A stretch of 47,196 nucleotides of DNA from Minisyncoccota bacterium (GTDB lineage Bacteria > Patescibacteriota > Minisyncoccia > Phycocordibacterales > SBAW01): NCBI GenBank assembly GCA_018060985.1, contig JAGOUZ010000006.1, positions 1-47,196 of the forward strand, in the 5' to 3' direction. Both the position numbers and the translations under genes were made by a program. Positions 1 to 47,196 of the stretch are shown here, piece by piece. The notes under the pieces are model-generated. The model was not told where the DNA came from. It saw only the letters and a list, made by a program, of their open reading frames with translations, and did not search any database. How positions within the stretch are numbered: position 1 is the first letter of the stretch; each line of letters starts with the position of its first letter.

Positions 1-535
1 CTGCATCCACCCCTGCCTCGCCCTGAACCACCTTTTCAAACTCGGTGAGCCAGCCGTAGCCTGCATTCTTGTCGAGCGAGACATCCAGCCCCTTAAAGTC
101 ATACTCCTCGCGCTCGCGCGACCATTTAGCCTGGTAGCGAAAGCCTGCACTTAAAAGAATACGATCAAGCTGCTCAAGGGTTAGATCTACTTTTTCTTCA
201 AACTCCATACGCTTTACCCCATTGGAGCTCGTGTCATCCCCCACCGATGCTTTAACCACCAAAAGCACCTCGCCATCTTTGTTGCGCGTGCGGACCGAAA
301 TTTCAGTAACTTTAGTAATCAATTCAGAAAGTTTCTTAAGCGCGTCGAACGAAATACTGCCTTCAACCTTTTTAACGAGCGCGTCCATCGTACCGCCGGT
401 AAAATAGTGGTTCAGCTGCTTATTGCGAGAGATGAGCTTCGTTGCAGGATCAAGATCCAGCATTTTTTGCCGCAGGGCGTCAGCGTTTTCCTTGCTCCCG
501 AGAAGCGACTTAACCTCTACTTCGTACGTTTGCAT
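1..535 (-). CDS. CYTH domain protein (triphosphate tunnel enzyme family), 3' end outside window
   Basis: The N-terminus carries the EVEVK form of the ExExK signature (residues 5-9) that binds metal-triphosphate in CYTH/triphosphate tunnel enzymes. Further on, alternating basic and acidic beta strands such as SVRTRNKDGEVLLVVKAS match the barrel strands of the family. Members include class IV adenylate cyclases, thiamine triphosphatases and inorganic triphosphatases; the sequence does not say which substrate applies. The C-terminus is cut by the left edge, with about 178 residues visible. The ATG is chosen because ExExK normally lies within the first ten residues and because a TACGAT box ends 6 nt upstream. 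Confidence 0.8.
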   Translation of the reverse strand, partial: MQTYEVEVKSLLGSKENADALRQKMLDLDPATKLISRNKQLNHYFTGGTMDALVKKVEGSISFDALKKLSELITKVTEISVRTRNKDGEVLLVVKASVGDDTSSNGVKRMEFEEKVDLTLEQLDRILLSAGFRYQAKWSREREEYDFKGLDVSLDKNAGYGWLTEFEKVVQGEAGVDA

Positions 536-541
536 AGGTTA

Positions 542-547
542 ATCGTA
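542..547 (-). promoter_or_regulatory. -10 box (TACGAT) of the CYTH gene, leaderless geometry
   Basis: TACGAT on the minus strand is followed by 6 nt and then the ATG. Transcription would begin at or next to the start codon, and there is no Shine-Dalgarno sequence. Confidence 0.5.
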
Positions 548-598
548 CCCCTCTCGCTCTCCACAAAAAGTGGATAATCGGTGGATAGCGCACCATGC

Positions 599-604
599 TA
601 TAGT
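599..604 (+). promoter_or_regulatory. -10 box (TATAGT) of folA, leaderless geometry
   Basis: TATAGT ends 6 nt before the folA ATG at 611. No Shine-Dalgarno sequence is present. This supports the ATG over the in-frame GTG at 581, which lies upstream of the box. Confidence 0.5.
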
Positions 605-610
605 CGTGCC

Positions 611-1117
611 ATGGAGTCAAAGAGGCCTCGTATAAGCGCTATCGTTTCAATAGGAAAAAACCTTGTCATTGGGCGCCAGGACAAGCTTATGTGGCCTATC
701 CCCGAGGATCTGAAGCGCTTTAAGCGGCTCACCATGGGCCACCCGGTCATCATGGGCCGGAAGACATTTGAGTCTATTTTAGCTTCATTAGGCAAGCCGC
801 TCCCTGGCCGTACCAACGTGGTCATTACCCGCGACCCTGCCTATGCACCCGAGGGCGCAGTGGTAGCGCACTCGCTCGAAGAAGCGGTGCAAAAAGCGAG
901 CGACATTGACCAAGAAGAGATTTTTATAGGAGGCGGGGCGCAAATTTATGAACAAGCGCTTCCAATGGCTGACCGCCTGTATATGACACTCATTGACGAT
1001 GAGAAGCCGGGCGACGCTTACTTCCCCGCTTTTGAGCACCTGTTTACCAAAAAACTCGCCGAGGAGTCTGGCGAGCATAATGGTTTGAAATACAAGTGGG
1101 TAGATCTAGAAAGATAA
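611..1117 (+). CDS. folA: Dihydrofolate reductase
   Basis: Reduces dihydrofolate to tetrahydrofolate with NADPH. The protein has about 168 residues, normal for bacterial DHFR. It opens with ISAIVSIGKNLVIGR, has the substrate-site segment LMWPIPEDLKRFKRLT, the cofactor motif VIMGRKTFESI, GRTNVVITR and the C-terminal IFIGGGAQIYEQAL glycine motif, all in family order. An upstream in-frame GTG would add ten residues unlike DHFR. The gene is monocistronic, convergent with rplK, and the two share a terminator hairpin. No thymidylate synthase neighbour is visible. Confidence 0.95.
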   Translation: MESKRPRISAIVSIGKNLVIGRQDKLMWPIPEDLKRFKRLTMGHPVIMGRKTFESILASLGKPLPGRTNVVITRDPAYAPEGAVVAHSLEEAVQKASDIDQEEIFIGGGAQIYEQALPMADRLYMTLIDDEKPGDAYFPAFEHLFTKKLAEESGEHNGLKYKWVDLER

Positions 1118-1138
1118 AAACCCCTCGCGGGGTTTTTA
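1116..1138. terminator. Bidirectional intrinsic terminator between folA and rplK
   Basis: A CCCC/GGGG stem with a TCGC loop is flanked by five A on the left and five T on the right, so it can act on both converging transcripts. Confidence 0.8.
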
Positions 1139-1561
1139 TTACTTAACGTCTACTCCCATGCTCCGAGCGGAGCCTGCAACGACTTTCATCGCTGCGTTTA
1201 TGTCGGTCGTATTAAGGTCAGGGAGCTTGCGTTCAGCAATCTGCTTAACCTGAGCCTTTGTAAGCACACCCACCTTAGCGGTGTTTGGCTTGCCTGAACC
1301 CTTTTCCTGACCGAGAGCCTTCAAAATAAGAGACGAAACCGGAGGAGTTTTAAGGATGAAGTCGTATGAGCGGTCTTCGTAGACGGTAATAACGGCTGGT
1401 ACCTGGTCGCCGCGCATCTCTTTAGATGCCTCGTTAAATTTCTTAACGAATTCACCGATGTTAATACCGGCTGGGCCGAGCACCTGACCCATCGCAGGGG
1501 TAAGCACGGCTGCCCCGCCGTTTGCTACAATCTTGATTTTCTTTACTACCTTCTTTGCCAT
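1139..1561 (-). CDS. rplK: 50S ribosomal protein L11
   Basis: uL11 forms the GTPase-associated stalk base with 23S rRNA helices 43/44. The 140 residues match family length. The N-terminal domain includes AVLTPAMGQVLGPAGINIGEFVKKFN, and the C-terminal rRNA-binding domain includes SLILKALGQEKGSGKPN and GSARSMGVDV. It is the last gene of secE-nusG-rplK. In most bacteria rplA (L1) follows directly; here a terminator overlaps the stop codon and folA lies beyond it on the other strand. Confidence 0.97.
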   Translation of the reverse strand: MAKKVVKKIKIVANGGAAVLTPAMGQVLGPAGINIGEFVKKFNEASKEMRGDQVPAVITVYEDRSYDFILKTPPVSSLILKALGQEKGSGKPNTAKVGVLTKAQVKQIAERKLPDLNTTDINAAMKVVAGSARSMGVDVK

Positions 1562-1579
1562 AAGCTTTGAGATACTACC

Positions 1580-2131
1580 TTATATACGTTTTACTTGCAA
1601 AAAGTCGAGTTCGACAGGAGTTTCGCGGCCAAACATAGCCACAAGCACCTTTACCTTGCCGCGAGCCTCGTCTACCTCGCCCACTTTGCCTTCGAGTTCC
1701 TTAAAGGGGCCGTCAACGATGGTAACTGCATCACCAACACCAAGGTCGATAGCGTGACGAACCGAACCCTGGGTGGCCTGCATGCGACCAAGGAGTGCAT
1801 CCACCTCGTGCTGCTTAAGTGGCACTGGGTTAACACCCGATCCTACGAAGCCGGTTACGCGAGGCGTGTTACGTACGACGTACCACGACTGGTCATCTAC
1901 GAGCATATCTACCAAGACGTAGCCTGGGTATACCTTTTCTTCCTCCTCAACGCGGCGACCGCCTTTAATTTTGACCGTGCGCTCTGTTGGTACTACTACC
2001 TGAAAAATTTTGTCCTGAAGGCCAAGACTTTCAATGCGCTGGCGCAAGTTACGCGCAACCGCATTTTCATATCCTGCGTAGGTATGTATTGCATACCACG
2101 CCCTTCCGACTGATGTGTCTTGTTTTGCCAT
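1580..2131 (-). CDS. nusG: Transcription termination/antitermination protein NusG
   Basis: NusG binds RNA polymerase and couples it to the ribosome or Rho. The NGN domain begins RAWYAIHTYAGYENAVARNL and includes EEEEKVYPGYVLVDM and RNTPRVTGFVG. The C-terminal KOW domain includes GDAVTIVDGPFKELEGKV. The 183 residues are typical. It lies between secE and rplK with short gaps, the standard bacterial order. Confidence 0.97.
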   Translation of the reverse strand: MAKQDTSVGRAWYAIHTYAGYENAVARNLRQRIESLGLQDKIFQVVVPTERTVKIKGGRRVEEEEKVYPGYVLVDMLVDDQSWYVVRNTPRVTGFVGSGVNPVPLKQHEVDALLGRMQATQGSVRHAIDLGVGDAVTIVDGPFKELEGKVGEVDEARGKVKVLVAMFGRETPVELDFLQVKRI

Positions 2132-2149
2132 ACCAAATATGTTTTTAGG

Positions 2150-2320
2150 TTAAACGATGCGGAAAATAATCCCTGAAAATACGTAGTCGAGAAGGCCCAG
2201 ATACACAGCCGTCGCAAGCGAGATGCCGATAACCACTAGTGTGTACACAATAGTCTGCTGTCTAGTTGGCCAGGACACGTGTTTCATTTCTGCGCGCACT
2301 TCTTTAAGGTATTGAATCAT
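2150..2320 (-). CDS. secE: Preprotein translocase subunit SecE
   Basis: A 56-residue protein starting MIQYLKEVRAEMKHVSWPTR. The amphipathic helix with the VSWPTR signature precedes a single membrane helix (about residues 23-45), as in minimal single-span SecE. SecE clamps SecY in the translocon. It heads the operon with nusG and rplK. No Shine-Dalgarno sequence is seen, and a terminator lies about 14 bp upstream of the start. Confidence 0.93.
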   Translation of the reverse strand: MIQYLKEVRAEMKHVSWPTRQQTIVYTLVVIGISLATAVYLGLLDYVFSGIIFRIV

Positions 2321-2333
2321 GGATGTTTTTCTT

Positions 2334-2364
2334 AAGAAAAAACCCCCGCTCGGGGCTTTTTCTT
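2334..2364. terminator. Bidirectional intrinsic terminator between the SIMPL gene and secE
   Basis: A GC-rich stem (CCCCG/CGGGG) is flanked by an A-run on the left and a T-run on the right. It ends the leftward envelope operon just before secE begins on the same strand. Confidence 0.75.
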
Positions 2365-2393
2365 ATCATACCCTATGTAGCCCTTTCGTCAAG

Positions 2394-3218
2394 TTAGCGA
2401 ATTTCGTAGGTTACGGTCACGTACGACGTAACTTTATTCTCCCCTACAGAGATATCTGGGGCCTTATTTACCACCGCAGATTCTGCGCCACCCATACCCT
2501 GAGCCATATCGCGAGCATAGTACGGACTTACTGGCATTGGGTAGTTGCTACCTTCAGTAAAGGAAACAACACGCACCAACTTTACTCCAAGAGACTTAGC
2601 GAGCGTCTCGGCCTTTTGCTTAGCGTCAGCAATGGCTTCATCGCGCGCTTCAGCTTGTACTGCGTCCGGATCGTCAAAGGTAAAGTTAAGACCAGAGACT
2701 TCCGTAGCACCTTTTCCACCTACACCCGTAAGAAGATCCCCTGCCTTAGCAGTGTCACGCACTTTTATAGTTGTCGTTTGGCGAACTTCATAGCCACGAA
2801 GTCTTTGCTGACCAGAAGGGCAGCTACCGCCTGGCGTACATGCTGGCTGGATCCAGTCATACTGCGGATATACCGAGTAGCCAGAAGTCTGAACATCGCG
2901 GTCCTCAACACCTGCCTCTTCGAGGTAGGCCGTTATGGCATTAGCTTTTGCAGTGACATCATCTTGTGCGGCCTTTACGGTCGACTTTTCTGACACTACG
3001 CTAAAGGTAAAGGTTGCAATGTCAGGCACCGCAACGGCTTCGCCAGTGCCAGAGATATTAATAACGTTGGTAGGCGGTACGCCGGCGCCAATGTAACGCA
3101 AGCTCTTAAGCTCTCCGAATGCTTTTACACCCAAAAACACCGCTAGGAGTATGACGGCTGCTAATACTGCCAAGCGTAACTTGTCCCCGCGAGGACCTTC
3201 AAACATTGCACCTTCCAT
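2394..3218 (-). CDS. SIMPL (DUF541) domain envelope protein
   Basis: The 274-residue protein has one N-terminal membrane helix (about residues 14-30) and then the SIMPL domain: INISGTGEAVAVPDIATFTFSV, the central YPQYDW region with a Cys pair in PACTPGGSCP, and the C-terminal AIADAKQKAETLAKSLGVKL stretch. SIMPL proteins are periplasmic or surface-anchored oligomers linked in some bacteria to oxidative stress; the biochemical role is unknown. It is followed by a terminator. A TATAGT box ends 8 nt upstream of the start. Confidence 0.85.
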   Translation of the reverse strand: MEGAMFEGPRGDKLRLAVLAAVILLAVFLGVKAFGELKSLRYIGAGVPPTNVINISGTGEAVAVPDIATFTFSVVSEKSTVKAAQDDVTAKANAITAYLEEAGVEDRDVQTSGYSVYPQYDWIQPACTPGGSCPSGQQRLRGYEVRQTTTIKVRDTAKAGDLLTGVGGKGATEVSGLNFTFDDPDAVQAEARDEAIADAKQKAETLAKSLGVKLVRVVSFTEGSNYPMPVSPYYARDMAQGMGGAESAVVNKAPDISVGENKVTSYVTVTYEIR

Positions 3219-3226
3219 AATAGTTA

Positions 3227-3232
3227 ACTATA
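3227..3232 (-). promoter_or_regulatory. -10 box (TATAGT) upstream of the SIMPL gene
   Basis: TATAGT on the minus strand, 8 nt before the ATG. No Shine-Dalgarno sequence is seen. Confidence 0.45.
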
Positions 3233-3260
3233 AAAACTAATAATTGCGCTAATAACGCTA

Positions 3261-3965
3261 CTATTGACGGTCCTTCACCGAATTAATTACAGCCTTAAGC
3301 TGGGCATACGGGAGTGCGCCACTAATGGGAACCTGAGTGTCTCCTGCGACCACTACGGTAAACGGTGTGCCGTTGCCGCCATTTTGGCCTGCCTCAAGAG
3401 ATTGAGCGGCAATTTTTTCATCAAACTCACCACTCGCGATGCAAGCGGAGAACTGCTGCACATTCGCTCCGAGCTTGCCTGCAAGGCCCACATACTCTGC
3501 TGCATTCATTTTTGTCTGGTCAGCAAACATCGCGTCAGCAAACTGCCAGAATGCCGTGTTGCCTTTTTGTTTTGCGATACACTCCGACGCTATCGCGGCC
3601 GGCATAGCCTCTGGATGGATACTGCTAAGCGGCAGGTGACGATACACCCACGCAATTTCTCCATTCGACTCTTCTACAATCTTTTTTAGATCTGGATGAA
3701 TGCGCGAACAGAACGGACACTGAAAGTCAGAGTACTCAATCAGCATAATAGGCGCATCGAGAGACCCTATGAGGTGGTCATCGGAGGTAGCATCTGAGAC
3801 CTTAACCGAGACCGTAGGCTCCCCTGTCTCGACAACAGGCTGAACGGGATGCATGTTTACGAACACGATCGAACCGGCAACAAGTACGCCGGCCATAAGT
3901 ATCGAAAGTGACGGAGTAAGTTCAAACTTTTTCTTCTGAACAGGCGGTTGCGATGTGTCTTCCAT
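3261..3965 (-). CDS. DsbA-like thiol:disulfide oxidoreductase (membrane-anchored thioredoxin fold)
   Basis: A cytoplasmic basic stretch and one membrane helix (about residues 20-37) precede a thioredoxin-fold domain with the active-site motif FQCPFC in YSDFQCPFCSRIHPDL. The helical insert and the cis-Pro region NGTPFTVVV follow, as in the DsbA/Thioredoxin_4 group. It should introduce or shuffle disulfides outside the membrane. Likely clients are the cysteine-rich secreted proteins encoded at 14010-18183 and in the secretion locus (inference). The ATG at 3965 is preferred; an in-frame TTG three codons upstream is possible. Confidence 0.88.
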   Translation of the reverse strand: MEDTSQPPVQKKKFELTPSLSILMAGVLVAGSIVFVNMHPVQPVVETGEPTVSVKVSDATSDDHLIGSLDAPIMLIEYSDFQCPFCSRIHPDLKKIVEESNGEIAWVYRHLPLSSIHPEAMPAAIASECIAKQKGNTAFWQFADAMFADQTKMNAAEYVGLAGKLGANVQQFSACIASGEFDEKIAAQSLEAGQNGGNGTPFTVVVAGDTQVPISGALPYAQLKAVINSVKDRQ

Positions 3966-3981
3966 ATCTAACAACGCTAAC

Positions 3982-4422
3982 TTAGTTCTTCTCTTTGAGC
4001 AAATCGCGAATTTCTTCGAGCAGGCGCTCCTGCGCAGGCTTTTCGTGCGGCGGGACTGACTTCTCCCCTTCCTTAAACACTTTGCGTCGTGCAGCCGAAA
4101 GAATCTTAAATACTACAAAGATAGATATTGAAATCAGAAGAAAGTTAAACATGGCCTGCAACAGTGAGCCATACTTAATGATCACACCAGGCTTTACGTC
4201 CACCGCCAGACTCTTAAAGTCGACGTTACCGGTCGCGAGGCCGAGCGCAGGCGTGATTACATCGCCCACGAGAGACGTTACGATAGCAGTGAAGGCGTTA
4301 CCAAGAACAACGGCGATGGCAAGCTCAAAAGCATTGCCTTTAACGGCAAAGCTTTTGAATTCCTGAAGTACGCCGCGAGTTTTTTTGAGCATATGTTCTT
4401 TAGTGAGTTTTTTCCGAACCAT
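3982..4422 (-). CDS. mscL: Large-conductance mechanosensitive channel MscL
   Basis: The 146-residue protein carries the MscL N-terminal signature LQEFKSFAVKGNAFELAIAV, TM1 with GNAFTAIVTSLVGDVITPALG, the periplasmic loop and TM2 (SLLQAMFNFLLISISIFVVF), then the charged C-terminal bundle. It is the osmotic safety valve. The start is about ten residues longer than typical; an ATG at 4392 is the alternative. The upstream AAGGTGAG is one of few Shine-Dalgarno-like sequences here. It is followed closely by the DsbA-like gene. Confidence 0.95.
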   Translation of the reverse strand: MVRKKLTKEHMLKKTRGVLQEFKSFAVKGNAFELAIAVVLGNAFTAIVTSLVGDVITPALGLATGNVDFKSLAVDVKPGVIIKYGSLLQAMFNFLLISISIFVVFKILSAARRKVFKEGEKSVPPHEKPAQERLLEEIRDLLKEKN

Positions 4423-4455
4423 CTTCTCACCTTACTCCACCAGTACCTAGAAAGT

Positions 4456-4857
4456 CTATGAAGTGACCCCCGGTTTCTTTACCCCCTTCTCTTCTTCTAT
4501 ATCTTCCTGAATTTCACCCACGTCTTCCTGAATTTCGTCGACGTCCTTTTCAATTTCGCTCACATCCTCCTGAATCTCATCAACGTCTTCCTGAATTTCA
4601 TCAATATCCTCTTCAACCTCTTTAAGACTCTCGCGCGCGAGGTTAAGGCTCATCTGAATAAAGATAGCGAGATAAATCGCCTCAAGAGACACGATGGTTG
4701 TGAGCACCAAGAGCATCCGGTCAAACGTTAAGAGGTCTAGAAAAACCGCAAGGAACGAGCCTGCGAAAAAAATAGTGTGGAGTATGATCGAAGGCACCGA
4801 ACCAATCCATTTCGTTACACCAAGCGACACTCCTTCAATTTTTTTACGCGGATCCAT
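4456..4857 (-). CDS. DUF1003-like two-helix membrane protein with heptad-repeat coiled-coil tail
   Basis: Two membrane helices (about residues 20-45 and 48-72) include SLEAIYLAIFIQMSLN, which resembles DUF1003 proteins. The C-terminal half is a run of near-identical seven-residue units of the form DEIQEDV, strongly acidic, predicted to be a parallel coiled coil on the cytoplasmic side. The DNA shows matching 21-bp units. The function is not known; oligomerisation at the membrane is likely. A TACACT box ends 8 nt before the ATG. Confidence 0.7.
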   Translation of the reverse strand: MDPRKKIEGVSLGVTKWIGSVPSIILHTIFFAGSFLAVFLDLLTFDRMLLVLTTIVSLEAIYLAIFIQMSLNLARESLKEVEEDIDEIQEDVDEIQEDVSEIEKDVDEIQEDVGEIQEDIEEEKGVKKPGVTS

Positions 4858-4865
4858 ACGAGATT

Positions 4866-4871
4866 AGTGTA
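4866..4871 (-). promoter_or_regulatory. -10 box (TACACT) upstream of the DUF1003-like gene
   Basis: TACACT on the minus strand, 8 nt before the ATG. No Shine-Dalgarno sequence is present. Confidence 0.45.
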
Positions 4872-4900
4872 CCCTACAAATTTCCAATAACTGCCAAGCT

Positions 4901-4987
4901 TCCTTATTTTAGGGTGTCCTGTTTGCTCCTCAACGGAGCTGCACTGGACTTCCCTAAAATATAGTCGCTTCGCTCCTTATTTTAGGG
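4901..4987 (-). repeat. Two-hairpin palindromic element abutting the tRNA-His 3' end
   Basis: Read on the minus strand, the tRNA 3' end runs into a perfect 10-bp hairpin with arms CCCTAAAATA (4978-4987) and TATTTTAGGG (4952-4961). Its loop is AGGAGCGAAGCGACTA. A second hairpin follows with GTCC/GGAC and inner GCTCC/GGAGC arms (4916-4949). The first arm plus AGG then reappears, giving a 16-bp direct repeat at 4901-4916 and 4974-4989, 73 bp apart. A closely related hairpin sits at 10679-10713 beside tRNA-Arg(CCG). Confidence 0.7.
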
Positions 4988-5058
4988 TGCCTACTGGGAA
5001 TCGAACCCAGATTGCGAGTTCCACAAACTCGAGTGTTAACCGTTACACCATAGGCACC
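4986..5058 (-). tRNA. tRNA-His (GUG)
   Basis: A 73-nt cloverleaf. The anticodon stem-loop CGAGT-TTGTGGA-ACTCG gives anticodon GTG. The extra G at -1 is encoded and pairs with C73, the histidine identity element. CCA is not encoded. It lies 22 bp downstream of terC on the same strand. Confidence 0.93.
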
Positions 5059-5080
5059 ATGCGCTAGAGAATACCCTTTT

Positions 5081-6082
5081 TTAAGAATCTGCGCGAGGCT
5101 GTTCCGGCTCTTCCTTTGGTTTAAACGGATAGGCGCTACCGGTAACGCCAGAAGGTTTGATAACGAGGCTGAGCAGAATCGAGCCCAGCAGTATGCTCAT
5201 AGTTACAACCAACGACCACACAACCGAAATATGGAAGATATCCATGAGGAGCATCTTTGCGCCGATCACGAGAAGAATGATAGCGAGGCCATAGGAGAGA
5301 AGGTGGAAACGCTCGTGGAGTCCCGCGAGCAAGAAGTACATTGCTCGAAGACCCAAGATAGCGAATACGTTGGATGTAAGGACAATAAACGAGTCGGTCG
5401 TAACGGCAAAGATAGCAGGTATTGAGTCAACCGCGAATAGGAGGTCAACTACACCAATAACCACCACCGCAGCAAAAAGCGGCGTGGCCGTTTTAACTCC
5501 CTGATGCCGAGTAAAAAGTTTTTCTCCCTCCATGTGCGGAGAAATCTTTAGACTTTTATTGAGCCACTTGAGCGCTGTGCTGTTCTCAAAGTCAGGCTCT
5601 TTGCCGATAGACCGCCACATCTTAATGCCGGTATACATAAGAAAGAGCCCGAATAGGTACAGCACCCAATGGAATTCGCTAATGAGCCATGCGCCCACAA
5701 AGATCATTGCCGCGCGCAGCACCAGCGCAAACAGTATGCCGAACATCAAGAGCCGCTTCTGATACTCTCGCGGCACCGCGAAGTAGGTAAATACAAGCAG
5801 GAAGACAAAAATGTTATCTACCGCGAGCGCTTTTTCAATGAAATAGCCGGTGATAAACTCAAGCGCCTTGGTGTTGGCGATCTCCCGCGCCACCAGATCG
5901 GTGCCCGTACCGCCTAGGTACCACCACAGCCACCCTACAAATAAAAAAGAGAGTGCGACCCAGATAGCAGACCAGATGCCCGCCTCCTTAAGCGAAACGC
6001 GGTGAGCCCCCTGCTTGCTCATCGCAAAAAAGTCGACCAGGAGCGCAACAATAACAACTGCAGAAAATATAATCCAAAGCAT
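5081..6082 (-). CDS. TerC/Alx family integral membrane protein
   Basis: A 333-residue protein with about eight to nine membrane helices. Conserved acidic segments typical of TerC are visible: AVDNIFVFLLVF in the first half and VDLLFAVDSIPAIFAVT in the second. Alx/TerC members act in manganese export or in supply of metal to secreted proteins. The N-terminal helix starts at the first residues, and the C-terminus is a charged tail. No yybP-ykoY riboswitch fits in the 46 bp before tRNA-Leu. It is flanked on the same strand by tRNA-Leu upstream and tRNA-His downstream. Confidence 0.9.
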   Translation of the reverse strand: MLWIIFSAVVIVALLVDFFAMSKQGAHRVSLKEAGIWSAIWVALSFLFVGWLWWYLGGTGTDLVAREIANTKALEFITGYFIEKALAVDNIFVFLLVFTYFAVPREYQKRLLMFGILFALVLRAAMIFVGAWLISEFHWVLYLFGLFLMYTGIKMWRSIGKEPDFENSTALKWLNKSLKISPHMEGEKLFTRHQGVKTATPLFAAVVVIGVVDLLFAVDSIPAIFAVTTDSFIVLTSNVFAILGLRAMYFLLAGLHERFHLLSYGLAIILLVIGAKMLLMDIFHISVVWSLVVTMSILLGSILLSLVIKPSGVTGSAYPFKPKEEPEQPRADS

Positions 6083-6128
6083 GTACTTAGTATGTTACAG
6101 ACGGTGCGCCAACAGAAACAAACACGGG

Positions 6129-6210
6129 TGCCCAGGAGAGGACTCGAACCTCCAAGCCTTGCGGCATATGCACCTCAAGCATACGCGTATACCAATTCCG
6201 CCACCTGGGC
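6129..6210 (-). tRNA. tRNA-Leu (GAG)
   Basis: A class II tRNA of 82 nt with a long variable arm. The acceptor stem is GCCCAGG/CCTGGGC, and the anticodon arm TATGC-TTGAGGT-GCATA gives anticodon GAG. CCA is not encoded. It begins 6 nt after the rplS stop codon, so it is likely cotranscribed and processed from the rplS message. Confidence 0.92.
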
Positions 6211-6216
6211 ATGTAA

Positions 6217-6687
6217 CTATTCTACTGCACTTTGCACTTCTGCAGGAGCTGCTTCAGGAGCAACTGCTTCGCTCTCCACTACTGGAGCAACAACCTGCAT
6301 CTGCTTGCGCATAGCGCGCTTAACGTCGCGAGCAGCCTTGCGACGAATAAAGTAAAGCTTGGCACGACGAGTGCGCGTGCGGCGCAATACTTCTACAGAA
6401 TCAATAACTGGTGAGTACAGAGGGAAGATTTTCTCCACCCCCACTCCCGATGCGATACGGCGCACGGTAAACGTAGCACCAGCCTCGGTACCATGCTTAA
6501 CCGCAAGCACCGTACCCTCAAAAGCCTGACGGCGGGCGTTCTTAGTAACCACCTCTTTCTTGTTGGCAGCCTTGCCCTTTTTAAGTTCAACGATGTTTTG
6601 CCATACACGAACAACGTCGCCTGCGCGGAGATTAAGCTCGGCACGCGCTTTCATGTTTACTGGAGAAATTTTGACTGCTGATTGCAT
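6217..6687 (-). CDS. rplS: 50S ribosomal protein L19
   Basis: bL19 lies at the subunit interface. The core RAGDVVRVWQNIVE, RRQAFEGTVLAVKHG, ATFTVRRIASGVGVEKIFPL and RRAKLYFIRRKAARD follows the family order. At 156 residues it is longer than the usual 115-120 because of an Ala/Glu/Val-rich tail of about 35 residues. It lies 23 bp after rluA rather than in the usual rpsP-rimM-trmD-rplS operon, and tRNA-Leu follows. Confidence 0.95.
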   Translation of the reverse strand: MQSAVKISPVNMKARAELNLRAGDVVRVWQNIVELKKGKAANKKEVVTKNARRQAFEGTVLAVKHGTEAGATFTVRRIASGVGVEKIFPLYSPVIDSVEVLRRTRTRRAKLYFIRRKAARDVKRAMRKQMQVVAPVVESEAVAPEAAPAEVQSAVE

Positions 6688-6710
6688 TGCTCGAGTACTC
6701 TAACACGCCT

Positions 6711-7373
6711 TTATACGGCTCGCAAATGGCTCTCTGCGGCCACAAAATCGGGCGGCAGCGGCGCCTCAAAACTCATCTCTTTTCCACTTGGATGAGTAAA
6801 AGAAAGTGACAGCGCGTGAAGGGCCAGACGATTAAAGCCTAGGAGGGCTGGGCGGCTGGGCGCATAGAGCGAGTCGCAGACAATAGGATGTTGCACTGAT
6901 GAAAAATGCACGCGGATCTGATGAGTACGACCGGTTTTAGGAAACACTTCTACATAGGCACACTCTGTTCCATTGGCGATCACTCTATAGGTAGTAAGCG
7001 CATCGCGCGTAGTGCCATGCGGCAAGCTAGCGGAACGCGGCCCTACCCCACCGCGCCCAGAGCCAATCGGCTTGTCTATCACCCCCCGTGCTTCTTTGAG
7101 AGGGCCATATACGAATGCGCGGTAGGTTTTTTTAATCTCGCGATTCTTAAACTGTGACTTTAAGAACTCAAATGCTTCTGCTGTTTTGGCAACCATAAGC
7201 ACCCCCGACGTCTCGCGATCGATACGGTGCACCAAATAAAACTCCTTGTATCTTTTCTCGAGCCAGCTCGTGAGCGCTGGGTAGTCGTGCTTACCGTCCG
7301 GGTGCACAATAATCCCGGCAGGCTTGTTGATAACTACCAGTGCGTCGTCTTCGTAAAGAATATCCGGCTCCAT
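6711..7373 (-). CDS. RluA-family pseudouridine synthase
   Basis: Isomerises uridine to pseudouridine in rRNA or tRNA. The catalytic motif HRIDRETSGVL (Asp within it) lies near residue 50, preceded by YEDDALVVINKPAGIIVHPD and followed by TGRTHQIRVHFSSVQHPIVCD. There is no N-terminal S4 domain, so at 220 residues it is a short RluA/RluC/TruC-type enzyme; the target base is not predictable. Its ATG lies exactly 3 nt after the 3' end of tRNA-Val. Confidence 0.92.
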   Translation of the reverse strand: MEPDILYEDDALVVINKPAGIIVHPDGKHDYPALTSWLEKRYKEFYLVHRIDRETSGVLMVAKTAEAFEFLKSQFKNREIKKTYRAFVYGPLKEARGVIDKPIGSGRGGVGPRSASLPHGTTRDALTTYRVIANGTECAYVEVFPKTGRTHQIRVHFSSVQHPIVCDSLYAPSRPALLGFNRLALHALSLSFTHPSGKEMSFEAPLPPDFVAAESHLRAV

Positions 7374-7376
7374 TTG

Positions 7377-7449
7377 TGGGCGATACAGGACTCGAACCTG
7401 TGACCTTCTCTGTGTAAAAGAGTTGCTCTACCAACTGAGCTAATCGCCC
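7377..7449 (-). tRNA. tRNA-Val (UAC)
   Basis: A 73-nt cloverleaf with acceptor stem GGGCGAT/ATCGCCC. The anticodon arm CTCT-TTTACAC-AGAG gives anticodon TAC, and the 27-43 pair is an A/A mismatch. CCA is not encoded: the base after A73 starts CAA and then the rluA ATG. Confidence 0.92.
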
Positions 7450-7457
7450 GCACATTA

Positions 7458-7463
7458 ACTATA
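7458..7463 (-). promoter_or_regulatory. -10 box (TATAGT) of tRNA-Val
   Basis: TATAGT on the minus strand ends 8 nt before the first tRNA base, so transcription would start close to the mature 5' end. No convincing -35 is seen. Confidence 0.4.
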
Positions 7464-7534
7464 TACCTTGGTCACAGATAATTTTCCACTGAACATCTCT
7501 GCGACCCCGCCTCGACGCCTTTGCGCCTCCGGCT

Positions 7535-7561
7535 CACAAGTCGTGCCCCTCACAACTTGTG
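7535..7561 (-). repeat. Hairpin at the 3' end of tRNA-Arg(UCU)
   Basis: The arms CACAAGT/ACTTGTG form a 7-bp stem around a 13-nt loop. Read on the minus strand, the first arm contains the last tRNA base pair partner and the discriminator. It may mark or compete with the acceptor stem. The rest of the 110-bp spacer to tRNA-Val shows nothing recognisable. Confidence 0.4.
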
Positions 7562-7631
7562 CCCTCGCGAGGAATCGAACCTCGATAACCGGCTTAGAAG
7601 TCCGGTGTTCTATCCGTTGAACTACAAGGGC
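7560..7631 (-). tRNA. tRNA-Arg (UCU)
   Basis: A 72-nt cloverleaf. The anticodon arm CCGGA-CTTCTAA-GCCGG gives anticodon TCT (reads AGA/AGG). The D-loop contains the A20 arginine identity context AACGGATA. CCA is not encoded. Confidence 0.92.
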
Positions 7632-7668
7632 AATACTATAGCACGTGCACAATACCATAATACAGCGG

Positions 7669-7674
7669 TATAGT
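7669..7674 (+). promoter_or_regulatory. -10 box (TATAGT) of dedA, leaderless geometry
   Basis: TATAGT ends 7 nt before the ATG at 7682. No Shine-Dalgarno sequence is present. Confidence 0.5.
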
Positions 7675-7681
7675 AAGCCTC

Positions 7682-8287
7682 ATGTCTCTCCCCGCCCTAG
7701 ACCCCTCCGCCCTCATTGAAGGTCTTGGGTATGTAGGCCTGTTTGCGATTGTATTCGCCGAGTCGGGACTCTTCTTCGGATTCTTCTTGCCAGGCGACTC
7801 ACTCCTCTTTACCGCAGGCCTTTTGGCATCGGCCGACATCCTCAATATATGGACACTCCTTATAGTGATACCTATCGCCGCTATGTTGGGCGACCAAGTA
7901 GGCTACTGGTTCGGGTCGTGGATTGGCCCGAGGGTTTTTAGAAAAGAAGATTCCTTCTTTTTTAGCAAGGCACACATCGCACGGGCAGAAAACTTTTACC
8001 AGAAGTATGGCCCTAAGGCCATCGTACTTGCCCGCTTTGTCCCCATTGTCCGCACCTTTATCCCCATATTGGCGGGCGTTGGGCGGATGAACTACCGCAC
8101 GTTTGTTACTTACAACATTATTGGTGCACTCCTGTGGGGAGTAGGTGTCACTCTGCTCGGCTACTTTTTGGGACAAGTATTCCCGCACGCAGAAGAATAC
8201 TTGCTGCCCATAGTGGTTGGTATTATTTTAATTTCTCTTATACCTATAGTGCGCGAGTGGCTCAAAGCACGCAAACACAAAGACTAG
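7682..8287 (+). CDS. DedA family membrane protein (VTT domain)
   Basis: A 201-residue protein with an N-terminal re-entrant segment, the acidic site FAESGLFFGFFLPGDSLLFTAG, and the basic/aromatic motif FYQKYGPKAIVLARFVPIVRTFIPILAG before the C-terminal helices. These are the DedA/VTT hallmarks, including the paired arginines. Family members are lipid scramblases or flippases, several acting on the undecaprenyl phosphate carrier, which would fit the peptidoglycan genes in this window. The stop overlaps by 4 bp the convergent gene downstream. Confidence 0.92.
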   Translation: MSLPALDPSALIEGLGYVGLFAIVFAESGLFFGFFLPGDSLLFTAGLLASADILNIWTLLIVIPIAAMLGDQVGYWFGSWIGPRVFRKEDSFFFSKAHIARAENFYQKYGPKAIVLARFVPIVRTFIPILAGVGRMNYRTFVTYNIIGALLWGVGVTLLGYFLGQVFPHAEEYLLPIVVGIILISLIPIVREWLKARKHKD

Positions 8288-8613
8288 CGCACGCGGGCTC
8301 CTGGAGTGCCCGTAGTTTCAAAAAGTGCGAATGGAGTTTCGCCGTCTCCGCCCGTAGCCAAAATCATTGCCTGGCTTTCGAGCCCCATCATCATTCTGGG
8401 TGCTAGGTTTGTTACAAACGGGCACTTCTTCCCTACTAAATCTTGTGGGTTAGGAAAATGTGCAGCGATACCCGAAAGTACCTGACGGTCTTCGCTGCCA
8501 AAGTTCACTAAAAGTTTTAAAAGCTTCTCGCTTCCCTCAATTTTTTCTGCACTTTTAATTTCGCCGATTTTAATTTCTACTTTCTTAAAATCATCAATAC
8601 TTAGAGGTTCCAT
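8284..8613 (-). CDS. tRNA-binding OB-fold protein (MetRS beta/CsaA/Trbp111-like)
   Basis: A 109-residue stand-alone EMAP-II-type domain: IDDFKKVEIKIGEIKSAEKIEGSEKLLKLLVNFG, QVLSGIAAHF and VTNLAPRMMMGLESQAMIL. This domain is found at the C-terminus of many methionyl-tRNA synthetases or as a free homodimer that binds the tRNA elbow. It follows ruvX by one base and may act with a separate MetRS (not seen here). A chaperone-like CsaA role is the alternative. Confidence 0.88.
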   Translation of the reverse strand: MEPLSIDDFKKVEIKIGEIKSAEKIEGSEKLLKLLVNFGSEDRQVLSGIAAHFPNPQDLVGKKCPFVTNLAPRMMMGLESQAMILATGGDGETPFALFETTGTPGARVR

Positions 8614-8614
8614 A

Positions 8615-9013
8615 TTACTTTCTGTCTAGAAACGCTTGTAAAATAAGTGCCGCCGCAGATGCGTCTATATCTTCTTTCTTGTTCCCCTCGCCACGCTTGT
8701 CCAAACCTTGGCGAGCGGCTTGAGCGGAGGTCATAAATTCGGGCTCGTACTCTACTGGGAGTTTGGTCGCCTCAGCAAGCGCAGCCTTAAACTGCTCTAT
8801 GTCCTTCATAACCGCATTTGCCTCACCAGCAAAGTTCTTCGATTCGCCGATAACGATCTTTTCGATCCGGTTATCGAGCGCCAACTGAGCCACTTCCTGC
8901 ACCGCCTGCGTTCCAGCGGTTACGGTAGCCAAAGGGAACGCAATCATGCCGCCCTCGTCGGACTGCGCTACCCCTATTCTCTTGGTTCCGTAATCAATGC
9001 CTAAATACTTCAT
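8615..9013 (-). CDS. ruvX: Holliday junction resolvase-like RuvX/YqgF
   Basis: An RNase H-fold nuclease; family members process pre-16S rRNA 5' ends or Holliday junctions. The 132 residues start KYLGIDYGTKRIGVAQSD (catalytic Asp) and include IVIGESKNFAG, then YEPEFMTSAQA and the C-terminal KKEDIDASAAALILQAFLD with the last acidic residues. Length is normal. The ATG lies exactly 3 nt after the tRNA-Ser discriminator base, and no Shine-Dalgarno sequence exists. Confidence 0.93.
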   Translation of the reverse strand: MKYLGIDYGTKRIGVAQSDEGGMIAFPLATVTAGTQAVQEVAQLALDNRIEKIVIGESKNFAGEANAVMKDIEQFKAALAEATKLPVEYEPEFMTSAQAARQGLDKRGEGNKKEDIDASAAALILQAFLDRK

Positions 9014-9016
9014 GTG

Positions 9017-9101
9017 CGGAGGAGGTGAGATTCGAACTCACGGTCCCTTGCGAGACTCCTGTTTTCAAGACAGGTGCGATAGACCACTCTGCCACTCCTC
9101 C
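9017..9101 (-). tRNA. tRNA-Ser (UGA)
   Basis: An 85-nt class II tRNA with acceptor stem GGAGGAG/CTCCTCC and G73. The anticodon arm CCTGT-CTTGAAA-ACAGG gives anticodon TGA, and the variable arm is long. CCA is not encoded; the bases after G73 are CAC and then the ruvX ATG. Confidence 0.93.
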
Positions 9102-9129
9102 AATGCACGACAGAATACACTTTTTCTTC

Positions 9130-9945
9130 TTAATAGTCGAAGTCGCTAAAGGAAGGGTTGTTGACGCGCCCGGTCTGCGGCAATGCATCAATCTGTGCCA
9201 AATCTACCTCTTCCATCTCAAAGTCTGCCGACTCAAGGTTTTCTTTGATGCGTTCCGGGTGAGAACTTTTAGGAATGGTGACCATGCCGCGTCCAATAAC
9301 CCAGCTGAGCACGATCTGTGCGGGCGTTTTACCGTATTTTTGTGCGAGCTCTGTAATGAGCGGCAATTCTGTTTCGCCCCCCTTAAGACTTGAGTACGCA
9401 GTAATAGAAATATTTTTAGCGGCGCAGTAGTCGCGCAACACTTTCTGATTAAAGCTCGGGCGCACTTCTATCTGATTGTTTGTAATCTCTACCCCCGCTT
9501 TAAGTGCATCGTCGAGGTGGTGTGGCGTAAAGTTAGAGACACCGATAGCTTTTATTTTGCCTTCTTTTTTAAGCTCATTCATTTCTAAGAGCGTTTCTGC
9601 AAACGGCACTTCCCTATTTGGCCAATGAATTAGCAGGAGATCGATATAGGTAGTACCAAGTTCCTGCAAAAATCTCTCGCCATCCGCGCGCACTGCCGCT
9701 TTGGTGTAGCCACTTGGGTATACGAGCTTTGTGGTGATAAAAAACTTCTCACGCGCCACGCCGGATTTCTCAATCCCCGCCCGAACCTCTGTATGGTTGC
9801 CGTAGCCATCTGCGGTATCGATGTGCGTGTAGCCGTTTTGGAGCGCGTACGCCACCGCGTCAGCACAAGCATTCCCGGTTAACTGCCAGGTGCCGAGTCC
9901 CAACACGGGAATGGCCGCGTCGCTGTTTAATGTTTTTGATTTCAT
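9130..9945 (-). CDS. Aldo/keto reductase
   Basis: An NADPH-dependent carbonyl reductase of about 271 residues with a TIM barrel. The Asp/Tyr of the tetrad are in HIDTADGYGNHTEVRAGI, the Lys in FFITTKLVYPSG and the His in DLLLIHWPN. GVSNFTPHHLDDAL and the cofactor phosphate region TIPKSSHPERIKENL follow. The substrate is unknown; it is closest in pattern to 2,5-diketo-gluconate reductase/AKR5-type enzymes. The ATG at 9945 is chosen because a TATACT box ends 6 nt upstream; a longer frame would be non-homologous. Confidence 0.92.
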   Translation of the reverse strand: MKSKTLNSDAAIPVLGLGTWQLTGNACADAVAYALQNGYTHIDTADGYGNHTEVRAGIEKSGVAREKFFITTKLVYPSGYTKAAVRADGERFLQELGTTYIDLLLIHWPNREVPFAETLLEMNELKKEGKIKAIGVSNFTPHHLDDALKAGVEITNNQIEVRPSFNQKVLRDYCAAKNISITAYSSLKGGETELPLITELAQKYGKTPAQIVLSWVIGRGMVTIPKSSHPERIKENLESADFEMEEVDLAQIDALPQTGRVNNPSFSDFDY

Positions 9946-9951
9946 ACGGTG

Positions 9952-9957
9952 AGTATA
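9952..9957 (-). promoter_or_regulatory. -10 box (TATACT) of the aldo/keto reductase gene
   Basis: TATACT on the minus strand ends 6 nt before the ATG, giving leaderless geometry. It is divergent from the box at 9982. Confidence 0.5.
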
Positions 9958-9981
9958 ACAAAACCTATCTTCGTGCAGTGG

Positions 9982-9987
9982 TATACT
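9982..9987 (+). promoter_or_regulatory. -10 box (TATACT) of the 9997 membrane protein gene
   Basis: TATACT ends 9 nt before the ATG at 9997. No Shine-Dalgarno sequence is present. Confidence 0.45.
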
Positions 9988-9996
9988 TATAGGCAA

Positions 9997-10464
9997 ATGG
10001 ACGAAGTTCAGGCAATTTCGTGGACTGTTGGAGGCGAGGAACCCCGACCAAGAAGCATTGACTGGTATTGGGGGCTCGGCGTTCTTGCCTTTGCGGGTGC
10101 TGGCGCCTCGCTATTTTTTGGTAACTTTTTGTTCGCAATCATTATTGTGATCGGTGCAGTTTGCGCCGGATTTTTAGCAGTACGCGGACCGCGCGGACAC
10201 ACCGTGTCGGTTGGCCCGCGCGGTATTTCAATAGACGGTACCCGCTACCCTTACGACTCTGTGTATTCGTTTTGGGTTGAGCGCGAAGCAAATCCGCCAC
10301 ACCTTTTTCTTTCGATGCACGGCATCATAGCGCCCCACTACTCTTTTCCTCTCATTGACAGCGCGCAAGGCGAACAAGTGCGGGAAACGCTCAAGCGTTT
10401 TGTCGCTGAGGAGGAACAGGGGCCACGTGTTGGAGACCGCCTCGCGGAAATCTTCGGTCTCTGA
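9997..10464 (+). CDS. Two-helix membrane protein with C-terminal PH-like beta domain, function unknown
   Basis: A 155-residue protein. After a short polar N-terminus there are two adjacent membrane helices (about residues 23-58), then a beta-rich segment with HTVSVGPRGISIDGTRYPYDSVYSFWV and a final amphipathic helix. The layout resembles small bacterial PH-domain membrane proteins, but no specific family is recognised. The ATG was chosen over an upstream in-frame start because it follows a TATACT box at leaderless distance. Confidence 0.65.
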   Translation: MDEVQAISWTVGGEEPRPRSIDWYWGLGVLAFAGAGASLFFGNFLFAIIIVIGAVCAGFLAVRGPRGHTVSVGPRGISIDGTRYPYDSVYSFWVEREANPPHLFLSMHGIIAPHYSFPLIDSAQGEQVRETLKRFVAEEEQGPRVGDRLAEIFGL

Positions 10465-10506
10465 TATGGTACGGACATAGGCTTGGCCGTAAGGTTATAG
10501 AAAGAT

Positions 10507-10578
10507 GCCCTCGTCGTTCAATGGATAGGACGCTAGCTTGCGGAGCTGGTGATGTAGGTTCGATTCCTACCGAGGGCA
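10507..10578 (+). tRNA. tRNA-Arg (GCG)
   Basis: A 72-nt cloverleaf with acceptor stem GCCCTCG/CGAGGGC. The anticodon arm CTAGC-TTGCGGA-GCTGG gives anticodon GCG (reads CGC and wobble CGU). The D-loop AATGGATA is arginine-like. Most bacteria instead use an ACG tRNA deaminated to ICG. CCA is not encoded. A small hairpin GCACA-AAA-TGTGC covers its 3' end. Confidence 0.9.
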
Positions 10579-10605
10579 CAAAATGTGCGGAGTGCTGATA
10601 AACAC

Positions 10606-10677
10606 GCTTCTGTAGTTCAATGGATAGAATATCTCCCTCCGAAGGAGGTGATGCAGGTTCGATTCCTGCCAGAAGCA
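10606..10677 (+). tRNA. tRNA-Arg (CCG)
   Basis: A 72-nt cloverleaf 27 nt after the preceding tRNA-Arg. The anticodon arm TCTCC-CTCCGAA-GGAGG gives anticodon CCG (reads CGG). The D-loop is again AATGGATA. CCA is not encoded; CCT follows A73. A hairpin related to the tRNA-His element begins at the second base after the tRNA. Confidence 0.92.
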
Positions 10678-10678
10678 C

Positions 10679-10713
10679 CTAAAAATAAGAAGGCTCGGCG
10701 ACTATATTTTTAG
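10679..10713 (+). repeat. Hairpin element abutting tRNA-Arg(CCG), related to the tRNA-His element
   Basis: The arms are CTAAAAATA and TATTTTTAG with loop AGAAGGCTCGGCGACTA. Compared with the element at 4952-4987, the arms differ by one added A/T pair. The 3' part GCGACTATATTTT is identical, and both loops begin AGNAG. Both start within two bases of a tRNA 3' end. A second small hairpin (GCTTTT/AAAAGC, 10726-10739) follows before rpsT. Confidence 0.65.
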
Positions 10714-10754
10714 TGTGTACCGGGAGCTTTTTTAAAAGCGAGACGGTGAACCTA

Positions 10755-10997
10755 TTACGCCTTGAGAGCTTTAGCAACTTTTGCCTTACGGCGAGCGGCG
10801 GTGTTCTTAGTGATGAGACCGCGCTTCATTGCTTTGTCGATAGCCTGGTAGGCAGCTGCGAGGGCCTTAACATCCCCCTTAGAAGCTTCACGAACACCTT
10901 TAAAAGCCGCGCGGAGTGCGTCGCGACGGGTGTCGTTTCCTACTTTCCGGCGCTTGCTCTGACGGTGCGCCTTCTTGGCTGATTTGGTAATTGCCAT
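10755..10997 (-). CDS. rpsT: 30S ribosomal protein S20
   Basis: An 80-residue three-helix bundle binding 16S rRNA. It starts MAITKSAKKAHRQSKRRK, then DTRRDALRAAFKGVREA, and ends with GLITKNTAARRKAKVAKAL. Length and basic composition are typical. The start is fixed by the S20 N-terminus and by a TTGCCG-17-TACTAT promoter ending 6 nt before the ATG. It is transcribed divergently from ruvA with only 24 bp between start codons. Confidence 0.95.
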   Translation of the reverse strand: MAITKSAKKAHRQSKRRKVGNDTRRDALRAAFKGVREASKGDVKALAAAYQAIDKAMKRGLITKNTAARRKAKVAKALKA

Positions 10998-11013
10998 GCG
11001 GGGATAGTACTCT
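10984..11013 (+). promoter_or_regulatory. ruvA promoter (TTGGTA-18 bp-TACTCT)
   Basis: The -35 (10984-10989) lies inside rpsT. The -10 (11008-11013) overlaps the opposing rpsT -10 by 2 bp. The ruvA ATG follows by 8 nt. Confidence 0.5.
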
Positions 11014-11032
11014 ATAACAGTATGATCGGCAA
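11004..11032 (-). promoter_or_regulatory. rpsT promoter (TTGCCG-17 bp-TACTAT)
   Basis: The -10 (11004-11009) and -35 (11027-11032) boxes are on the minus strand with a 17-bp spacer. The -35 box lies inside the ruvA coding sequence. The ATG follows the -10 by 6 nt. Confidence 0.6.
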
Positions 11033-11606
11033 GCTCCGGGGGGAATTCATAGGCCTGACACCAGATGGAGCTGCACTTATAGAGGTGGGCGGCGTTGGCT
11101 ATGCTGTGCACGTCTCGGCCAGTACTGTGGGCGAGCTCCAACGGGCCCAAAAAGACGCCTCCCTACTTATACACACTTCGGTACGCGAAGACGCACTCGA
11201 CTTATACGGATTTGTCACCGAAGAAGAGCTTGTATTCTTTAAACAACTCCTCGGTGTTTCAGGTATTGGCCCCAAAAGCGCACTCGGTGTCATGAATGTT
11301 GCCGACGCGACCTCGCTGCGCCGCTCTATAGCCCAGGGGGATACCTCGGCACTAACGCGCGTATACGGCATTGGCAAGAAGAGCGCAGAGCGTATAGTGG
11401 TTGAACTTCGCGACAAGCTCGCCAAAGAGGCCGGTACCGGCGGAGAAAGTTCTGGCGATGCTGAAGTGGTAGATGCTCTTATGGCGCTTGGATACCGCGC
11501 CGACGAAGTGCGCAAAACACTTAAAGACATGCTTGCAAAAGATGGCGCGAGTGTCACCGAGCGCATTGCGGCCGCGCTTAAATATCTTGGTTCACGTTCC
11601 GGATAA
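11022..11606 (+). CDS. ruvA: Holliday junction branch migration protein RuvA
   Basis: RuvA tetramers bind four-way junctions and load RuvB. The 194 residues include the OB domain (MIGKLRGEFIGLTPDGAALIE, VREDALDLYGFV), the helix-hairpin-helix domain (ELVFFKQLLGVSGIGPKSALGVM, ALTRVYGIGKKSAERIVVEL), a linker and domain III (VVDALMALGYRADEVRKTL) that contacts RuvB. It is the first gene of a five-gene run and is separate from ruvB-yebC-ruvC, which lie 12 kb away. Confidence 0.96.
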   Translation: MIGKLRGEFIGLTPDGAALIEVGGVGYAVHVSASTVGELQRAQKDASLLIHTSVREDALDLYGFVTEEELVFFKQLLGVSGIGPKSALGVMNVADATSLRRSIAQGDTSALTRVYGIGKKSAERIVVELRDKLAKEAGTGGESSGDAEVVDALMALGYRADEVRKTLKDMLAKDGASVTERIAAALKYLGSRSG

Positions 11607-11609
11607 GCA

Positions 11610-12854
11610 ATGAAAGCACTCATCAAAAAATTCGCCCCCGACTCCCTCTTTACGCTCTACTACCTTATGTGGGCGTACTTTGGAGCACTTCTCTATCGCT
11701 TTCCATCAAACAAACTATTTGTCATTGCTGTTACCGGCACCAAAGGCAAGTCGACGACAGTAGAACTACTGCAGGCAATCCTAAAAGAAGCCGGATACAA
11801 AACTGCGTCTGCAAGCACCATACGATTTACCGTTGCGGAAACAAGTGAGCGCAATCTTTTTAAGATGACCATGCCAGGAAGAATGTTTCTTCAGAGCTTT
11901 TTACGCAGAGCGGTTGATGCAGGCTGCACCCACGTCGTCGTTGAAATGACTTCAGAGGGCGCAAAACAATTTCGCCACAAAGGCATCTCTCTCGACGCAC
12001 TCGTCTTTTTAAACCTCCAGCCGGAACACTTAGAAAGCCACGGGGGCATGGAACAGTACGCCGCAGCAAAACTCCTGCTAGCAAAACAACTTGAGGAATC
12101 ATCGAAGCGTCCGCGCTACATTGTGGCAAATGCTGATGACAAATATGGCGCTAGGTTTTTAGCTGCAACGGTTGAGCGCTCTGTTCCGTTTTCGTTAAAG
12201 AATGCCGAGCCATATAACACCGACGATAAAAGTGTCCGCTTTGTATGGAACAGAGAACTAATTACTGTTCCCCTCCCCGGCCTCTTTAATCTGCAAAATA
12301 TATTAGCCGCACTCTCACTTGCAGACGCGATGGGCGTACCTCTTGAGGCGTCAAAGCGCGCCCTTGAGCGTATTGAACCCATCGCAGGCCGCGCGGAGCG
12401 CGTACAGAAAGGTCAAAACTTTACAGTGATTGTCGACTACGCGCACACTCCCGACTCACTGAAAGCCTTGTACGAAACATTTAAGAATAGTCGCATCATT
12501 GCACTCCTAGGCTCAACAGGTGGCGGGCGCGACAAATGGAAACGTCCTCTCATGGGCAGTATTGCGGAGCAGTACGCCGATGCAGTATTTTTAGCGAACG
12601 AAGATCCGTACGATGAAAACCCGCAGACTATCGTAAATGAAATCGCAAAAGGATTTACCAAAAGAAAACCTTTTACTATTCTCGACCGCCGCGCAGCCAT
12701 ACGTGAAGCTCTGCGGGAGGCAAAACCTGGCGACGCCGTGCTTATAACCGGCAAAGGCACTGACCCGTACATTATGGGCGCAAACGGCACCAAACAGGAG
12801 TGGAGTGATAAAAAAGTGGTAGAAGAAGAGCTTTCAAAAATGGGGTATCATTAA
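11610..12854 (+). CDS. Mur ligase family protein, MurE-like, lacking the N-terminal UDP-substrate domain
   Basis: The ATP-binding motif GTKGKST lies at residues 43-49, whereas in full-length MurE it is near residue 115, so the N-terminal UDP-MurNAc-binding domain is absent. A hydrophobic stretch occupies residues 11-31. The central domain has HVVVEMTSEGA and LNLQPEHLESHGG. The C-terminal domain has VDYAHTPDSLKALYETF, GSTGGGRDKWKRP and LITGKGTDPYI, as in MurE. The MurE specificity motif (DNPR in DAP enzymes) reads EDPYDENP here. It is likely an amino-acid-adding ligase; the exact substrate is open. Confidence 0.85.
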   Translation: MKALIKKFAPDSLFTLYYLMWAYFGALLYRFPSNKLFVIAVTGTKGKSTTVELLQAILKEAGYKTASASTIRFTVAETSERNLFKMTMPGRMFLQSFLRRAVDAGCTHVVVEMTSEGAKQFRHKGISLDALVFLNLQPEHLESHGGMEQYAAAKLLLAKQLEESSKRPRYIVANADDKYGARFLAATVERSVPFSLKNAEPYNTDDKSVRFVWNRELITVPLPGLFNLQNILAALSLADAMGVPLEASKRALERIEPIAGRAERVQKGQNFTVIVDYAHTPDSLKALYETFKNSRIIALLGSTGGGRDKWKRPLMGSIAEQYADAVFLANEDPYDENPQTIVNEIAKGFTKRKPFTILDRRAAIREALREAKPGDAVLITGKGTDPYIMGANGTKQEWSDKKVVEEELSKMGYH

Positions 12855-12862
12855 CAGCCTGT

Positions 12863-13087
12863 ATGGCGGAGGAAAAAAAGCCCGATGAAAGCGGTTACGA
12901 AATATTGTGGTTTGTACTCGGGGGCCTTGCAGTGTTGATTACGCTTTGGTGGTTTACGGGCGGTCCGGAGCGTGCAGATTTACGAGGACTTTTCCTATCT
13001 CCGCCCCCCGAAGCCGGTGGCACGGGAGAATCGTATGGTCCTGAGTTTGGTCAACCTAATCCAGCTATTAATAACCAGGAGGAATAA
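12863..13087 (+). CDS. Small single-pass membrane protein, unknown
   Basis: A 74-residue protein: a charged N-terminus (MAEEKKPDESGYE), one membrane helix (about residues 14-31), then a Pro/Gly-rich tail. It is not recognised. It is supported as a gene by tight spacing: 8 bp after the Mur ligase and 5 bp before the next gene, whose Shine-Dalgarno sequence overlaps its end. Confidence 0.6.
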   Translation: MAEEKKPDESGYEILWFVLGGLAVLITLWWFTGGPERADLRGLFLSPPPEAGGTGESYGPEFGQPNPAINNQEE

Positions 13088-13092
13088 TATTT

Positions 13093-13449
13093 ATGCTTAA
13101 TCCATTTCCAGATCTTTTGTGGCTTGGTTTTTTTGCCCCGACGGTGCTGCGCCTCGCCGCTGCAGCCGTATTACTGATTGGCGCCTACGCGCACTATACA
13201 TCAAAGGGGTCTAACTCAACTGCGCTTGCCGCCGCACACGCGCTCCTAGGTGGCATGCTCTTTTTTGGCTGGTACACCCAGTACGCCGCATTGATTGGCA
13301 TAGTGGGTATTGTCGCGTGTTACGTACTCCCTAAGAAGCTACTTAACGTTGACCCTCTTCCGTGGGCTACATCCCTCCTTCTCTTTGCAATTTTTCTTTC
13401 ACTCCTCGTTTCCGGAGCAGGGGCGTTTGCATTTGATCTGCCTCTATAG
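13093..13449 (+). CDS. Four-helix membrane protein, DoxX-like
   Basis: A 118-residue, very hydrophobic protein with four predicted membrane helices. It contains LRLAAAAVLLIGAYAHY, ALLGGMLFFGWYTQYAALIGIVG and a PKK turn, the size and topology of DoxX/DoxD-like proteins; the assignment is weak. It has a full AGGAGG Shine-Dalgarno sequence 10 nt before the ATG, unusual in this window, consistent with an internal operon position. Confidence 0.6.
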   Translation: MLNPFPDLLWLGFFAPTVLRLAAAAVLLIGAYAHYTSKGSNSTALAAAHALLGGMLFFGWYTQYAALIGIVGIVACYVLPKKLLNVDPLPWATSLLLFAIFLSLLVSGAGAFAFDLPL

Positions 13450-13461
13450 TTCACTCACGGA

Positions 13462-13929
13462 GTGATACTTATACTCGACAACATACGGAGCGTGCATAAT
13501 GTGGGGAGCATATTCCGCACAGCAGATGCCGCGGGTATAGAAACGATATATCTTGTGGGCTATACCCCTACCCCACTCGACCGTTTTGGTACCCCACGCA
13601 AAGACTTTGCCAAAGTGTCACTCGGCGCAGAACACTCTGTACCATGGGAGCAGTTTGAATCTATTGAAGCCGCCACTACTGCCGCCCGTGAACAGGGATA
13701 CGTTGTGGGGGCACTAGAGCAGTATAAAGACTCAACAGATCTTTTCTCCTACACTCCGCCTAAGAAATTTGCCCTCGTGGTAGGTAACGAAGTCGACGGA
13801 GTCTCCTCCGCTACCCTCAAAGCCTGTGATGTTGTTTTGGAAATACCAATGCAAGGCACCAAGGAGTCGCTCAATGTCTCAGTAGCCGCAGGAGTCGCCA
13901 TGTTTACACTCCTCAACAGCAAGTCTTAG
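13462..13929 (+). CDS. SpoU/TrmH family RNA 2'-O-methyltransferase
   Basis: A 155-residue SPOUT (knotted) methyltransferase. Motif 1 is NIRSVHNVGSIFRTADAAG (Asn/Arg catalytic), motif 2 FALVVGNEVDGVSS, and motif 3 IPMQGTKESLNVSVAAGVAMF. It lacks an extra N-terminal RNA-binding domain, so it resembles TrmL-size enzymes; the tRNA or rRNA target is unknown. It starts with GTG, since the family N-terminus begins right there. Last gene of the ruvA run. Confidence 0.9.
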   Translation: MILILDNIRSVHNVGSIFRTADAAGIETIYLVGYTPTPLDRFGTPRKDFAKVSLGAEHSVPWEQFESIEAATTAAREQGYVVGALEQYKDSTDLFSYTPPKKFALVVGNEVDGVSSATLKACDVVLEIPMQGTKESLNVSVAAGVAMFTLLNSKS

Positions 13930-13972
13930 TGGGGACAATACTTCTTGTCTTAAAGAGAGGGCGCCTGCATTA

Positions 13973-14001
13973 TTGACGCATCGGGACTTTTATTATTTAA
14001 C
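13973..14001 (+). promoter_or_regulatory. Possible promoter of the first six-cysteine gene (TTGACG-17 bp-TTTAAC)
   Basis: The near-consensus -35 TTGACG is 17 bp from a weaker TTTAAC, which ends 8 nt before the ATG at 14010, the same geometry as other leaderless promoters here. The 80-bp gap after the SpoU gene has no clear terminator. Confidence 0.4.
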
Positions 14002-14009
14002 AACTCCCC

Positions 14010-15314
14010 ATGCAACGAAAGCGCCGCGTACGCACTCTCTCTTCCTCTCATCCTCAGTGGAAAATTATCACTCTCTCGGTGCTGACAGGTTTTGCATCTT
14101 TTACCACAGGCGGAGTACTGGCTTCTAGTGGAATAATTTCGGGCACATCTAACGCTGCCGCTGTTGCCCTAGCCACTGAACTTGGTCTGGAGAAAGACAA
14201 TAACTGCGACGAGAGAAAGCTCGTCAAATTTAAATCTCCTGGGAGCGGCACGACTAAGGAAGTCTATAGGCTCGATGGCCCGTGGCACGACAGCAATGGA
14301 TGCCTGCTTGATATCCTTAGCGCAGCTGAGGGGCAAAAGGCGGATAAAGCTATCTACGATTTTGCCTATTATCAGATGCTCTATCTACTATCACTACCCG
14401 AGGTACGTTTTGAGGGTGGAGATACAAAATTAAATAACGTACTAGACTCCAACGACGAACTTAGGCACGACAAAATAAAGCGTGTTACGTGGGTCGGGGC
14501 AAAAGGAGAACCATATGACGCCATGGGGCAGTCCGATCTTGGCGGATGGGCAATAAACATGTACAGACTGACTTCAAAAAAAGATGCGAACAAAAAGCAG
14601 GTAGAAGGATACAAAACTGTCGCATTTGGCGCAATGGATACGATACTTACCCCCGTAAGCGACGGAGGGCTACTCTCTCGTAACGACTGTAAGGAAAAGA
14701 AAAGTGAGAAGTGCTCATTCTTCCACTCAAAGACCAACGAAAATGTAGAACCCAGCAAGGCGTGGACTATGAACAAGCACATGTATGCGGCCAACAACCT
14801 CTGGGTGTTTGGAAAAGATCTTGAAAACTCGGGTGAGTCTACTCTTAAGTCCAAAGCGGACAAATACAAAAAGGCTGCGGTTGAAGGCATGCACCAACTT
14901 GTGTACGGCGAGAGTATCAAGACCGGCAAGACACCTACTCTTTTTGACTACGTACCTCGGAACAACGGCAAGGCTATACAGAATAGCTGGATTTACTACA
15001 GCATAGACACCGATACTCGTAATGGTTATTACCTTGATGCCAAGGGTAAAAACTGCAATTACCACCAACTTGTCGTAAGTCTCCTCGTAAGGAACTTCAA
15101 GGCTATGGGCAATGAGGTAAAGATGGAAGGCTTTACGGAGAAGCGCAGCAACTTGGGCAATAAGTCTATTCTTGAGTACTTAGTACGCTCGTATGAGATC
15201 AAAAAGGAAGACGGCCTCTACAAGAACACCAAAACGGAAGATGGGGGTAATTTTACTGAATGTCTGGACGATAATATCACCAAGGACGACATAAAATATC
15301 TCCGTAGTCTTTAA
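14010..15314 (+). CDS. Secreted six-cysteine family protein, paralog 1 of 3, unknown function
   Basis: 434 residues. A basic n-region, hydrophobic segment (about 18-42) and a small-residue region ending near SNAAAVA form a signal peptide. The mature part shares a full-length pattern with the next two genes: YRLDGPWHDSNGC, YYQMLYLLSLPEVRF, GEPYDAMGQSDLGGWAINMYR, KCSFFHSKT, TMNKHM, AAVEGMHQLVYG, PTLFDYVPR, KNCNYH, KSILEYLVRSYEIK and terminal YLRSL. It has exactly six cysteines (66, 98, 227, 235, 349, 418), all shared. Mostly helical. No named family is recognised; a glucuronyl-epimerase-like helical barrel is a guess. Confidence 0.85.
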   Translation: MQRKRRVRTLSSSHPQWKIITLSVLTGFASFTTGGVLASSGIISGTSNAAAVALATELGLEKDNNCDERKLVKFKSPGSGTTKEVYRLDGPWHDSNGCLLDILSAAEGQKADKAIYDFAYYQMLYLLSLPEVRFEGGDTKLNNVLDSNDELRHDKIKRVTWVGAKGEPYDAMGQSDLGGWAINMYRLTSKKDANKKQVEGYKTVAFGAMDTILTPVSDGGLLSRNDCKEKKSEKCSFFHSKTNENVEPSKAWTMNKHMYAANNLWVFGKDLENSGESTLKSKADKYKKAAVEGMHQLVYGESIKTGKTPTLFDYVPRNNGKAIQNSWIYYSIDTDTRNGYYLDAKGKNCNYHQLVVSLLVRNFKAMGNEVKMEGFTEKRSNLGNKSILEYLVRSYEIKKEDGLYKNTKTEDGGNFTECLDDNITKDDIKYLRSL

Positions 15315-15343
15315 TCTATTACTTACATTTAATTAAACTATAT

Positions 15344-16675
15344 ATGGGTCAAAAACGCTCAGCTCGCCGCAAGCACGCTCTCTCTCACTCGCATTGGAAA
15401 CTAGGCTCGCTTTCTAGCTTAACGGCAATTGTTTCAGTTGTAGTAGGCGGCGCCCTTTTTACCACTCTTGCAACAGGCACCGCATCTGCTGCCCCACTTG
15501 CAACTGATCTCGGACTTGCTGCGGATAACGCGTGCGGTACAGAAACTGCAACCTTTAGAGTTATTGACGGCGCACCACAGCATACCGTGTTTAAACTCAA
15601 CGACGTGTGGCACAAAGCTAATCCGTGTCTTGAAGATCTGACCGAGGCTCTGCGTAAGCAGCCTGCAACTGCACTCATCCACAACTTTGTGTACTACCAG
15701 CTGCTCTACCTCCTTTCAAGACAGCCGGTTCAATTTTCTGACGCGGGGGCTACAAAAGATTGGACGATAAAAAATCTCATAACCGTTCAGGAAAAGCTAG
15801 ATCTCGCCAAACTCAAGCGACTCATTTATACCAGCGCTGAGGGCGAACCCTACGACGGCATGGGTCAGTCTGACATGGCAGTCTGGGCAATTGATACCTA
15901 TCGCGCCATGCTGAGCAAAACTGGCGCCAACCCTGATTACACTGCTGCATATAAAGCAGTAGGTCTCGCTTCAATGGAAACCATTACGGCACTTACTAAC
16001 AACAAGGGTTTGCGTTCACAGCGCAACTGCGCAACTAAGGCGGGCGCAAAGTGCTCATGGTTCCACTCAAGAACAAACGACGAGGGCAGCGCTGTAGAGG
16101 GCCGCACCCTTAACAAACACCTACAGATCGTACGAGACCTCTGGGACTTTCAGAAAGTCCTACGTGCCATCGGTTCGGCTGACTTAACTCCCTTCGCAGA
16201 CAAATACACCGCTGCGGCAGTAGAAGGAGCCAACCAGCTTGCCTACGGCCCAAGCATAAAGGTAGGCAATGTTGCACCGAACCTATTCGACTTTGTGGCA
16301 CGCAAGCCAAGCGGAGAGCAAATTCAACGTAGCTGGTTCATATATGGCTTTACCCCCACTGGGAAAGGGTACTTCCTTGAACAAGTGCCGGAGAAAAACT
16401 GCGGCTACCACCGACGCAATATTAGCCTCATGGTAGATATCTTTAGGCGCTTCGGAGGCTTAATAGACAAAGCGGGTTTCAATACCCCACCCGCAGACAA
16501 TAGCCTAGGTACTAAGTCAGTACTCGAATATCTGGTGCGCGCATACGAGATAAAGACAGAAGAAGGCCTTAACACGAACTCTACCAGCTCTACTGGAGGC
16601 AACTTTGGCAAGTGTTCGGACGACATAGGGGCAGCAATTACCGTAGACGATCTCACCTATTTGCGCAGTATCTAA
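15344..16675 (+). CDS. Secreted six-cysteine family protein, paralog 2 of 3, unknown function
   Basis: 443 residues. A classic signal peptide: RKxxR-type basic start, hydrophobic core (about 24-46) and TASA cleavage site before APLATDLGL. The conserved blocks are KLNDVWHKANPC, FVYYQLLYLLSRQPVQF, GEPYDGMGQSDMAVWAIDTYR, KCSWFHSRT, TLNKHLQIVRDLWDF, AAVEGANQLAYG, NLFDFVAR, KNCGYHRRNISLM, KSVLEYLVRAYEIK and YLRSI. The six cysteines are at 64, 95, 229, 237, 353 and 424. It follows paralog 1 by 29 bp and is probably cotranscribed. A terminator follows. Confidence 0.85.
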   Translation: MGQKRSARRKHALSHSHWKLGSLSSLTAIVSVVVGGALFTTLATGTASAAPLATDLGLAADNACGTETATFRVIDGAPQHTVFKLNDVWHKANPCLEDLTEALRKQPATALIHNFVYYQLLYLLSRQPVQFSDAGATKDWTIKNLITVQEKLDLAKLKRLIYTSAEGEPYDGMGQSDMAVWAIDTYRAMLSKTGANPDYTAAYKAVGLASMETITALTNNKGLRSQRNCATKAGAKCSWFHSRTNDEGSAVEGRTLNKHLQIVRDLWDFQKVLRAIGSADLTPFADKYTAAAVEGANQLAYGPSIKVGNVAPNLFDFVARKPSGEQIQRSWFIYGFTPTGKGYFLEQVPEKNCGYHRRNISLMVDIFRRFGGLIDKAGFNTPPADNSLGTKSVLEYLVRAYEIKTEEGLNTNSTSSTGGNFGKCSDDIGAAITVDDLTYLRSI

Positions 16676-16762
16676 GTCTCCCCAAATAGGGCTATAAATA
16701 AGGACACTTTTTGATATTGCTGTAAAGTACTTGCCAAATACTTGATTGTATGTTAGTATATT

Positions 16763-16788
16763 AAAACACCCACTTTAGGGTGTTTTTA
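16763..16788 (+). terminator. Intrinsic terminator between paralogs 2 and 3
   Basis: A 9-bp stem AAAACACCC/GGGTGTTTT is followed by T residues. It separates paralog 3 from the first two, so paralog 3 probably has its own promoter within the 24 bp after it; none is convincing. The rest of the 137-bp gap is AT-rich and unassigned. Confidence 0.75.
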
Positions 16789-16812
16789 ATTTACTAGTTT
16801 CTCGCAATTATC

Positions 16813-18183
16813 ATGCAGAATGCATACGCACGTCAGGTCTTAGTAATTGGTTCCCTATCTATGAAGATAGGTGCTCTTTTTGTGCTTGCGCTTGCTACTT
16901 TTGTTGTAGCAAATGCTCTTCCTACCACCGTAAAGGCAGCTGGGTTTATTGAAGATACCTACAACTTGCCCACGGAGGGAAACGCGTGTATCGAGTTCGA
17001 CACCGTTGGGTTTAACGCTACAAATGGTGCCCCTGAACATCGCGTCTACAAACTCAACGACGTATGGCATCAGATCAACCCATGTCTCAAGTTCCTCAGA
17101 GGCGAGGCTTCTAAGCGTGCCTCGACTGACCCACTGTACGACTTCGTGTACTACCAGACCCTCTACGTGCTTTCTCAGCCTGAAGTAGAGTTCTACAAAG
17201 GCTCAAGCAAGAAAGGCGCATCTCTTAAGAAGATTGTAAGCAAAGAAGATAAGCTCGACCTAACTAAGTTTGACCGACTTACCTATACTGGGGAAAAAGG
17301 CCAGGCGTATGACGGCATGGGTTCAGCAGACTTTGGCAATTGGACACTTGATATGCATCGCGTCTACTTAGCCAAGTCTAAGGAGTTAGCAAAGACTGGT
17401 CAGACCCTCGACACGGCAAGCCAGGAACAGTCTGCTTCATACATCTCAGTTTCTCTCGCCACGATGGAGACAATTATTACGTCAACAGACAAGGGCGGTT
17501 TGCGCAACACAGCGACCTGCGGAGATAAAATCAATGGCAAGGAGGCAAAGTGCTCATGGTTCCATTCAAAGACCAGCGATGATAAAGACCCTGAGGACGG
17601 TCTTACTATTAACAAGACGTTGAGCGTTGTTCGTGACTTGTGGCGCTATGGCCGAGACCTCCGTTTAACTCAATCTACGGACCTTGTGGCTCGTGCAGGA
17701 AAGTTTGAAGACTATGCGGTAGAAGGAGTAAATCAGATGGTATACGGCAAGGGCATGAAGAAGGCAAAAACTCCTACCCTCTTTGACTTCGTGCCGCGCG
17801 ACAAGAAAGGCAAAGTTATTCAGGACAGCTGGATGTACTACGGTCTTGGTATAAACAAGAAAGAGAAAGACGGCTTTAAAGGATATTATCTGAAGACAAC
17901 TATTGAAAAGAATTGCGGATACCATAGACGCAATATCAGTCTCTTGGCTACGATCTTCCAGGAGATGAGCGGAAAAATAAATATTAAAGGCTTCACCGAC
18001 GAGCGTAAAGACCTAAACAATAAGTCTATTCTTGACTTCATGATTAAGGCCTACGAAATTAAAGAGGATGGCCAGTTGCATAAAAACGAAGACACTACCC
18101 CTCCAGGTAACTTCCAGCGCTGCTCTGATGAAACAGGCGCAGATGTGACCCCAGAGATGTTCGCCTACCTCCGCAGCCTATAA
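16813..18183 (+). CDS. Secreted six-cysteine family protein, paralog 3 of 3, unknown function
   Basis: 456 residues from this ATG; a second ATG 16 codons later gives a more standard signal peptide (MKIGALFVLALATFVVANA, cleavage near VKAAG). The blocks are KLNDVWHQINPC, FVYYQTLYVLSQPEVEF, YDGMGSADFGNWTLDMHR, KCSWFHSKT, TINKTLSVVRDLW, YAVEGVNQMVYG, PTLFDFVPR, KNCGYHRRNISLL, KSILDFMIKAYEIK and YLRSL. The six cysteines are at 59, 91, 236, 247, 368 and 437. It differs by GSAD in place of GQSD and NKT in place of NKH. A strong terminator follows. Confidence 0.85.
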   Translation: MQNAYARQVLVIGSLSMKIGALFVLALATFVVANALPTTVKAAGFIEDTYNLPTEGNACIEFDTVGFNATNGAPEHRVYKLNDVWHQINPCLKFLRGEASKRASTDPLYDFVYYQTLYVLSQPEVEFYKGSSKKGASLKKIVSKEDKLDLTKFDRLTYTGEKGQAYDGMGSADFGNWTLDMHRVYLAKSKELAKTGQTLDTASQEQSASYISVSLATMETIITSTDKGGLRNTATCGDKINGKEAKCSWFHSKTSDDKDPEDGLTINKTLSVVRDLWRYGRDLRLTQSTDLVARAGKFEDYAVEGVNQMVYGKGMKKAKTPTLFDFVPRDKKGKVIQDSWMYYGLGINKKEKDGFKGYYLKTTIEKNCGYHRRNISLLATIFQEMSGKINIKGFTDERKDLNNKSILDFMIKAYEIKEDGQLHKNEDTTPPGNFQRCSDETGADVTPEMFAYLRSL

Positions 18184-18204
18184 TCCCCGCCTACATCATT
18201 GTAA

Positions 18205-18232
18205 ACAAAACCTCCCATGTGGGAGGTTTTGT
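18205..18232. terminator. Strong intrinsic terminator after paralog 3
   Basis: A perfect 12-bp stem ACAAAACCTCCC/GGGAGGTTTTGT with loop ATGT. The A/T-rich outer part allows action on both strands, including tRNA-Lys transcripts from the right. Confidence 0.8.
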
Positions 18233-18242
18233 CACTTATAAG

Positions 18243-18315
18243 TCCGCCCACTTGGATTCGAACCAAGGACCTTCTCCTTAAAAGGGAGCCGCTCTACCGA
18301 CTGAGCTATGGGCGG
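18243..18315 (-). tRNA. tRNA-Lys (UUU)
   Basis: A 73-nt cloverleaf with acceptor stem CCGCCCA/TGGGCGG. The anticodon arm CTCC-CTTTTAA-GGAG gives anticodon TTT. A73; CCA is not encoded (CT follows). Confidence 0.92.
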
Positions 18316-18326
18316 AGAATGAGGCC

Positions 18327-18397
18327 AAAGCGAAAACTTGTTTTTGCTTTAGCGCCGAACGAACCGCCCATATCAAGCGAAGCGAGGATATGGGCGG
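18327..18397. repeat. Two hairpins between the holA-like gene and tRNA-Lys
   Basis: Hairpin 1 (18327-18350) has 10-bp arms AAAGCGAAAA/TTTTTGCTTT around CTTG. Hairpin 2 (18364-18397) has perfect 11-bp arms CCGCCCATATC/GATATGGGCGG around AAGCGAAGCGAG. The hairpin 2 arms repeat the first eight bases of tRNA-Lys (CCGCCCAT). Its loop shares AGCGAAGCGA with the loop of the tRNA-His element. No T-tail marks either as an ordinary terminator. Confidence 0.6.
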
Positions 18398-18433
18398 ATG
18401 TGTGCTTAAAATACAATAAAACCCCTTATTCCG

Positions 18434-18967
18434 CTAGAGTTTTAGTGCGAACCGCTCAAGAAGTAATTCTAGGTCCCCCGCGCCGCGATGGGAGTCGTGA
18501 TACATAAACGTAAGCTCGCGACTAAGCTTTATGTCTTTTAATGCGCGCGCCTTCCATGCAAGCAAGCCTGCAACGGCTTCGGCTTTTTCCCCAGCACGAA
18601 ATGCCTGCATAAGCCCGAGCCACAGACGCTTCTTGTCGTGCGCGGCAAGCGCAAATGTCAGTCCAAACTGATCAAACTTCCATTCTTCTTTCTTTACCTT
18701 AACTTCTTTTATCTTTATTCCTGCTGCGGTAAGCGCGTCGGTATGCTTTTTAAGAAGCTTGTCTTCCTCAAACACAAACGTATGCGGAGAGTCTTTAAAT
18801 GCTTTTGCTTCTTCGAGCACCTCTTCCCCACTGTCGCCCGTTAATATGCCGGCATACATAAATGTCTGCACACCAAAGAGCGCTGGAGTGGTCGCTTGTG
18901 CCAGCAACTCTTCTACAGATATTTCTGTAGTATTTGCCGAGACGTTACCGACAACAACGTGCATCAT
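18434..18967 (-). CDS. DNA polymerase III delta subunit-like (HolA) short form
   Basis: 177 residues. Features recalling HolA are PALFGVQTFMYAG near the start, HTFVFEEDKLLKKHTDALTAAG (compare E-KLDKR) and GLTFALAAHDKKRLWLGLMQAF. The end, AGLLAWKARALKDI plus HDSHRGAGDLELLLERFAL, matches the C-terminal collar domain. It is about half the usual 340 residues and lacks a recognisable AAA+ N-terminal domain. The start overlaps the polA stop as ATGA, implying translational coupling. Clamp loading is inferred, not certain. Confidence 0.6.
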   Translation of the reverse strand: MMHVVVGNVSANTTEISVEELLAQATTPALFGVQTFMYAGILTGDSGEEVLEEAKAFKDSPHTFVFEEDKLLKKHTDALTAAGIKIKEVKVKKEEWKFDQFGLTFALAAHDKKRLWLGLMQAFRAGEKAEAVAGLLAWKARALKDIKLSRELTFMYHDSHRGAGDLELLLERFALKL

Positions 18968-21384
18968 ATCTTTAGTTTTTCCATCTCGCCCCAGTTCCTC
19001 CCCACCTTGCCTTCAGCAAGGATCGGGATATCGCGACGATCCTTTGCAGGCACAATATTTTCCATAATTTCTTTTATCTTTGGCGCCAACTCTTCTACCT
19101 TTGTATCTTCAATTTCAAATACCAATTCGTCGTGCACTTGCAAAAGCAGATGGGCACTATTTTCAAGACCCTCTTTTTTAAGCATGGTGTCTATCTGCAC
19201 CATGGCGAGCTTCACAATATCGGCCTGCGTTCCCTGCATCGGTGCATTAATGGCCATGCGCTCCGCTGACGCGCGCACAAACGGTATTGGTGAGTGGATA
19301 CCATCAAAGTACCTGCGGCGGCCAAAGTAGGTCGTTGTGTAGCCCTGTACTCCTGCCTGACCCTTAACCTCGTCTATATATGCAGCGAGTCGCGGGAAGG
19401 CCTCAAAGTACTGGTTGTAGAACTCCTGTGCCTCTGCGCGGCTGGTGCCAAGACTTTCTCGAAGTGCGTTCACTCCCATGCCATACAGAATGCCGAAGTT
19501 AATTACTTTAGCGACACGGCGCTGATCGTACGTGACCTGGTCTGGCTGCACATGGAACACTCTCGAAGCAACCTCGGAGTGCGCATCCCTCCCCAGCTTA
19601 AATATTTCCATCAGACCCGGGTCTCCAGAAAGCCACGCGGCAATACGGAGCTCTATCTGACTATAGTCAAAGGCAACCAACATAGAGCCTTTTTCTGCAA
19701 CAAAGGCATTGCGTATGACACGTCCAAGCTCTGTCTTAATCGGGATATTTTGAAGGCCTGGATTTTGTGTGGCCAAGCGCCCGGTTGCAGCGCCCATTTG
19801 TATAAACGTAGTGTGCACGCGATCTTCACTATCAACCAGCGTGGGTAGATTGTCGATATACGTCGAGAGAAGTTTTTGCAATTCGCGATACGAGAGGATG
19901 TCCTCAATAATCGGATGCAGGCTCTTCATCTTAATAAGTTCTGCTTCGCGGGTTGAGCGCGCACCGGTAGGAGTCTTTTTTTGTCGTTCGGGTTTTATGC
20001 CGAGCTTGTCGAACAGCACCTCGCCCAACTGCTTCGGCGAGTTTACGTTAAACGGGCCTCCTGCGTGTTCGTAAATACGTGCCGCCAAGATTTCAAGTTC
20101 TTTTGTGTAGTCTTTAGACAGCTTCTTCAAAAAGTCGCGATCTATTTTTACTCCCCTCTTCTCCATTGCGCGTAGTACCGGCATGAGGGGCAGCTCGATC
20201 TCTTCGTATACATACTCAAGCTCTTTTTCTTTTATCTCTGCAAGAATATTTTTTGACGCCTCTGCAAACGCTCTGGTTTTCCCAAGGCGATATACATCTT
20301 CTATGTCGGGCTTAGCAATGTTTGAGTCGAGCACAGACACCGCAAGAAGGATCTTCTGTAGCTCATCTTCCGGAATGTTCTCAGCATAAGTCTCATTGCC
20401 GGAGAAAAAGTCTGGCTGGCCAGGGTCGATAGACCCTAGGGATTTTTCTGAGGCAGCAATGTTGGAGCCTCCCAATACCTGCTTAACGCGCGGCATAAGA
20501 GAACGAAATTCAAACTCGGCGAGCATATCAAACGTTTTCTCAGGTTCCGCGCCCTCCTTCCACGTTTTTTCTGGGAGCACAAAATCTATCGGCGCATCGC
20601 GATGTATGGTGCCAAGCATCTTACTAAACTCCGCCGCCTCCCTTCCCTCTTTAATTTTTTCTAGTGTCTTCCCCTTAATCCCTGCCTTTTCAAACCACTC
20701 TGGATGCTTGTCGAGCGCTTTATAAATATCTTCTACTCCACCAAACTGCGAAATAAGTACCGTGGCGGTTTTATCTCCAATACCCGGAATGCCTGGGATG
20801 TTATCAGACGGGTCGCCGCGAAATCCTTTGTAATCTGGCAGTAGCTCCGGTCCAAAGCCGTAGCGCTCTTTTACCATATCCTCGTCATAAATAACGGTAT
20901 CGGTCAGACCTTTTTTGAGCGTATATACTCGAACCTTATCGCCATCAACGAGCTGCAGCGTGTCCATGTCGCCTGATGCGATTACCACCTCGACATCATG
21001 TTTGTTTTTTAGCTTCTGCACTATAGTGCCAATAACATCGTCAGCTTCAAAGCCTGCCTTTTCATACAACGGAATACCAAACGCACTTAATACATCACGG
21101 GCGCGGTCTATCTGCGACACCAGCGCATCTTCTGTTTTAGTGCGCTTGGCCTTGTAGCCATCAAAGGCATCATGACGAAACGTAGCGCTCGGCAAATCGT
21201 ACGCTGCCACAATATAGTCGGGACCCAGATCCGTAATTATCTTAACGAGCATGGAGATAAGCCCGTAGAGCGCGCCTGTTGGCTCACCCTTGCTTGAAGA
21301 GAATTCGGGTAGCGCATGGTACGCACGGTGCAATATCGCATGTGTGTCGAGCAGTACTAATCTTTTTTTATCGGTTTTACTCAT
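18964..21384 (-). CDS. polA: DNA polymerase I
   Basis: 806 residues. The N-terminal 5' nuclease domain (about 1-290) has LLDTHAILHRAYHALP, GFEADDVIGTI, VIASGDMDTLQLV and DPSDNIPGIPGIGDKTA. The polymerase domain (about 395-806) has PFNVNSPKQLGEVLF, MGAATGRLATQNPGLQNIP, FDYSQIELRIAAWLSGD, RRVAKVINFGILYGMG and VHDELVFE. Only about 90 residues separate the two, so a 3'-5' proofreading domain is essentially missing. It lies between tsaE and the holA-like gene with 4-bp overlaps on both sides. Confidence 0.96.
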   Translation of the reverse strand: MSKTDKKRLVLLDTHAILHRAYHALPEFSSSKGEPTGALYGLISMLVKIITDLGPDYIVAAYDLPSATFRHDAFDGYKAKRTKTEDALVSQIDRARDVLSAFGIPLYEKAGFEADDVIGTIVQKLKNKHDVEVVIASGDMDTLQLVDGDKVRVYTLKKGLTDTVIYDEDMVKERYGFGPELLPDYKGFRGDPSDNIPGIPGIGDKTATVLISQFGGVEDIYKALDKHPEWFEKAGIKGKTLEKIKEGREAAEFSKMLGTIHRDAPIDFVLPEKTWKEGAEPEKTFDMLAEFEFRSLMPRVKQVLGGSNIAASEKSLGSIDPGQPDFFSGNETYAENIPEDELQKILLAVSVLDSNIAKPDIEDVYRLGKTRAFAEASKNILAEIKEKELEYVYEEIELPLMPVLRAMEKRGVKIDRDFLKKLSKDYTKELEILAARIYEHAGGPFNVNSPKQLGEVLFDKLGIKPERQKKTPTGARSTREAELIKMKSLHPIIEDILSYRELQKLLSTYIDNLPTLVDSEDRVHTTFIQMGAATGRLATQNPGLQNIPIKTELGRVIRNAFVAEKGSMLVAFDYSQIELRIAAWLSGDPGLMEIFKLGRDAHSEVASRVFHVQPDQVTYDQRRVAKVINFGILYGMGVNALRESLGTSRAEAQEFYNQYFEAFPRLAAYIDEVKGQAGVQGYTTTYFGRRRYFDGIHSPIPFVRASAERMAINAPMQGTQADIVKLAMVQIDTMLKKEGLENSAHLLLQVHDELVFEIEDTKVEELAPKIKEIMENIVPAKDRRDIPILAEGKVGRNWGEMEKLKI

Positions 21385-21815
21385 ACTATGGTGATCTGCC
21401 GCTCATGATGTCCCACCCCTTCCGATGAAAATTTCAGCACAACATCCGGCGCAGGGAGCACACCTACTACTTTTTCCGGCCACTCAATGCAGACCACATT
21501 TTTACTATCTTGTAGAAACATTTCTGGCTTCAATGCCGCAAATTCCTCTGGCTTTTCTAACCGGTACGCGTCTATGTGTACAAGAGTTGTAAAGTGCTCG
21601 TGGGTAATCGGATAGGATTTCATTAGAACATACGTTGGGCTTTGTACGGTACCCGTAACGCCGAGCTCCTTTGCGAGCGCTTGTACAAACGTAGTCTTAC
21701 CTGCGCCCAAGTTCCCCTGGAGCGCGACCACTACTGCAGTGCTTTTTCCTACCGGCAAACGCCCCACGAGCTCTTTTGCTATGTCAGAAAGATTTTCGAG
21801 TGCCACGGCAGCCAT
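21381..21815 (-). CDS. tsaE: tRNA threonylcarbamoyladenosine biosynthesis ATPase TsaE
   Basis: 144 residues with the Walker A motif ALQGNLGAGKTTFVQALAKELG, the SPTYVLMKSY switch, HIDAYRL and CIEWPEKV, the TsaE order. It helps TsaB/TsaD make t6A37 in ANN-decoding tRNAs. An upstream open frame exists, but the family N-terminus and a TACACT box 6 nt before this ATG fix the start. It heads the tsaE-polA-holA-like operon. Confidence 0.93.
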   Translation of the reverse strand: MAAVALENLSDIAKELVGRLPVGKSTAVVVALQGNLGAGKTTFVQALAKELGVTGTVQSPTYVLMKSYPITHEHFTTLVHIDAYRLEKPEEFAALKPEMFLQDSKNVVCIEWPEKVVGVLPAPDVVLKFSSEGVGHHERQITIV

Positions 21816-21821
21816 GCGCCT

Positions 21822-21827
21822 AGTGTA
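21822..21827 (-). promoter_or_regulatory. -10 box (TACACT) of tsaE
   Basis: TACACT on the minus strand ends 6 nt before the ATG. It overlaps the opposing pilB -10 by the 2 bp TA. Confidence 0.5.
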
Positions 21828-21831
21828 CAAT
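21826..21831 (+). promoter_or_regulatory. -10 box (TACAAT) of the PilB-type ATPase gene
   Basis: TACAAT ends 8 nt before the ATG at 21840; the other ATG at 21834 would be only 2 nt away. This favours 21840 as the start of a leaderless message. Confidence 0.5.
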
Positions 21832-21839
21832 ATATGAGT

Positions 21840-23513
21840 ATGGTGGTCTTTAACGACCAGGAGGAGCAGAAACGTATAGAGTTTTTGCGTAAACGCGAGG
21901 CGGAAGAGCTCGCGCAGCTTTTGTCGCAGAAATATGGCGTCGAGTACGTTGACCTTTCCCTCATAGCGATTAATACCGACGCGCTGCGCCTTATACCCGA
22001 ACAGGAAGCAAGGGCTGCAGAAGCAGCGGTATTCGGCCGCGTAGGCAAACGTATTACCGTTGCCGCGCGCTCCCCTGAAAACCCCAAAGTAAAAGGCTTG
22101 GTACAAAAACTAGAAGGCCTCGGATACGAGGTAACCATGTTTATTACATCCGAAGAAAGCCTTAAGCGCTCTTATGCACGCTATGCCGACCTTTCGTATG
22201 CGACTGAAACAAAGGCCGGCGTGTTTGAGCTTTCCAATGAAGAGCTGGAGCAACTCTTAACCAAAGTGACGAAGCTCGAGGACATCTCTGCACTCATCAC
22301 GGAAGCTATAACACTGAAGCACACCTATAGAATTACTCGCATCCTCGAGGTTATTTTGGCAGGCGGCCTAGCCACCCACGCCTCTGACGTCCACTTTGAA
22401 CCAGAGGAGGAGCATGTGCGTTTGCGCTACCGCCTCGACGGAGTCTTGGTAGACGTACTGACGTTCGACCACGAGACCTATCGGCTTACCCTTTCACGCC
22501 TCAAACTGCTCTCCGGCCTCAAACTCAACATTGTCGACGAAGCACAGGACGGCCGCTTTTCTATAAAAATTAAAGGGAGCGAGATCGAGCTACGCACCAG
22601 CGTACTGCCGGGCAATTATGCCGAGACCTTAGTGCTTCGTATTTTGAATCCTGCGTCAATCGGCGTACAGCTCGAAGAGCTTGGTCTTGAAGAAGACTTG
22701 CGCAAGCGCATAGAAAAAGAAATAGAGAAACCAAACGGCATGATACTTAATACCGGTCCGACCGGTAGCGGTAAAACCACGACCCTCTATGCCTTTTTAC
22801 GCAAGGTAAACTCCCCGGGTACCAAGATAATCACTATTGAGGACCCTATCGAATACCATCTTCCGGGCGTCGTACAAACGCAGGTAGATAAAAAGACCTA
22901 CACCTTTGCAAATGGCCTTCGCTCATCGCTCCGTCAGGACCCAGACATCATAATGATCGGCGAAATCCGTGACAGCGAAGTGGCCACTACCGCTATTAAT
23001 GCTGCCCTTACCGGCCACTTGGTGTTTTCGACCCTTCACACCAACAATGCCGCAGGCTCCTTCCCTCGCCTTATTGACCTTGGCGTTGATGAAAAAGTGC
23101 TTTCCTCTGCTATAAACGTCGCCATGGCACAGCGCCTCGTGCGGGTACTATGCAAAACATGCAGGAAACAGCGTCCTGCCACTCCAGATGAAAAGAAAAT
23201 TATAGACAGAATTCTTGGTGGCGTTGTAAAAAAAGAGCTCATACCCGCCGACCCCTCACAAGTATACGAAGCTTCCACCGCTGAGTGCCAGGAGTGCCAC
23301 GGCAGAGGCTATAAAGGGCGTATAGGCATATTTGAAGCCATTTTTATGGACGACACTATTGAGACTATCCTGCGAGAAAGGCCGTCTGAACGCGAAATTG
23401 CCCAAGCAGCGGCGGCGCAAGGCATCCCAACCATGGAACAAGACGGGGTTCTTAAAGTATTGCGCGGAGTAACCTCGCTTGAGGAACTCGGACGGGTGGT
23501 AGACCTCACCTAA
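21840..23513 (+). CDS. Type IV pilus assembly/type II secretion ATPase (PilB/GspE family)
   Basis: 557 residues. An N-terminal N1/N2 region with a roadblock-like domain precedes the ATPase core: Walker A GPTGSGKTTTLYAFL near residue 305, Asp box IITIEDPIEYHLPGVVQTQV, Walker B LRQDPDIIMIGEIRD and His box TGHLVFSTLHTNNA. The tetracysteine zinc site is LCKTCRK plus CQECHGRGYKGRIGIFEA. It powers pilus extension or pseudopilus assembly. No PilC, PilT or pilin gene is adjacent, so the rest of the machine lies elsewhere. Confidence 0.93.
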   Translation: MVVFNDQEEQKRIEFLRKREAEELAQLLSQKYGVEYVDLSLIAINTDALRLIPEQEARAAEAAVFGRVGKRITVAARSPENPKVKGLVQKLEGLGYEVTMFITSEESLKRSYARYADLSYATETKAGVFELSNEELEQLLTKVTKLEDISALITEAITLKHTYRITRILEVILAGGLATHASDVHFEPEEEHVRLRYRLDGVLVDVLTFDHETYRLTLSRLKLLSGLKLNIVDEAQDGRFSIKIKGSEIELRTSVLPGNYAETLVLRILNPASIGVQLEELGLEEDLRKRIEKEIEKPNGMILNTGPTGSGKTTTLYAFLRKVNSPGTKIITIEDPIEYHLPGVVQTQVDKKTYTFANGLRSSLRQDPDIIMIGEIRDSEVATTAINAALTGHLVFSTLHTNNAAGSFPRLIDLGVDEKVLSSAINVAMAQRLVRVLCKTCRKQRPATPDEKKIIDRILGGVVKKELIPADPSQVYEASTAECQECHGRGYKGRIGIFEAIFMDDTIETILRERPSEREIAQAAAAQGIPTMEQDGVLKVLRGVTSLEELGRVVDLT

Positions 23514-23583
23514 AAGCAGGCCCGAGACGAAATTATTACGCGGTCAACATTGCGGAGCCTCTACAACAAGGTAGAGTTTAGAG

Positions 23584-23750
23584 AGTGTTCGAGAACAAGC
23601 ACCTCTAAGCAATAACCATTTCAATCTAGTGAAAAGCAGGACCACTGCTGAGGATAGTTTCCGCACGCCCCGCCGAAGCGGGGTAGCCAAAACGTCCTTA
23701 CGGAGGTTCAACGTATTGCTTAGAGATGTATGCACTCGAGCCCGTTACAA
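23584..23750 (+). ncRNA. Candidate structured RNA, family unknown
   Basis: A 297-bp gap without a gene holds a long-range helix: CTCTAAGCAATA (23603-23614) pairs perfectly with TATTGCTTAGAG (23714-23725). It extends outward after a 9+9 imperfect region to TTCGAG/CTCGAG. Inside are hairpins AGCAG-GACCA-CTGCT (23635-23649) and CCCCGC-CGAA-GCGGGG (23668-23683). Upstream, TTGCGG and TAGAGT 16 bp apart could be a promoter. The shape recalls 6S RNA only loosely. Strand is uncertain: a minus-strand stem plus T-run lies at about 23750-23781. Confidence 0.4.
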
Positions 23751-23781
23751 AAAAGAAAACTCCCGGTTACGGAAGTTCAAC
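23698..23781 (+). repeat. 15-bp repeated motif TTACGGARGTTCAAC, two copies
   Basis: The copies at 23698-23712 and 23767-23781 differ at one position. Each forms the 3' side of a small hairpin. They lie between the candidate RNA and ruvB. Confidence 0.6.
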
Positions 23782-23810
23782 TAACAATAGCTTAGCATAC
23801 CAACAAATAC

Positions 23811-24800
23811 ATGTCAAGCGAAGCCTTTCTAGACACAACTCTGCGCCCAGCCTCCTGGGATGAGTACATTGGGCAGGATAGTGTAAAAAATAATCTCCAT
23901 ATTTTGATCAGTGCTGCACGCGAGCGTGGCAACCCCCCGGAACACATCCTCTTTTATGGTCCACCTGGTCTCGGCAAGACCACCCTCTCCCACCTTATCG
24001 CTCACGAACTTGGTGGCGTGATGCGTTCAACCTCAGGCCCCGCAATAGAACGCGTGGGAGACCTTGCCGCACTGCTTACCAACCTGGGTGCCGGTGATAT
24101 TTTGTTTATCGATGAGATTCACCGCCTGAATCGAAGTATCGAGGAAGTCCTCTACCCTGCAATGGAGAGCGGGGTACTCAACATTATTATCGGCAAAGGC
24201 CCTTCGGCACGCACACTAGAACTCCCCCTCCCTCCCTTTACCCTCATTGCAGCCACTACGCGTGTTGCGGATCTCTCTGCGCCGCTGCGCTCGCGATTTT
24301 CAGGCGGTGTATTCCGTCTTGAGTTTTATAGCGAAGATCATATCGCAGCTATCGTGCGTCGCTCAGCAAAAATATTGGATGTAACCATAGATGACAGCGG
24401 TGTACGCGAAATTGCAAAAAGAAGCCGCGCCACGCCACGCACGGCAAACTACCTCCTTAAACGTGCGCGCGACTACGCTCAGCTTAAGCGCATTCCCCTC
24501 TCTGCACAGGCTGTTATGGAAGCGCTCGGCATGCTTGAAGTAGATCAGCTTGGGCTCACACCACTCGACCGCAAACTCCTCTCTACACTTATAGACCGCT
24601 TTCAGGGCGGCCCTACCGGCGTGGGTGCCCTGGCTGCAGCGCTTGCAGAAGAGCCCAACACCCTCTCTGAAGTGCACGAGCCGTTTCTCCTACAGTTAGG
24701 ACTTATCGAGCGCACACCGCGCGGGCGCGTTGCAACGGCGCTTGCCTACGAACACTTGGGCAAACCGGTTCCGGCCAATTTGAATCAGCGGCTTATTTAA
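23811..24800 (+). CDS. ruvB: Holliday junction branch migration helicase RuvB
   Basis: A 329-residue AAA+ motor. It begins LRPASWDEYIGQDSVKNNLHI, Walker A FYGPPGLGKTTLSHLIAHELG, sensor and hairpin region STSGPAIERVGDLAALLTNL, Walker B ILFIDEIHRL, LIAATTRVADLSAPLRSRF and the C-terminal winged helix (IERTPRGRVATALAYEHLG). All RuvB hallmarks are intact. It is the first gene of ruvB-yebC-ruvC. No Shine-Dalgarno sequence is seen and no clear -10 lies at leaderless distance. Confidence 0.97.
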   Translation: MSSEAFLDTTLRPASWDEYIGQDSVKNNLHILISAARERGNPPEHILFYGPPGLGKTTLSHLIAHELGGVMRSTSGPAIERVGDLAALLTNLGAGDILFIDEIHRLNRSIEEVLYPAMESGVLNIIIGKGPSARTLELPLPPFTLIAATTRVADLSAPLRSRFSGGVFRLEFYSEDHIAAIVRRSAKILDVTIDDSGVREIAKRSRATPRTANYLLKRARDYAQLKRIPLSAQAVMEALGMLEVDQLGLTPLDRKLLSTLIDRFQGGPTGVGALAAALAEEPNTLSEVHEPFLLQLGLIERTPRGRVATALAYEHLGKPVPANLNQRLI

Positions 24801-24817
24801 GGTAAAAAGTATTTACT

Positions 24818-25342
24818 ATGGCAGGACACAGCAAGTGGGCAAAACTTAAACACACTAAAGGAAAAACCGACGCGCAAAAGAGTAAACTCTTTTCTAAGTT
24901 AGTTCGTTTTATTTCAGTCGAGGCTAAAAAATCTAAAGGTGACCGCACCTCACCCGGACTCCGTGCCGCAATCGATAAGGCACGGGCAGAAAACATGCCG
25001 GCAGAAAATATTGACCGCGCTATAGATAAGGCCTCTTCTTCAGGAGAACTGGAGCCGGTTGTGTATGAAGCCTATGGCCCCGGCGGTATTGCGATCGTCA
25101 TTGAAGGCTATACTGACAGTCGCAACCGTACGGCACAGGAAATAAAACACTTACTCTCTACCCACGGCGTTGAGCTCGCTAACCAGGGGGCTGCGAGCTG
25201 GGCATTTACCCGCACGCAAGGAAAGCTAGAGCCTCAGACTACTGTCGAGGTGTCAGAAGAAGACGGTACCAAACTCTCCGCACTCGTTGAAGCGCTTGAA
25301 GAACACGATGACGTCAACGAAGTCTATACAAACGCAGCATAA
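24818..25342 (+). CDS. YebC/PmpR family protein (TACO1-like)
   Basis: 174 residues starting MAGHSKWAKLKHTKGKTDAQ, with FSKLVRFISVEAKKSKGD, MPAENIDRAIDKA and VYEAYGPGGIAIVIEGYTDSRNRT. The three-domain YebC fold is clear, but the C-terminal domain is shortened: the usual length is about 240 and the end of domain 3 is missing. Family members act as transcription regulators or relieve ribosome stalling at proline runs. It is classically paired with ruvC, as here. Confidence 0.93.
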   Translation: MAGHSKWAKLKHTKGKTDAQKSKLFSKLVRFISVEAKKSKGDRTSPGLRAAIDKARAENMPAENIDRAIDKASSSGELEPVVYEAYGPGGIAIVIEGYTDSRNRTAQEIKHLLSTHGVELANQGAASWAFTRTQGKLEPQTTVEVSEEDGTKLSALVEALEEHDDVNEVYTNAA

Positions 25343-25811
25343 GCGCGTACTCGCATTTGACCCAGGCTTTGAACGCCTTGGTGTTGCTGTGCTAGAGAAA
25401 ATAGGAAGCAAAGAAACACTGGTTCACTCCGAGTGTGTCCGTACACCCAAAACCCTTCTCTTTGCCGAGCGTCTAAATATACTTGGCGCCGCTGCGGAAA
25501 AACTTATTCAAGAATACGCCCCCACCGCAATAGCACTTGAGGATGTGTATTTCGCAAAAAACGAAAAAACGGCCATGAAAATAGCTGAGGTCCGTGGCAT
25601 GCTTACCTACATTACCCTTAAGAATAAGCTTGATCTCCACCAATACACCCCAAGTGAGGTAAAGGTGGCTATTACTGGTTATGGCAAGAGTGACAAATCG
25701 GCTATTGCCGCCATGGTCCCCCGCCTCGTGGTGCTACCTATTAAAAAAAGGCTTGATGATGAGCTTGATGCCATTGCGGTAGGGCTTACTTGCCTTGCCT
25801 CAGTGCGTTAA
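25308..25811 (+). CDS. ruvC: Crossover junction endodeoxyribonuclease RuvC
   Basis: About 167 residues, RNase H fold. The catalytic residues are visible: Asp in LAFDPGFERLG, Glu in IALEDVYFAKNEKTAMKIAEVRG, and the two Asp of KRLDDELDAIAVGL. It resolves Holliday junctions after RuvAB migration. The ATG at 25308 overlaps yebC by 35 bp; an earlier ATG adds seven residues, and a later non-ATG start is possible because conserved sequence begins about 13 residues in. Confidence 0.93.
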   Translation: MTSTKSIQTQHKRVLAFDPGFERLGVAVLEKIGSKETLVHSECVRTPKTLLFAERLNILGAAAEKLIQEYAPTAIALEDVYFAKNEKTAMKIAEVRGMLTYITLKNKLDLHQYTPSEVKVAITGYGKSDKSAIAAMVPRLVVLPIKKRLDDELDAIAVGLTCLASVR

Positions 25812-25933
25812 CGTGTGGCCAAATGCAGATATCCACACTGGACCACACCAAAGTGTATTGCAAAGGACTATAGGTTTGGTACAACTCTTGGCATTGGGAA
25901 TTGCAGGCATTATTAGGTAGCGAGTTTAAGACT

Positions 25934-26059
25934 ATGTACGATGAGTTTGCACCTGATGAGTTTTTGCTGGATGGCGGAGTAGATGATGACACCGAAGACA
26001 CCGACGATAAAGACTCTGATGAAGACGAGGTAGAGGGCGAAGACGAAGAAGAGTTATAA
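25934..26059 (+). CDS. Very acidic 41-residue protein, unknown
   Basis: Starts MYDEFAPDEFLLDGG and continues as an almost unbroken Asp/Glu run to EEEL. About half of the residues are acidic. It ends 1 bp before a strong terminator and lies alone between ruvC and tyrS, which supports a real transcription unit. The composition resembles small nucleic-acid mimics or polymerase delta-like tails, but no family is recognised. The 120 bp upstream contain a GTGTGG/CCACAC inverted repeat and no clear promoter. Confidence 0.5.
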   Translation: MYDEFAPDEFLLDGGVDDDTEDTDDKDSDEDEVEGEDEEEL

Positions 26060-26060
26060 C

Positions 26061-26097
26061 AAAACACCCGCCTGATTGGCGGGTGTTTTAGTTTTTG
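26061..26097. terminator. Bidirectional terminator between the acidic ORF and tyrS
   Basis: A 12-bp stem AAAACACCCGCC/GGCGGGTGTTTT with loop TGATT, followed by AG and a T-run on the plus strand. The tyrS stop codon lies within its right arm. Confidence 0.85.
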
Positions 26098-27287
26098 ACT
26101 GTGATCTTTAGAAAACGGTGTTTCCCTATTCTGAGAGTTATATCTTTTGTGACCACTGAGTTTACATTTGAAATAACTTCTCCGCCCACCTCGCTGACAG
26201 CACCGCCTTCTATAAGACGGCGCACTTCGCTTTTAGATAATTGAAAGGAACCCGATATTGCTTCTGAATATTTAACACCTGAACCTACAAATGTTTCCTT
26301 TATGTCTTCCGGAACTCCGCCTTCACTAAAAGTATTAACCCAGTCTTTGGCGGCTTTTTCTGCTGCGTCTTTGCTGTGGTAGATCATAACAATTTCTTTC
26401 GCAAGGCGCTGCTTTGCTTCTTTAGGGTGGCCTTTCAGTATTTCCTCTACCTCATGCATAGGGACACGCGTGCAGAGCTCAAAGTAGGTGTGCACCTGTG
26501 CGTCGCCCATACTCATCACTTTTCCGTACATATCGCTTGGCGAAGCCGTAAGAGCAATAACATTACCCTTGCTTGAACTCATCTTTGTTCCATCAAGACC
26601 GTCGATAAGCGGGTTCAGCACAATATCTTGCGGGCGCTGTCTAAAATGTTCCTGTAAAGGACGGCCCGCAAGCACATTAAACTTTTGATCGGTACCGCCA
26701 AGTTCTACATCTGCTTGTATTGCCACACTGTCGTAGCCCTGCATGAGCGGGTACAAAAGTTCGCGCAACGACACGCGCTTACCAGCATCGAGACGGCGTT
26801 TAATATTGTCGCGAGCAATAAAGTCTGCAACAGAAAATAGGTCGGCATGTTCACCTATCTCACGATAAGTAAGTTTTTTAAGCCACTCACTGTTGTAGCG
26901 CATTTCTACTTGTGAAAGATCGAGTATCTTCCCCGCCTGCTCAAAGTAAGATTTCTTATTTTTCTCAATTACTTCAGGCGAGAGCATGGGGCGCTCCGCA
27001 TCTTTGTCAGATGTGTCGCCAATAACAGCCGTAAAATCTCCAACAATTAGCACAATCTGGTGACCGAGCTGCTGAAAATCTCGCAACTTAAGAAGCGGCA
27101 CTGCCCGACCAATATGAAGATCGGGGCTCGTAGGATCTATACCAAGCTTAATGCGTAGTCGCTCTCCCGAGCGCAGCTTCTTTTCGAGCTGCTCTTTAAC
27201 AACAACTTCTGACACTCCCCTTGTAAGTACGTCAGAAATTGCCTTTTCATCCGTCGATACTGTAGGCCGAGAGGAAAACCACCCCAT
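26088..27287 (-). CDS. tyrS: Tyrosyl-tRNA synthetase
   Basis: 399 residues, class I. The HIGH-type motif is DLHIGRAVPLLKL near residue 58, and KMSKS appears as TKMSSSKGN near residue 235. Tyr-site features include the adjacent ADVELGGTDQKFNVLAGR. A C-terminal S4 domain (SKSEVRRLIEGGAVSEVGGE) follows. This is the TyrZ-like subgroup judged by the KMSSS form. It charges tRNA-Tyr. It is monocistronic; TAAAGT lies 9 nt before the ATG. Confidence 0.94.
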   Translation of the reverse strand: MGWFSSRPTVSTDEKAISDVLTRGVSEVVVKEQLEKKLRSGERLRIKLGIDPTSPDLHIGRAVPLLKLRDFQQLGHQIVLIVGDFTAVIGDTSDKDAERPMLSPEVIEKNKKSYFEQAGKILDLSQVEMRYNSEWLKKLTYREIGEHADLFSVADFIARDNIKRRLDAGKRVSLRELLYPLMQGYDSVAIQADVELGGTDQKFNVLAGRPLQEHFRQRPQDIVLNPLIDGLDGTKMSSSKGNVIALTASPSDMYGKVMSMGDAQVHTYFELCTRVPMHEVEEILKGHPKEAKQRLAKEIVMIYHSKDAAEKAAKDWVNTFSEGGVPEDIKETFVGSGVKYSEAISGSFQLSKSEVRRLIEGGAVSEVGGEVISNVNSVVTKDITLRIGKHRFLKITVKN

Positions 27288-27341
27288 ATGAAGACTACTT
27301 TAGCACAGCCCGTGCCCTGTGCATTATCACTATAACTTTGA

Positions 27342-27347
27342 TACCAT
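27342..27347 (+). promoter_or_regulatory. -10 box (TACCAT) of the penicillin-binding protein gene
   Basis: TACCAT ends 7 nt before the ATG at 27355. This supports that ATG over an in-frame ATG at 27319, which would lie upstream of the box. Confidence 0.4.
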
Positions 27348-27354
27348 TATCTTT

Positions 27355-29610
27355 ATGCGTTTTCTGGTCTCCTGGTTCAATCACTACGCTCCCCACGCAC
27401 TCCGCCTTGCAAAACATATGAGCAAAAAAACTGGGCGTTTTATACGCCGCCACTTTAAGGCCATCATGGTCTGGGGAATTGGCGCTGGTTTTCTCCTTGC
27501 AGGAGCATTTGTCCTTTGGGCAGCAACGCTGCAGATCCCCGACCTCGCCTCCCTCTCTGAGCGCCAGGTACGCCAGTCGGTAAAGATATTCGACCGTACC
27601 GGTACGGTAATGCTCTACGACCTACAAAAAGAGGAGCGCCGCACTATTGTGCCCCTTGAGGAAATCTCTCCTGCACTTCGAAACGCCGTTGTAGCTGTGG
27701 AAGATGCACATTTTTATGAACACAAGGGCTTGCGTCCCACCTCCATACTGCGCGCCATAATCACCAACCTTCTTGCAGCAAACCCTCTCGGAGGCCAAGG
27801 GGGTTCGACTATCACCCAGCAGGTAGTAAAAGGTTCCCTGCTCGTGAATGACAAAACCATCGCCCGAAAATTTAAGGAGTGGGTATTGGCACTCAAGCTT
27901 GAAAAAGTCCTTACCAAGAATCAGATTCTTGAGCTGTACCTAAACCAGTCGCCGTTTGGAGGACAGCTCTATGGGGTGGAGGAGGCCTCACAAACATTCT
28001 TTGGCAAGCATGCCTCAGATATAACCGTGCCCGAAGCAGCATACATTGCAGGTGTACTCCCCGCTCCCACCCGCCTTTCGCCCTACCGGACTGATGACAG
28101 CGGCAAAAACACGCGTCTGGAGACCCGTAAAAATCTAACACTCGAGAAAATGCTTGAGCACGGCTACCTAAACGAAGCCGAGTACGAAGAAGCAAAAAAG
28201 GCTGAGGTGGCGTTTCTACCTCCTCGGGAAAGTAGTATTGCCGCCCCACACTTTGTTTTTTACGTGCAGCAATATCTTGAAAATAAGTATGGAAGTGACG
28301 CTCTTGAAGAAAGCGGTTGGCGCATCATAACCACTCTCGATGCGGACCTGCAGATCAAGGCGGAAGAGGTGGTGCAGCGCAAAGCGCTTGAGAACGAAGT
28401 AAACTTTAATGCAGAAAACGCCGCCCTTATTGCCCTAGACCCGCAAAACGGCCAGATACTTTCCATGGTTGGTTCACGTAACTACTTCGACACTGAGATA
28501 GATGGCGCCTACAACGTAACCACTTCCCTCCCCGGACGCCAACCGGGTTCTGCCTTTAAGCCGTTTGCGTACGCTGAGGCATTTATTAAAGGCTATACGC
28601 CCGAGACGGTGGTCTTCGATGTACGCACACAGTTCTCTACGGCCTGCCAACCAACGGAGATGAACAACGAAAACCCCTGTTACTCCCCTGTTAACTATGA
28701 TGGTCTTTTTAGGGGTCCTATGACTCTCCGTAATGCGCTTGCCCAATCTATCAACGTGCCTGCTGTTAAAACGCTCTATCTGGCTGGCCTGACTGACACG
28801 CTACGTCTCGCTAAAGCAATGGGCATCTCTACACTTGGCGACCCGGGACGTTACGGCCTTACGCTTGTGCTCGGAGGTGGTGAGGTAACGCTGCTCGATA
28901 TGACGAGTGCCTATGGTGTTTTTGCAACCGACGGTATGCGCGTACCTCCGATCTCGGTACTGAGGGTGGAGGAGGCAAATGGCACCGTGATTGAAGACAA
29001 TGAACGCAACCAGGGTTCACAGGTACTTCAGCGCGACGCTGCACAAAAAATTAACGACATTCTCTCTGACACTGCGGCGCGTGAACCCTTAACCGGTGGC
29101 AGTGCGCTGTTTAACTTCAGTGGACGCGATGTGGCCCTAAAAACCGGTACCACAAACGATTACCGTGACGCATGGACCATTGGCTACACACCAAACCTAG
29201 TAGTGGGCGCTTGGGCGGGCAACAACGACAACTCTTCGATGGAACACCGCGTCTCAGGCTTTATTGTGGGCCCCATATGGAGCGAGGTTATGAAATATGC
29301 CATCGCGAGACGGCCTGACACTGCATTTACCCGCGATGAAACCGGTACAGAGCAACTAAAGCCAGTTCTTCGCGGCATATGGCAAGGCAATGAGATCCAA
29401 AATCAGAATGGCATTGAGTATGTTAAACAGGAGGTGCACGACATCCTCCACTGGGTTGATAAAAGCAATCCTAACGGGCCTCTACCCTCCAACCCTCAGG
29501 GTGACTCGCAGTACACACTTTGGGAGGTTCCTGTGCGCGTTTGGGCGCAAACAAACGGATATAACGACGGAGCAACAGTGCCAGTTGGATCTACACAAAA
29601 CCAAAACTAG
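27355..29610 (+). CDS. Class A penicillin-binding protein (PBP1A-like transglycosylase/transpeptidase)
   Basis: About 751 residues. After a membrane helix (about 40-60) comes the GT51 transglycosylase domain with AVEDAHFYEHKGLRPTSILRA and GGSTITQQVVKGSLL plus LELYLNQSPFGGQLYGVEEAS. The transpeptidase domain follows with SxxK (PGSAFKPF), SxN (AQSINVPAVKTLY) and KTG (ALKTGTTNDYRDAW). It polymerises and crosslinks peptidoglycan outside the membrane. The tail is Gln/Asn-rich. The stop overlaps the convergent dnaN stop by 4 bp. Confidence 0.95.
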   Translation: MRFLVSWFNHYAPHALRLAKHMSKKTGRFIRRHFKAIMVWGIGAGFLLAGAFVLWAATLQIPDLASLSERQVRQSVKIFDRTGTVMLYDLQKEERRTIVPLEEISPALRNAVVAVEDAHFYEHKGLRPTSILRAIITNLLAANPLGGQGGSTITQQVVKGSLLVNDKTIARKFKEWVLALKLEKVLTKNQILELYLNQSPFGGQLYGVEEASQTFFGKHASDITVPEAAYIAGVLPAPTRLSPYRTDDSGKNTRLETRKNLTLEKMLEHGYLNEAEYEEAKKAEVAFLPPRESSIAAPHFVFYVQQYLENKYGSDALEESGWRIITTLDADLQIKAEEVVQRKALENEVNFNAENAALIALDPQNGQILSMVGSRNYFDTEIDGAYNVTTSLPGRQPGSAFKPFAYAEAFIKGYTPETVVFDVRTQFSTACQPTEMNNENPCYSPVNYDGLFRGPMTLRNALAQSINVPAVKTLYLAGLTDTLRLAKAMGISTLGDPGRYGLTLVLGGGEVTLLDMTSAYGVFATDGMRVPPISVLRVEEANGTVIEDNERNQGSQVLQRDAAQKINDILSDTAAREPLTGGSALFNFSGRDVALKTGTTNDYRDAWTIGYTPNLVVGAWAGNNDNSSMEHRVSGFIVGPIWSEVMKYAIARRPDTAFTRDETGTEQLKPVLRGIWQGNEIQNQNGIEYVKQEVHDILHWVDKSNPNGPLPSNPQGDSQYTLWEVPVRVWAQTNGYNDGATVPVGSTQNQN

Positions 29611-30704
29611 CGATTCATCGGCATTGCTAGGTAGAAGAACGAATCATCGGCAACATCTTTGATGAGGATGGGCTTTCCTGGACCGTTTGACTGTATACGT
29701 ACGCTCTCGCCTGAAATCGTTTGTAGGCTATCGGCCAAATAACGGCTATTAAAGTTCATTGTAAGCCCGTCGCCAGAAATGGTGGCGCGGATGGTAGAAA
29801 CTTGTTCTCCTACGTCCGGATTACGAGAAGACAGCAGAACTGCTTTTTTTGCAGGATCAATGGTAAGTGATACCTGTAAAAACTTATCTGAAAAAATTGA
29901 GAGGGATTTGAGTGCTGAGGCGAGATCCTCGCGAAGCACCACTACCTCAGTCGTAAACGCCTTAGGAACAATCTGGCGATAATTTGGGAATGCCCCATCA
30001 ATGAGACGGCTCGTGTAGTAGGTAGTATCAACCTGCGTTGATATTTGGTGTTCATTGAAATATACCTCTGTTTCGCCATTAACACCCTCAAGAAGGCGCA
30101 TAAGCTCAGCCGCGTTGCGTGCCGGCAAAAGAAGCTGCGGCATGCTGTTATTGCCTCGAAGTGAAACTGTTTTTTCCGCGAGGCGAAATGAGTCCGTTGC
30201 AGCGCTTACCAACTTCCCCCCTTCCCCGTAGAGCAAAATGCTTTGCAGTTCAGGCTTAACTGCTGAGGTGGATGCGCAGTACACCACGCTGCGTATAGCC
30301 TTAACCAAGTCACCTGTTTTAACCGCAAACGACGTCGTAGCAGAAACCCGAGGGAGAACGGGGAAATCTTCATGCGGCAGCGTTTTGATTGAAGCTGATG
30401 CGCGGTCAGTCTCGAGTTTTAACACTTCCCCCACAAGAGAGGCTGTAACATTTTTCCCTTTGGCATTTCCTAAAAAGCCGGCGAGCACCGCCCCAGAAAC
30501 GGCAACCACGCCTTCGGCTTGGACTTTAGCTGGGACAGAAAGTTCAACTCCGCACTCAAGGTTTGTAGCGCGCAGAGTAAGTCGGCTTTTTTCTGCCAAG
30601 ACCAAAATACTCGAAAGAACAGGAAGGTTCGCACGACGCTCAATGAAGCGAGCCGCAATTCCTACCGCACCTGCAAGGTCATCTGTTCCGCATTCGAATT
30701 TCAT
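29607..30704 (-). CDS. dnaN: DNA polymerase III beta sliding clamp
   Basis: 365 residues in three repeated clamp domains. The start is MKFECGTDDLAGAVGIAARF; later LPVLSSILVLAE, LPARNAAELMRLL and the end, DDSFFYLAMPMNR, match the DnaN C-terminus (xxYxxMPMR-type). It is the processivity clamp for replication and repair. It lies downstream of dnaA across the putative origin, both leftward. Confidence 0.96.
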   Translation of the reverse strand: MKFECGTDDLAGAVGIAARFIERRANLPVLSSILVLAEKSRLTLRATNLECGVELSVPAKVQAEGVVAVSGAVLAGFLGNAKGKNVTASLVGEVLKLETDRASASIKTLPHEDFPVLPRVSATTSFAVKTGDLVKAIRSVVYCASTSAVKPELQSILLYGEGGKLVSAATDSFRLAEKTVSLRGNNSMPQLLLPARNAAELMRLLEGVNGETEVYFNEHQISTQVDTTYYTSRLIDGAFPNYRQIVPKAFTTEVVVLREDLASALKSLSIFSDKFLQVSLTIDPAKKAVLLSSRNPDVGEQVSTIRATISGDGLTMNFNSRYLADSLQTISGESVRIQSNGPGKPILIKDVADDSFFYLAMPMNR

Positions 30705-30920
30705 ATTCCTTTATTACTATTAATTAAATACTTATTATTACTAGTGCTGTGGATACTGTGGGAAACTCGAGAATAGTCTTTTGCTGAAAGGGTTTTTTGA
30801 GAAACTGCGCTGTGGAGAGTGTGGGCAGATGAACGGACAACACTGTTGATAAGCTTGGGGTCCCTAAACTCCATCCACTTTTTTGTTTGTTTATCCACAT
30901 CATATACAAGGTTATTCACA
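30705..30920. other. Putative chromosomal origin oriC between dnaA and dnaN
   Basis: DnaA boxes: perfect TTATCCACA (30891-30899) and TTATTCACA (30912-30920), plus near matches TGTGGATAC (30748-30756) and TGTTGATAA (30844-30852) in the opposite orientation. A roughly 35-bp stretch of almost only A and T (about 30709-30743) next to dnaN could be the unwinding element. Gene directions diverge nearby (dnaA-dnaN left, rpmH-rnpA-yidC-jag right). Further weak boxes lie at 32269-32277 and 32337-32345 upstream of dnaA. Confidence 0.65.
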
Positions 30921-32255
30921 CTACTTAAGCATGAGGCGAATCTGGTGAATTTCTTGCCCAAGAGTGCTGTCGAGCGTGAGGTCATTTTTTATTTTGTCGC
31001 ACGAGTGAATCACTGTGGTGTGGTCGCGGCCTCCAAGCTTCTCCCCTATGGTTGGAAATGAAATATGAAAGTCTTCGCGGAGCAGAAACATAATTACCTG
31101 ACGCGGGCGTACCACTTCTTTACGGCGAGTTTTTTCGTAAATGCTCGCTTCTTCTATGCCATAAAAGTTAGCAATTGTTTTAACCACCTCTTGTACGGAA
31201 ATTGCCTTCTTTGCAGCAGTATTAGCGCCACGGAGGAGGATTTTTGCGTCACTCAAGGTGATAGGCCTCCCCCGCATCTCAAACTGTATGAGAAGCGCAT
31301 TTAAAGCGCCCTCAAGCTCCCTTACGTTGCCTTCTATGGTTGTTGCTAGGTAATCCATAACCTCGTCGGCAAGGATAAAATTATGCTGGGACGCCTTGGC
31401 GCGTACAATCGCCAGACGCGACTCATGATCAGGGGGGGTGACTGAAACTATCATTCCCGCATTAAAACGGCTCTTGAGGCGATCCTCGAGGTTCTGGATC
31501 ATGTTTGGGTGCTGGTCAGAGGTGAACACCAACTGCTTATTGCCATCATGCAAATAGTTAAAAAGATGAAAGAATTCTTCCTTTGTTTTTTCCATCTTAG
31601 CGAGGAACTGAATGTCGTCCATGATAAGTAGGTCGTACTGCCGGTATTTTTCTTTAAAATACTGGACTTTATTGCTCTGAACCGCAGAGACATAGTCCAT
31701 AGAAAACTTTTCGGATGTTAGGTACAGCACCTTTCGCTCAGGTGCATTAACCCGAAAATGATTTCCAATAGCCTGCACGAGATGGGTTTTGCCTAGGCCG
31801 GTAGGTCCGTATACGAGAAGGGGGTTGTAGGCAATCCCAGGCTTACGCACTACGGCCTGCCCTGCCGCATGAGCAACTTCATTAAAAGGTCCAACAATAA
31901 AGGTTGAAAAGTTAAAGCGCGGGTTGAGGTTTGTTTTTGAATGAACTGATTCAAGAGGAAGCTCTGCCCCCTGGGGCGCACGCACCTCTTCGGCCACCTT
32001 ACGAGGGCTTCTTGAGATGACGTACTCTACGTTGCGTATAGAATCTGAAAGACCGCGTAGCGATCGCAAAATATCCTTATGAAATTTGGTCGAAAGCCAG
32101 TCTCGCGCAAATTGTGAAGGCACTCCCAAGTAAGCGGTACCCTCTTCAACCCTAATAATATGAGTGTCTTTAAACCAGGTACTAAAATTAGGCTTCGAAA
32201 TAGAAAGTTCAAGTTCAACTAATGCATTTTCCCATAGTTCTTTTGTAGTAGTCAT
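30921..32255 (-). CDS. dnaA: Chromosomal replication initiator DnaA
   Basis: 444 residues. Domain I starts ELWENALVELELSISKPNFSTWF. Domain III is AAA+ with RFNFSTFIVGPFNEVAHAA, Walker A YGPTGLGKTHLVQAIGN near residue 150 and Walker B YDLLIMDDIQFLA. Domain IV has the DnaA-box-binding signature GGRDHTTVIHSCDKI. Full length and intact. Divergent from rpmH across 115 bp that hold the rpmH promoter. Confidence 0.97.
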   Translation of the reverse strand: MTTTKELWENALVELELSISKPNFSTWFKDTHIIRVEEGTAYLGVPSQFARDWLSTKFHKDILRSLRGLSDSIRNVEYVISRSPRKVAEEVRAPQGAELPLESVHSKTNLNPRFNFSTFIVGPFNEVAHAAGQAVVRKPGIAYNPLLVYGPTGLGKTHLVQAIGNHFRVNAPERKVLYLTSEKFSMDYVSAVQSNKVQYFKEKYRQYDLLIMDDIQFLAKMEKTKEEFFHLFNYLHDGNKQLVFTSDQHPNMIQNLEDRLKSRFNAGMIVSVTPPDHESRLAIVRAKASQHNFILADEVMDYLATTIEGNVRELEGALNALLIQFEMRGRPITLSDAKILLRGANTAAKKAISVQEVVKTIANFYGIEEASIYEKTRRKEVVRPRQVIMFLLREDFHISFPTIGEKLGGRDHTTVIHSCDKIKNDLTLDSTLGQEIHQIRLMLK

Positions 32256-32335
32256 AGGTCAATACATGCATCCACAGTAGACACAGCATACGTGAGGGGG
32301 TGGGGAGCGTCAAAGCACCCGATTTTGTGTACAAG

Positions 32336-32364
32336 TTGTGGAGAAACTGTGCATATAGTACAGT
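32336..32364 (+). promoter_or_regulatory. rpmH promoter (TTGTGG-17 bp-TACAGT)
   Basis: The -35 (32336-32341) overlaps a weak DnaA box (32337-32345). The -10 (32359-32364) ends 6 nt before the rpmH ATG. Leaderless geometry; DnaA could affect it. Confidence 0.55.
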
Positions 32365-32370
32365 TGACAT

Positions 32371-32505
32371 ATGTCACAGACGTACCAGCCAAAGAAGCGC
32401 AAACGCGCTCGCAGCCACGGATTTTTGAGCCGCACAAGCACTGCTGGTGGCCGCAAAACTCTCATACGCCGCCGCCGCAAAGGCCGCGCTCGCATAGCGG
32501 TGTAA
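32371..32505 (+). CDS. rpmH: 50S ribosomal protein L34
   Basis: A 44-residue, highly basic protein starting [20 protein letters not shown], with the core [19 protein letters not shown]. This matches bL34, although it is usually TYQPSKRKR followed by RMATKNGR. The stop codon is immediately followed by the rnpA ATG. The order rpmH-rnpA-yidC-jag next to dnaA is the classic bacterial origin cluster. Confidence 0.95.
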
Positions 32506-32820
32506 ATGCTCTCCAAACGCGCCCGTCTTACAACGGCAGAGGTCAAAAAAGTCCTTGATTTAGGCCGCGGAAGGCGCGGTGCGCTTCTTGGAGTCAAGGT
32601 GTTGTCAGCACCTGCTCCCTTTAAGTGTGCCGTGGTGGTTTCAAAGAAACTTGCCAAGACAGCTGTAGCTCGCAATCGGGCGCGACGGGCTGCCTACGAA
32701 GCCCTACGAAAGAGTTCCCTTCCCCTATCTGGCCATGCGATACTGTTTGTACAAGCGTTGCCAAAAGACCAGGCGGTCGCTGCGTTTACTATCGAAATAA
32801 AAAAACTATTACATGTTTGA
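32506..32820 (+). CDS. rnpA: Ribonuclease P protein component
   Basis: 104 residues. It begins MLSKRARLTTAEVKKVLD and includes VVVSKKLAKTAVARNRARRAAYEAL, a close match to the RnpA RNR signature. It assists the RNase P RNA in 5' tRNA maturation. It starts directly after rpmH and overlaps yidC by 8 bp. Confidence 0.93.
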   Translation: MLSKRARLTTAEVKKVLDLGRGRRGALLGVKVLSAPAPFKCAVVVSKKLAKTAVARNRARRAAYEALRKSSLPLSGHAILFVQALPKDQAVAAFTIEIKKLLHV

Positions 32821-33520
32821 AACTCTGCTCATAGCCCCCCTTTATAACGCGTTCGTGTTTCTTATAGGTGTGGTGCCTGGAGGCGATGTTGGCCTCGCTA
32901 TCATTTTGCTCACGCTTATCGTGAGGGCTATTTTTTACCCTGCATTCACCGCTTCTATCCGCACCCAGATGGGTATGCAGGCTGCTCAGCCCGAACTTGA
33001 TGAGATTAACCGTAAGTATAAGGACGACCCTAAAACCCGCACAGAGCGCACCCTGGCCCTATTTAGAGAGAAGAAAATACGGCCGCTCGCAGGACTTTTG
33101 GCGCTTTTCATACAAATCCCAATCTTTATAGCCCTGTACCTGGTGTTTTTCCGCGAAGGGCTCCCCAACATTGAAACATCGCTCCTGTACACGTTTGTCT
33201 CAACGCCAGCAAACGTGCAGACCAATTTCTTAGGCATGCTGGACCTGTTGTCTATGCACAACCTTATTCTTACGGCTCTTGTGGGAGCAACGCAGTATGT
33301 GGTGACCCGGCTCTCCCTCTCTCGCACTCCTACCAAGGCAAGTACTCCGGAAAAAGAGATGGCACATCGTATGCAGCGCAACCTTATGCTCTATATGCTC
33401 CCTGGCCTTATGACGGTACTTACCTACACGTTCCCTGCGGGGGTTGGCCTCTACTTTTTGACGGGCAACCTTGTTTCTATCGCTCAGGAGTGGTATATCA
33501 AGCGGCAAAAAACGGCCTAA
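32813..33520 (+). CDS. yidC: Membrane protein insertase YidC/Oxa1 family
   Basis: 235 residues, the short form without the large periplasmic domain. About five membrane helices carry the conserved Arg in LTLIVRAIFYPAF, the cytoplasmic hairpin with ELDEINRKYKDDP, and FIQIPIFIALYLVF. The C-terminal helix has VGLYFLTGNLVSIAQEWYIKRQ. It inserts proteins with or without SecYE. No lipobox is present. Confidence 0.95.
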   Translation: MFETLLIAPLYNAFVFLIGVVPGGDVGLAIILLTLIVRAIFYPAFTASIRTQMGMQAAQPELDEINRKYKDDPKTRTERTLALFREKKIRPLAGLLALFIQIPIFIALYLVFFREGLPNIETSLLYTFVSTPANVQTNFLGMLDLLSMHNLILTALVGATQYVVTRLSLSRTPTKASTPEKEMAHRMQRNLMLYMLPGLMTVLTYTFPAGVGLYFLTGNLVSIAQEWYIKRQKTA

Positions 33521-33531
33521 TAAGGCCATAT

Positions 33532-33561
33532 TTGCACAGGGGGTGGTCTTTAAGGTAGGCT
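33532..33561 (+). promoter_or_regulatory. Promoter of the jag-like gene (TTGCAC-18 bp-TAGGCT)
   Basis: The -10 ends 6 nt before the ATG at 33568. This would let the jag-like gene be transcribed independently of yidC as a leaderless message. Confidence 0.45.
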
Positions 33562-33567
33562 ACCCGT

Positions 33568-34035
33568 ATGGATGCAAACACGCTCAAGCAACTCGTTTCC
33601 TCCATACTCTCAACGCTTGACGTGGCTATTGATTCTATAGAAGTAGCGGGCACCCACCGCACCATTGTTGCTATATCATCCCCTGACTCTAAGCGGCTTA
33701 TAGGGCCCCATGGCGAACATTTACGGGCGCTTAATATGTTGACGAGACGTTTGGTTGAAGCGAAGCATGGCGAAGAAGCGGCAAACTTTCTCGTTGATGT
33801 TAACGGGTATCACGAAGAAAAAATGGAAACCGTGCGGCAAAATGCCCGAATACTTGCCCAGCGCGCACGGTTGTTTAAACACGATGTAGAAATGAGTCCT
33901 ATGAGTCCGTACGAGCGACTGGTGGTTCATGAACTTTTTTCTGAAGATCCTGAAATTACTACCGCCTCAGAAGGCGAAGGCAAATTCCGTCATATAGTGC
34001 TCAAATATCGCGCTGGGCAAGCACAGGGCCACTAG
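33568..34035 (+). CDS. Jag/KhpB-like KH and R3H domain RNA-binding protein
   Basis: 155 residues. The KH domain has SSPDSKRLIGPHGEHLRALNMLTRRL (GxxG as GPHG) and DVNGYHEEK. The R3H domain has the Arg-x3-His core in SPYERLVVHELFSEDP. The N-terminal Jag_N domain of longer homologs is absent. KhpB proteins regulate cell elongation and peptidoglycan synthesis in Gram-positives. It is next to yidC as usual. Confidence 0.9.
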   Translation: MDANTLKQLVSSILSTLDVAIDSIEVAGTHRTIVAISSPDSKRLIGPHGEHLRALNMLTRRLVEAKHGEEAANFLVDVNGYHEEKMETVRQNARILAQRARLFKHDVEMSPMSPYERLVVHELFSEDPEITTASEGEGKFRHIVLKYRAGQAQGH

Positions 34036-35258
34036 TTGGTGCGTACTCCCCAGAGCGAATAGTCCCCTCTCCGTACAAAAAGCAGGTAATTGTTATCCTC
34101 TGAAATACTCATAGAGTGTATTGCTGAATCCACACCCCCTTCTTCGCTCCCTGGCACCGCAAGAATGGTTTCTTGGTCAGTGGCTACATCAAACAGTAAG
34201 ATAGCATCTGACGTAGGATTTATGCCTTGGTGCCACGTATTGAGATACGCGGCGTCTGTGTAATCTAGGGGTGTTGCACAGTAGAGGTAGGTGGTGGTTG
34301 CAGTTCCCCAGATACATTTTTCAGGGTATGGGTCGAAAGAGAGTTCAAGACTCTTTCCTGTAGCGACTTCACGCGAGTAGGTTGTGCCGTTTGTTTGGTA
34401 TACCACTCTTGCAAAAGATGGGTTAGCCGTGAGGGTAAGGCCTGATGCATAGAGAAGCGGTAGCACTGCACCGCTTGTGGCATTTATTGAGAACGCAATA
34501 CCTGGCACACCGAACGCGCTCTTGCTCTGAGCAAGGAGGGTGCCTTGCGATGGCCAAGAAATAAGTACCTCCTTGAGCGGAATGGTGAACACCTGTTTAC
34601 TCTCAGTGCCGTCTGCTTTAGCGATAAAGCCGTTTACGCCAGTTGCAGTTTTAAGGAGGTAAACCACTGAAGCCCCGCTGGGAGAGACGGCAAGATCTTG
34701 TATCCCATCTGGCAAAAATTTAATAGTAACGGGGCGAGTGGTCGTGCTCTGCCCTACTGGGAAGCCGAGATGAACCGTCTTGGTGACGCCAGCGTCGAGA
34801 TACTGCAGTAGGGCTGCGTTTCCTCCTGCGGCCCACAGTACACGTACAATGCCTGGGATAGTGGTGTTTGATATCGATCGGGGCACAGCACCTGAGGAGT
34901 CGAGCGTAATATCAAAGACGTGGCCATTATTCTGTTGAACATAGCGAGCCACCGTAGTAGTAGGACGCAGGGTTTGGATAATGGTTGCGCCGGCTACCGG
35001 CCCATTCCCAATTTTATAAATCTTACTGTCAACAGAAATAGAAACAGCTTCCCCTTCGCCCGGCTCAGTTGCGGCGATAGCGTCGCCAGTATTTTCTGGG
35101 GAATCTACATTAACAGTTTGAGTAAAGTCACTTTGAAGTTCAGGCTCTGTAGTTACGGGCACGACTTCTACTCCAGGTGCGCGAAAAAATAAAAACCACA
35201 CGAGTCCCACTGCAGCAACTACTCCGATCGGTATGCCTATAATTAGTACTCTGTTCAT
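34032..35258 (-). CDS. Membrane-anchored beta-propeller-like protein, unknown
   Basis: 408 residues. An N-terminal membrane helix (about 4-28), an acidic Thr-rich linker (30-75), then repeated beta-strand blocks such as ILISWPSQGTLLAQSK, VVYLLKTATGVNGFIAKADG and HSMSISEDNNYLLFVRRGDYSLWGV, typical of WD40-like or TolB-like propeller blades. There is no catalytic motif. It is the last gene of the secretion locus, 9 bp after the pilin-like gene, so a surface or scaffold role is inferred. Confidence 0.65.
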   Translation of the reverse strand: MNRVLIIGIPIGVVAAVGLVWFLFFRAPGVEVVPVTTEPELQSDFTQTVNVDSPENTGDAIAATEPGEGEAVSISVDSKIYKIGNGPVAGATIIQTLRPTTTVARYVQQNNGHVFDITLDSSGAVPRSISNTTIPGIVRVLWAAGGNAALLQYLDAGVTKTVHLGFPVGQSTTTRPVTIKFLPDGIQDLAVSPSGASVVYLLKTATGVNGFIAKADGTESKQVFTIPLKEVLISWPSQGTLLAQSKSAFGVPGIAFSINATSGAVLPLLYASGLTLTANPSFARVVYQTNGTTYSREVATGKSLELSFDPYPEKCIWGTATTTYLYCATPLDYTDAAYLNTWHQGINPTSDAILLFDVATDQETILAVPGSEEGGVDSAIHSMSISEDNNYLLFVRRGDYSLWGVRTN

Positions 35259-35267
35259 AAACTATAT

Positions 35268-36458
35268 TTAACCCAACTTACAAATATGGATAGTCATTCC
35301 TTCTGAGGCCCCGACTTCCTTAGGAGGAGTTTTCTTTTTCACATCCCATCCTCTCAAACTATTCCATACGCCGCTTGTGCAATTTTCTCTAAACTTTTTT
35401 ATTTCCTCCAGTACTGTCTTATTATTTTTCTTTGTAGAGTCGAACATGAGGATGTGCTCGTCTATTAAACAGGTGTTGCCACCGCCAGCGGAGGGGCGAC
35501 AGTCATAATACTCATTTAGTTTTTTTAACTGCTTCGAGTTAAGTGTTGCTTCTTTTACGCCGTCTCCTCCTAGTGTTTTAGTTTTGTCGTCCTCTATAAA
35601 GACATAGCCTGGCGCCGGCGATAATAGGCCCTTGTCGAAGGAAAGAAGATCCGGGTTAATAGTGTTAAGTATAATCCACGAGGCTCCTAGGATAAGAAGG
35701 CCGACAAATGCAGCTTTGACCCTCTCTCTACCCACGAGTTTGGTAACGGCAGATTCCGACACCATGTAGGTGATGCCTCCGATTACCAGTACGACAACCG
35801 CAAGAAATGCCCCTACGTTTATAAGGATACGAAAGAATCCAGCGAGAAGGGTGCCAAACGGTGCCTCGCCACTTTGGTCTACCCCAACCAAGGGCTCAAG
35901 TGGCACATAACTCAGATTTATATTTACCGATTTACCACTGGTCTCGTTGTCAGCACCTCCAACTTCGGGGTTTGTGGGTGTGGTGTTTGAGATTTTAAGA
36001 ATGGCGGAGTTAAACGTAACGGTATTGCCGCTCGAGTCCTTACATTTAAGAGTATAGTTTGCAGTTTTGGTTGGCTTCACTTTAACTGAGCCACTCAATG
36101 GTTCAGGGGTTCCATTTATAGAGCAACTCGTTGTATTGCTCGTTGTCCAGCTGAGGGTGGCAGAGCCACCTGGGTCAATTTTTTCTGGGCTTACTTTAAC
36201 GCTTCCTGAAGGCGGATTAAAGGCGTAGCCCGTTGGCATTGTCGGACAAGAATATCTAGAGGAACCGAGACTTTTACATCCATTGGGGAGATTGGCCACC
36301 GTTTCTTCTGGTGATGTGAAGGCACATATATAGGCTTTTTCGAAATCGTCATACTTACAATCTATAGCCGAGGCTTTATGAGGAATCGCAAACAGTATGG
36401 TTGCGGATATGACAAAACAGGCACTCAGTACAGAAAAATATTTAAGGTATGTACTCAT
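35268..36458 (-). CDS. VirB2-like pilin with N-terminal Ig-like domain
   Basis: 396 residues. A signal peptide (HKASA|ID) is followed by a Cys-rich segment and an Ig-like domain (PPSGSVKVSPEKIDPGGSAT, LSWTTSNTTSCSI). Two hydrophobic helices then follow, ILINVGAFLAVVVLVIGGITY and VKAAFVGLLILGASWIILN, joined by a short basic loop (KLVGRERVK), the T4SS pilin (VirB2/TrbC-type) pattern. A long cysteine-containing C-terminal domain follows. Its start overlaps the previous stop as ATGA. Confidence 0.75.
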   Translation of the reverse strand: MSTYLKYFSVLSACFVISATILFAIPHKASAIDCKYDDFEKAYICAFTSPEETVANLPNGCKSLGSSRYSCPTMPTGYAFNPPSGSVKVSPEKIDPGGSATLSWTTSNTTSCSINGTPEPLSGSVKVKPTKTANYTLKCKDSSGNTVTFNSAILKISNTTPTNPEVGGADNETSGKSVNINLSYVPLEPLVGVDQSGEAPFGTLLAGFFRILINVGAFLAVVVLVIGGITYMVSESAVTKLVGRERVKAAFVGLLILGASWIILNTINPDLLSFDKGLLSPAPGYVFIEDDKTKTLGGDGVKEATLNSKQLKKLNEYYDCRPSAGGGNTCLIDEHILMFDSTKKNNKTVLEEIKKFRENCTSGVWNSLRGWDVKKKTPPKEVGASEGMTIHICKLG

Positions 36459-37492
36459 AAGCCAAAGAATGATGAAATGCCGTCGCTTGATTGTGCGCCA
36501 AAGATCATGCGCACCGCTGTTTCAGCTGACTGTAGCAATTTTGTGCCGTTCAAGTTCTGCAATTCTACACTAAGCCGTGTCTGCCCTGCCCCCTCGCCTG
36601 TTTGGCGCAAAGTCATAAGGCCGTCATCGGCATTGGGGCCAGTAGTAGTGCGGCCATCAAGCTTCCATTCAAATGTAAGGTCGCTACTCGAAAGGCTGTC
36701 GTTAGAAAAAAAGTAGGGCACCGCCTGCACCGTGATCTCTTTTGTGGTGAGCGATATGGCCGAAGGGAGTGCTTCATTCCAGAGGACACCACGTAGCGGA
36801 TCGCGCTGATACAGAACTATCTGCGGCTTCGTGACTGGTATGGTTATAGACCCCTGCCCTACTAATGCCGTACCCAAGTACACATCCACGCTCACAGATT
36901 CGTTGCCTTTAAGCTGATTTCCAGCAAAAGCAAACAAACTGCGACCCTTCCCCGACTGCGACGGTACAGGTTCCCCACCACGCTTCCACTGATAGCTTAG
37001 GCTGCTCGCAGAAATAGTACGGCCACCGGTCACTACTTGCGGAAAGGCTGTTACCCGCAGATTTGAACCTGGGGCATACAGAGCTTTGCCGCGATAAAGC
37101 GGTGGTACAGAAGTATCGGCTTCCCACATGAGATTGATCGTTGAAGGAATGAAGGTGAATGATCGCGTAAAAATACCCACAGATGGAGAGTCGATGGTCA
37201 TTTCTATACGGGTGAGCTTTCCTAGTTGGCCAGCCACAAAAGAATACACTCGCTCACCAAGGCCGTTTTTAACTATTTTGCCATCCTGAATCCAGGTAAT
37301 TTTGGCATCACCTAAAAAGGTCCCAATACCTTGCACCTCTAGGTTGACTGTTTGCCCCGGTGCTGGCATTTGAGGCGTGACACTTACCCGGATAGGCTCA
37401 GTGTCCTCCCCGAGGATCTGTGCAGAGACGGGGGTCGCTACAAGCAACCCAAGCAATACAGCACCTACTATGTAGTTAAGCGACTTGTACAT
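36455..37492 (-). CDS. Secreted Ig-like repeat protein of the secretion locus
   Basis: About 345 residues. Signal peptide MYKSLNYIVGAVLLGLLVA with cleavage near VSAQ. The mature region has at least three Ig-like beta-sandwich repeats, each with a W/K core: KITWIQDGKIVKNG, LSYQWKRGGEPVPSQSGKG and LTFEWKLDGRTTTG. No enzyme motif is seen. It probably decorates or stabilises the pilus or envelope part of the system. The start at 37492 is chosen for the signal peptide; it overlaps the upstream gene by 17 bp. Confidence 0.7.
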   Translation of the reverse strand: MYKSLNYIVGAVLLGLLVATPVSAQILGEDTEPIRVSVTPQMPAPGQTVNLEVQGIGTFLGDAKITWIQDGKIVKNGLGERVYSFVAGQLGKLTRIEMTIDSPSVGIFTRSFTFIPSTINLMWEADTSVPPLYRGKALYAPGSNLRVTAFPQVVTGGRTISASSLSYQWKRGGEPVPSQSGKGRSLFAFAGNQLKGNESVSVDVYLGTALVGQGSITIPVTKPQIVLYQRDPLRGVLWNEALPSAISLTTKEITVQAVPYFFSNDSLSSSDLTFEWKLDGRTTTGPNADDGLMTLRQTGEGAGQTRLSVELQNLNGTKLLQSAETAVRMIFGAQSSDGISSFFGL

Positions 37493-38138
37493 TGGATTTA
37501 TTAGAAGGACGAATGTCTCGCATCGGGGCTCTTTCGGGATACTGTTTTTCACTAGCTCGAATAAGTTCTCTGGCACTTGTTGGCTGCGGAATGTTATTAG
37601 GATTTGCGCTGCCAGTAGTATTTTCTTTGATGTTCATAATGCCGCGCACCGGTGCGAGGGCAAGACCGGCAATTCCCAGCACGCCCTTACGAGCTTTTGT
37701 GCCGGAACTTTGTGCCCAGATGCAGGAGATAGTAAACATGGTCCAGAATGGAACATTATTAATACCCGGTATCAATTCCGCACCCGACCACCATAGGCGC
37801 TTATATGGTTTGAGACCAAAAAAGAGGAGCAGGAAAAACAAGAATCCATACCCAAGCACAAAACTAAGAACCATATTAATAGCGATGCCAATCGTTGCCC
37901 CTATGGGAATCGTTACCGGTGCAATAAATGGATTTGCAAATGTTCCCAAGACTCCAAGTACACCGCCTCCTATCCAGCATCCAATTTCGCCCGCAACAGC
38001 ATTACCACCGGCACACCCCGCCACACCACCAAGGGCATTGCCAGGGAATGCAGCGACAGCCCAAATGCCCCAGGAAATCGTTACCTGAAGGAAGTCGACA
38101 AAAAGTGCTACTAGGATGAGTGCGCCATTCTTAACCAT
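37476..38138 (-). CDS. Polytopic membrane protein of the secretion locus, unknown
   Basis: About 220 residues. It begins MVKNGALILVALFVDFLQV and has four or so membrane segments, including Gly-rich GNALGGVAGCAGGNAVAGEIG and FLFFLLLFFGLKPYKRLWWSG. A polar C-terminal tail is cytoplasmic or extracellular. It is not recognised. The ATG lies 4 bp after the virB4 stop, and TACAAT inside the virB4 end is 6 nt before the ATG, suggesting an internal leaderless promoter. Confidence 0.65.
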   Translation of the reverse strand: MVKNGALILVALFVDFLQVTISWGIWAVAAFPGNALGGVAGCAGGNAVAGEIGCWIGGGVLGVLGTFANPFIAPVTIPIGATIGIAINMVLSFVLGYGFLFFLLLFFGLKPYKRLWWSGAELIPGINNVPFWTMFTISCIWAQSSGTKARKGVLGIAGLALAPVRGIMNIKENTTGSANPNNIPQPTSARELIRASEKQYPERAPMRDIRPSNKSNVQVA

Positions 38139-38142
38139 TCTT

Positions 38143-39948
38143 TTATTGTACCGCCTGCTTTTGCTTGCGGAGCGCAAGCACCTGGGACGGATCAGAAGTA
38201 ATAATCTGGTCTTCGGTGTAGGAAGCGATAATTTTTATGGCGACGTGCTTCATGCCGGCAAAAAAGATCCCCTCCCCTACATCGCTCTCAAGAAGCAGGA
38301 ATTTCTCTTCGTCTGATAGGTTGAATGTCTTTTGCAGGCTGTCTATGGTCGTCGGCGATTGTTTAAGCAGCAACTGAAGTGATGAGTTAGTAATCATCGG
38401 GAGCCCATAGGGAGACTTTAAGAAGTCGTCTACGTCTTGAGTAATAGTTGCAAGACCAAGATAGTACTTGCGCCCGCGCTTTGCCATACCGTACAGGAAG
38501 CTTGCCGTGTCGTCGGTCTTCATCATCCACCATGCCTCATCGATAACCAACAGGCGTTTTTTAAGGGTTTTGCGCACCGCGTTCCAGATAAAGTGCGTAA
38601 TAAGGTACATAGCAACCGGCTTAAGGTCGTCTTCCATGTCACGAACAGAAAATACGACAAACTTTTTGTTGAGGTCTACGTTCGTAGGTTGGTTAATAAA
38701 TCCTGACCACGTACCCTTGGTGTACTTGGAGAGGCGCGCTACGAGGGACTCGCTGCCCGACATACCTGCGAGCACAAGTTCAAAGTCAGAAAGCAGAGGT
38801 GGTTCGATCTGAGAGAAGTCGGCGTCAGGGGTAATGTCTTTAAGGGCGTAGGTCTCCGTGATTGCTTTGTCTATAGTTGCATCTTCTTCCGGGGTAAGTC
38901 CGCCAAGCATAATCCTAAACATGCCGACAAGCGCCACAATGTTTGAGCGCAGCACATCAGCACCCGACTCGTCTTCACGCGGGGGTGCCAAGTCAAAGGG
39001 GTTAATGTGGTGCTCGGAGTTAAGAGAAATATTGAAATAGCGCCCCCCTACTGCCTGGGAGAGGTACTCGTATTCGCGTTCAGGGTCGATAACAATAACC
39101 TCTGTGTCGAACATAAGCGTACGAAGTATCTCGAGCTTGGTGGCATAACTTTTACCGGAGCCGGATTTTGCAAATATAACGGAGTTGTAGTTCTCGAGCG
39201 AAAAGCGGTCAAACAACACCAAACTGGCGTTGTGACGATTAACTCCGTAAAGAATTCCCTTGTCAGAAGTAAGGTCAAAAGACACGAACGGAAAAATAGA
39301 TGAGAGTGGTGATGAGTTGAGTTTTGAATTGACGCCGAGTTCGTCGCCCCCAAGCGGCATCACTGATCTAAAGCCCTGTTCCTGTTGGAAGAGTGCCGGT
39401 TTCACATATACGAGGCGGCTCTCGAGCATGGATTTAATCTCGGACTCAGTTTTATCAAGTTCATCAAGAGTTTTACCGTAGATGCTGATGTAAACGCCCA
39501 CGTCAAAAATCTTCTCCTGTGCCTGCTGGAGGTTGTCGCGCAGGTCCTCAAGGTCGTGATAGGCAGTGTCGAGAACCGGGTCGCGCACCAACCCCTTTTG
39601 TTCGCGGGTCATAATCTGCGACTGTACTTCCGCCACCTTTTTCTGGAACTTCTTAAGGATTTCTGCCGAGTCTATGGGGTGGATAAAGATAGAAATGTCG
39701 AGCACTCGGTCGAGGTTGATAATGGGCGCAAACCAGCTGTCGGTAAGAACGCGTGGATACGACATCACAAAAAAGGTGCGCGCTATCTTGTCGCCCAAGT
39801 TAATTTCTCGCGGTGTAATTTTAAGTGCCGAAGGCGCGATGACGTCTTGGAGCTCCAATACGCCCTGCTTATAAATCTGTTCCGGCAGTATGGATGCAAC
39901 CGGGACATCAACCTGTTTCTTTTTCCCAAAGAGATCAAAAAGTGCCAT
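38143..39948 (-). CDS. VirB4-family conjugation/secretion ATPase
   Basis: 601 residues. The N-terminal region contains ARTFFVMSYPRVLTDSWFAP and VDVGVYI-type segments. The ATPase core has Walker A FAKSGSGKSYATKLEILRTL near residue 262, VIVIDPEREYEYLSQAVGG, HHINPFDLAPP and Walker B LLVIDEAWWMM near residue 470, then RKYYLGLATITQDVDDFL. It energises T4SS assembly or substrate transfer at the membrane. A separate short gene just upstream encodes a TraC/VirB4 N-domain-like protein. Confidence 0.93.
   Translation of the reverse strand: MALFDLFGKKKQVDVPVASILPEQIYKQGVLELQDVIAPSALKITPREINLGDKIARTFFVMSYPRVLTDSWFAPIINLDRVLDISIFIHPIDSAEILKKFQKKVAEVQSQIMTREQKGLVRDPVLDTAYHDLEDLRDNLQQAQEKIFDVGVYISIYGKTLDELDKTESEIKSMLESRLVYVKPALFQQEQGFRSVMPLGGDELGVNSKLNSSPLSSIFPFVSFDLTSDKGILYGVNRHNASLVLFDRFSLENYNSVIFAKSGSGKSYATKLEILRTLMFDTEVIVIDPEREYEYLSQAVGGRYFNISLNSEHHINPFDLAPPREDESGADVLRSNIVALVGMFRIMLGGLTPEEDATIDKAITETYALKDITPDADFSQIEPPLLSDFELVLAGMSGSESLVARLSKYTKGTWSGFINQPTNVDLNKKFVVFSVRDMEDDLKPVAMYLITHFIWNAVRKTLKKRLLVIDEAWWMMKTDDTASFLYGMAKRGRKYYLGLATITQDVDDFLKSPYGLPMITNSSLQLLLKQSPTTIDSLQKTFNLSDEEKFLLLESDVGEGIFFAGMKHVAIKIIASYTEDQIITSDPSQVLALRKQKQAVQ
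38145..38150 (-). promoter_or_regulatory. Possible internal -10 box (TACAAT) at the end of virB4
   Basis: TACAAT on the minus strand ends 6 nt before the ATG of the membrane protein gene. It matches the leaderless pattern, but lies in coding sequence. Confidence 0.35.
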
Positions 39949-39952
39949 ATGG

Positions 39953-40618
39953 TTACTGTTGTTTGGCTAACTGTAAGGGCTTTTCAAGCTCGCCGGGATT
40001 AAAGAGCTTGTAGAAGAGCTCAATAATTTCTTCGGTTCCGAGTTTTACTACGCGCACACCGGTGCGGGTCAGCCCTTGCTCAACGACTGCTACACGCTGC
40101 TCGAGCTGAGTCCGATACTGCTCGAACTGCGCGTCGCTCAGGGCAACTGCCTCCCCTTTGCTGGTTGGGAGGAGTGCGCTGATGGCGCCGACACCCCCAC
40201 CTCCGCGTGCAATGAGTGCCGGATCGTAGGGTATAACAATAAAAAAGTTCTTGGTCATAATGTTTGCACGCTCGGTAAAATCTTTGATGAACGCGATATA
40301 TTCGCGTATCTGGATCTTCATAAGATCGTCGAGCTCAACCGCATTACGCTCTTCGAGGAGTGCCAAGTACGGTCGTATGTCGAGTTCGCGCGACTCGATA
40401 AAGAACTGGAGAGGAAACTCAAGCGAGTTCAAGAAGTTTTGAAACTGACCGATAATTGCTTGCTGCTCATCGCTGCTTTTGAGTGCCAAGTTAATAGATG
40501 AAGCCATTAGAAGCATGCGCAGTGAGCCGTCTTTAAGTATGACGATACCATCACGCACTTCTTTGAGCGGAACAAACTCCTGAGTACCTTTAGCTTTGAC
40601 CTTAGTATGGGTGGGCAT
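39953..40618 (-). CDS. TraC/VirB4 N-terminal-domain-like protein
   Basis: 221 residues, no ATPase motifs. EFVPLKEVRDGIVILKDGSL, then QAIIGQFQNFLNSLEFPLQF and YIAFIKDFTERANIMTKNFF resemble the N-terminal domain of TraC/VirB4 proteins that contacts VirB3. It is soluble, between prgI and virB4, with a 4-bp gap to virB4. It may be a VirB4 N-domain encoded separately, or a distinct adaptor. Confidence 0.75.
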   Translation of the reverse strand: MPTHTKVKAKGTQEFVPLKEVRDGIVILKDGSLRMLLMASSINLALKSSDEQQAIIGQFQNFLNSLEFPLQFFIESRELDIRPYLALLEERNAVELDDLMKIQIREYIAFIKDFTERANIMTKNFFIVIPYDPALIARGGGGVGAISALLPTSKGEAVALSDAQFEQYRTQLEQRVAVVEQGLTRTGVRVVKLGTEEIIELFYKLFNPGELEKPLQLAKQQ

Positions 40619-40623
40619 AGTGT

Positions 40624-41070
40624 CTAAATTTCGAAATCATCTCTCGGGGGGCGTATGCCCATCTGGGCTCGGTCTTTGATGTTGAGGGACCACGAGAGAT
40701 CTTTAAGTTTGCTTTGCGAAAGCGTAGGGGCAACGAGGCCGCTCGCTAATGGCTTGGTTACCTCTGGTGCTGCGGGAGAATTCTTTTGTTCGCGTTGTTT
40801 CCACAAGTACAATTTGTTGCCAAAATAATAGCCAAACGCATGTTCCATTGAGTTGATAAACGGCCTACCGTTTACCTGGTAAAAAGCCAAGGCGGCCGCA
40901 AGGACCAATACCGGGATCATGAGTGGGATCGCCAGCCAAATGGGCAGAAGCGTAAAGAGCATAAGACACAACCCTCCCCCTCCTGCGAGATAGAGAAACT
41001 GTTTGAGTGTGAGTGGGCCGAAGATCTTATCCTCGATCTCAATAAATTGAGGAACTTGGTACTGAGCCAT
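40624..41070 (-). CDS. PrgI family protein (VirB3-like)
   Basis: About 148 residues. It starts MAQYQVPQFIEIEDKIFGPL, then LTLKQFLYLAGGGGLCLMLF and a second helix, then PFINSMEHAFGYYF, the PrgI pattern. PrgI/VirB3 proteins are small two-helix membrane partners of VirB4. The C-terminal 50 residues are polar. The start is set by the family N-terminus; TATAAT lies 9 nt upstream. Confidence 0.88.
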   Translation of the reverse strand: MAQYQVPQFIEIEDKIFGPLTLKQFLYLAGGGGLCLMLFTLLPIWLAIPLMIPVLVLAAALAFYQVNGRPFINSMEHAFGYYFGNKLYLWKQREQKNSPAAPEVTKPLASGLVAPTLSQSKLKDLSWSLNIKDRAQMGIRPPRDDFEI

Positions 41071-41079
41071 TACCCTCAA

Positions 41080-41085
41080 ATTATA
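41080..41085 (-). promoter_or_regulatory. -10 box (TATAAT) upstream of prgI
   Basis: A perfect TATAAT on the minus strand, 9 nt before the ATG. GAGGG within the gap could also act as a weak Shine-Dalgarno sequence. Confidence 0.45.
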
Positions 41086-41102
41086 TCGCACTTTTTACTC
41101 AA

Positions 41103-41693
41103 CTAGACTTCAGGAGGTTCGCGATACGGGTCTGCTTTGTAGTTCGTAGGTTTTTGAGGTGGCGCAGCGGGAGTATTGGCTGGAGCTGGCGGTACCGTTA
41201 CTGTCTTTTGTGAAAGCATCATGTCCGATGGGTGCGATTGTGGTGCTGGAGCGCTTGGTACGGGGGGTACTGGGGCAGGTTTTGGTGCCACTGGGACAGT
41301 CGGACTCCCTACTCCGGATGCTGGGGGTATAACATCTTTCGTTGCCTCGCTCAGTGTTTCCAGTAAAGAACTCTCTTCGAGGAAGTCCTGCATAGACTGT
41401 CTGATAGGAAGAAAGACTTCATTGCCAAGATCTTCAGCAATAGCCTGCGCTTCAGATTGGGCTATGCCAATCTGACTTGCTAGGTTGGTCGCAAACTCAT
41501 CTGGTTCTGCAAATCCAAGCATCACGAGAAGTGTCTCATCTTCAAGTTTACCCATCTGGTCAAGATGGAGGCGGTGTTTGCCACCGATGGTTTGAATTTT
41601 TTTCTCCAAATCCGAAGACACAATCGCTTGACGGACATTGTCCGGCAGTTCTGCCATGCGAGCGCTTATCTTTTGTTCAAGTGCGGGGTCCAT
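41103..41693 (-). CDS. Soluble protein with Pro-rich tail in the secretion locus, unknown
   Basis: 196 residues. The N-terminal two thirds are helical and acidic (KISARMAELPDNVRQAIVSSDL, LEDETLLVMLGF), reminiscent of small helical adaptor domains. The last third is Pro/Ala/Val-rich (PVAPKPAPVPPVPSAPAP). No signal peptide. It lies between the VirB6-like protein and prgI with its own TATAAT box 6 nt before the ATG. Confidence 0.65.
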   Translation of the reverse strand: MDPALEQKISARMAELPDNVRQAIVSSDLEKKIQTIGGKHRLHLDQMGKLEDETLLVMLGFAEPDEFATNLASQIGIAQSEAQAIAEDLGNEVFLPIRQSMQDFLEESSLLETLSEATKDVIPPASGVGSPTVPVAPKPAPVPPVPSAPAPQSHPSDMMLSQKTVTVPPAPANTPAAPPQKPTNYKADPYREPPEV

Positions 41694-41699
41694 ATAGCA

Positions 41700-41705
41700 A
41701 TTATA
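41700..41705 (-). promoter_or_regulatory. -10 box (TATAAT) of the 41103-41693 gene, leaderless geometry
   Basis: A perfect TATAAT on the minus strand in the 17-bp gap after the VirB6-like gene. It ends 6 nt before the ATG. Confidence 0.55.
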
Positions 41706-41710
41706 CTAAC

Positions 41711-44464
41711 TCACTTTTTATTTTCTTCTGGTAGTTTGGATGTGGGATTTACTGGGGGAACTGTGGGCGGTTTGGGGGCGGGGTTAGATACAGGAGGCAC
41801 AGGTTTAATCGGCGGTGGAGGTGGTATTGGTATGGTTCGTATAAGTGATGGCTTCGCACCGTAAGCGTGGTCATTCTCGCTACGATCGGGGGTTCCTTCG
41901 CGTGACCTGCTAAACCCTTCTTTCATGATTTCCTGCCCTTCTATTGTGGCATCAATGAGTTCATTGGCGTGAATCTTGCTCTCTATGGTTCCTTCCTTAA
42001 CGGTCCTTACCAACTTTCCAAGAGTCTCGCCCATCTTCTCACTTCCCTTCTCTGCCGCTTCTGCATTATGTTTCAGACCCTCGCGGATGGCCTCAGCGGT
42101 CTCTTTGCCACTCTTCTCGATTGAGTCGCGAAGCTGCGTTCCAGTTTTTTCAGAGTTGTCCGTGGCAACTGCACGCTCAGAATATACTTGAGAGCCTGCC
42201 TGTACTTCATCGTCAATAGAATTTTGACGAGGTGATGGGACAGGTGTTGCGCCAGGTGTGATACCCTGCGCTAGCCTCTGCGCTTGATATTGCCTATTTC
42301 GGATTATTTCGCGCTCCTCATTGCTCATATTGTTCATAACACCCTTATGCTGCTGCATTGTTTGTGGTATCGCGTGCCCTTTCAGCGCAGTCTGATTACT
42401 CTTTACGTTTGTTTTGGCAGTATCTGCGGGGGCTACCGTCACGGCAGTAGGAGCAGCTGCTGCAGCCGATTCCACGTCACCGTACTTTTCTTTAATGTAG
42501 TTCTGGAATGTCTTTGACTCGTCATCCTTTTTCAAACCTCGAATCTGCGAAGCGGCCACTCGACTAGATTGCATAATAAAACCGAAGTTTCGCGCAGATT
42601 TCGTTTCGAGTGTTTTACCTAACTCCTTCTTATTATCAACACCCGCAATCTGTTTTACGCGCTCAGAAAATCTCATACCCTTAATCTCAATACCCCCATC
42701 CTTCGCACTTTTATTAAGCAGGTCTGTGTAAGCTTTTCGTGCTTCTTTTACTTCTTCTTTGTCAGCAAGACCGGCCTTCTGAAGATCCATTTGTGTGTTA
42801 TAGGCCTTTGCTGCAAGGGCGAGGCGTACACGGTCAGCGGGGGCCATTTCTTCAATTGCTTTTCTGCGAGCTGCCTCAATCTGCTCGTCGCTCGGCTCCA
42901 AGTATCCTGCAAATGCGATCTTTTTAGCCACACGACTTTTAAGTGAGGCTTCGTATCCACCTACCCCGGCGCCCTTACCCAAATCAAGTCCTATTCCTGC
43001 TGCGGCAGCCTGAGTTGTACGGAGGCTACGCGCGTCATAAGACCGCTGACCGAAGAATTTTCCTGTACGCAGAATGCCACCCCCCAGCAAGCCCTTAACT
43101 CCTGTTTGTGCAGCAAGATTACGCACCGTAGCGCTCTGGCTCCCTCGTAGACCCATATAACCAACTGTGTTTCTGCCAAGCCAGCCAACGCCTCCCAAAG
43201 AGGCGCCACCCATGAGGCGCTGGGCGCGGCCCGATATACCCTGTGCAAACTTAGAGCCTGCTACCCCCATCTTTTCCGACACCTGAAGGCCGATGTATAG
43301 CAGGGCGATAACGAACCCAAGTCTTATGGCAACGATGGCAATCATTGGCGCCAAATATGCCAGCCCGCCACCCTCAATCTTGCTGAGGTCGAGCAATGTA
43401 TCTTCCAAGATCGTTGTCGTTCCACCCTTCGTAAGATCTTCCATGAGCTCTGTAAGAATGTAGAAGATAAACAGAAATACGGCTGGGTAGAACGCGTGTT
43501 TAATGAGCGCATCCTGCCACTGTTGGTAGTACTTCTTCCCTTCCTGAAGGGTGTTGGCAACAAGTGCAAGTGGTGATGCTATGATGACCAGCCATAAAAC
43601 GGCAATGCGCACGATAAATTTGATTCCCACCGTTAGGAACGCCGCCGCAAGCATGAACATCATGGCACCCACCACTATGTACAAGAAGGACAGAGTAACC
43701 AGTGTGCTAAAAAATCCTCCCAAGCCGCCATTGTTGCTTCTAAATGCGTCAAACGCGTCGCTACCGAGGATGCCGTGCACCCCTACACCTTCCATGATAT
43801 TTGCGGTCAGGTCCTTAGTGTCGGTGCCAGGGCCGGTGAGTTTGGTGATCTCATTCGGAATACCTGTCATAAGAGGGTTCTTTTCTACTGTCTCGCTGAG
43901 TGGCTTCGAGGGTATGGCGTTATAAAACTGTATAGCGAGTAGATTGCCGGCGTCGATAACCACGCGCGTAAAGAAGAAACTAAAGTTGATGACGAGTGCG
44001 ATAACGATAACCCACGCCAACTTCTTGGCGGTGTCGTGTGTATTGGCGCGAAACATAATGGTGAGCGCGATATAGACCAAAATAAGAACAAAGAACATGT
44101 TGGCAAGGTCACGCATGGTGGTCCACCCTTCTGTTATGAAGGTGAGTGCGTATGCAGTGCTATGCAGAGAGAGGGCCGTTGCAAGGCTAAAGAACCAGGC
44201 TCCTACATAGGCTGCTGCGCTTCCAATACCTACCGTAAAAAGATAGACGACTTCTGCCAAACATTCGGCAAAACCTATGGCGCAGCCAGAGTCAGTCGAG
44301 TTTGAAGCAGTGGGTTCAGCAGCAGGCGTTTCTTGTGCAGCAGCATAAGGAACATTGACTATTCCTACCGCTGGTGCAAAGAGTGTCGTGGCTAAGATGC
44401 CAATGAGGAGCGCCTTACTCGCATACCGTCCGATGTTAAATTCAGAGACTCGGTTAAGAAGCAT
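41711..44464 (-). CDS. VirB6/TrbL-like polytopic membrane protein with long cytoplasmic tail
   Basis: 917 residues. A signal-like first helix is followed by six to eight membrane helices in residues 70-400: TMRDLANMFFVLILVYIAL, WVIVIALVINFSFFFTRVVID and FIVRIAVLWLVIIASPLALV, the VirB6/TrbL pattern. The remaining 500 residues are charged, helical and low in Cys, ending in a Pro-rich stretch (PIPPPPPIKPVPP). It forms the inner-membrane channel part of T4SS. Its start overlaps the upstream gene by 11 bp. Confidence 0.85.
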   Translation of the reverse strand: MLLNRVSEFNIGRYASKALLIGILATTLFAPAVGIVNVPYAAAQETPAAEPTASNSTDSGCAIGFAECLAEVVYLFTVGIGSAAAYVGAWFFSLATALSLHSTAYALTFITEGWTTMRDLANMFFVLILVYIALTIMFRANTHDTAKKLAWVIVIALVINFSFFFTRVVIDAGNLLAIQFYNAIPSKPLSETVEKNPLMTGIPNEITKLTGPGTDTKDLTANIMEGVGVHGILGSDAFDAFRSNNGGLGGFFSTLVTLSFLYIVVGAMMFMLAAAFLTVGIKFIVRIAVLWLVIIASPLALVANTLQEGKKYYQQWQDALIKHAFYPAVFLFIFYILTELMEDLTKGGTTTILEDTLLDLSKIEGGGLAYLAPMIAIVAIRLGFVIALLYIGLQVSEKMGVAGSKFAQGISGRAQRLMGGASLGGVGWLGRNTVGYMGLRGSQSATVRNLAAQTGVKGLLGGGILRTGKFFGQRSYDARSLRTTQAAAAGIGLDLGKGAGVGGYEASLKSRVAKKIAFAGYLEPSDEQIEAARRKAIEEMAPADRVRLALAAKAYNTQMDLQKAGLADKEEVKEARKAYTDLLNKSAKDGGIEIKGMRFSERVKQIAGVDNKKELGKTLETKSARNFGFIMQSSRVAASQIRGLKKDDESKTFQNYIKEKYGDVESAAAAAPTAVTVAPADTAKTNVKSNQTALKGHAIPQTMQQHKGVMNNMSNEEREIIRNRQYQAQRLAQGITPGATPVPSPRQNSIDDEVQAGSQVYSERAVATDNSEKTGTQLRDSIEKSGKETAEAIREGLKHNAEAAEKGSEKMGETLGKLVRTVKEGTIESKIHANELIDATIEGQEIMKEGFSRSREGTPDRSENDHAYGAKPSLIRTIPIPPPPPIKPVPPVSNPAPKPPTVPPVNPTSKLPEENKK

Positions 44465-46415
44465 TGCATTGTGCGAATTCGGTGTCTATTAACCTTTCTT
44501 CGTTGTCCATTTCACGCTGAAGGACATCGCGGTCCTGTTGAGCGGTTGTAACATCTTCCTTGGTGTATATGCGATCCTTATCTTGACGGTTCTCAAGTCG
44601 ATCAATAATATCTTCGATGTCGCTTTTATCCTTGGCACTTAGCGCCTGGCTCTGAAGTTGTTCGACACGCGCAATAGACTTGTTTGCCTGCAAAATATTG
44701 TTGTTATACACCGTAACCCGCTTTTCCAGCACAACAACTCTTGCTGCAGCATCATTTGCCTTCGTAGTGTTGTTGTGATCTATCCAGCAGTTCTGGAGGT
44801 CGGTGAGGTAGCTTTGTATTGCTTGGATGTCTTCGATACTCCCCCGCTGTACGGCGCCGTACTTCTCTGACTGATTTACGGCTGTTTTCAGATCCTTAAG
44901 CAGTGCACCTGCTGCCTTAGACGCTGCTTTTTCTGCGGGTGTCTTTCCTTCACCGTCGGTAACGTCGCCTGCATTTAAGTTGCTGAGGCCTTCATAGAGG
45001 GTTTTAGTAAGGAGTTGGTTTGCAAGTGCGCTAAGTATCTCGGTAATACTATCAGCGAGACCGAGTGAATCGAGATTGGTTTGCATGGTGGTCTCAAGTG
45101 CAGACTCAATCGTGCTGCCCGGTGTCACAATTTTACAGTTGGTAGAGCCAGGTGGGTCGCACTCTTCCTTTGAGATAAAGCCGCCATCAGAGACTTTGCG
45201 CTCAGCCTCAGCAGTATCAAATAGGATCTGGTTGTTAAGCCGTGCCTGAGCCGTTACGAATGCGCCGAACGGATTATTAGAAGGTTCAGTGGTAAATGAG
45301 ATAAGCCCCGGCCAACCGCCGTCAGCAAAGTTGCCTTTTGCAAATCCCTCCACATTGCTCACTGCATCGGAAAGAGAGCAGGTTTGCTCTGGGGCACTGT
45401 TGCGTTGAGCATAGCTGGTGGCGAGTGCTATGCGCACATCGGCCTGGAACGGACTGCATAGGAAAGAAAGTGCTGATCCTGAGAGAAAGTCTCCTGCAGC
45501 CTGTTCGGCCACCTGGTTAAAGAATTGTCCGAAATTCTGCACGAAGGCTGGCTTACCCTCGAATCCGGAGTTAATCCAGTTAACGGTCTGTGCTGTAATC
45601 GTTTGTATGGCCGCCTGTGCAAGTGAGCGTATGACACACTCAAACATGTTGTCCGTTGTCGCGTTTGCGTCACCGACGGCGTCATATACAGGGTCTGGTG
45701 CGGCGCCACCTATGATCGGTATACTGCTCAGAAGTCCGCTTACAGCAGATGCACCTTTATTTATTGCTAATACAGGAGCCCGTTTAGCCGTAAATTCCCC
45801 TGCACAGCTTAAAAATAGCCCAGCTATATCTACAAAACCAAAGAAGTCGTTAAATTCGTCCTCTGTGACATCTTTATCAAATTGAAAATACGCCTTACCG
45901 CTAATAGTGCCATCGTCGACTTCGTTTATATCGGTTGGGTCAAAGAATACACCTGCCCCGCCCCCGCTTCCTCCGCTGGGAGTTGTGGTGGATATGGTTG
46001 AGGTTGCCGGGGTATACGAAGGCCCCCCAGCGTAGGGGGTGTAGGGTGTCGGACTGTATGGTGTTGGATTGTAGCTGCCATCAAGCCATACCGCCCCCGG
46101 TACATATAGATAGTCTCCTGAGGAGTAGGAGCTGCCTCCCGAATATGAAAACCCCGATCCCCCAGAATAGTTAGAGTAAGGGGTGTAAGAGTCCTGTATC
46201 TCGGTACCTACCGGACCAGCTTCCTCTTCTCCCAGCCCATTCTCATTATTAACATTCTCGGACCCCGCATCTCCTCGTGTGGCGTCTTCTCCAGTACCAA
46301 AGGTGCCGCCTTGCTCATCCGTACCTGATCCGCTAAAGAACCAGAACCACAATAAAAACATAAGCCCTAAGATAGCAAGGGCACCTGCAATAATTATGAC
46401 AATTCTTCTGGTCAT
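44454..46415 (-). CDS. Large surface protein with Tyr/Ser/Gly/Pro linker, secretion locus, unknown
   Basis: 653 residues. An N-terminal membrane helix (about 5-28) is followed by an acidic Gly/Asn region and a low-complexity linker (about 75-155) with GGSGFSYSGGSSYSSGDY and Pro-Thr-Pro-Tyr repeats. A globular domain with several Cys (EECDPPGSTNC, LSCAGEF, LCSPF) and a C-terminal coiled coil (about 560-650) follow. It has a strong Shine-Dalgarno (AAGGAGA) and overlaps the previous stop. Probably extracytoplasmic. Confidence 0.7.
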   Translation of the reverse strand: MTRRIVIIIAGALAILGLMFLLWFWFFSGSGTDEQGGTFGTGEDATRGDAGSENVNNENGLGEEEAGPVGTEIQDSYTPYSNYSGGSGFSYSGGSSYSSGDYLYVPGAVWLDGSYNPTPYSPTPYTPYAGGPSYTPATSTISTTTPSGGSGGGAGVFFDPTDINEVDDGTISGKAYFQFDKDVTEDEFNDFFGFVDIAGLFLSCAGEFTAKRAPVLAINKGASAVSGLLSSIPIIGGAAPDPVYDAVGDANATTDNMFECVIRSLAQAAIQTITAQTVNWINSGFEGKPAFVQNFGQFFNQVAEQAAGDFLSGSALSFLCSPFQADVRIALATSYAQRNSAPEQTCSLSDAVSNVEGFAKGNFADGGWPGLISFTTEPSNNPFGAFVTAQARLNNQILFDTAEAERKVSDGGFISKEECDPPGSTNCKIVTPGSTIESALETTMQTNLDSLGLADSITEILSALANQLLTKTLYEGLSNLNAGDVTDGEGKTPAEKAASKAAGALLKDLKTAVNQSEKYGAVQRGSIEDIQAIQSYLTDLQNCWIDHNNTTKANDAAARVVVLEKRVTVYNNNILQANKSIARVEQLQSQALSAKDKSDIEDIIDRLENRQDKDRIYTKEDVTTAQQDRDVLQREMDNEERLIDTEFAQCNAS

Positions 46416-47196
46416 AAATCTCCTTCAAAAGTAAGCAACAAGCTCCAGACAGCGCCTGGTTCGTCACTTGTAAAAAGTATACCGCCTTCGTCGAGAATTC
46501 GGGCTACGCTTGTTAACAGGCGCTGAGTTTCGAGCACAAGCGTTTGGTGTAACTCTAGTGCGCCAATGGCACGTAGTGGGTCTGTAAACATCACCTTGAT
46601 GTCGGGGTAGAGCAGTACGATGCGTGCCAAGTTATTTATGATCTGGAGATGGAGAGGTTGTAGGGTAAGGGGTACGGGTGTGCGAATAAGCTCTGTCGTC
46701 ATTGAACGGTACTCCCCCTCGATGGCAGTAAGCGGTGCTAGGCTCTTAGACCCCTTCTGTAGTCCTTCAGCCACAACGTACACCGTTTCCTCTCTTGAAG
46801 TCTTTGGGTACTTCTGCAAAATGGCTGCAAGGGCGTTACCGTATGCTTTTACGCTCTCTTCGGTTTCGGGGATTACGGTAACATCGGATCCGTCATAGGT
46901 AGGTTCCCCGCGAGTGATAGCGGATTGGGTTGTTGCTTGGGCCACCAAACGTTCCTGTGTTGGAAAGTCGCTTCCCAACCCCTGCGACTTTGCCTCTGCA
47001 AGGTTAAGGAGGAGGCTCCGTGCAACCGTGCCCGTTAACGTGTCGGTCTTTGTTTCAGCCTGCAGACTGTCGAGCGTGGCGGCATCAATGGGTTTTGCTG
47101 CTGTATTTTCACCCAATATGGCAGTAAGTGACCCCTTCCAGTCCATAGTTTCCATATCAGTAGGCGTATCTGTTGCCACAATTGCCCCACCGCCCT
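46412..47196 (-). CDS. Secretion-locus protein, 5' end outside window, unknown
   Basis: The frame stays open to the right edge, so the GTG at 47179 is probably not the start; the upstream codons read Gly-Gly-Ala-Ile-Val. About 255 residues are visible, soluble and mainly helical (LQPLHLQIINNLARIVLLYPD, LHQTLVLETQRLLTSVARIL). No known motif. It ends in an ATGA overlap with the next gene, so the two are translationally coupled. Confidence 0.6.
   Translation of the reverse strand, partial: GGGAIVATDTPTDMETMDWKGSLTAILGENTAAKPIDAATLDSLQAETKTDTLTGTVARSLLLNLAEAKSQGLGSDFPTQERLVAQATTQSAITRGEPTYDGSDVTVIPETEESVKAYGNALAAILQKYPKTSREETVYVVAEGLQKGSKSLAPLTAIEGEYRSMTTELIRTPVPLTLQPLHLQIINNLARIVLLYPDIKVMFTDPLRAIGALELHQTLVLETQRLLTSVARILDEGGILFTSDEPGAVWSLLLTFEGDL

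Follow-up and report, generated by a model that had tools for sequence, protein, structure and literature searches.

What do three adjacent genes encode when their products resemble one another, carry export-type N-termini and match no described family, and how did they come to lie where they do? We addressed this question for genes A, B and C of the window, i.e., the whole stretch of 47,196 nucleotides analysed here. Such genomes often encode exported orphan proteins, and the interest of these three is raised by their tandem triplication and strict cysteine pattern. The interactions of ultra-small bacteria with their surroundings are mostly unknown, and exported orphans are leading suspects. 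As compact and probably soluble proteins, A, B and C provide mutual controls, and they lie at a site whose cargo can be traced across the genus.

The genome comprises 0.72 Mb at 98% completeness, and its small size, together with T4SS-like and envelope genes, fits the reading that it belongs to a patescibacterium. The T4SS-like cluster (34032-46415, minus strand) includes a VirB4/TraG-type ATPase (38143-39948; PF19044, 2e-26), a weak match to a T4SS pilin (35268-36458), and two long proteins, of 917 and 653 aa, for which Pfam gave no match.

Genes A, B and C are full-length paralogs

Genes A (14010..15314), B (15344..16675) and C (16813..18183), all on the plus strand, encode proteins of 434, 443 and 456 aa, exactly as the initial annotation had listed these tandem open reading frames. 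We describe each product as an exported six-cysteine protein from its open reading frame, alignment and cysteine map, supplemented by the N-terminal hydrophobic segment and the lack of a later transmembrane segment, and for B also by an AlphaFold model. The full-length similarity claimed for the three proteins was recovered with MAFFT, at 39-45% pairwise identity. Codon differences between pairs reached 0.64-0.67 at position 3, compared to 0.36-0.45 at positions 1 and 2, and each of the five alternative frames contained 12-35 stops. This third-position excess and the stops in the other frames indicate that A, B and C are real genes constrained at the protein level, and the codon pattern is what long divergence under protein constraint should leave between paralogs.

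The conserved blocks quoted in the initial annotation were present in substance, but not with the uniformity that it implied. Protein A reads GPWHDSNGC instead of DVWH followed by NxC, and has KCSFFHSKT where B has KCSWFHSRT; B ends in YLRSI, and C carries AVEGVNQMVYG. The two replacements by which C had been singled out, GSAD for GQSD and NKT for NKH, are both seen in the alignment. C has truly diverged in sequence, and a change of function may or may not go with it.

The intergenic regions were examined for transcription signals. Genes A and B are separated by 29 bp and are probably cotranscribed. The 137 bp between B and C contain promoter-like hexamers (TTGCCA-17-TAGTAT) and then a terminator-like hairpin (16731..16787, plus strand; hairpin z -3.0), the count of promoter-like sites in this region being not above chance. 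A strong stem-loop just 3' of C (18205..18232, plus strand; -19.7 kcal/mol, z -5.0) probably terminates transcription of the cluster, which has no carbohydrate genes next to it.

Cysteines, export signals and disulfide machinery

Each protein has six cysteines and no others, at residues 66, 98, 227, 235, 349 and 418 in A, 64, 95, 229, 237, 353 and 424 in B, and 59, 91, 236, 247, 368 and 437 in C. As proposed in the initial annotation, they stand at matching places, 6/6 falling in common alignment columns. Under a crude model, the chance that six columns coincide among approximately 390 is about 2e-13 for any one pair; since A, B and C are homologous, this coincidence reflects retention and not convergence.

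The signal peptides assigned to all three proteins agree with their N-termini, which, read by eye, comprise basic stretches, a hydrophobic core and AxA-like sites, with a cleavage-like site between ASA and AP near residue 49 of B. In gene C, an internal ATG at 16861 (codon 17) gives a more typical, textbook signal peptide and, going by this canonical form, may be the true start of the gene. No transmembrane-like segment follows the N-terminal one in A, B or C (none past residue 60), and a sortase anchor was not found, with neither LPXTG nor a C-terminal transmembrane segment in any of them. A lipobox cysteine was likewise not found at the cleavage site, the first cysteine lying approximately 14-17 residues past the predicted position.

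A VKOR and a pair of DsbA-like proteins pass the Pfam cut-off in this genome, one of the latter being encoded within the window. This exported thiol oxidoreductase (3261..3974, minus strand), outside the cluster, is a candidate catalyst for disulfides in A, B and C. Given these oxidation proteins, disulfide formation is plausible, and the three sequences combine what is expected of disulfide-bonded exported proteins, namely invariant cysteines and an encoded oxidation pathway. Paired thiol oxidoreductase and VKOR families have been reported in CPR bacteria (PMC6744442).

The cluster occupies a variable site beside tRNA-Lys

The three genes lie in a variable interval with a SpoU-type RNA methylase gene (13462..13929, plus strand) as conserved left border and tRNA-Lys(TTT) (18242..18315, minus strand) as conserved right border. 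The conserved right flank is a holA-like gene (18434..18967, minus strand; name assigned from position and size, with no Pfam match) beside polA (18964-21384). This gene order is recognisable throughout the genus, and the SpoU-holA interval measures 4511 bp here versus 193-1815 bp in congeners for which both ends were found. In the nearest relative, the interval holds a CspA-like short gene and a gene for a 190-aa membrane protein (named by eye); in three congeners (L039, L041, L042), an unrelated exported family of 228-241 aa; and in other congeners, genes for undecaprenyl-diphosphate-synthase-like or Fic-like proteins (names by eye), or almost nothing. Decayed remnants of A, B or C were not found in the congeners' interval with all HMMER filters off. 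Because the contents differ between species, the three genes are accessory cargo and not core envelope genes. The initial annotation had taken their retention as a sign of an important envelope role; a niche or accessory role fits the variable cargo site better.

Two further features of the site were noted. The tRNA-Lys gene occurs in either orientation across the genus at the SpoU-holA site (13462-18967; L037-L052). A small membrane protein (13093-13449) adjoins SpoU in the genus and diverges faster than its neighbours, with only approximately 32-44% identity between species.

As for the age of the cluster, PolA and RuvB are 80% and 90% identical to those of the nearest relative, and A, B and C differ mutually by about 60%. 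This comparison suggests that, unless evolution was very fast, the duplications predate the species split, and that the cluster was either lost by relatives or arrived already diverged. It may have arrived horizontally. A recent foreign origin was not supported by composition: GC3 of the three genes is native-like (0.51-0.53), which speaks against a recent donor of different composition.

Family searches and distribution

The absence of a recognisable family, claimed from the sequence alone, held across Pfam, NCBIfam, PHROG and PDB sequences. In the first three libraries, no match to A, B or C passed the cut-off where one exists, and the best E-value (0.067) concerned unrelated families. Matches to Phage_lysozyme, PGAP1, HPr and phrog_12549 (E 0.07-0.26) each involved a single member, at different places and without support from the other copies, and were rejected. 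PDB sequences gave no match up to E 1, and a match to an Rv3378c-type diterpene synthase at E 2.1 was taken as chance. None of the CAZyme Pfam families matched even at E 10, toroid glycosidase and epimerase families gave no sequence-profile match (Pfam to E 10, PDB sequences), and no toxin domain was matched in Pfam. A, B and C form a real family unmatched in any library searched, whose fold is most likely of a known type.

We then made approximately 1,300 scans of Patescibacteria-type genomes in total, in overlapping samples, with a profile built from the three sequences. This three-row profile finds the three copies in their own genome, the only one in which the family was seen. Among 98 relatives, of which 34 belong to its genus, the profile detected nothing convincing, and the remaining 40 genomes of the taxonomic family, 34 of them congeneric, were devoid of a copy. 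Nor did samples of the order (396 others), class (383) and phylum (379) yield more than weak fragments that look like chance. The short fragments in L006, L055, L056 and L057 (E 0.006-0.05 per genome) were taken as chance; that of L055 runs antisense to an RNase Y-like open reading frame, and L056 was judged by score alone. No relative was found by tblastn of phage and plasmid records, nor by pattern scans of GTDB (two) and IMG/VR (three) contigs, which need short near-exact stretches, reach only fairly close relatives and would miss distant ones. The distribution is narrower than the domain common to Patescibacteria envisaged in the initial annotation, of which the family, order, class and phylum samples yielded no convincing homolog.

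Structure models point to paired helices

AlphaFold models of B (m6d72d53fae49; pLDDT 67, pTM 0.74) and A (pLDDT 63, pTM 0.70), both of modest confidence, were built on one three-sequence alignment and are not independent. Both predict largely paired long helices with two short N-terminal strands, at approximately 8-9 long helices versus 12 in a full (alpha/alpha)6 barrel, and confidence is low around residues 253-302 of mature B. Foldseek against the PDB returned no match at E 0.001, the best being 0.063 for B and 0.12 for A, with a TM-score to the query of at most 0.34. A confident match to a described family, which would have contradicted the novelty proposed for these proteins, was thus obtained neither from sequence nor from the models.

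The best matches, all at E >0.06, were mostly toroids: the first 14 PDB matches of B and, in the case of A, approximately 41 among the best 50, a striking enrichment that may be partly generic to helical proteins. This count was made from the listed names via known family folds; the (alpha/alpha) toroids are mainly GH37, GH92, GH116, GH52, GH125, GH8, GH105, AGE/YihS and designed toroids, and most of them are carbohydrate-active enzymes. Not all of the listed proteins are enzymes, designed toroids and complement C4 being among them, and a viral structure library gave no match. In the models, the conserved polar motifs YDxMGxxD, NK[HT] and KNCxYH would sit near helix starts; D122, D128, E245, H192 and H307 (mature B numbering), invariant in the three sequences, are candidate catalytic residues.

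Possible roles of A, B and C

The explanation that we favour, while giving it somewhat less than an even chance, is that the three proteins leave the cell by the Sec route as mostly helical toroids, are stabilised by disulfides and act on glycans outside the cell. They would constitute a lineage-restricted family of soluble proteins from which the signal peptide is removed, after which the DsbA-like and VKOR proteins would oxidise the six cysteines into up to three disulfides stapling the helical domain. The fold would most likely be an (alpha/alpha)-toroid of the kind seen in many carbohydrate-active enzymes, with YDxMGxxD, NK[HT] and KNCxYH lining a cleft that may bind, and probably cleave or modify, a glycan on neighbour cells or in the environment. 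A, B and C may have diverged toward different substrates, and the cluster would have reached, or survived in, the genome as cargo at the variable site by tRNA-Lys. In its most specific form, a new family of exported enzymes with a toroid stapled by three disulfides, acting with three specificities on partner-cell surface glycans and carried as tRNA-flanked cargo, this explanation is unlikely. If A, B and C do act on glycans, they would open a direct way to learn what cells of this kind contact or consume.

Nearly as likely is that the three are non-catalytic surface or matrix proteins, i.e., exported, disulfide-stapled helical binders that serve adhesion or the recognition of self or host, each copy having diverged toward a different partner. 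Such a role would suit proteins that are exported and soluble, have no identifiable catalytic residues and occur as divergent tandem copies; the weak toroid matches include designed toroids and complement C4, and a patescibacterial epibiont sends many large adhesion-domain proteins to its cell surface (PMC13059738). However, the predicted position of YDxMGxxD and KNCxYH near helix starts resembles an active-site cleft more than a rapidly varying face, and an anchor such as LPXTG or a C-terminal transmembrane segment is lacking.

It is rather improbable that A, B and C belong to a known exported family diverged past recognition, their orphan status being due to fast evolution and a shallow profile. 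The profile indeed has only three rows, and the protein at 13093 is 42% identical to that of the nearest relative, versus 80% for PolA. Nevertheless, the three sequences can still be aligned with one another without difficulty, and relatives carry non-homologous genes at the site and not diverged copies, even with HMMER filters all off. A slightly lower probability still is given to antagonistic exported effectors directed against neighbouring bacteria and acquired as a horizontally mobile cassette. The variable insertion site, patchy distribution and divergent tandem copies would agree with effectors, as would a T4SS-like cluster elsewhere in the window, but nothing ties the three genes to that cluster, and they have no immunity-like partner, Pfam toxin domain or targeting domain.

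Comparison with known systems

With regard to the glycan-acting toroid that we favour, the closest enzymes are the (alpha/alpha)6-toroid CAZymes (GH125, GH8, GH116, GH52, GH37, GH105, AGE/YihS), paired-helix toroids that dominate the weak Foldseek lists of the A and B models. In contrast to these, A, B and C have no sequence or significant structure match, fewer predicted helices and no identified conserved catalytic pair, and their six-cysteine pattern is specific to them. Gram-positive exported proteins served by MdbA/VKOR, pilins and others, share conserved cysteines, export and the presence of DsbA-like and VKOR genes; A, B and C differ from them in that neither a sortase motif nor a match to a pilin family was found and in carrying their six cysteines in a large helical domain. 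Compared to the CPR-enriched exported families of unknown function (PMC6744442), which are widespread across CPR, A, B and C were found in a single genome, but they resemble them in being exported from a CPR-like genome, in having no recognisable homology to proteins of other bacteria, in the disulfide machinery and in a plausible cell-cell role.
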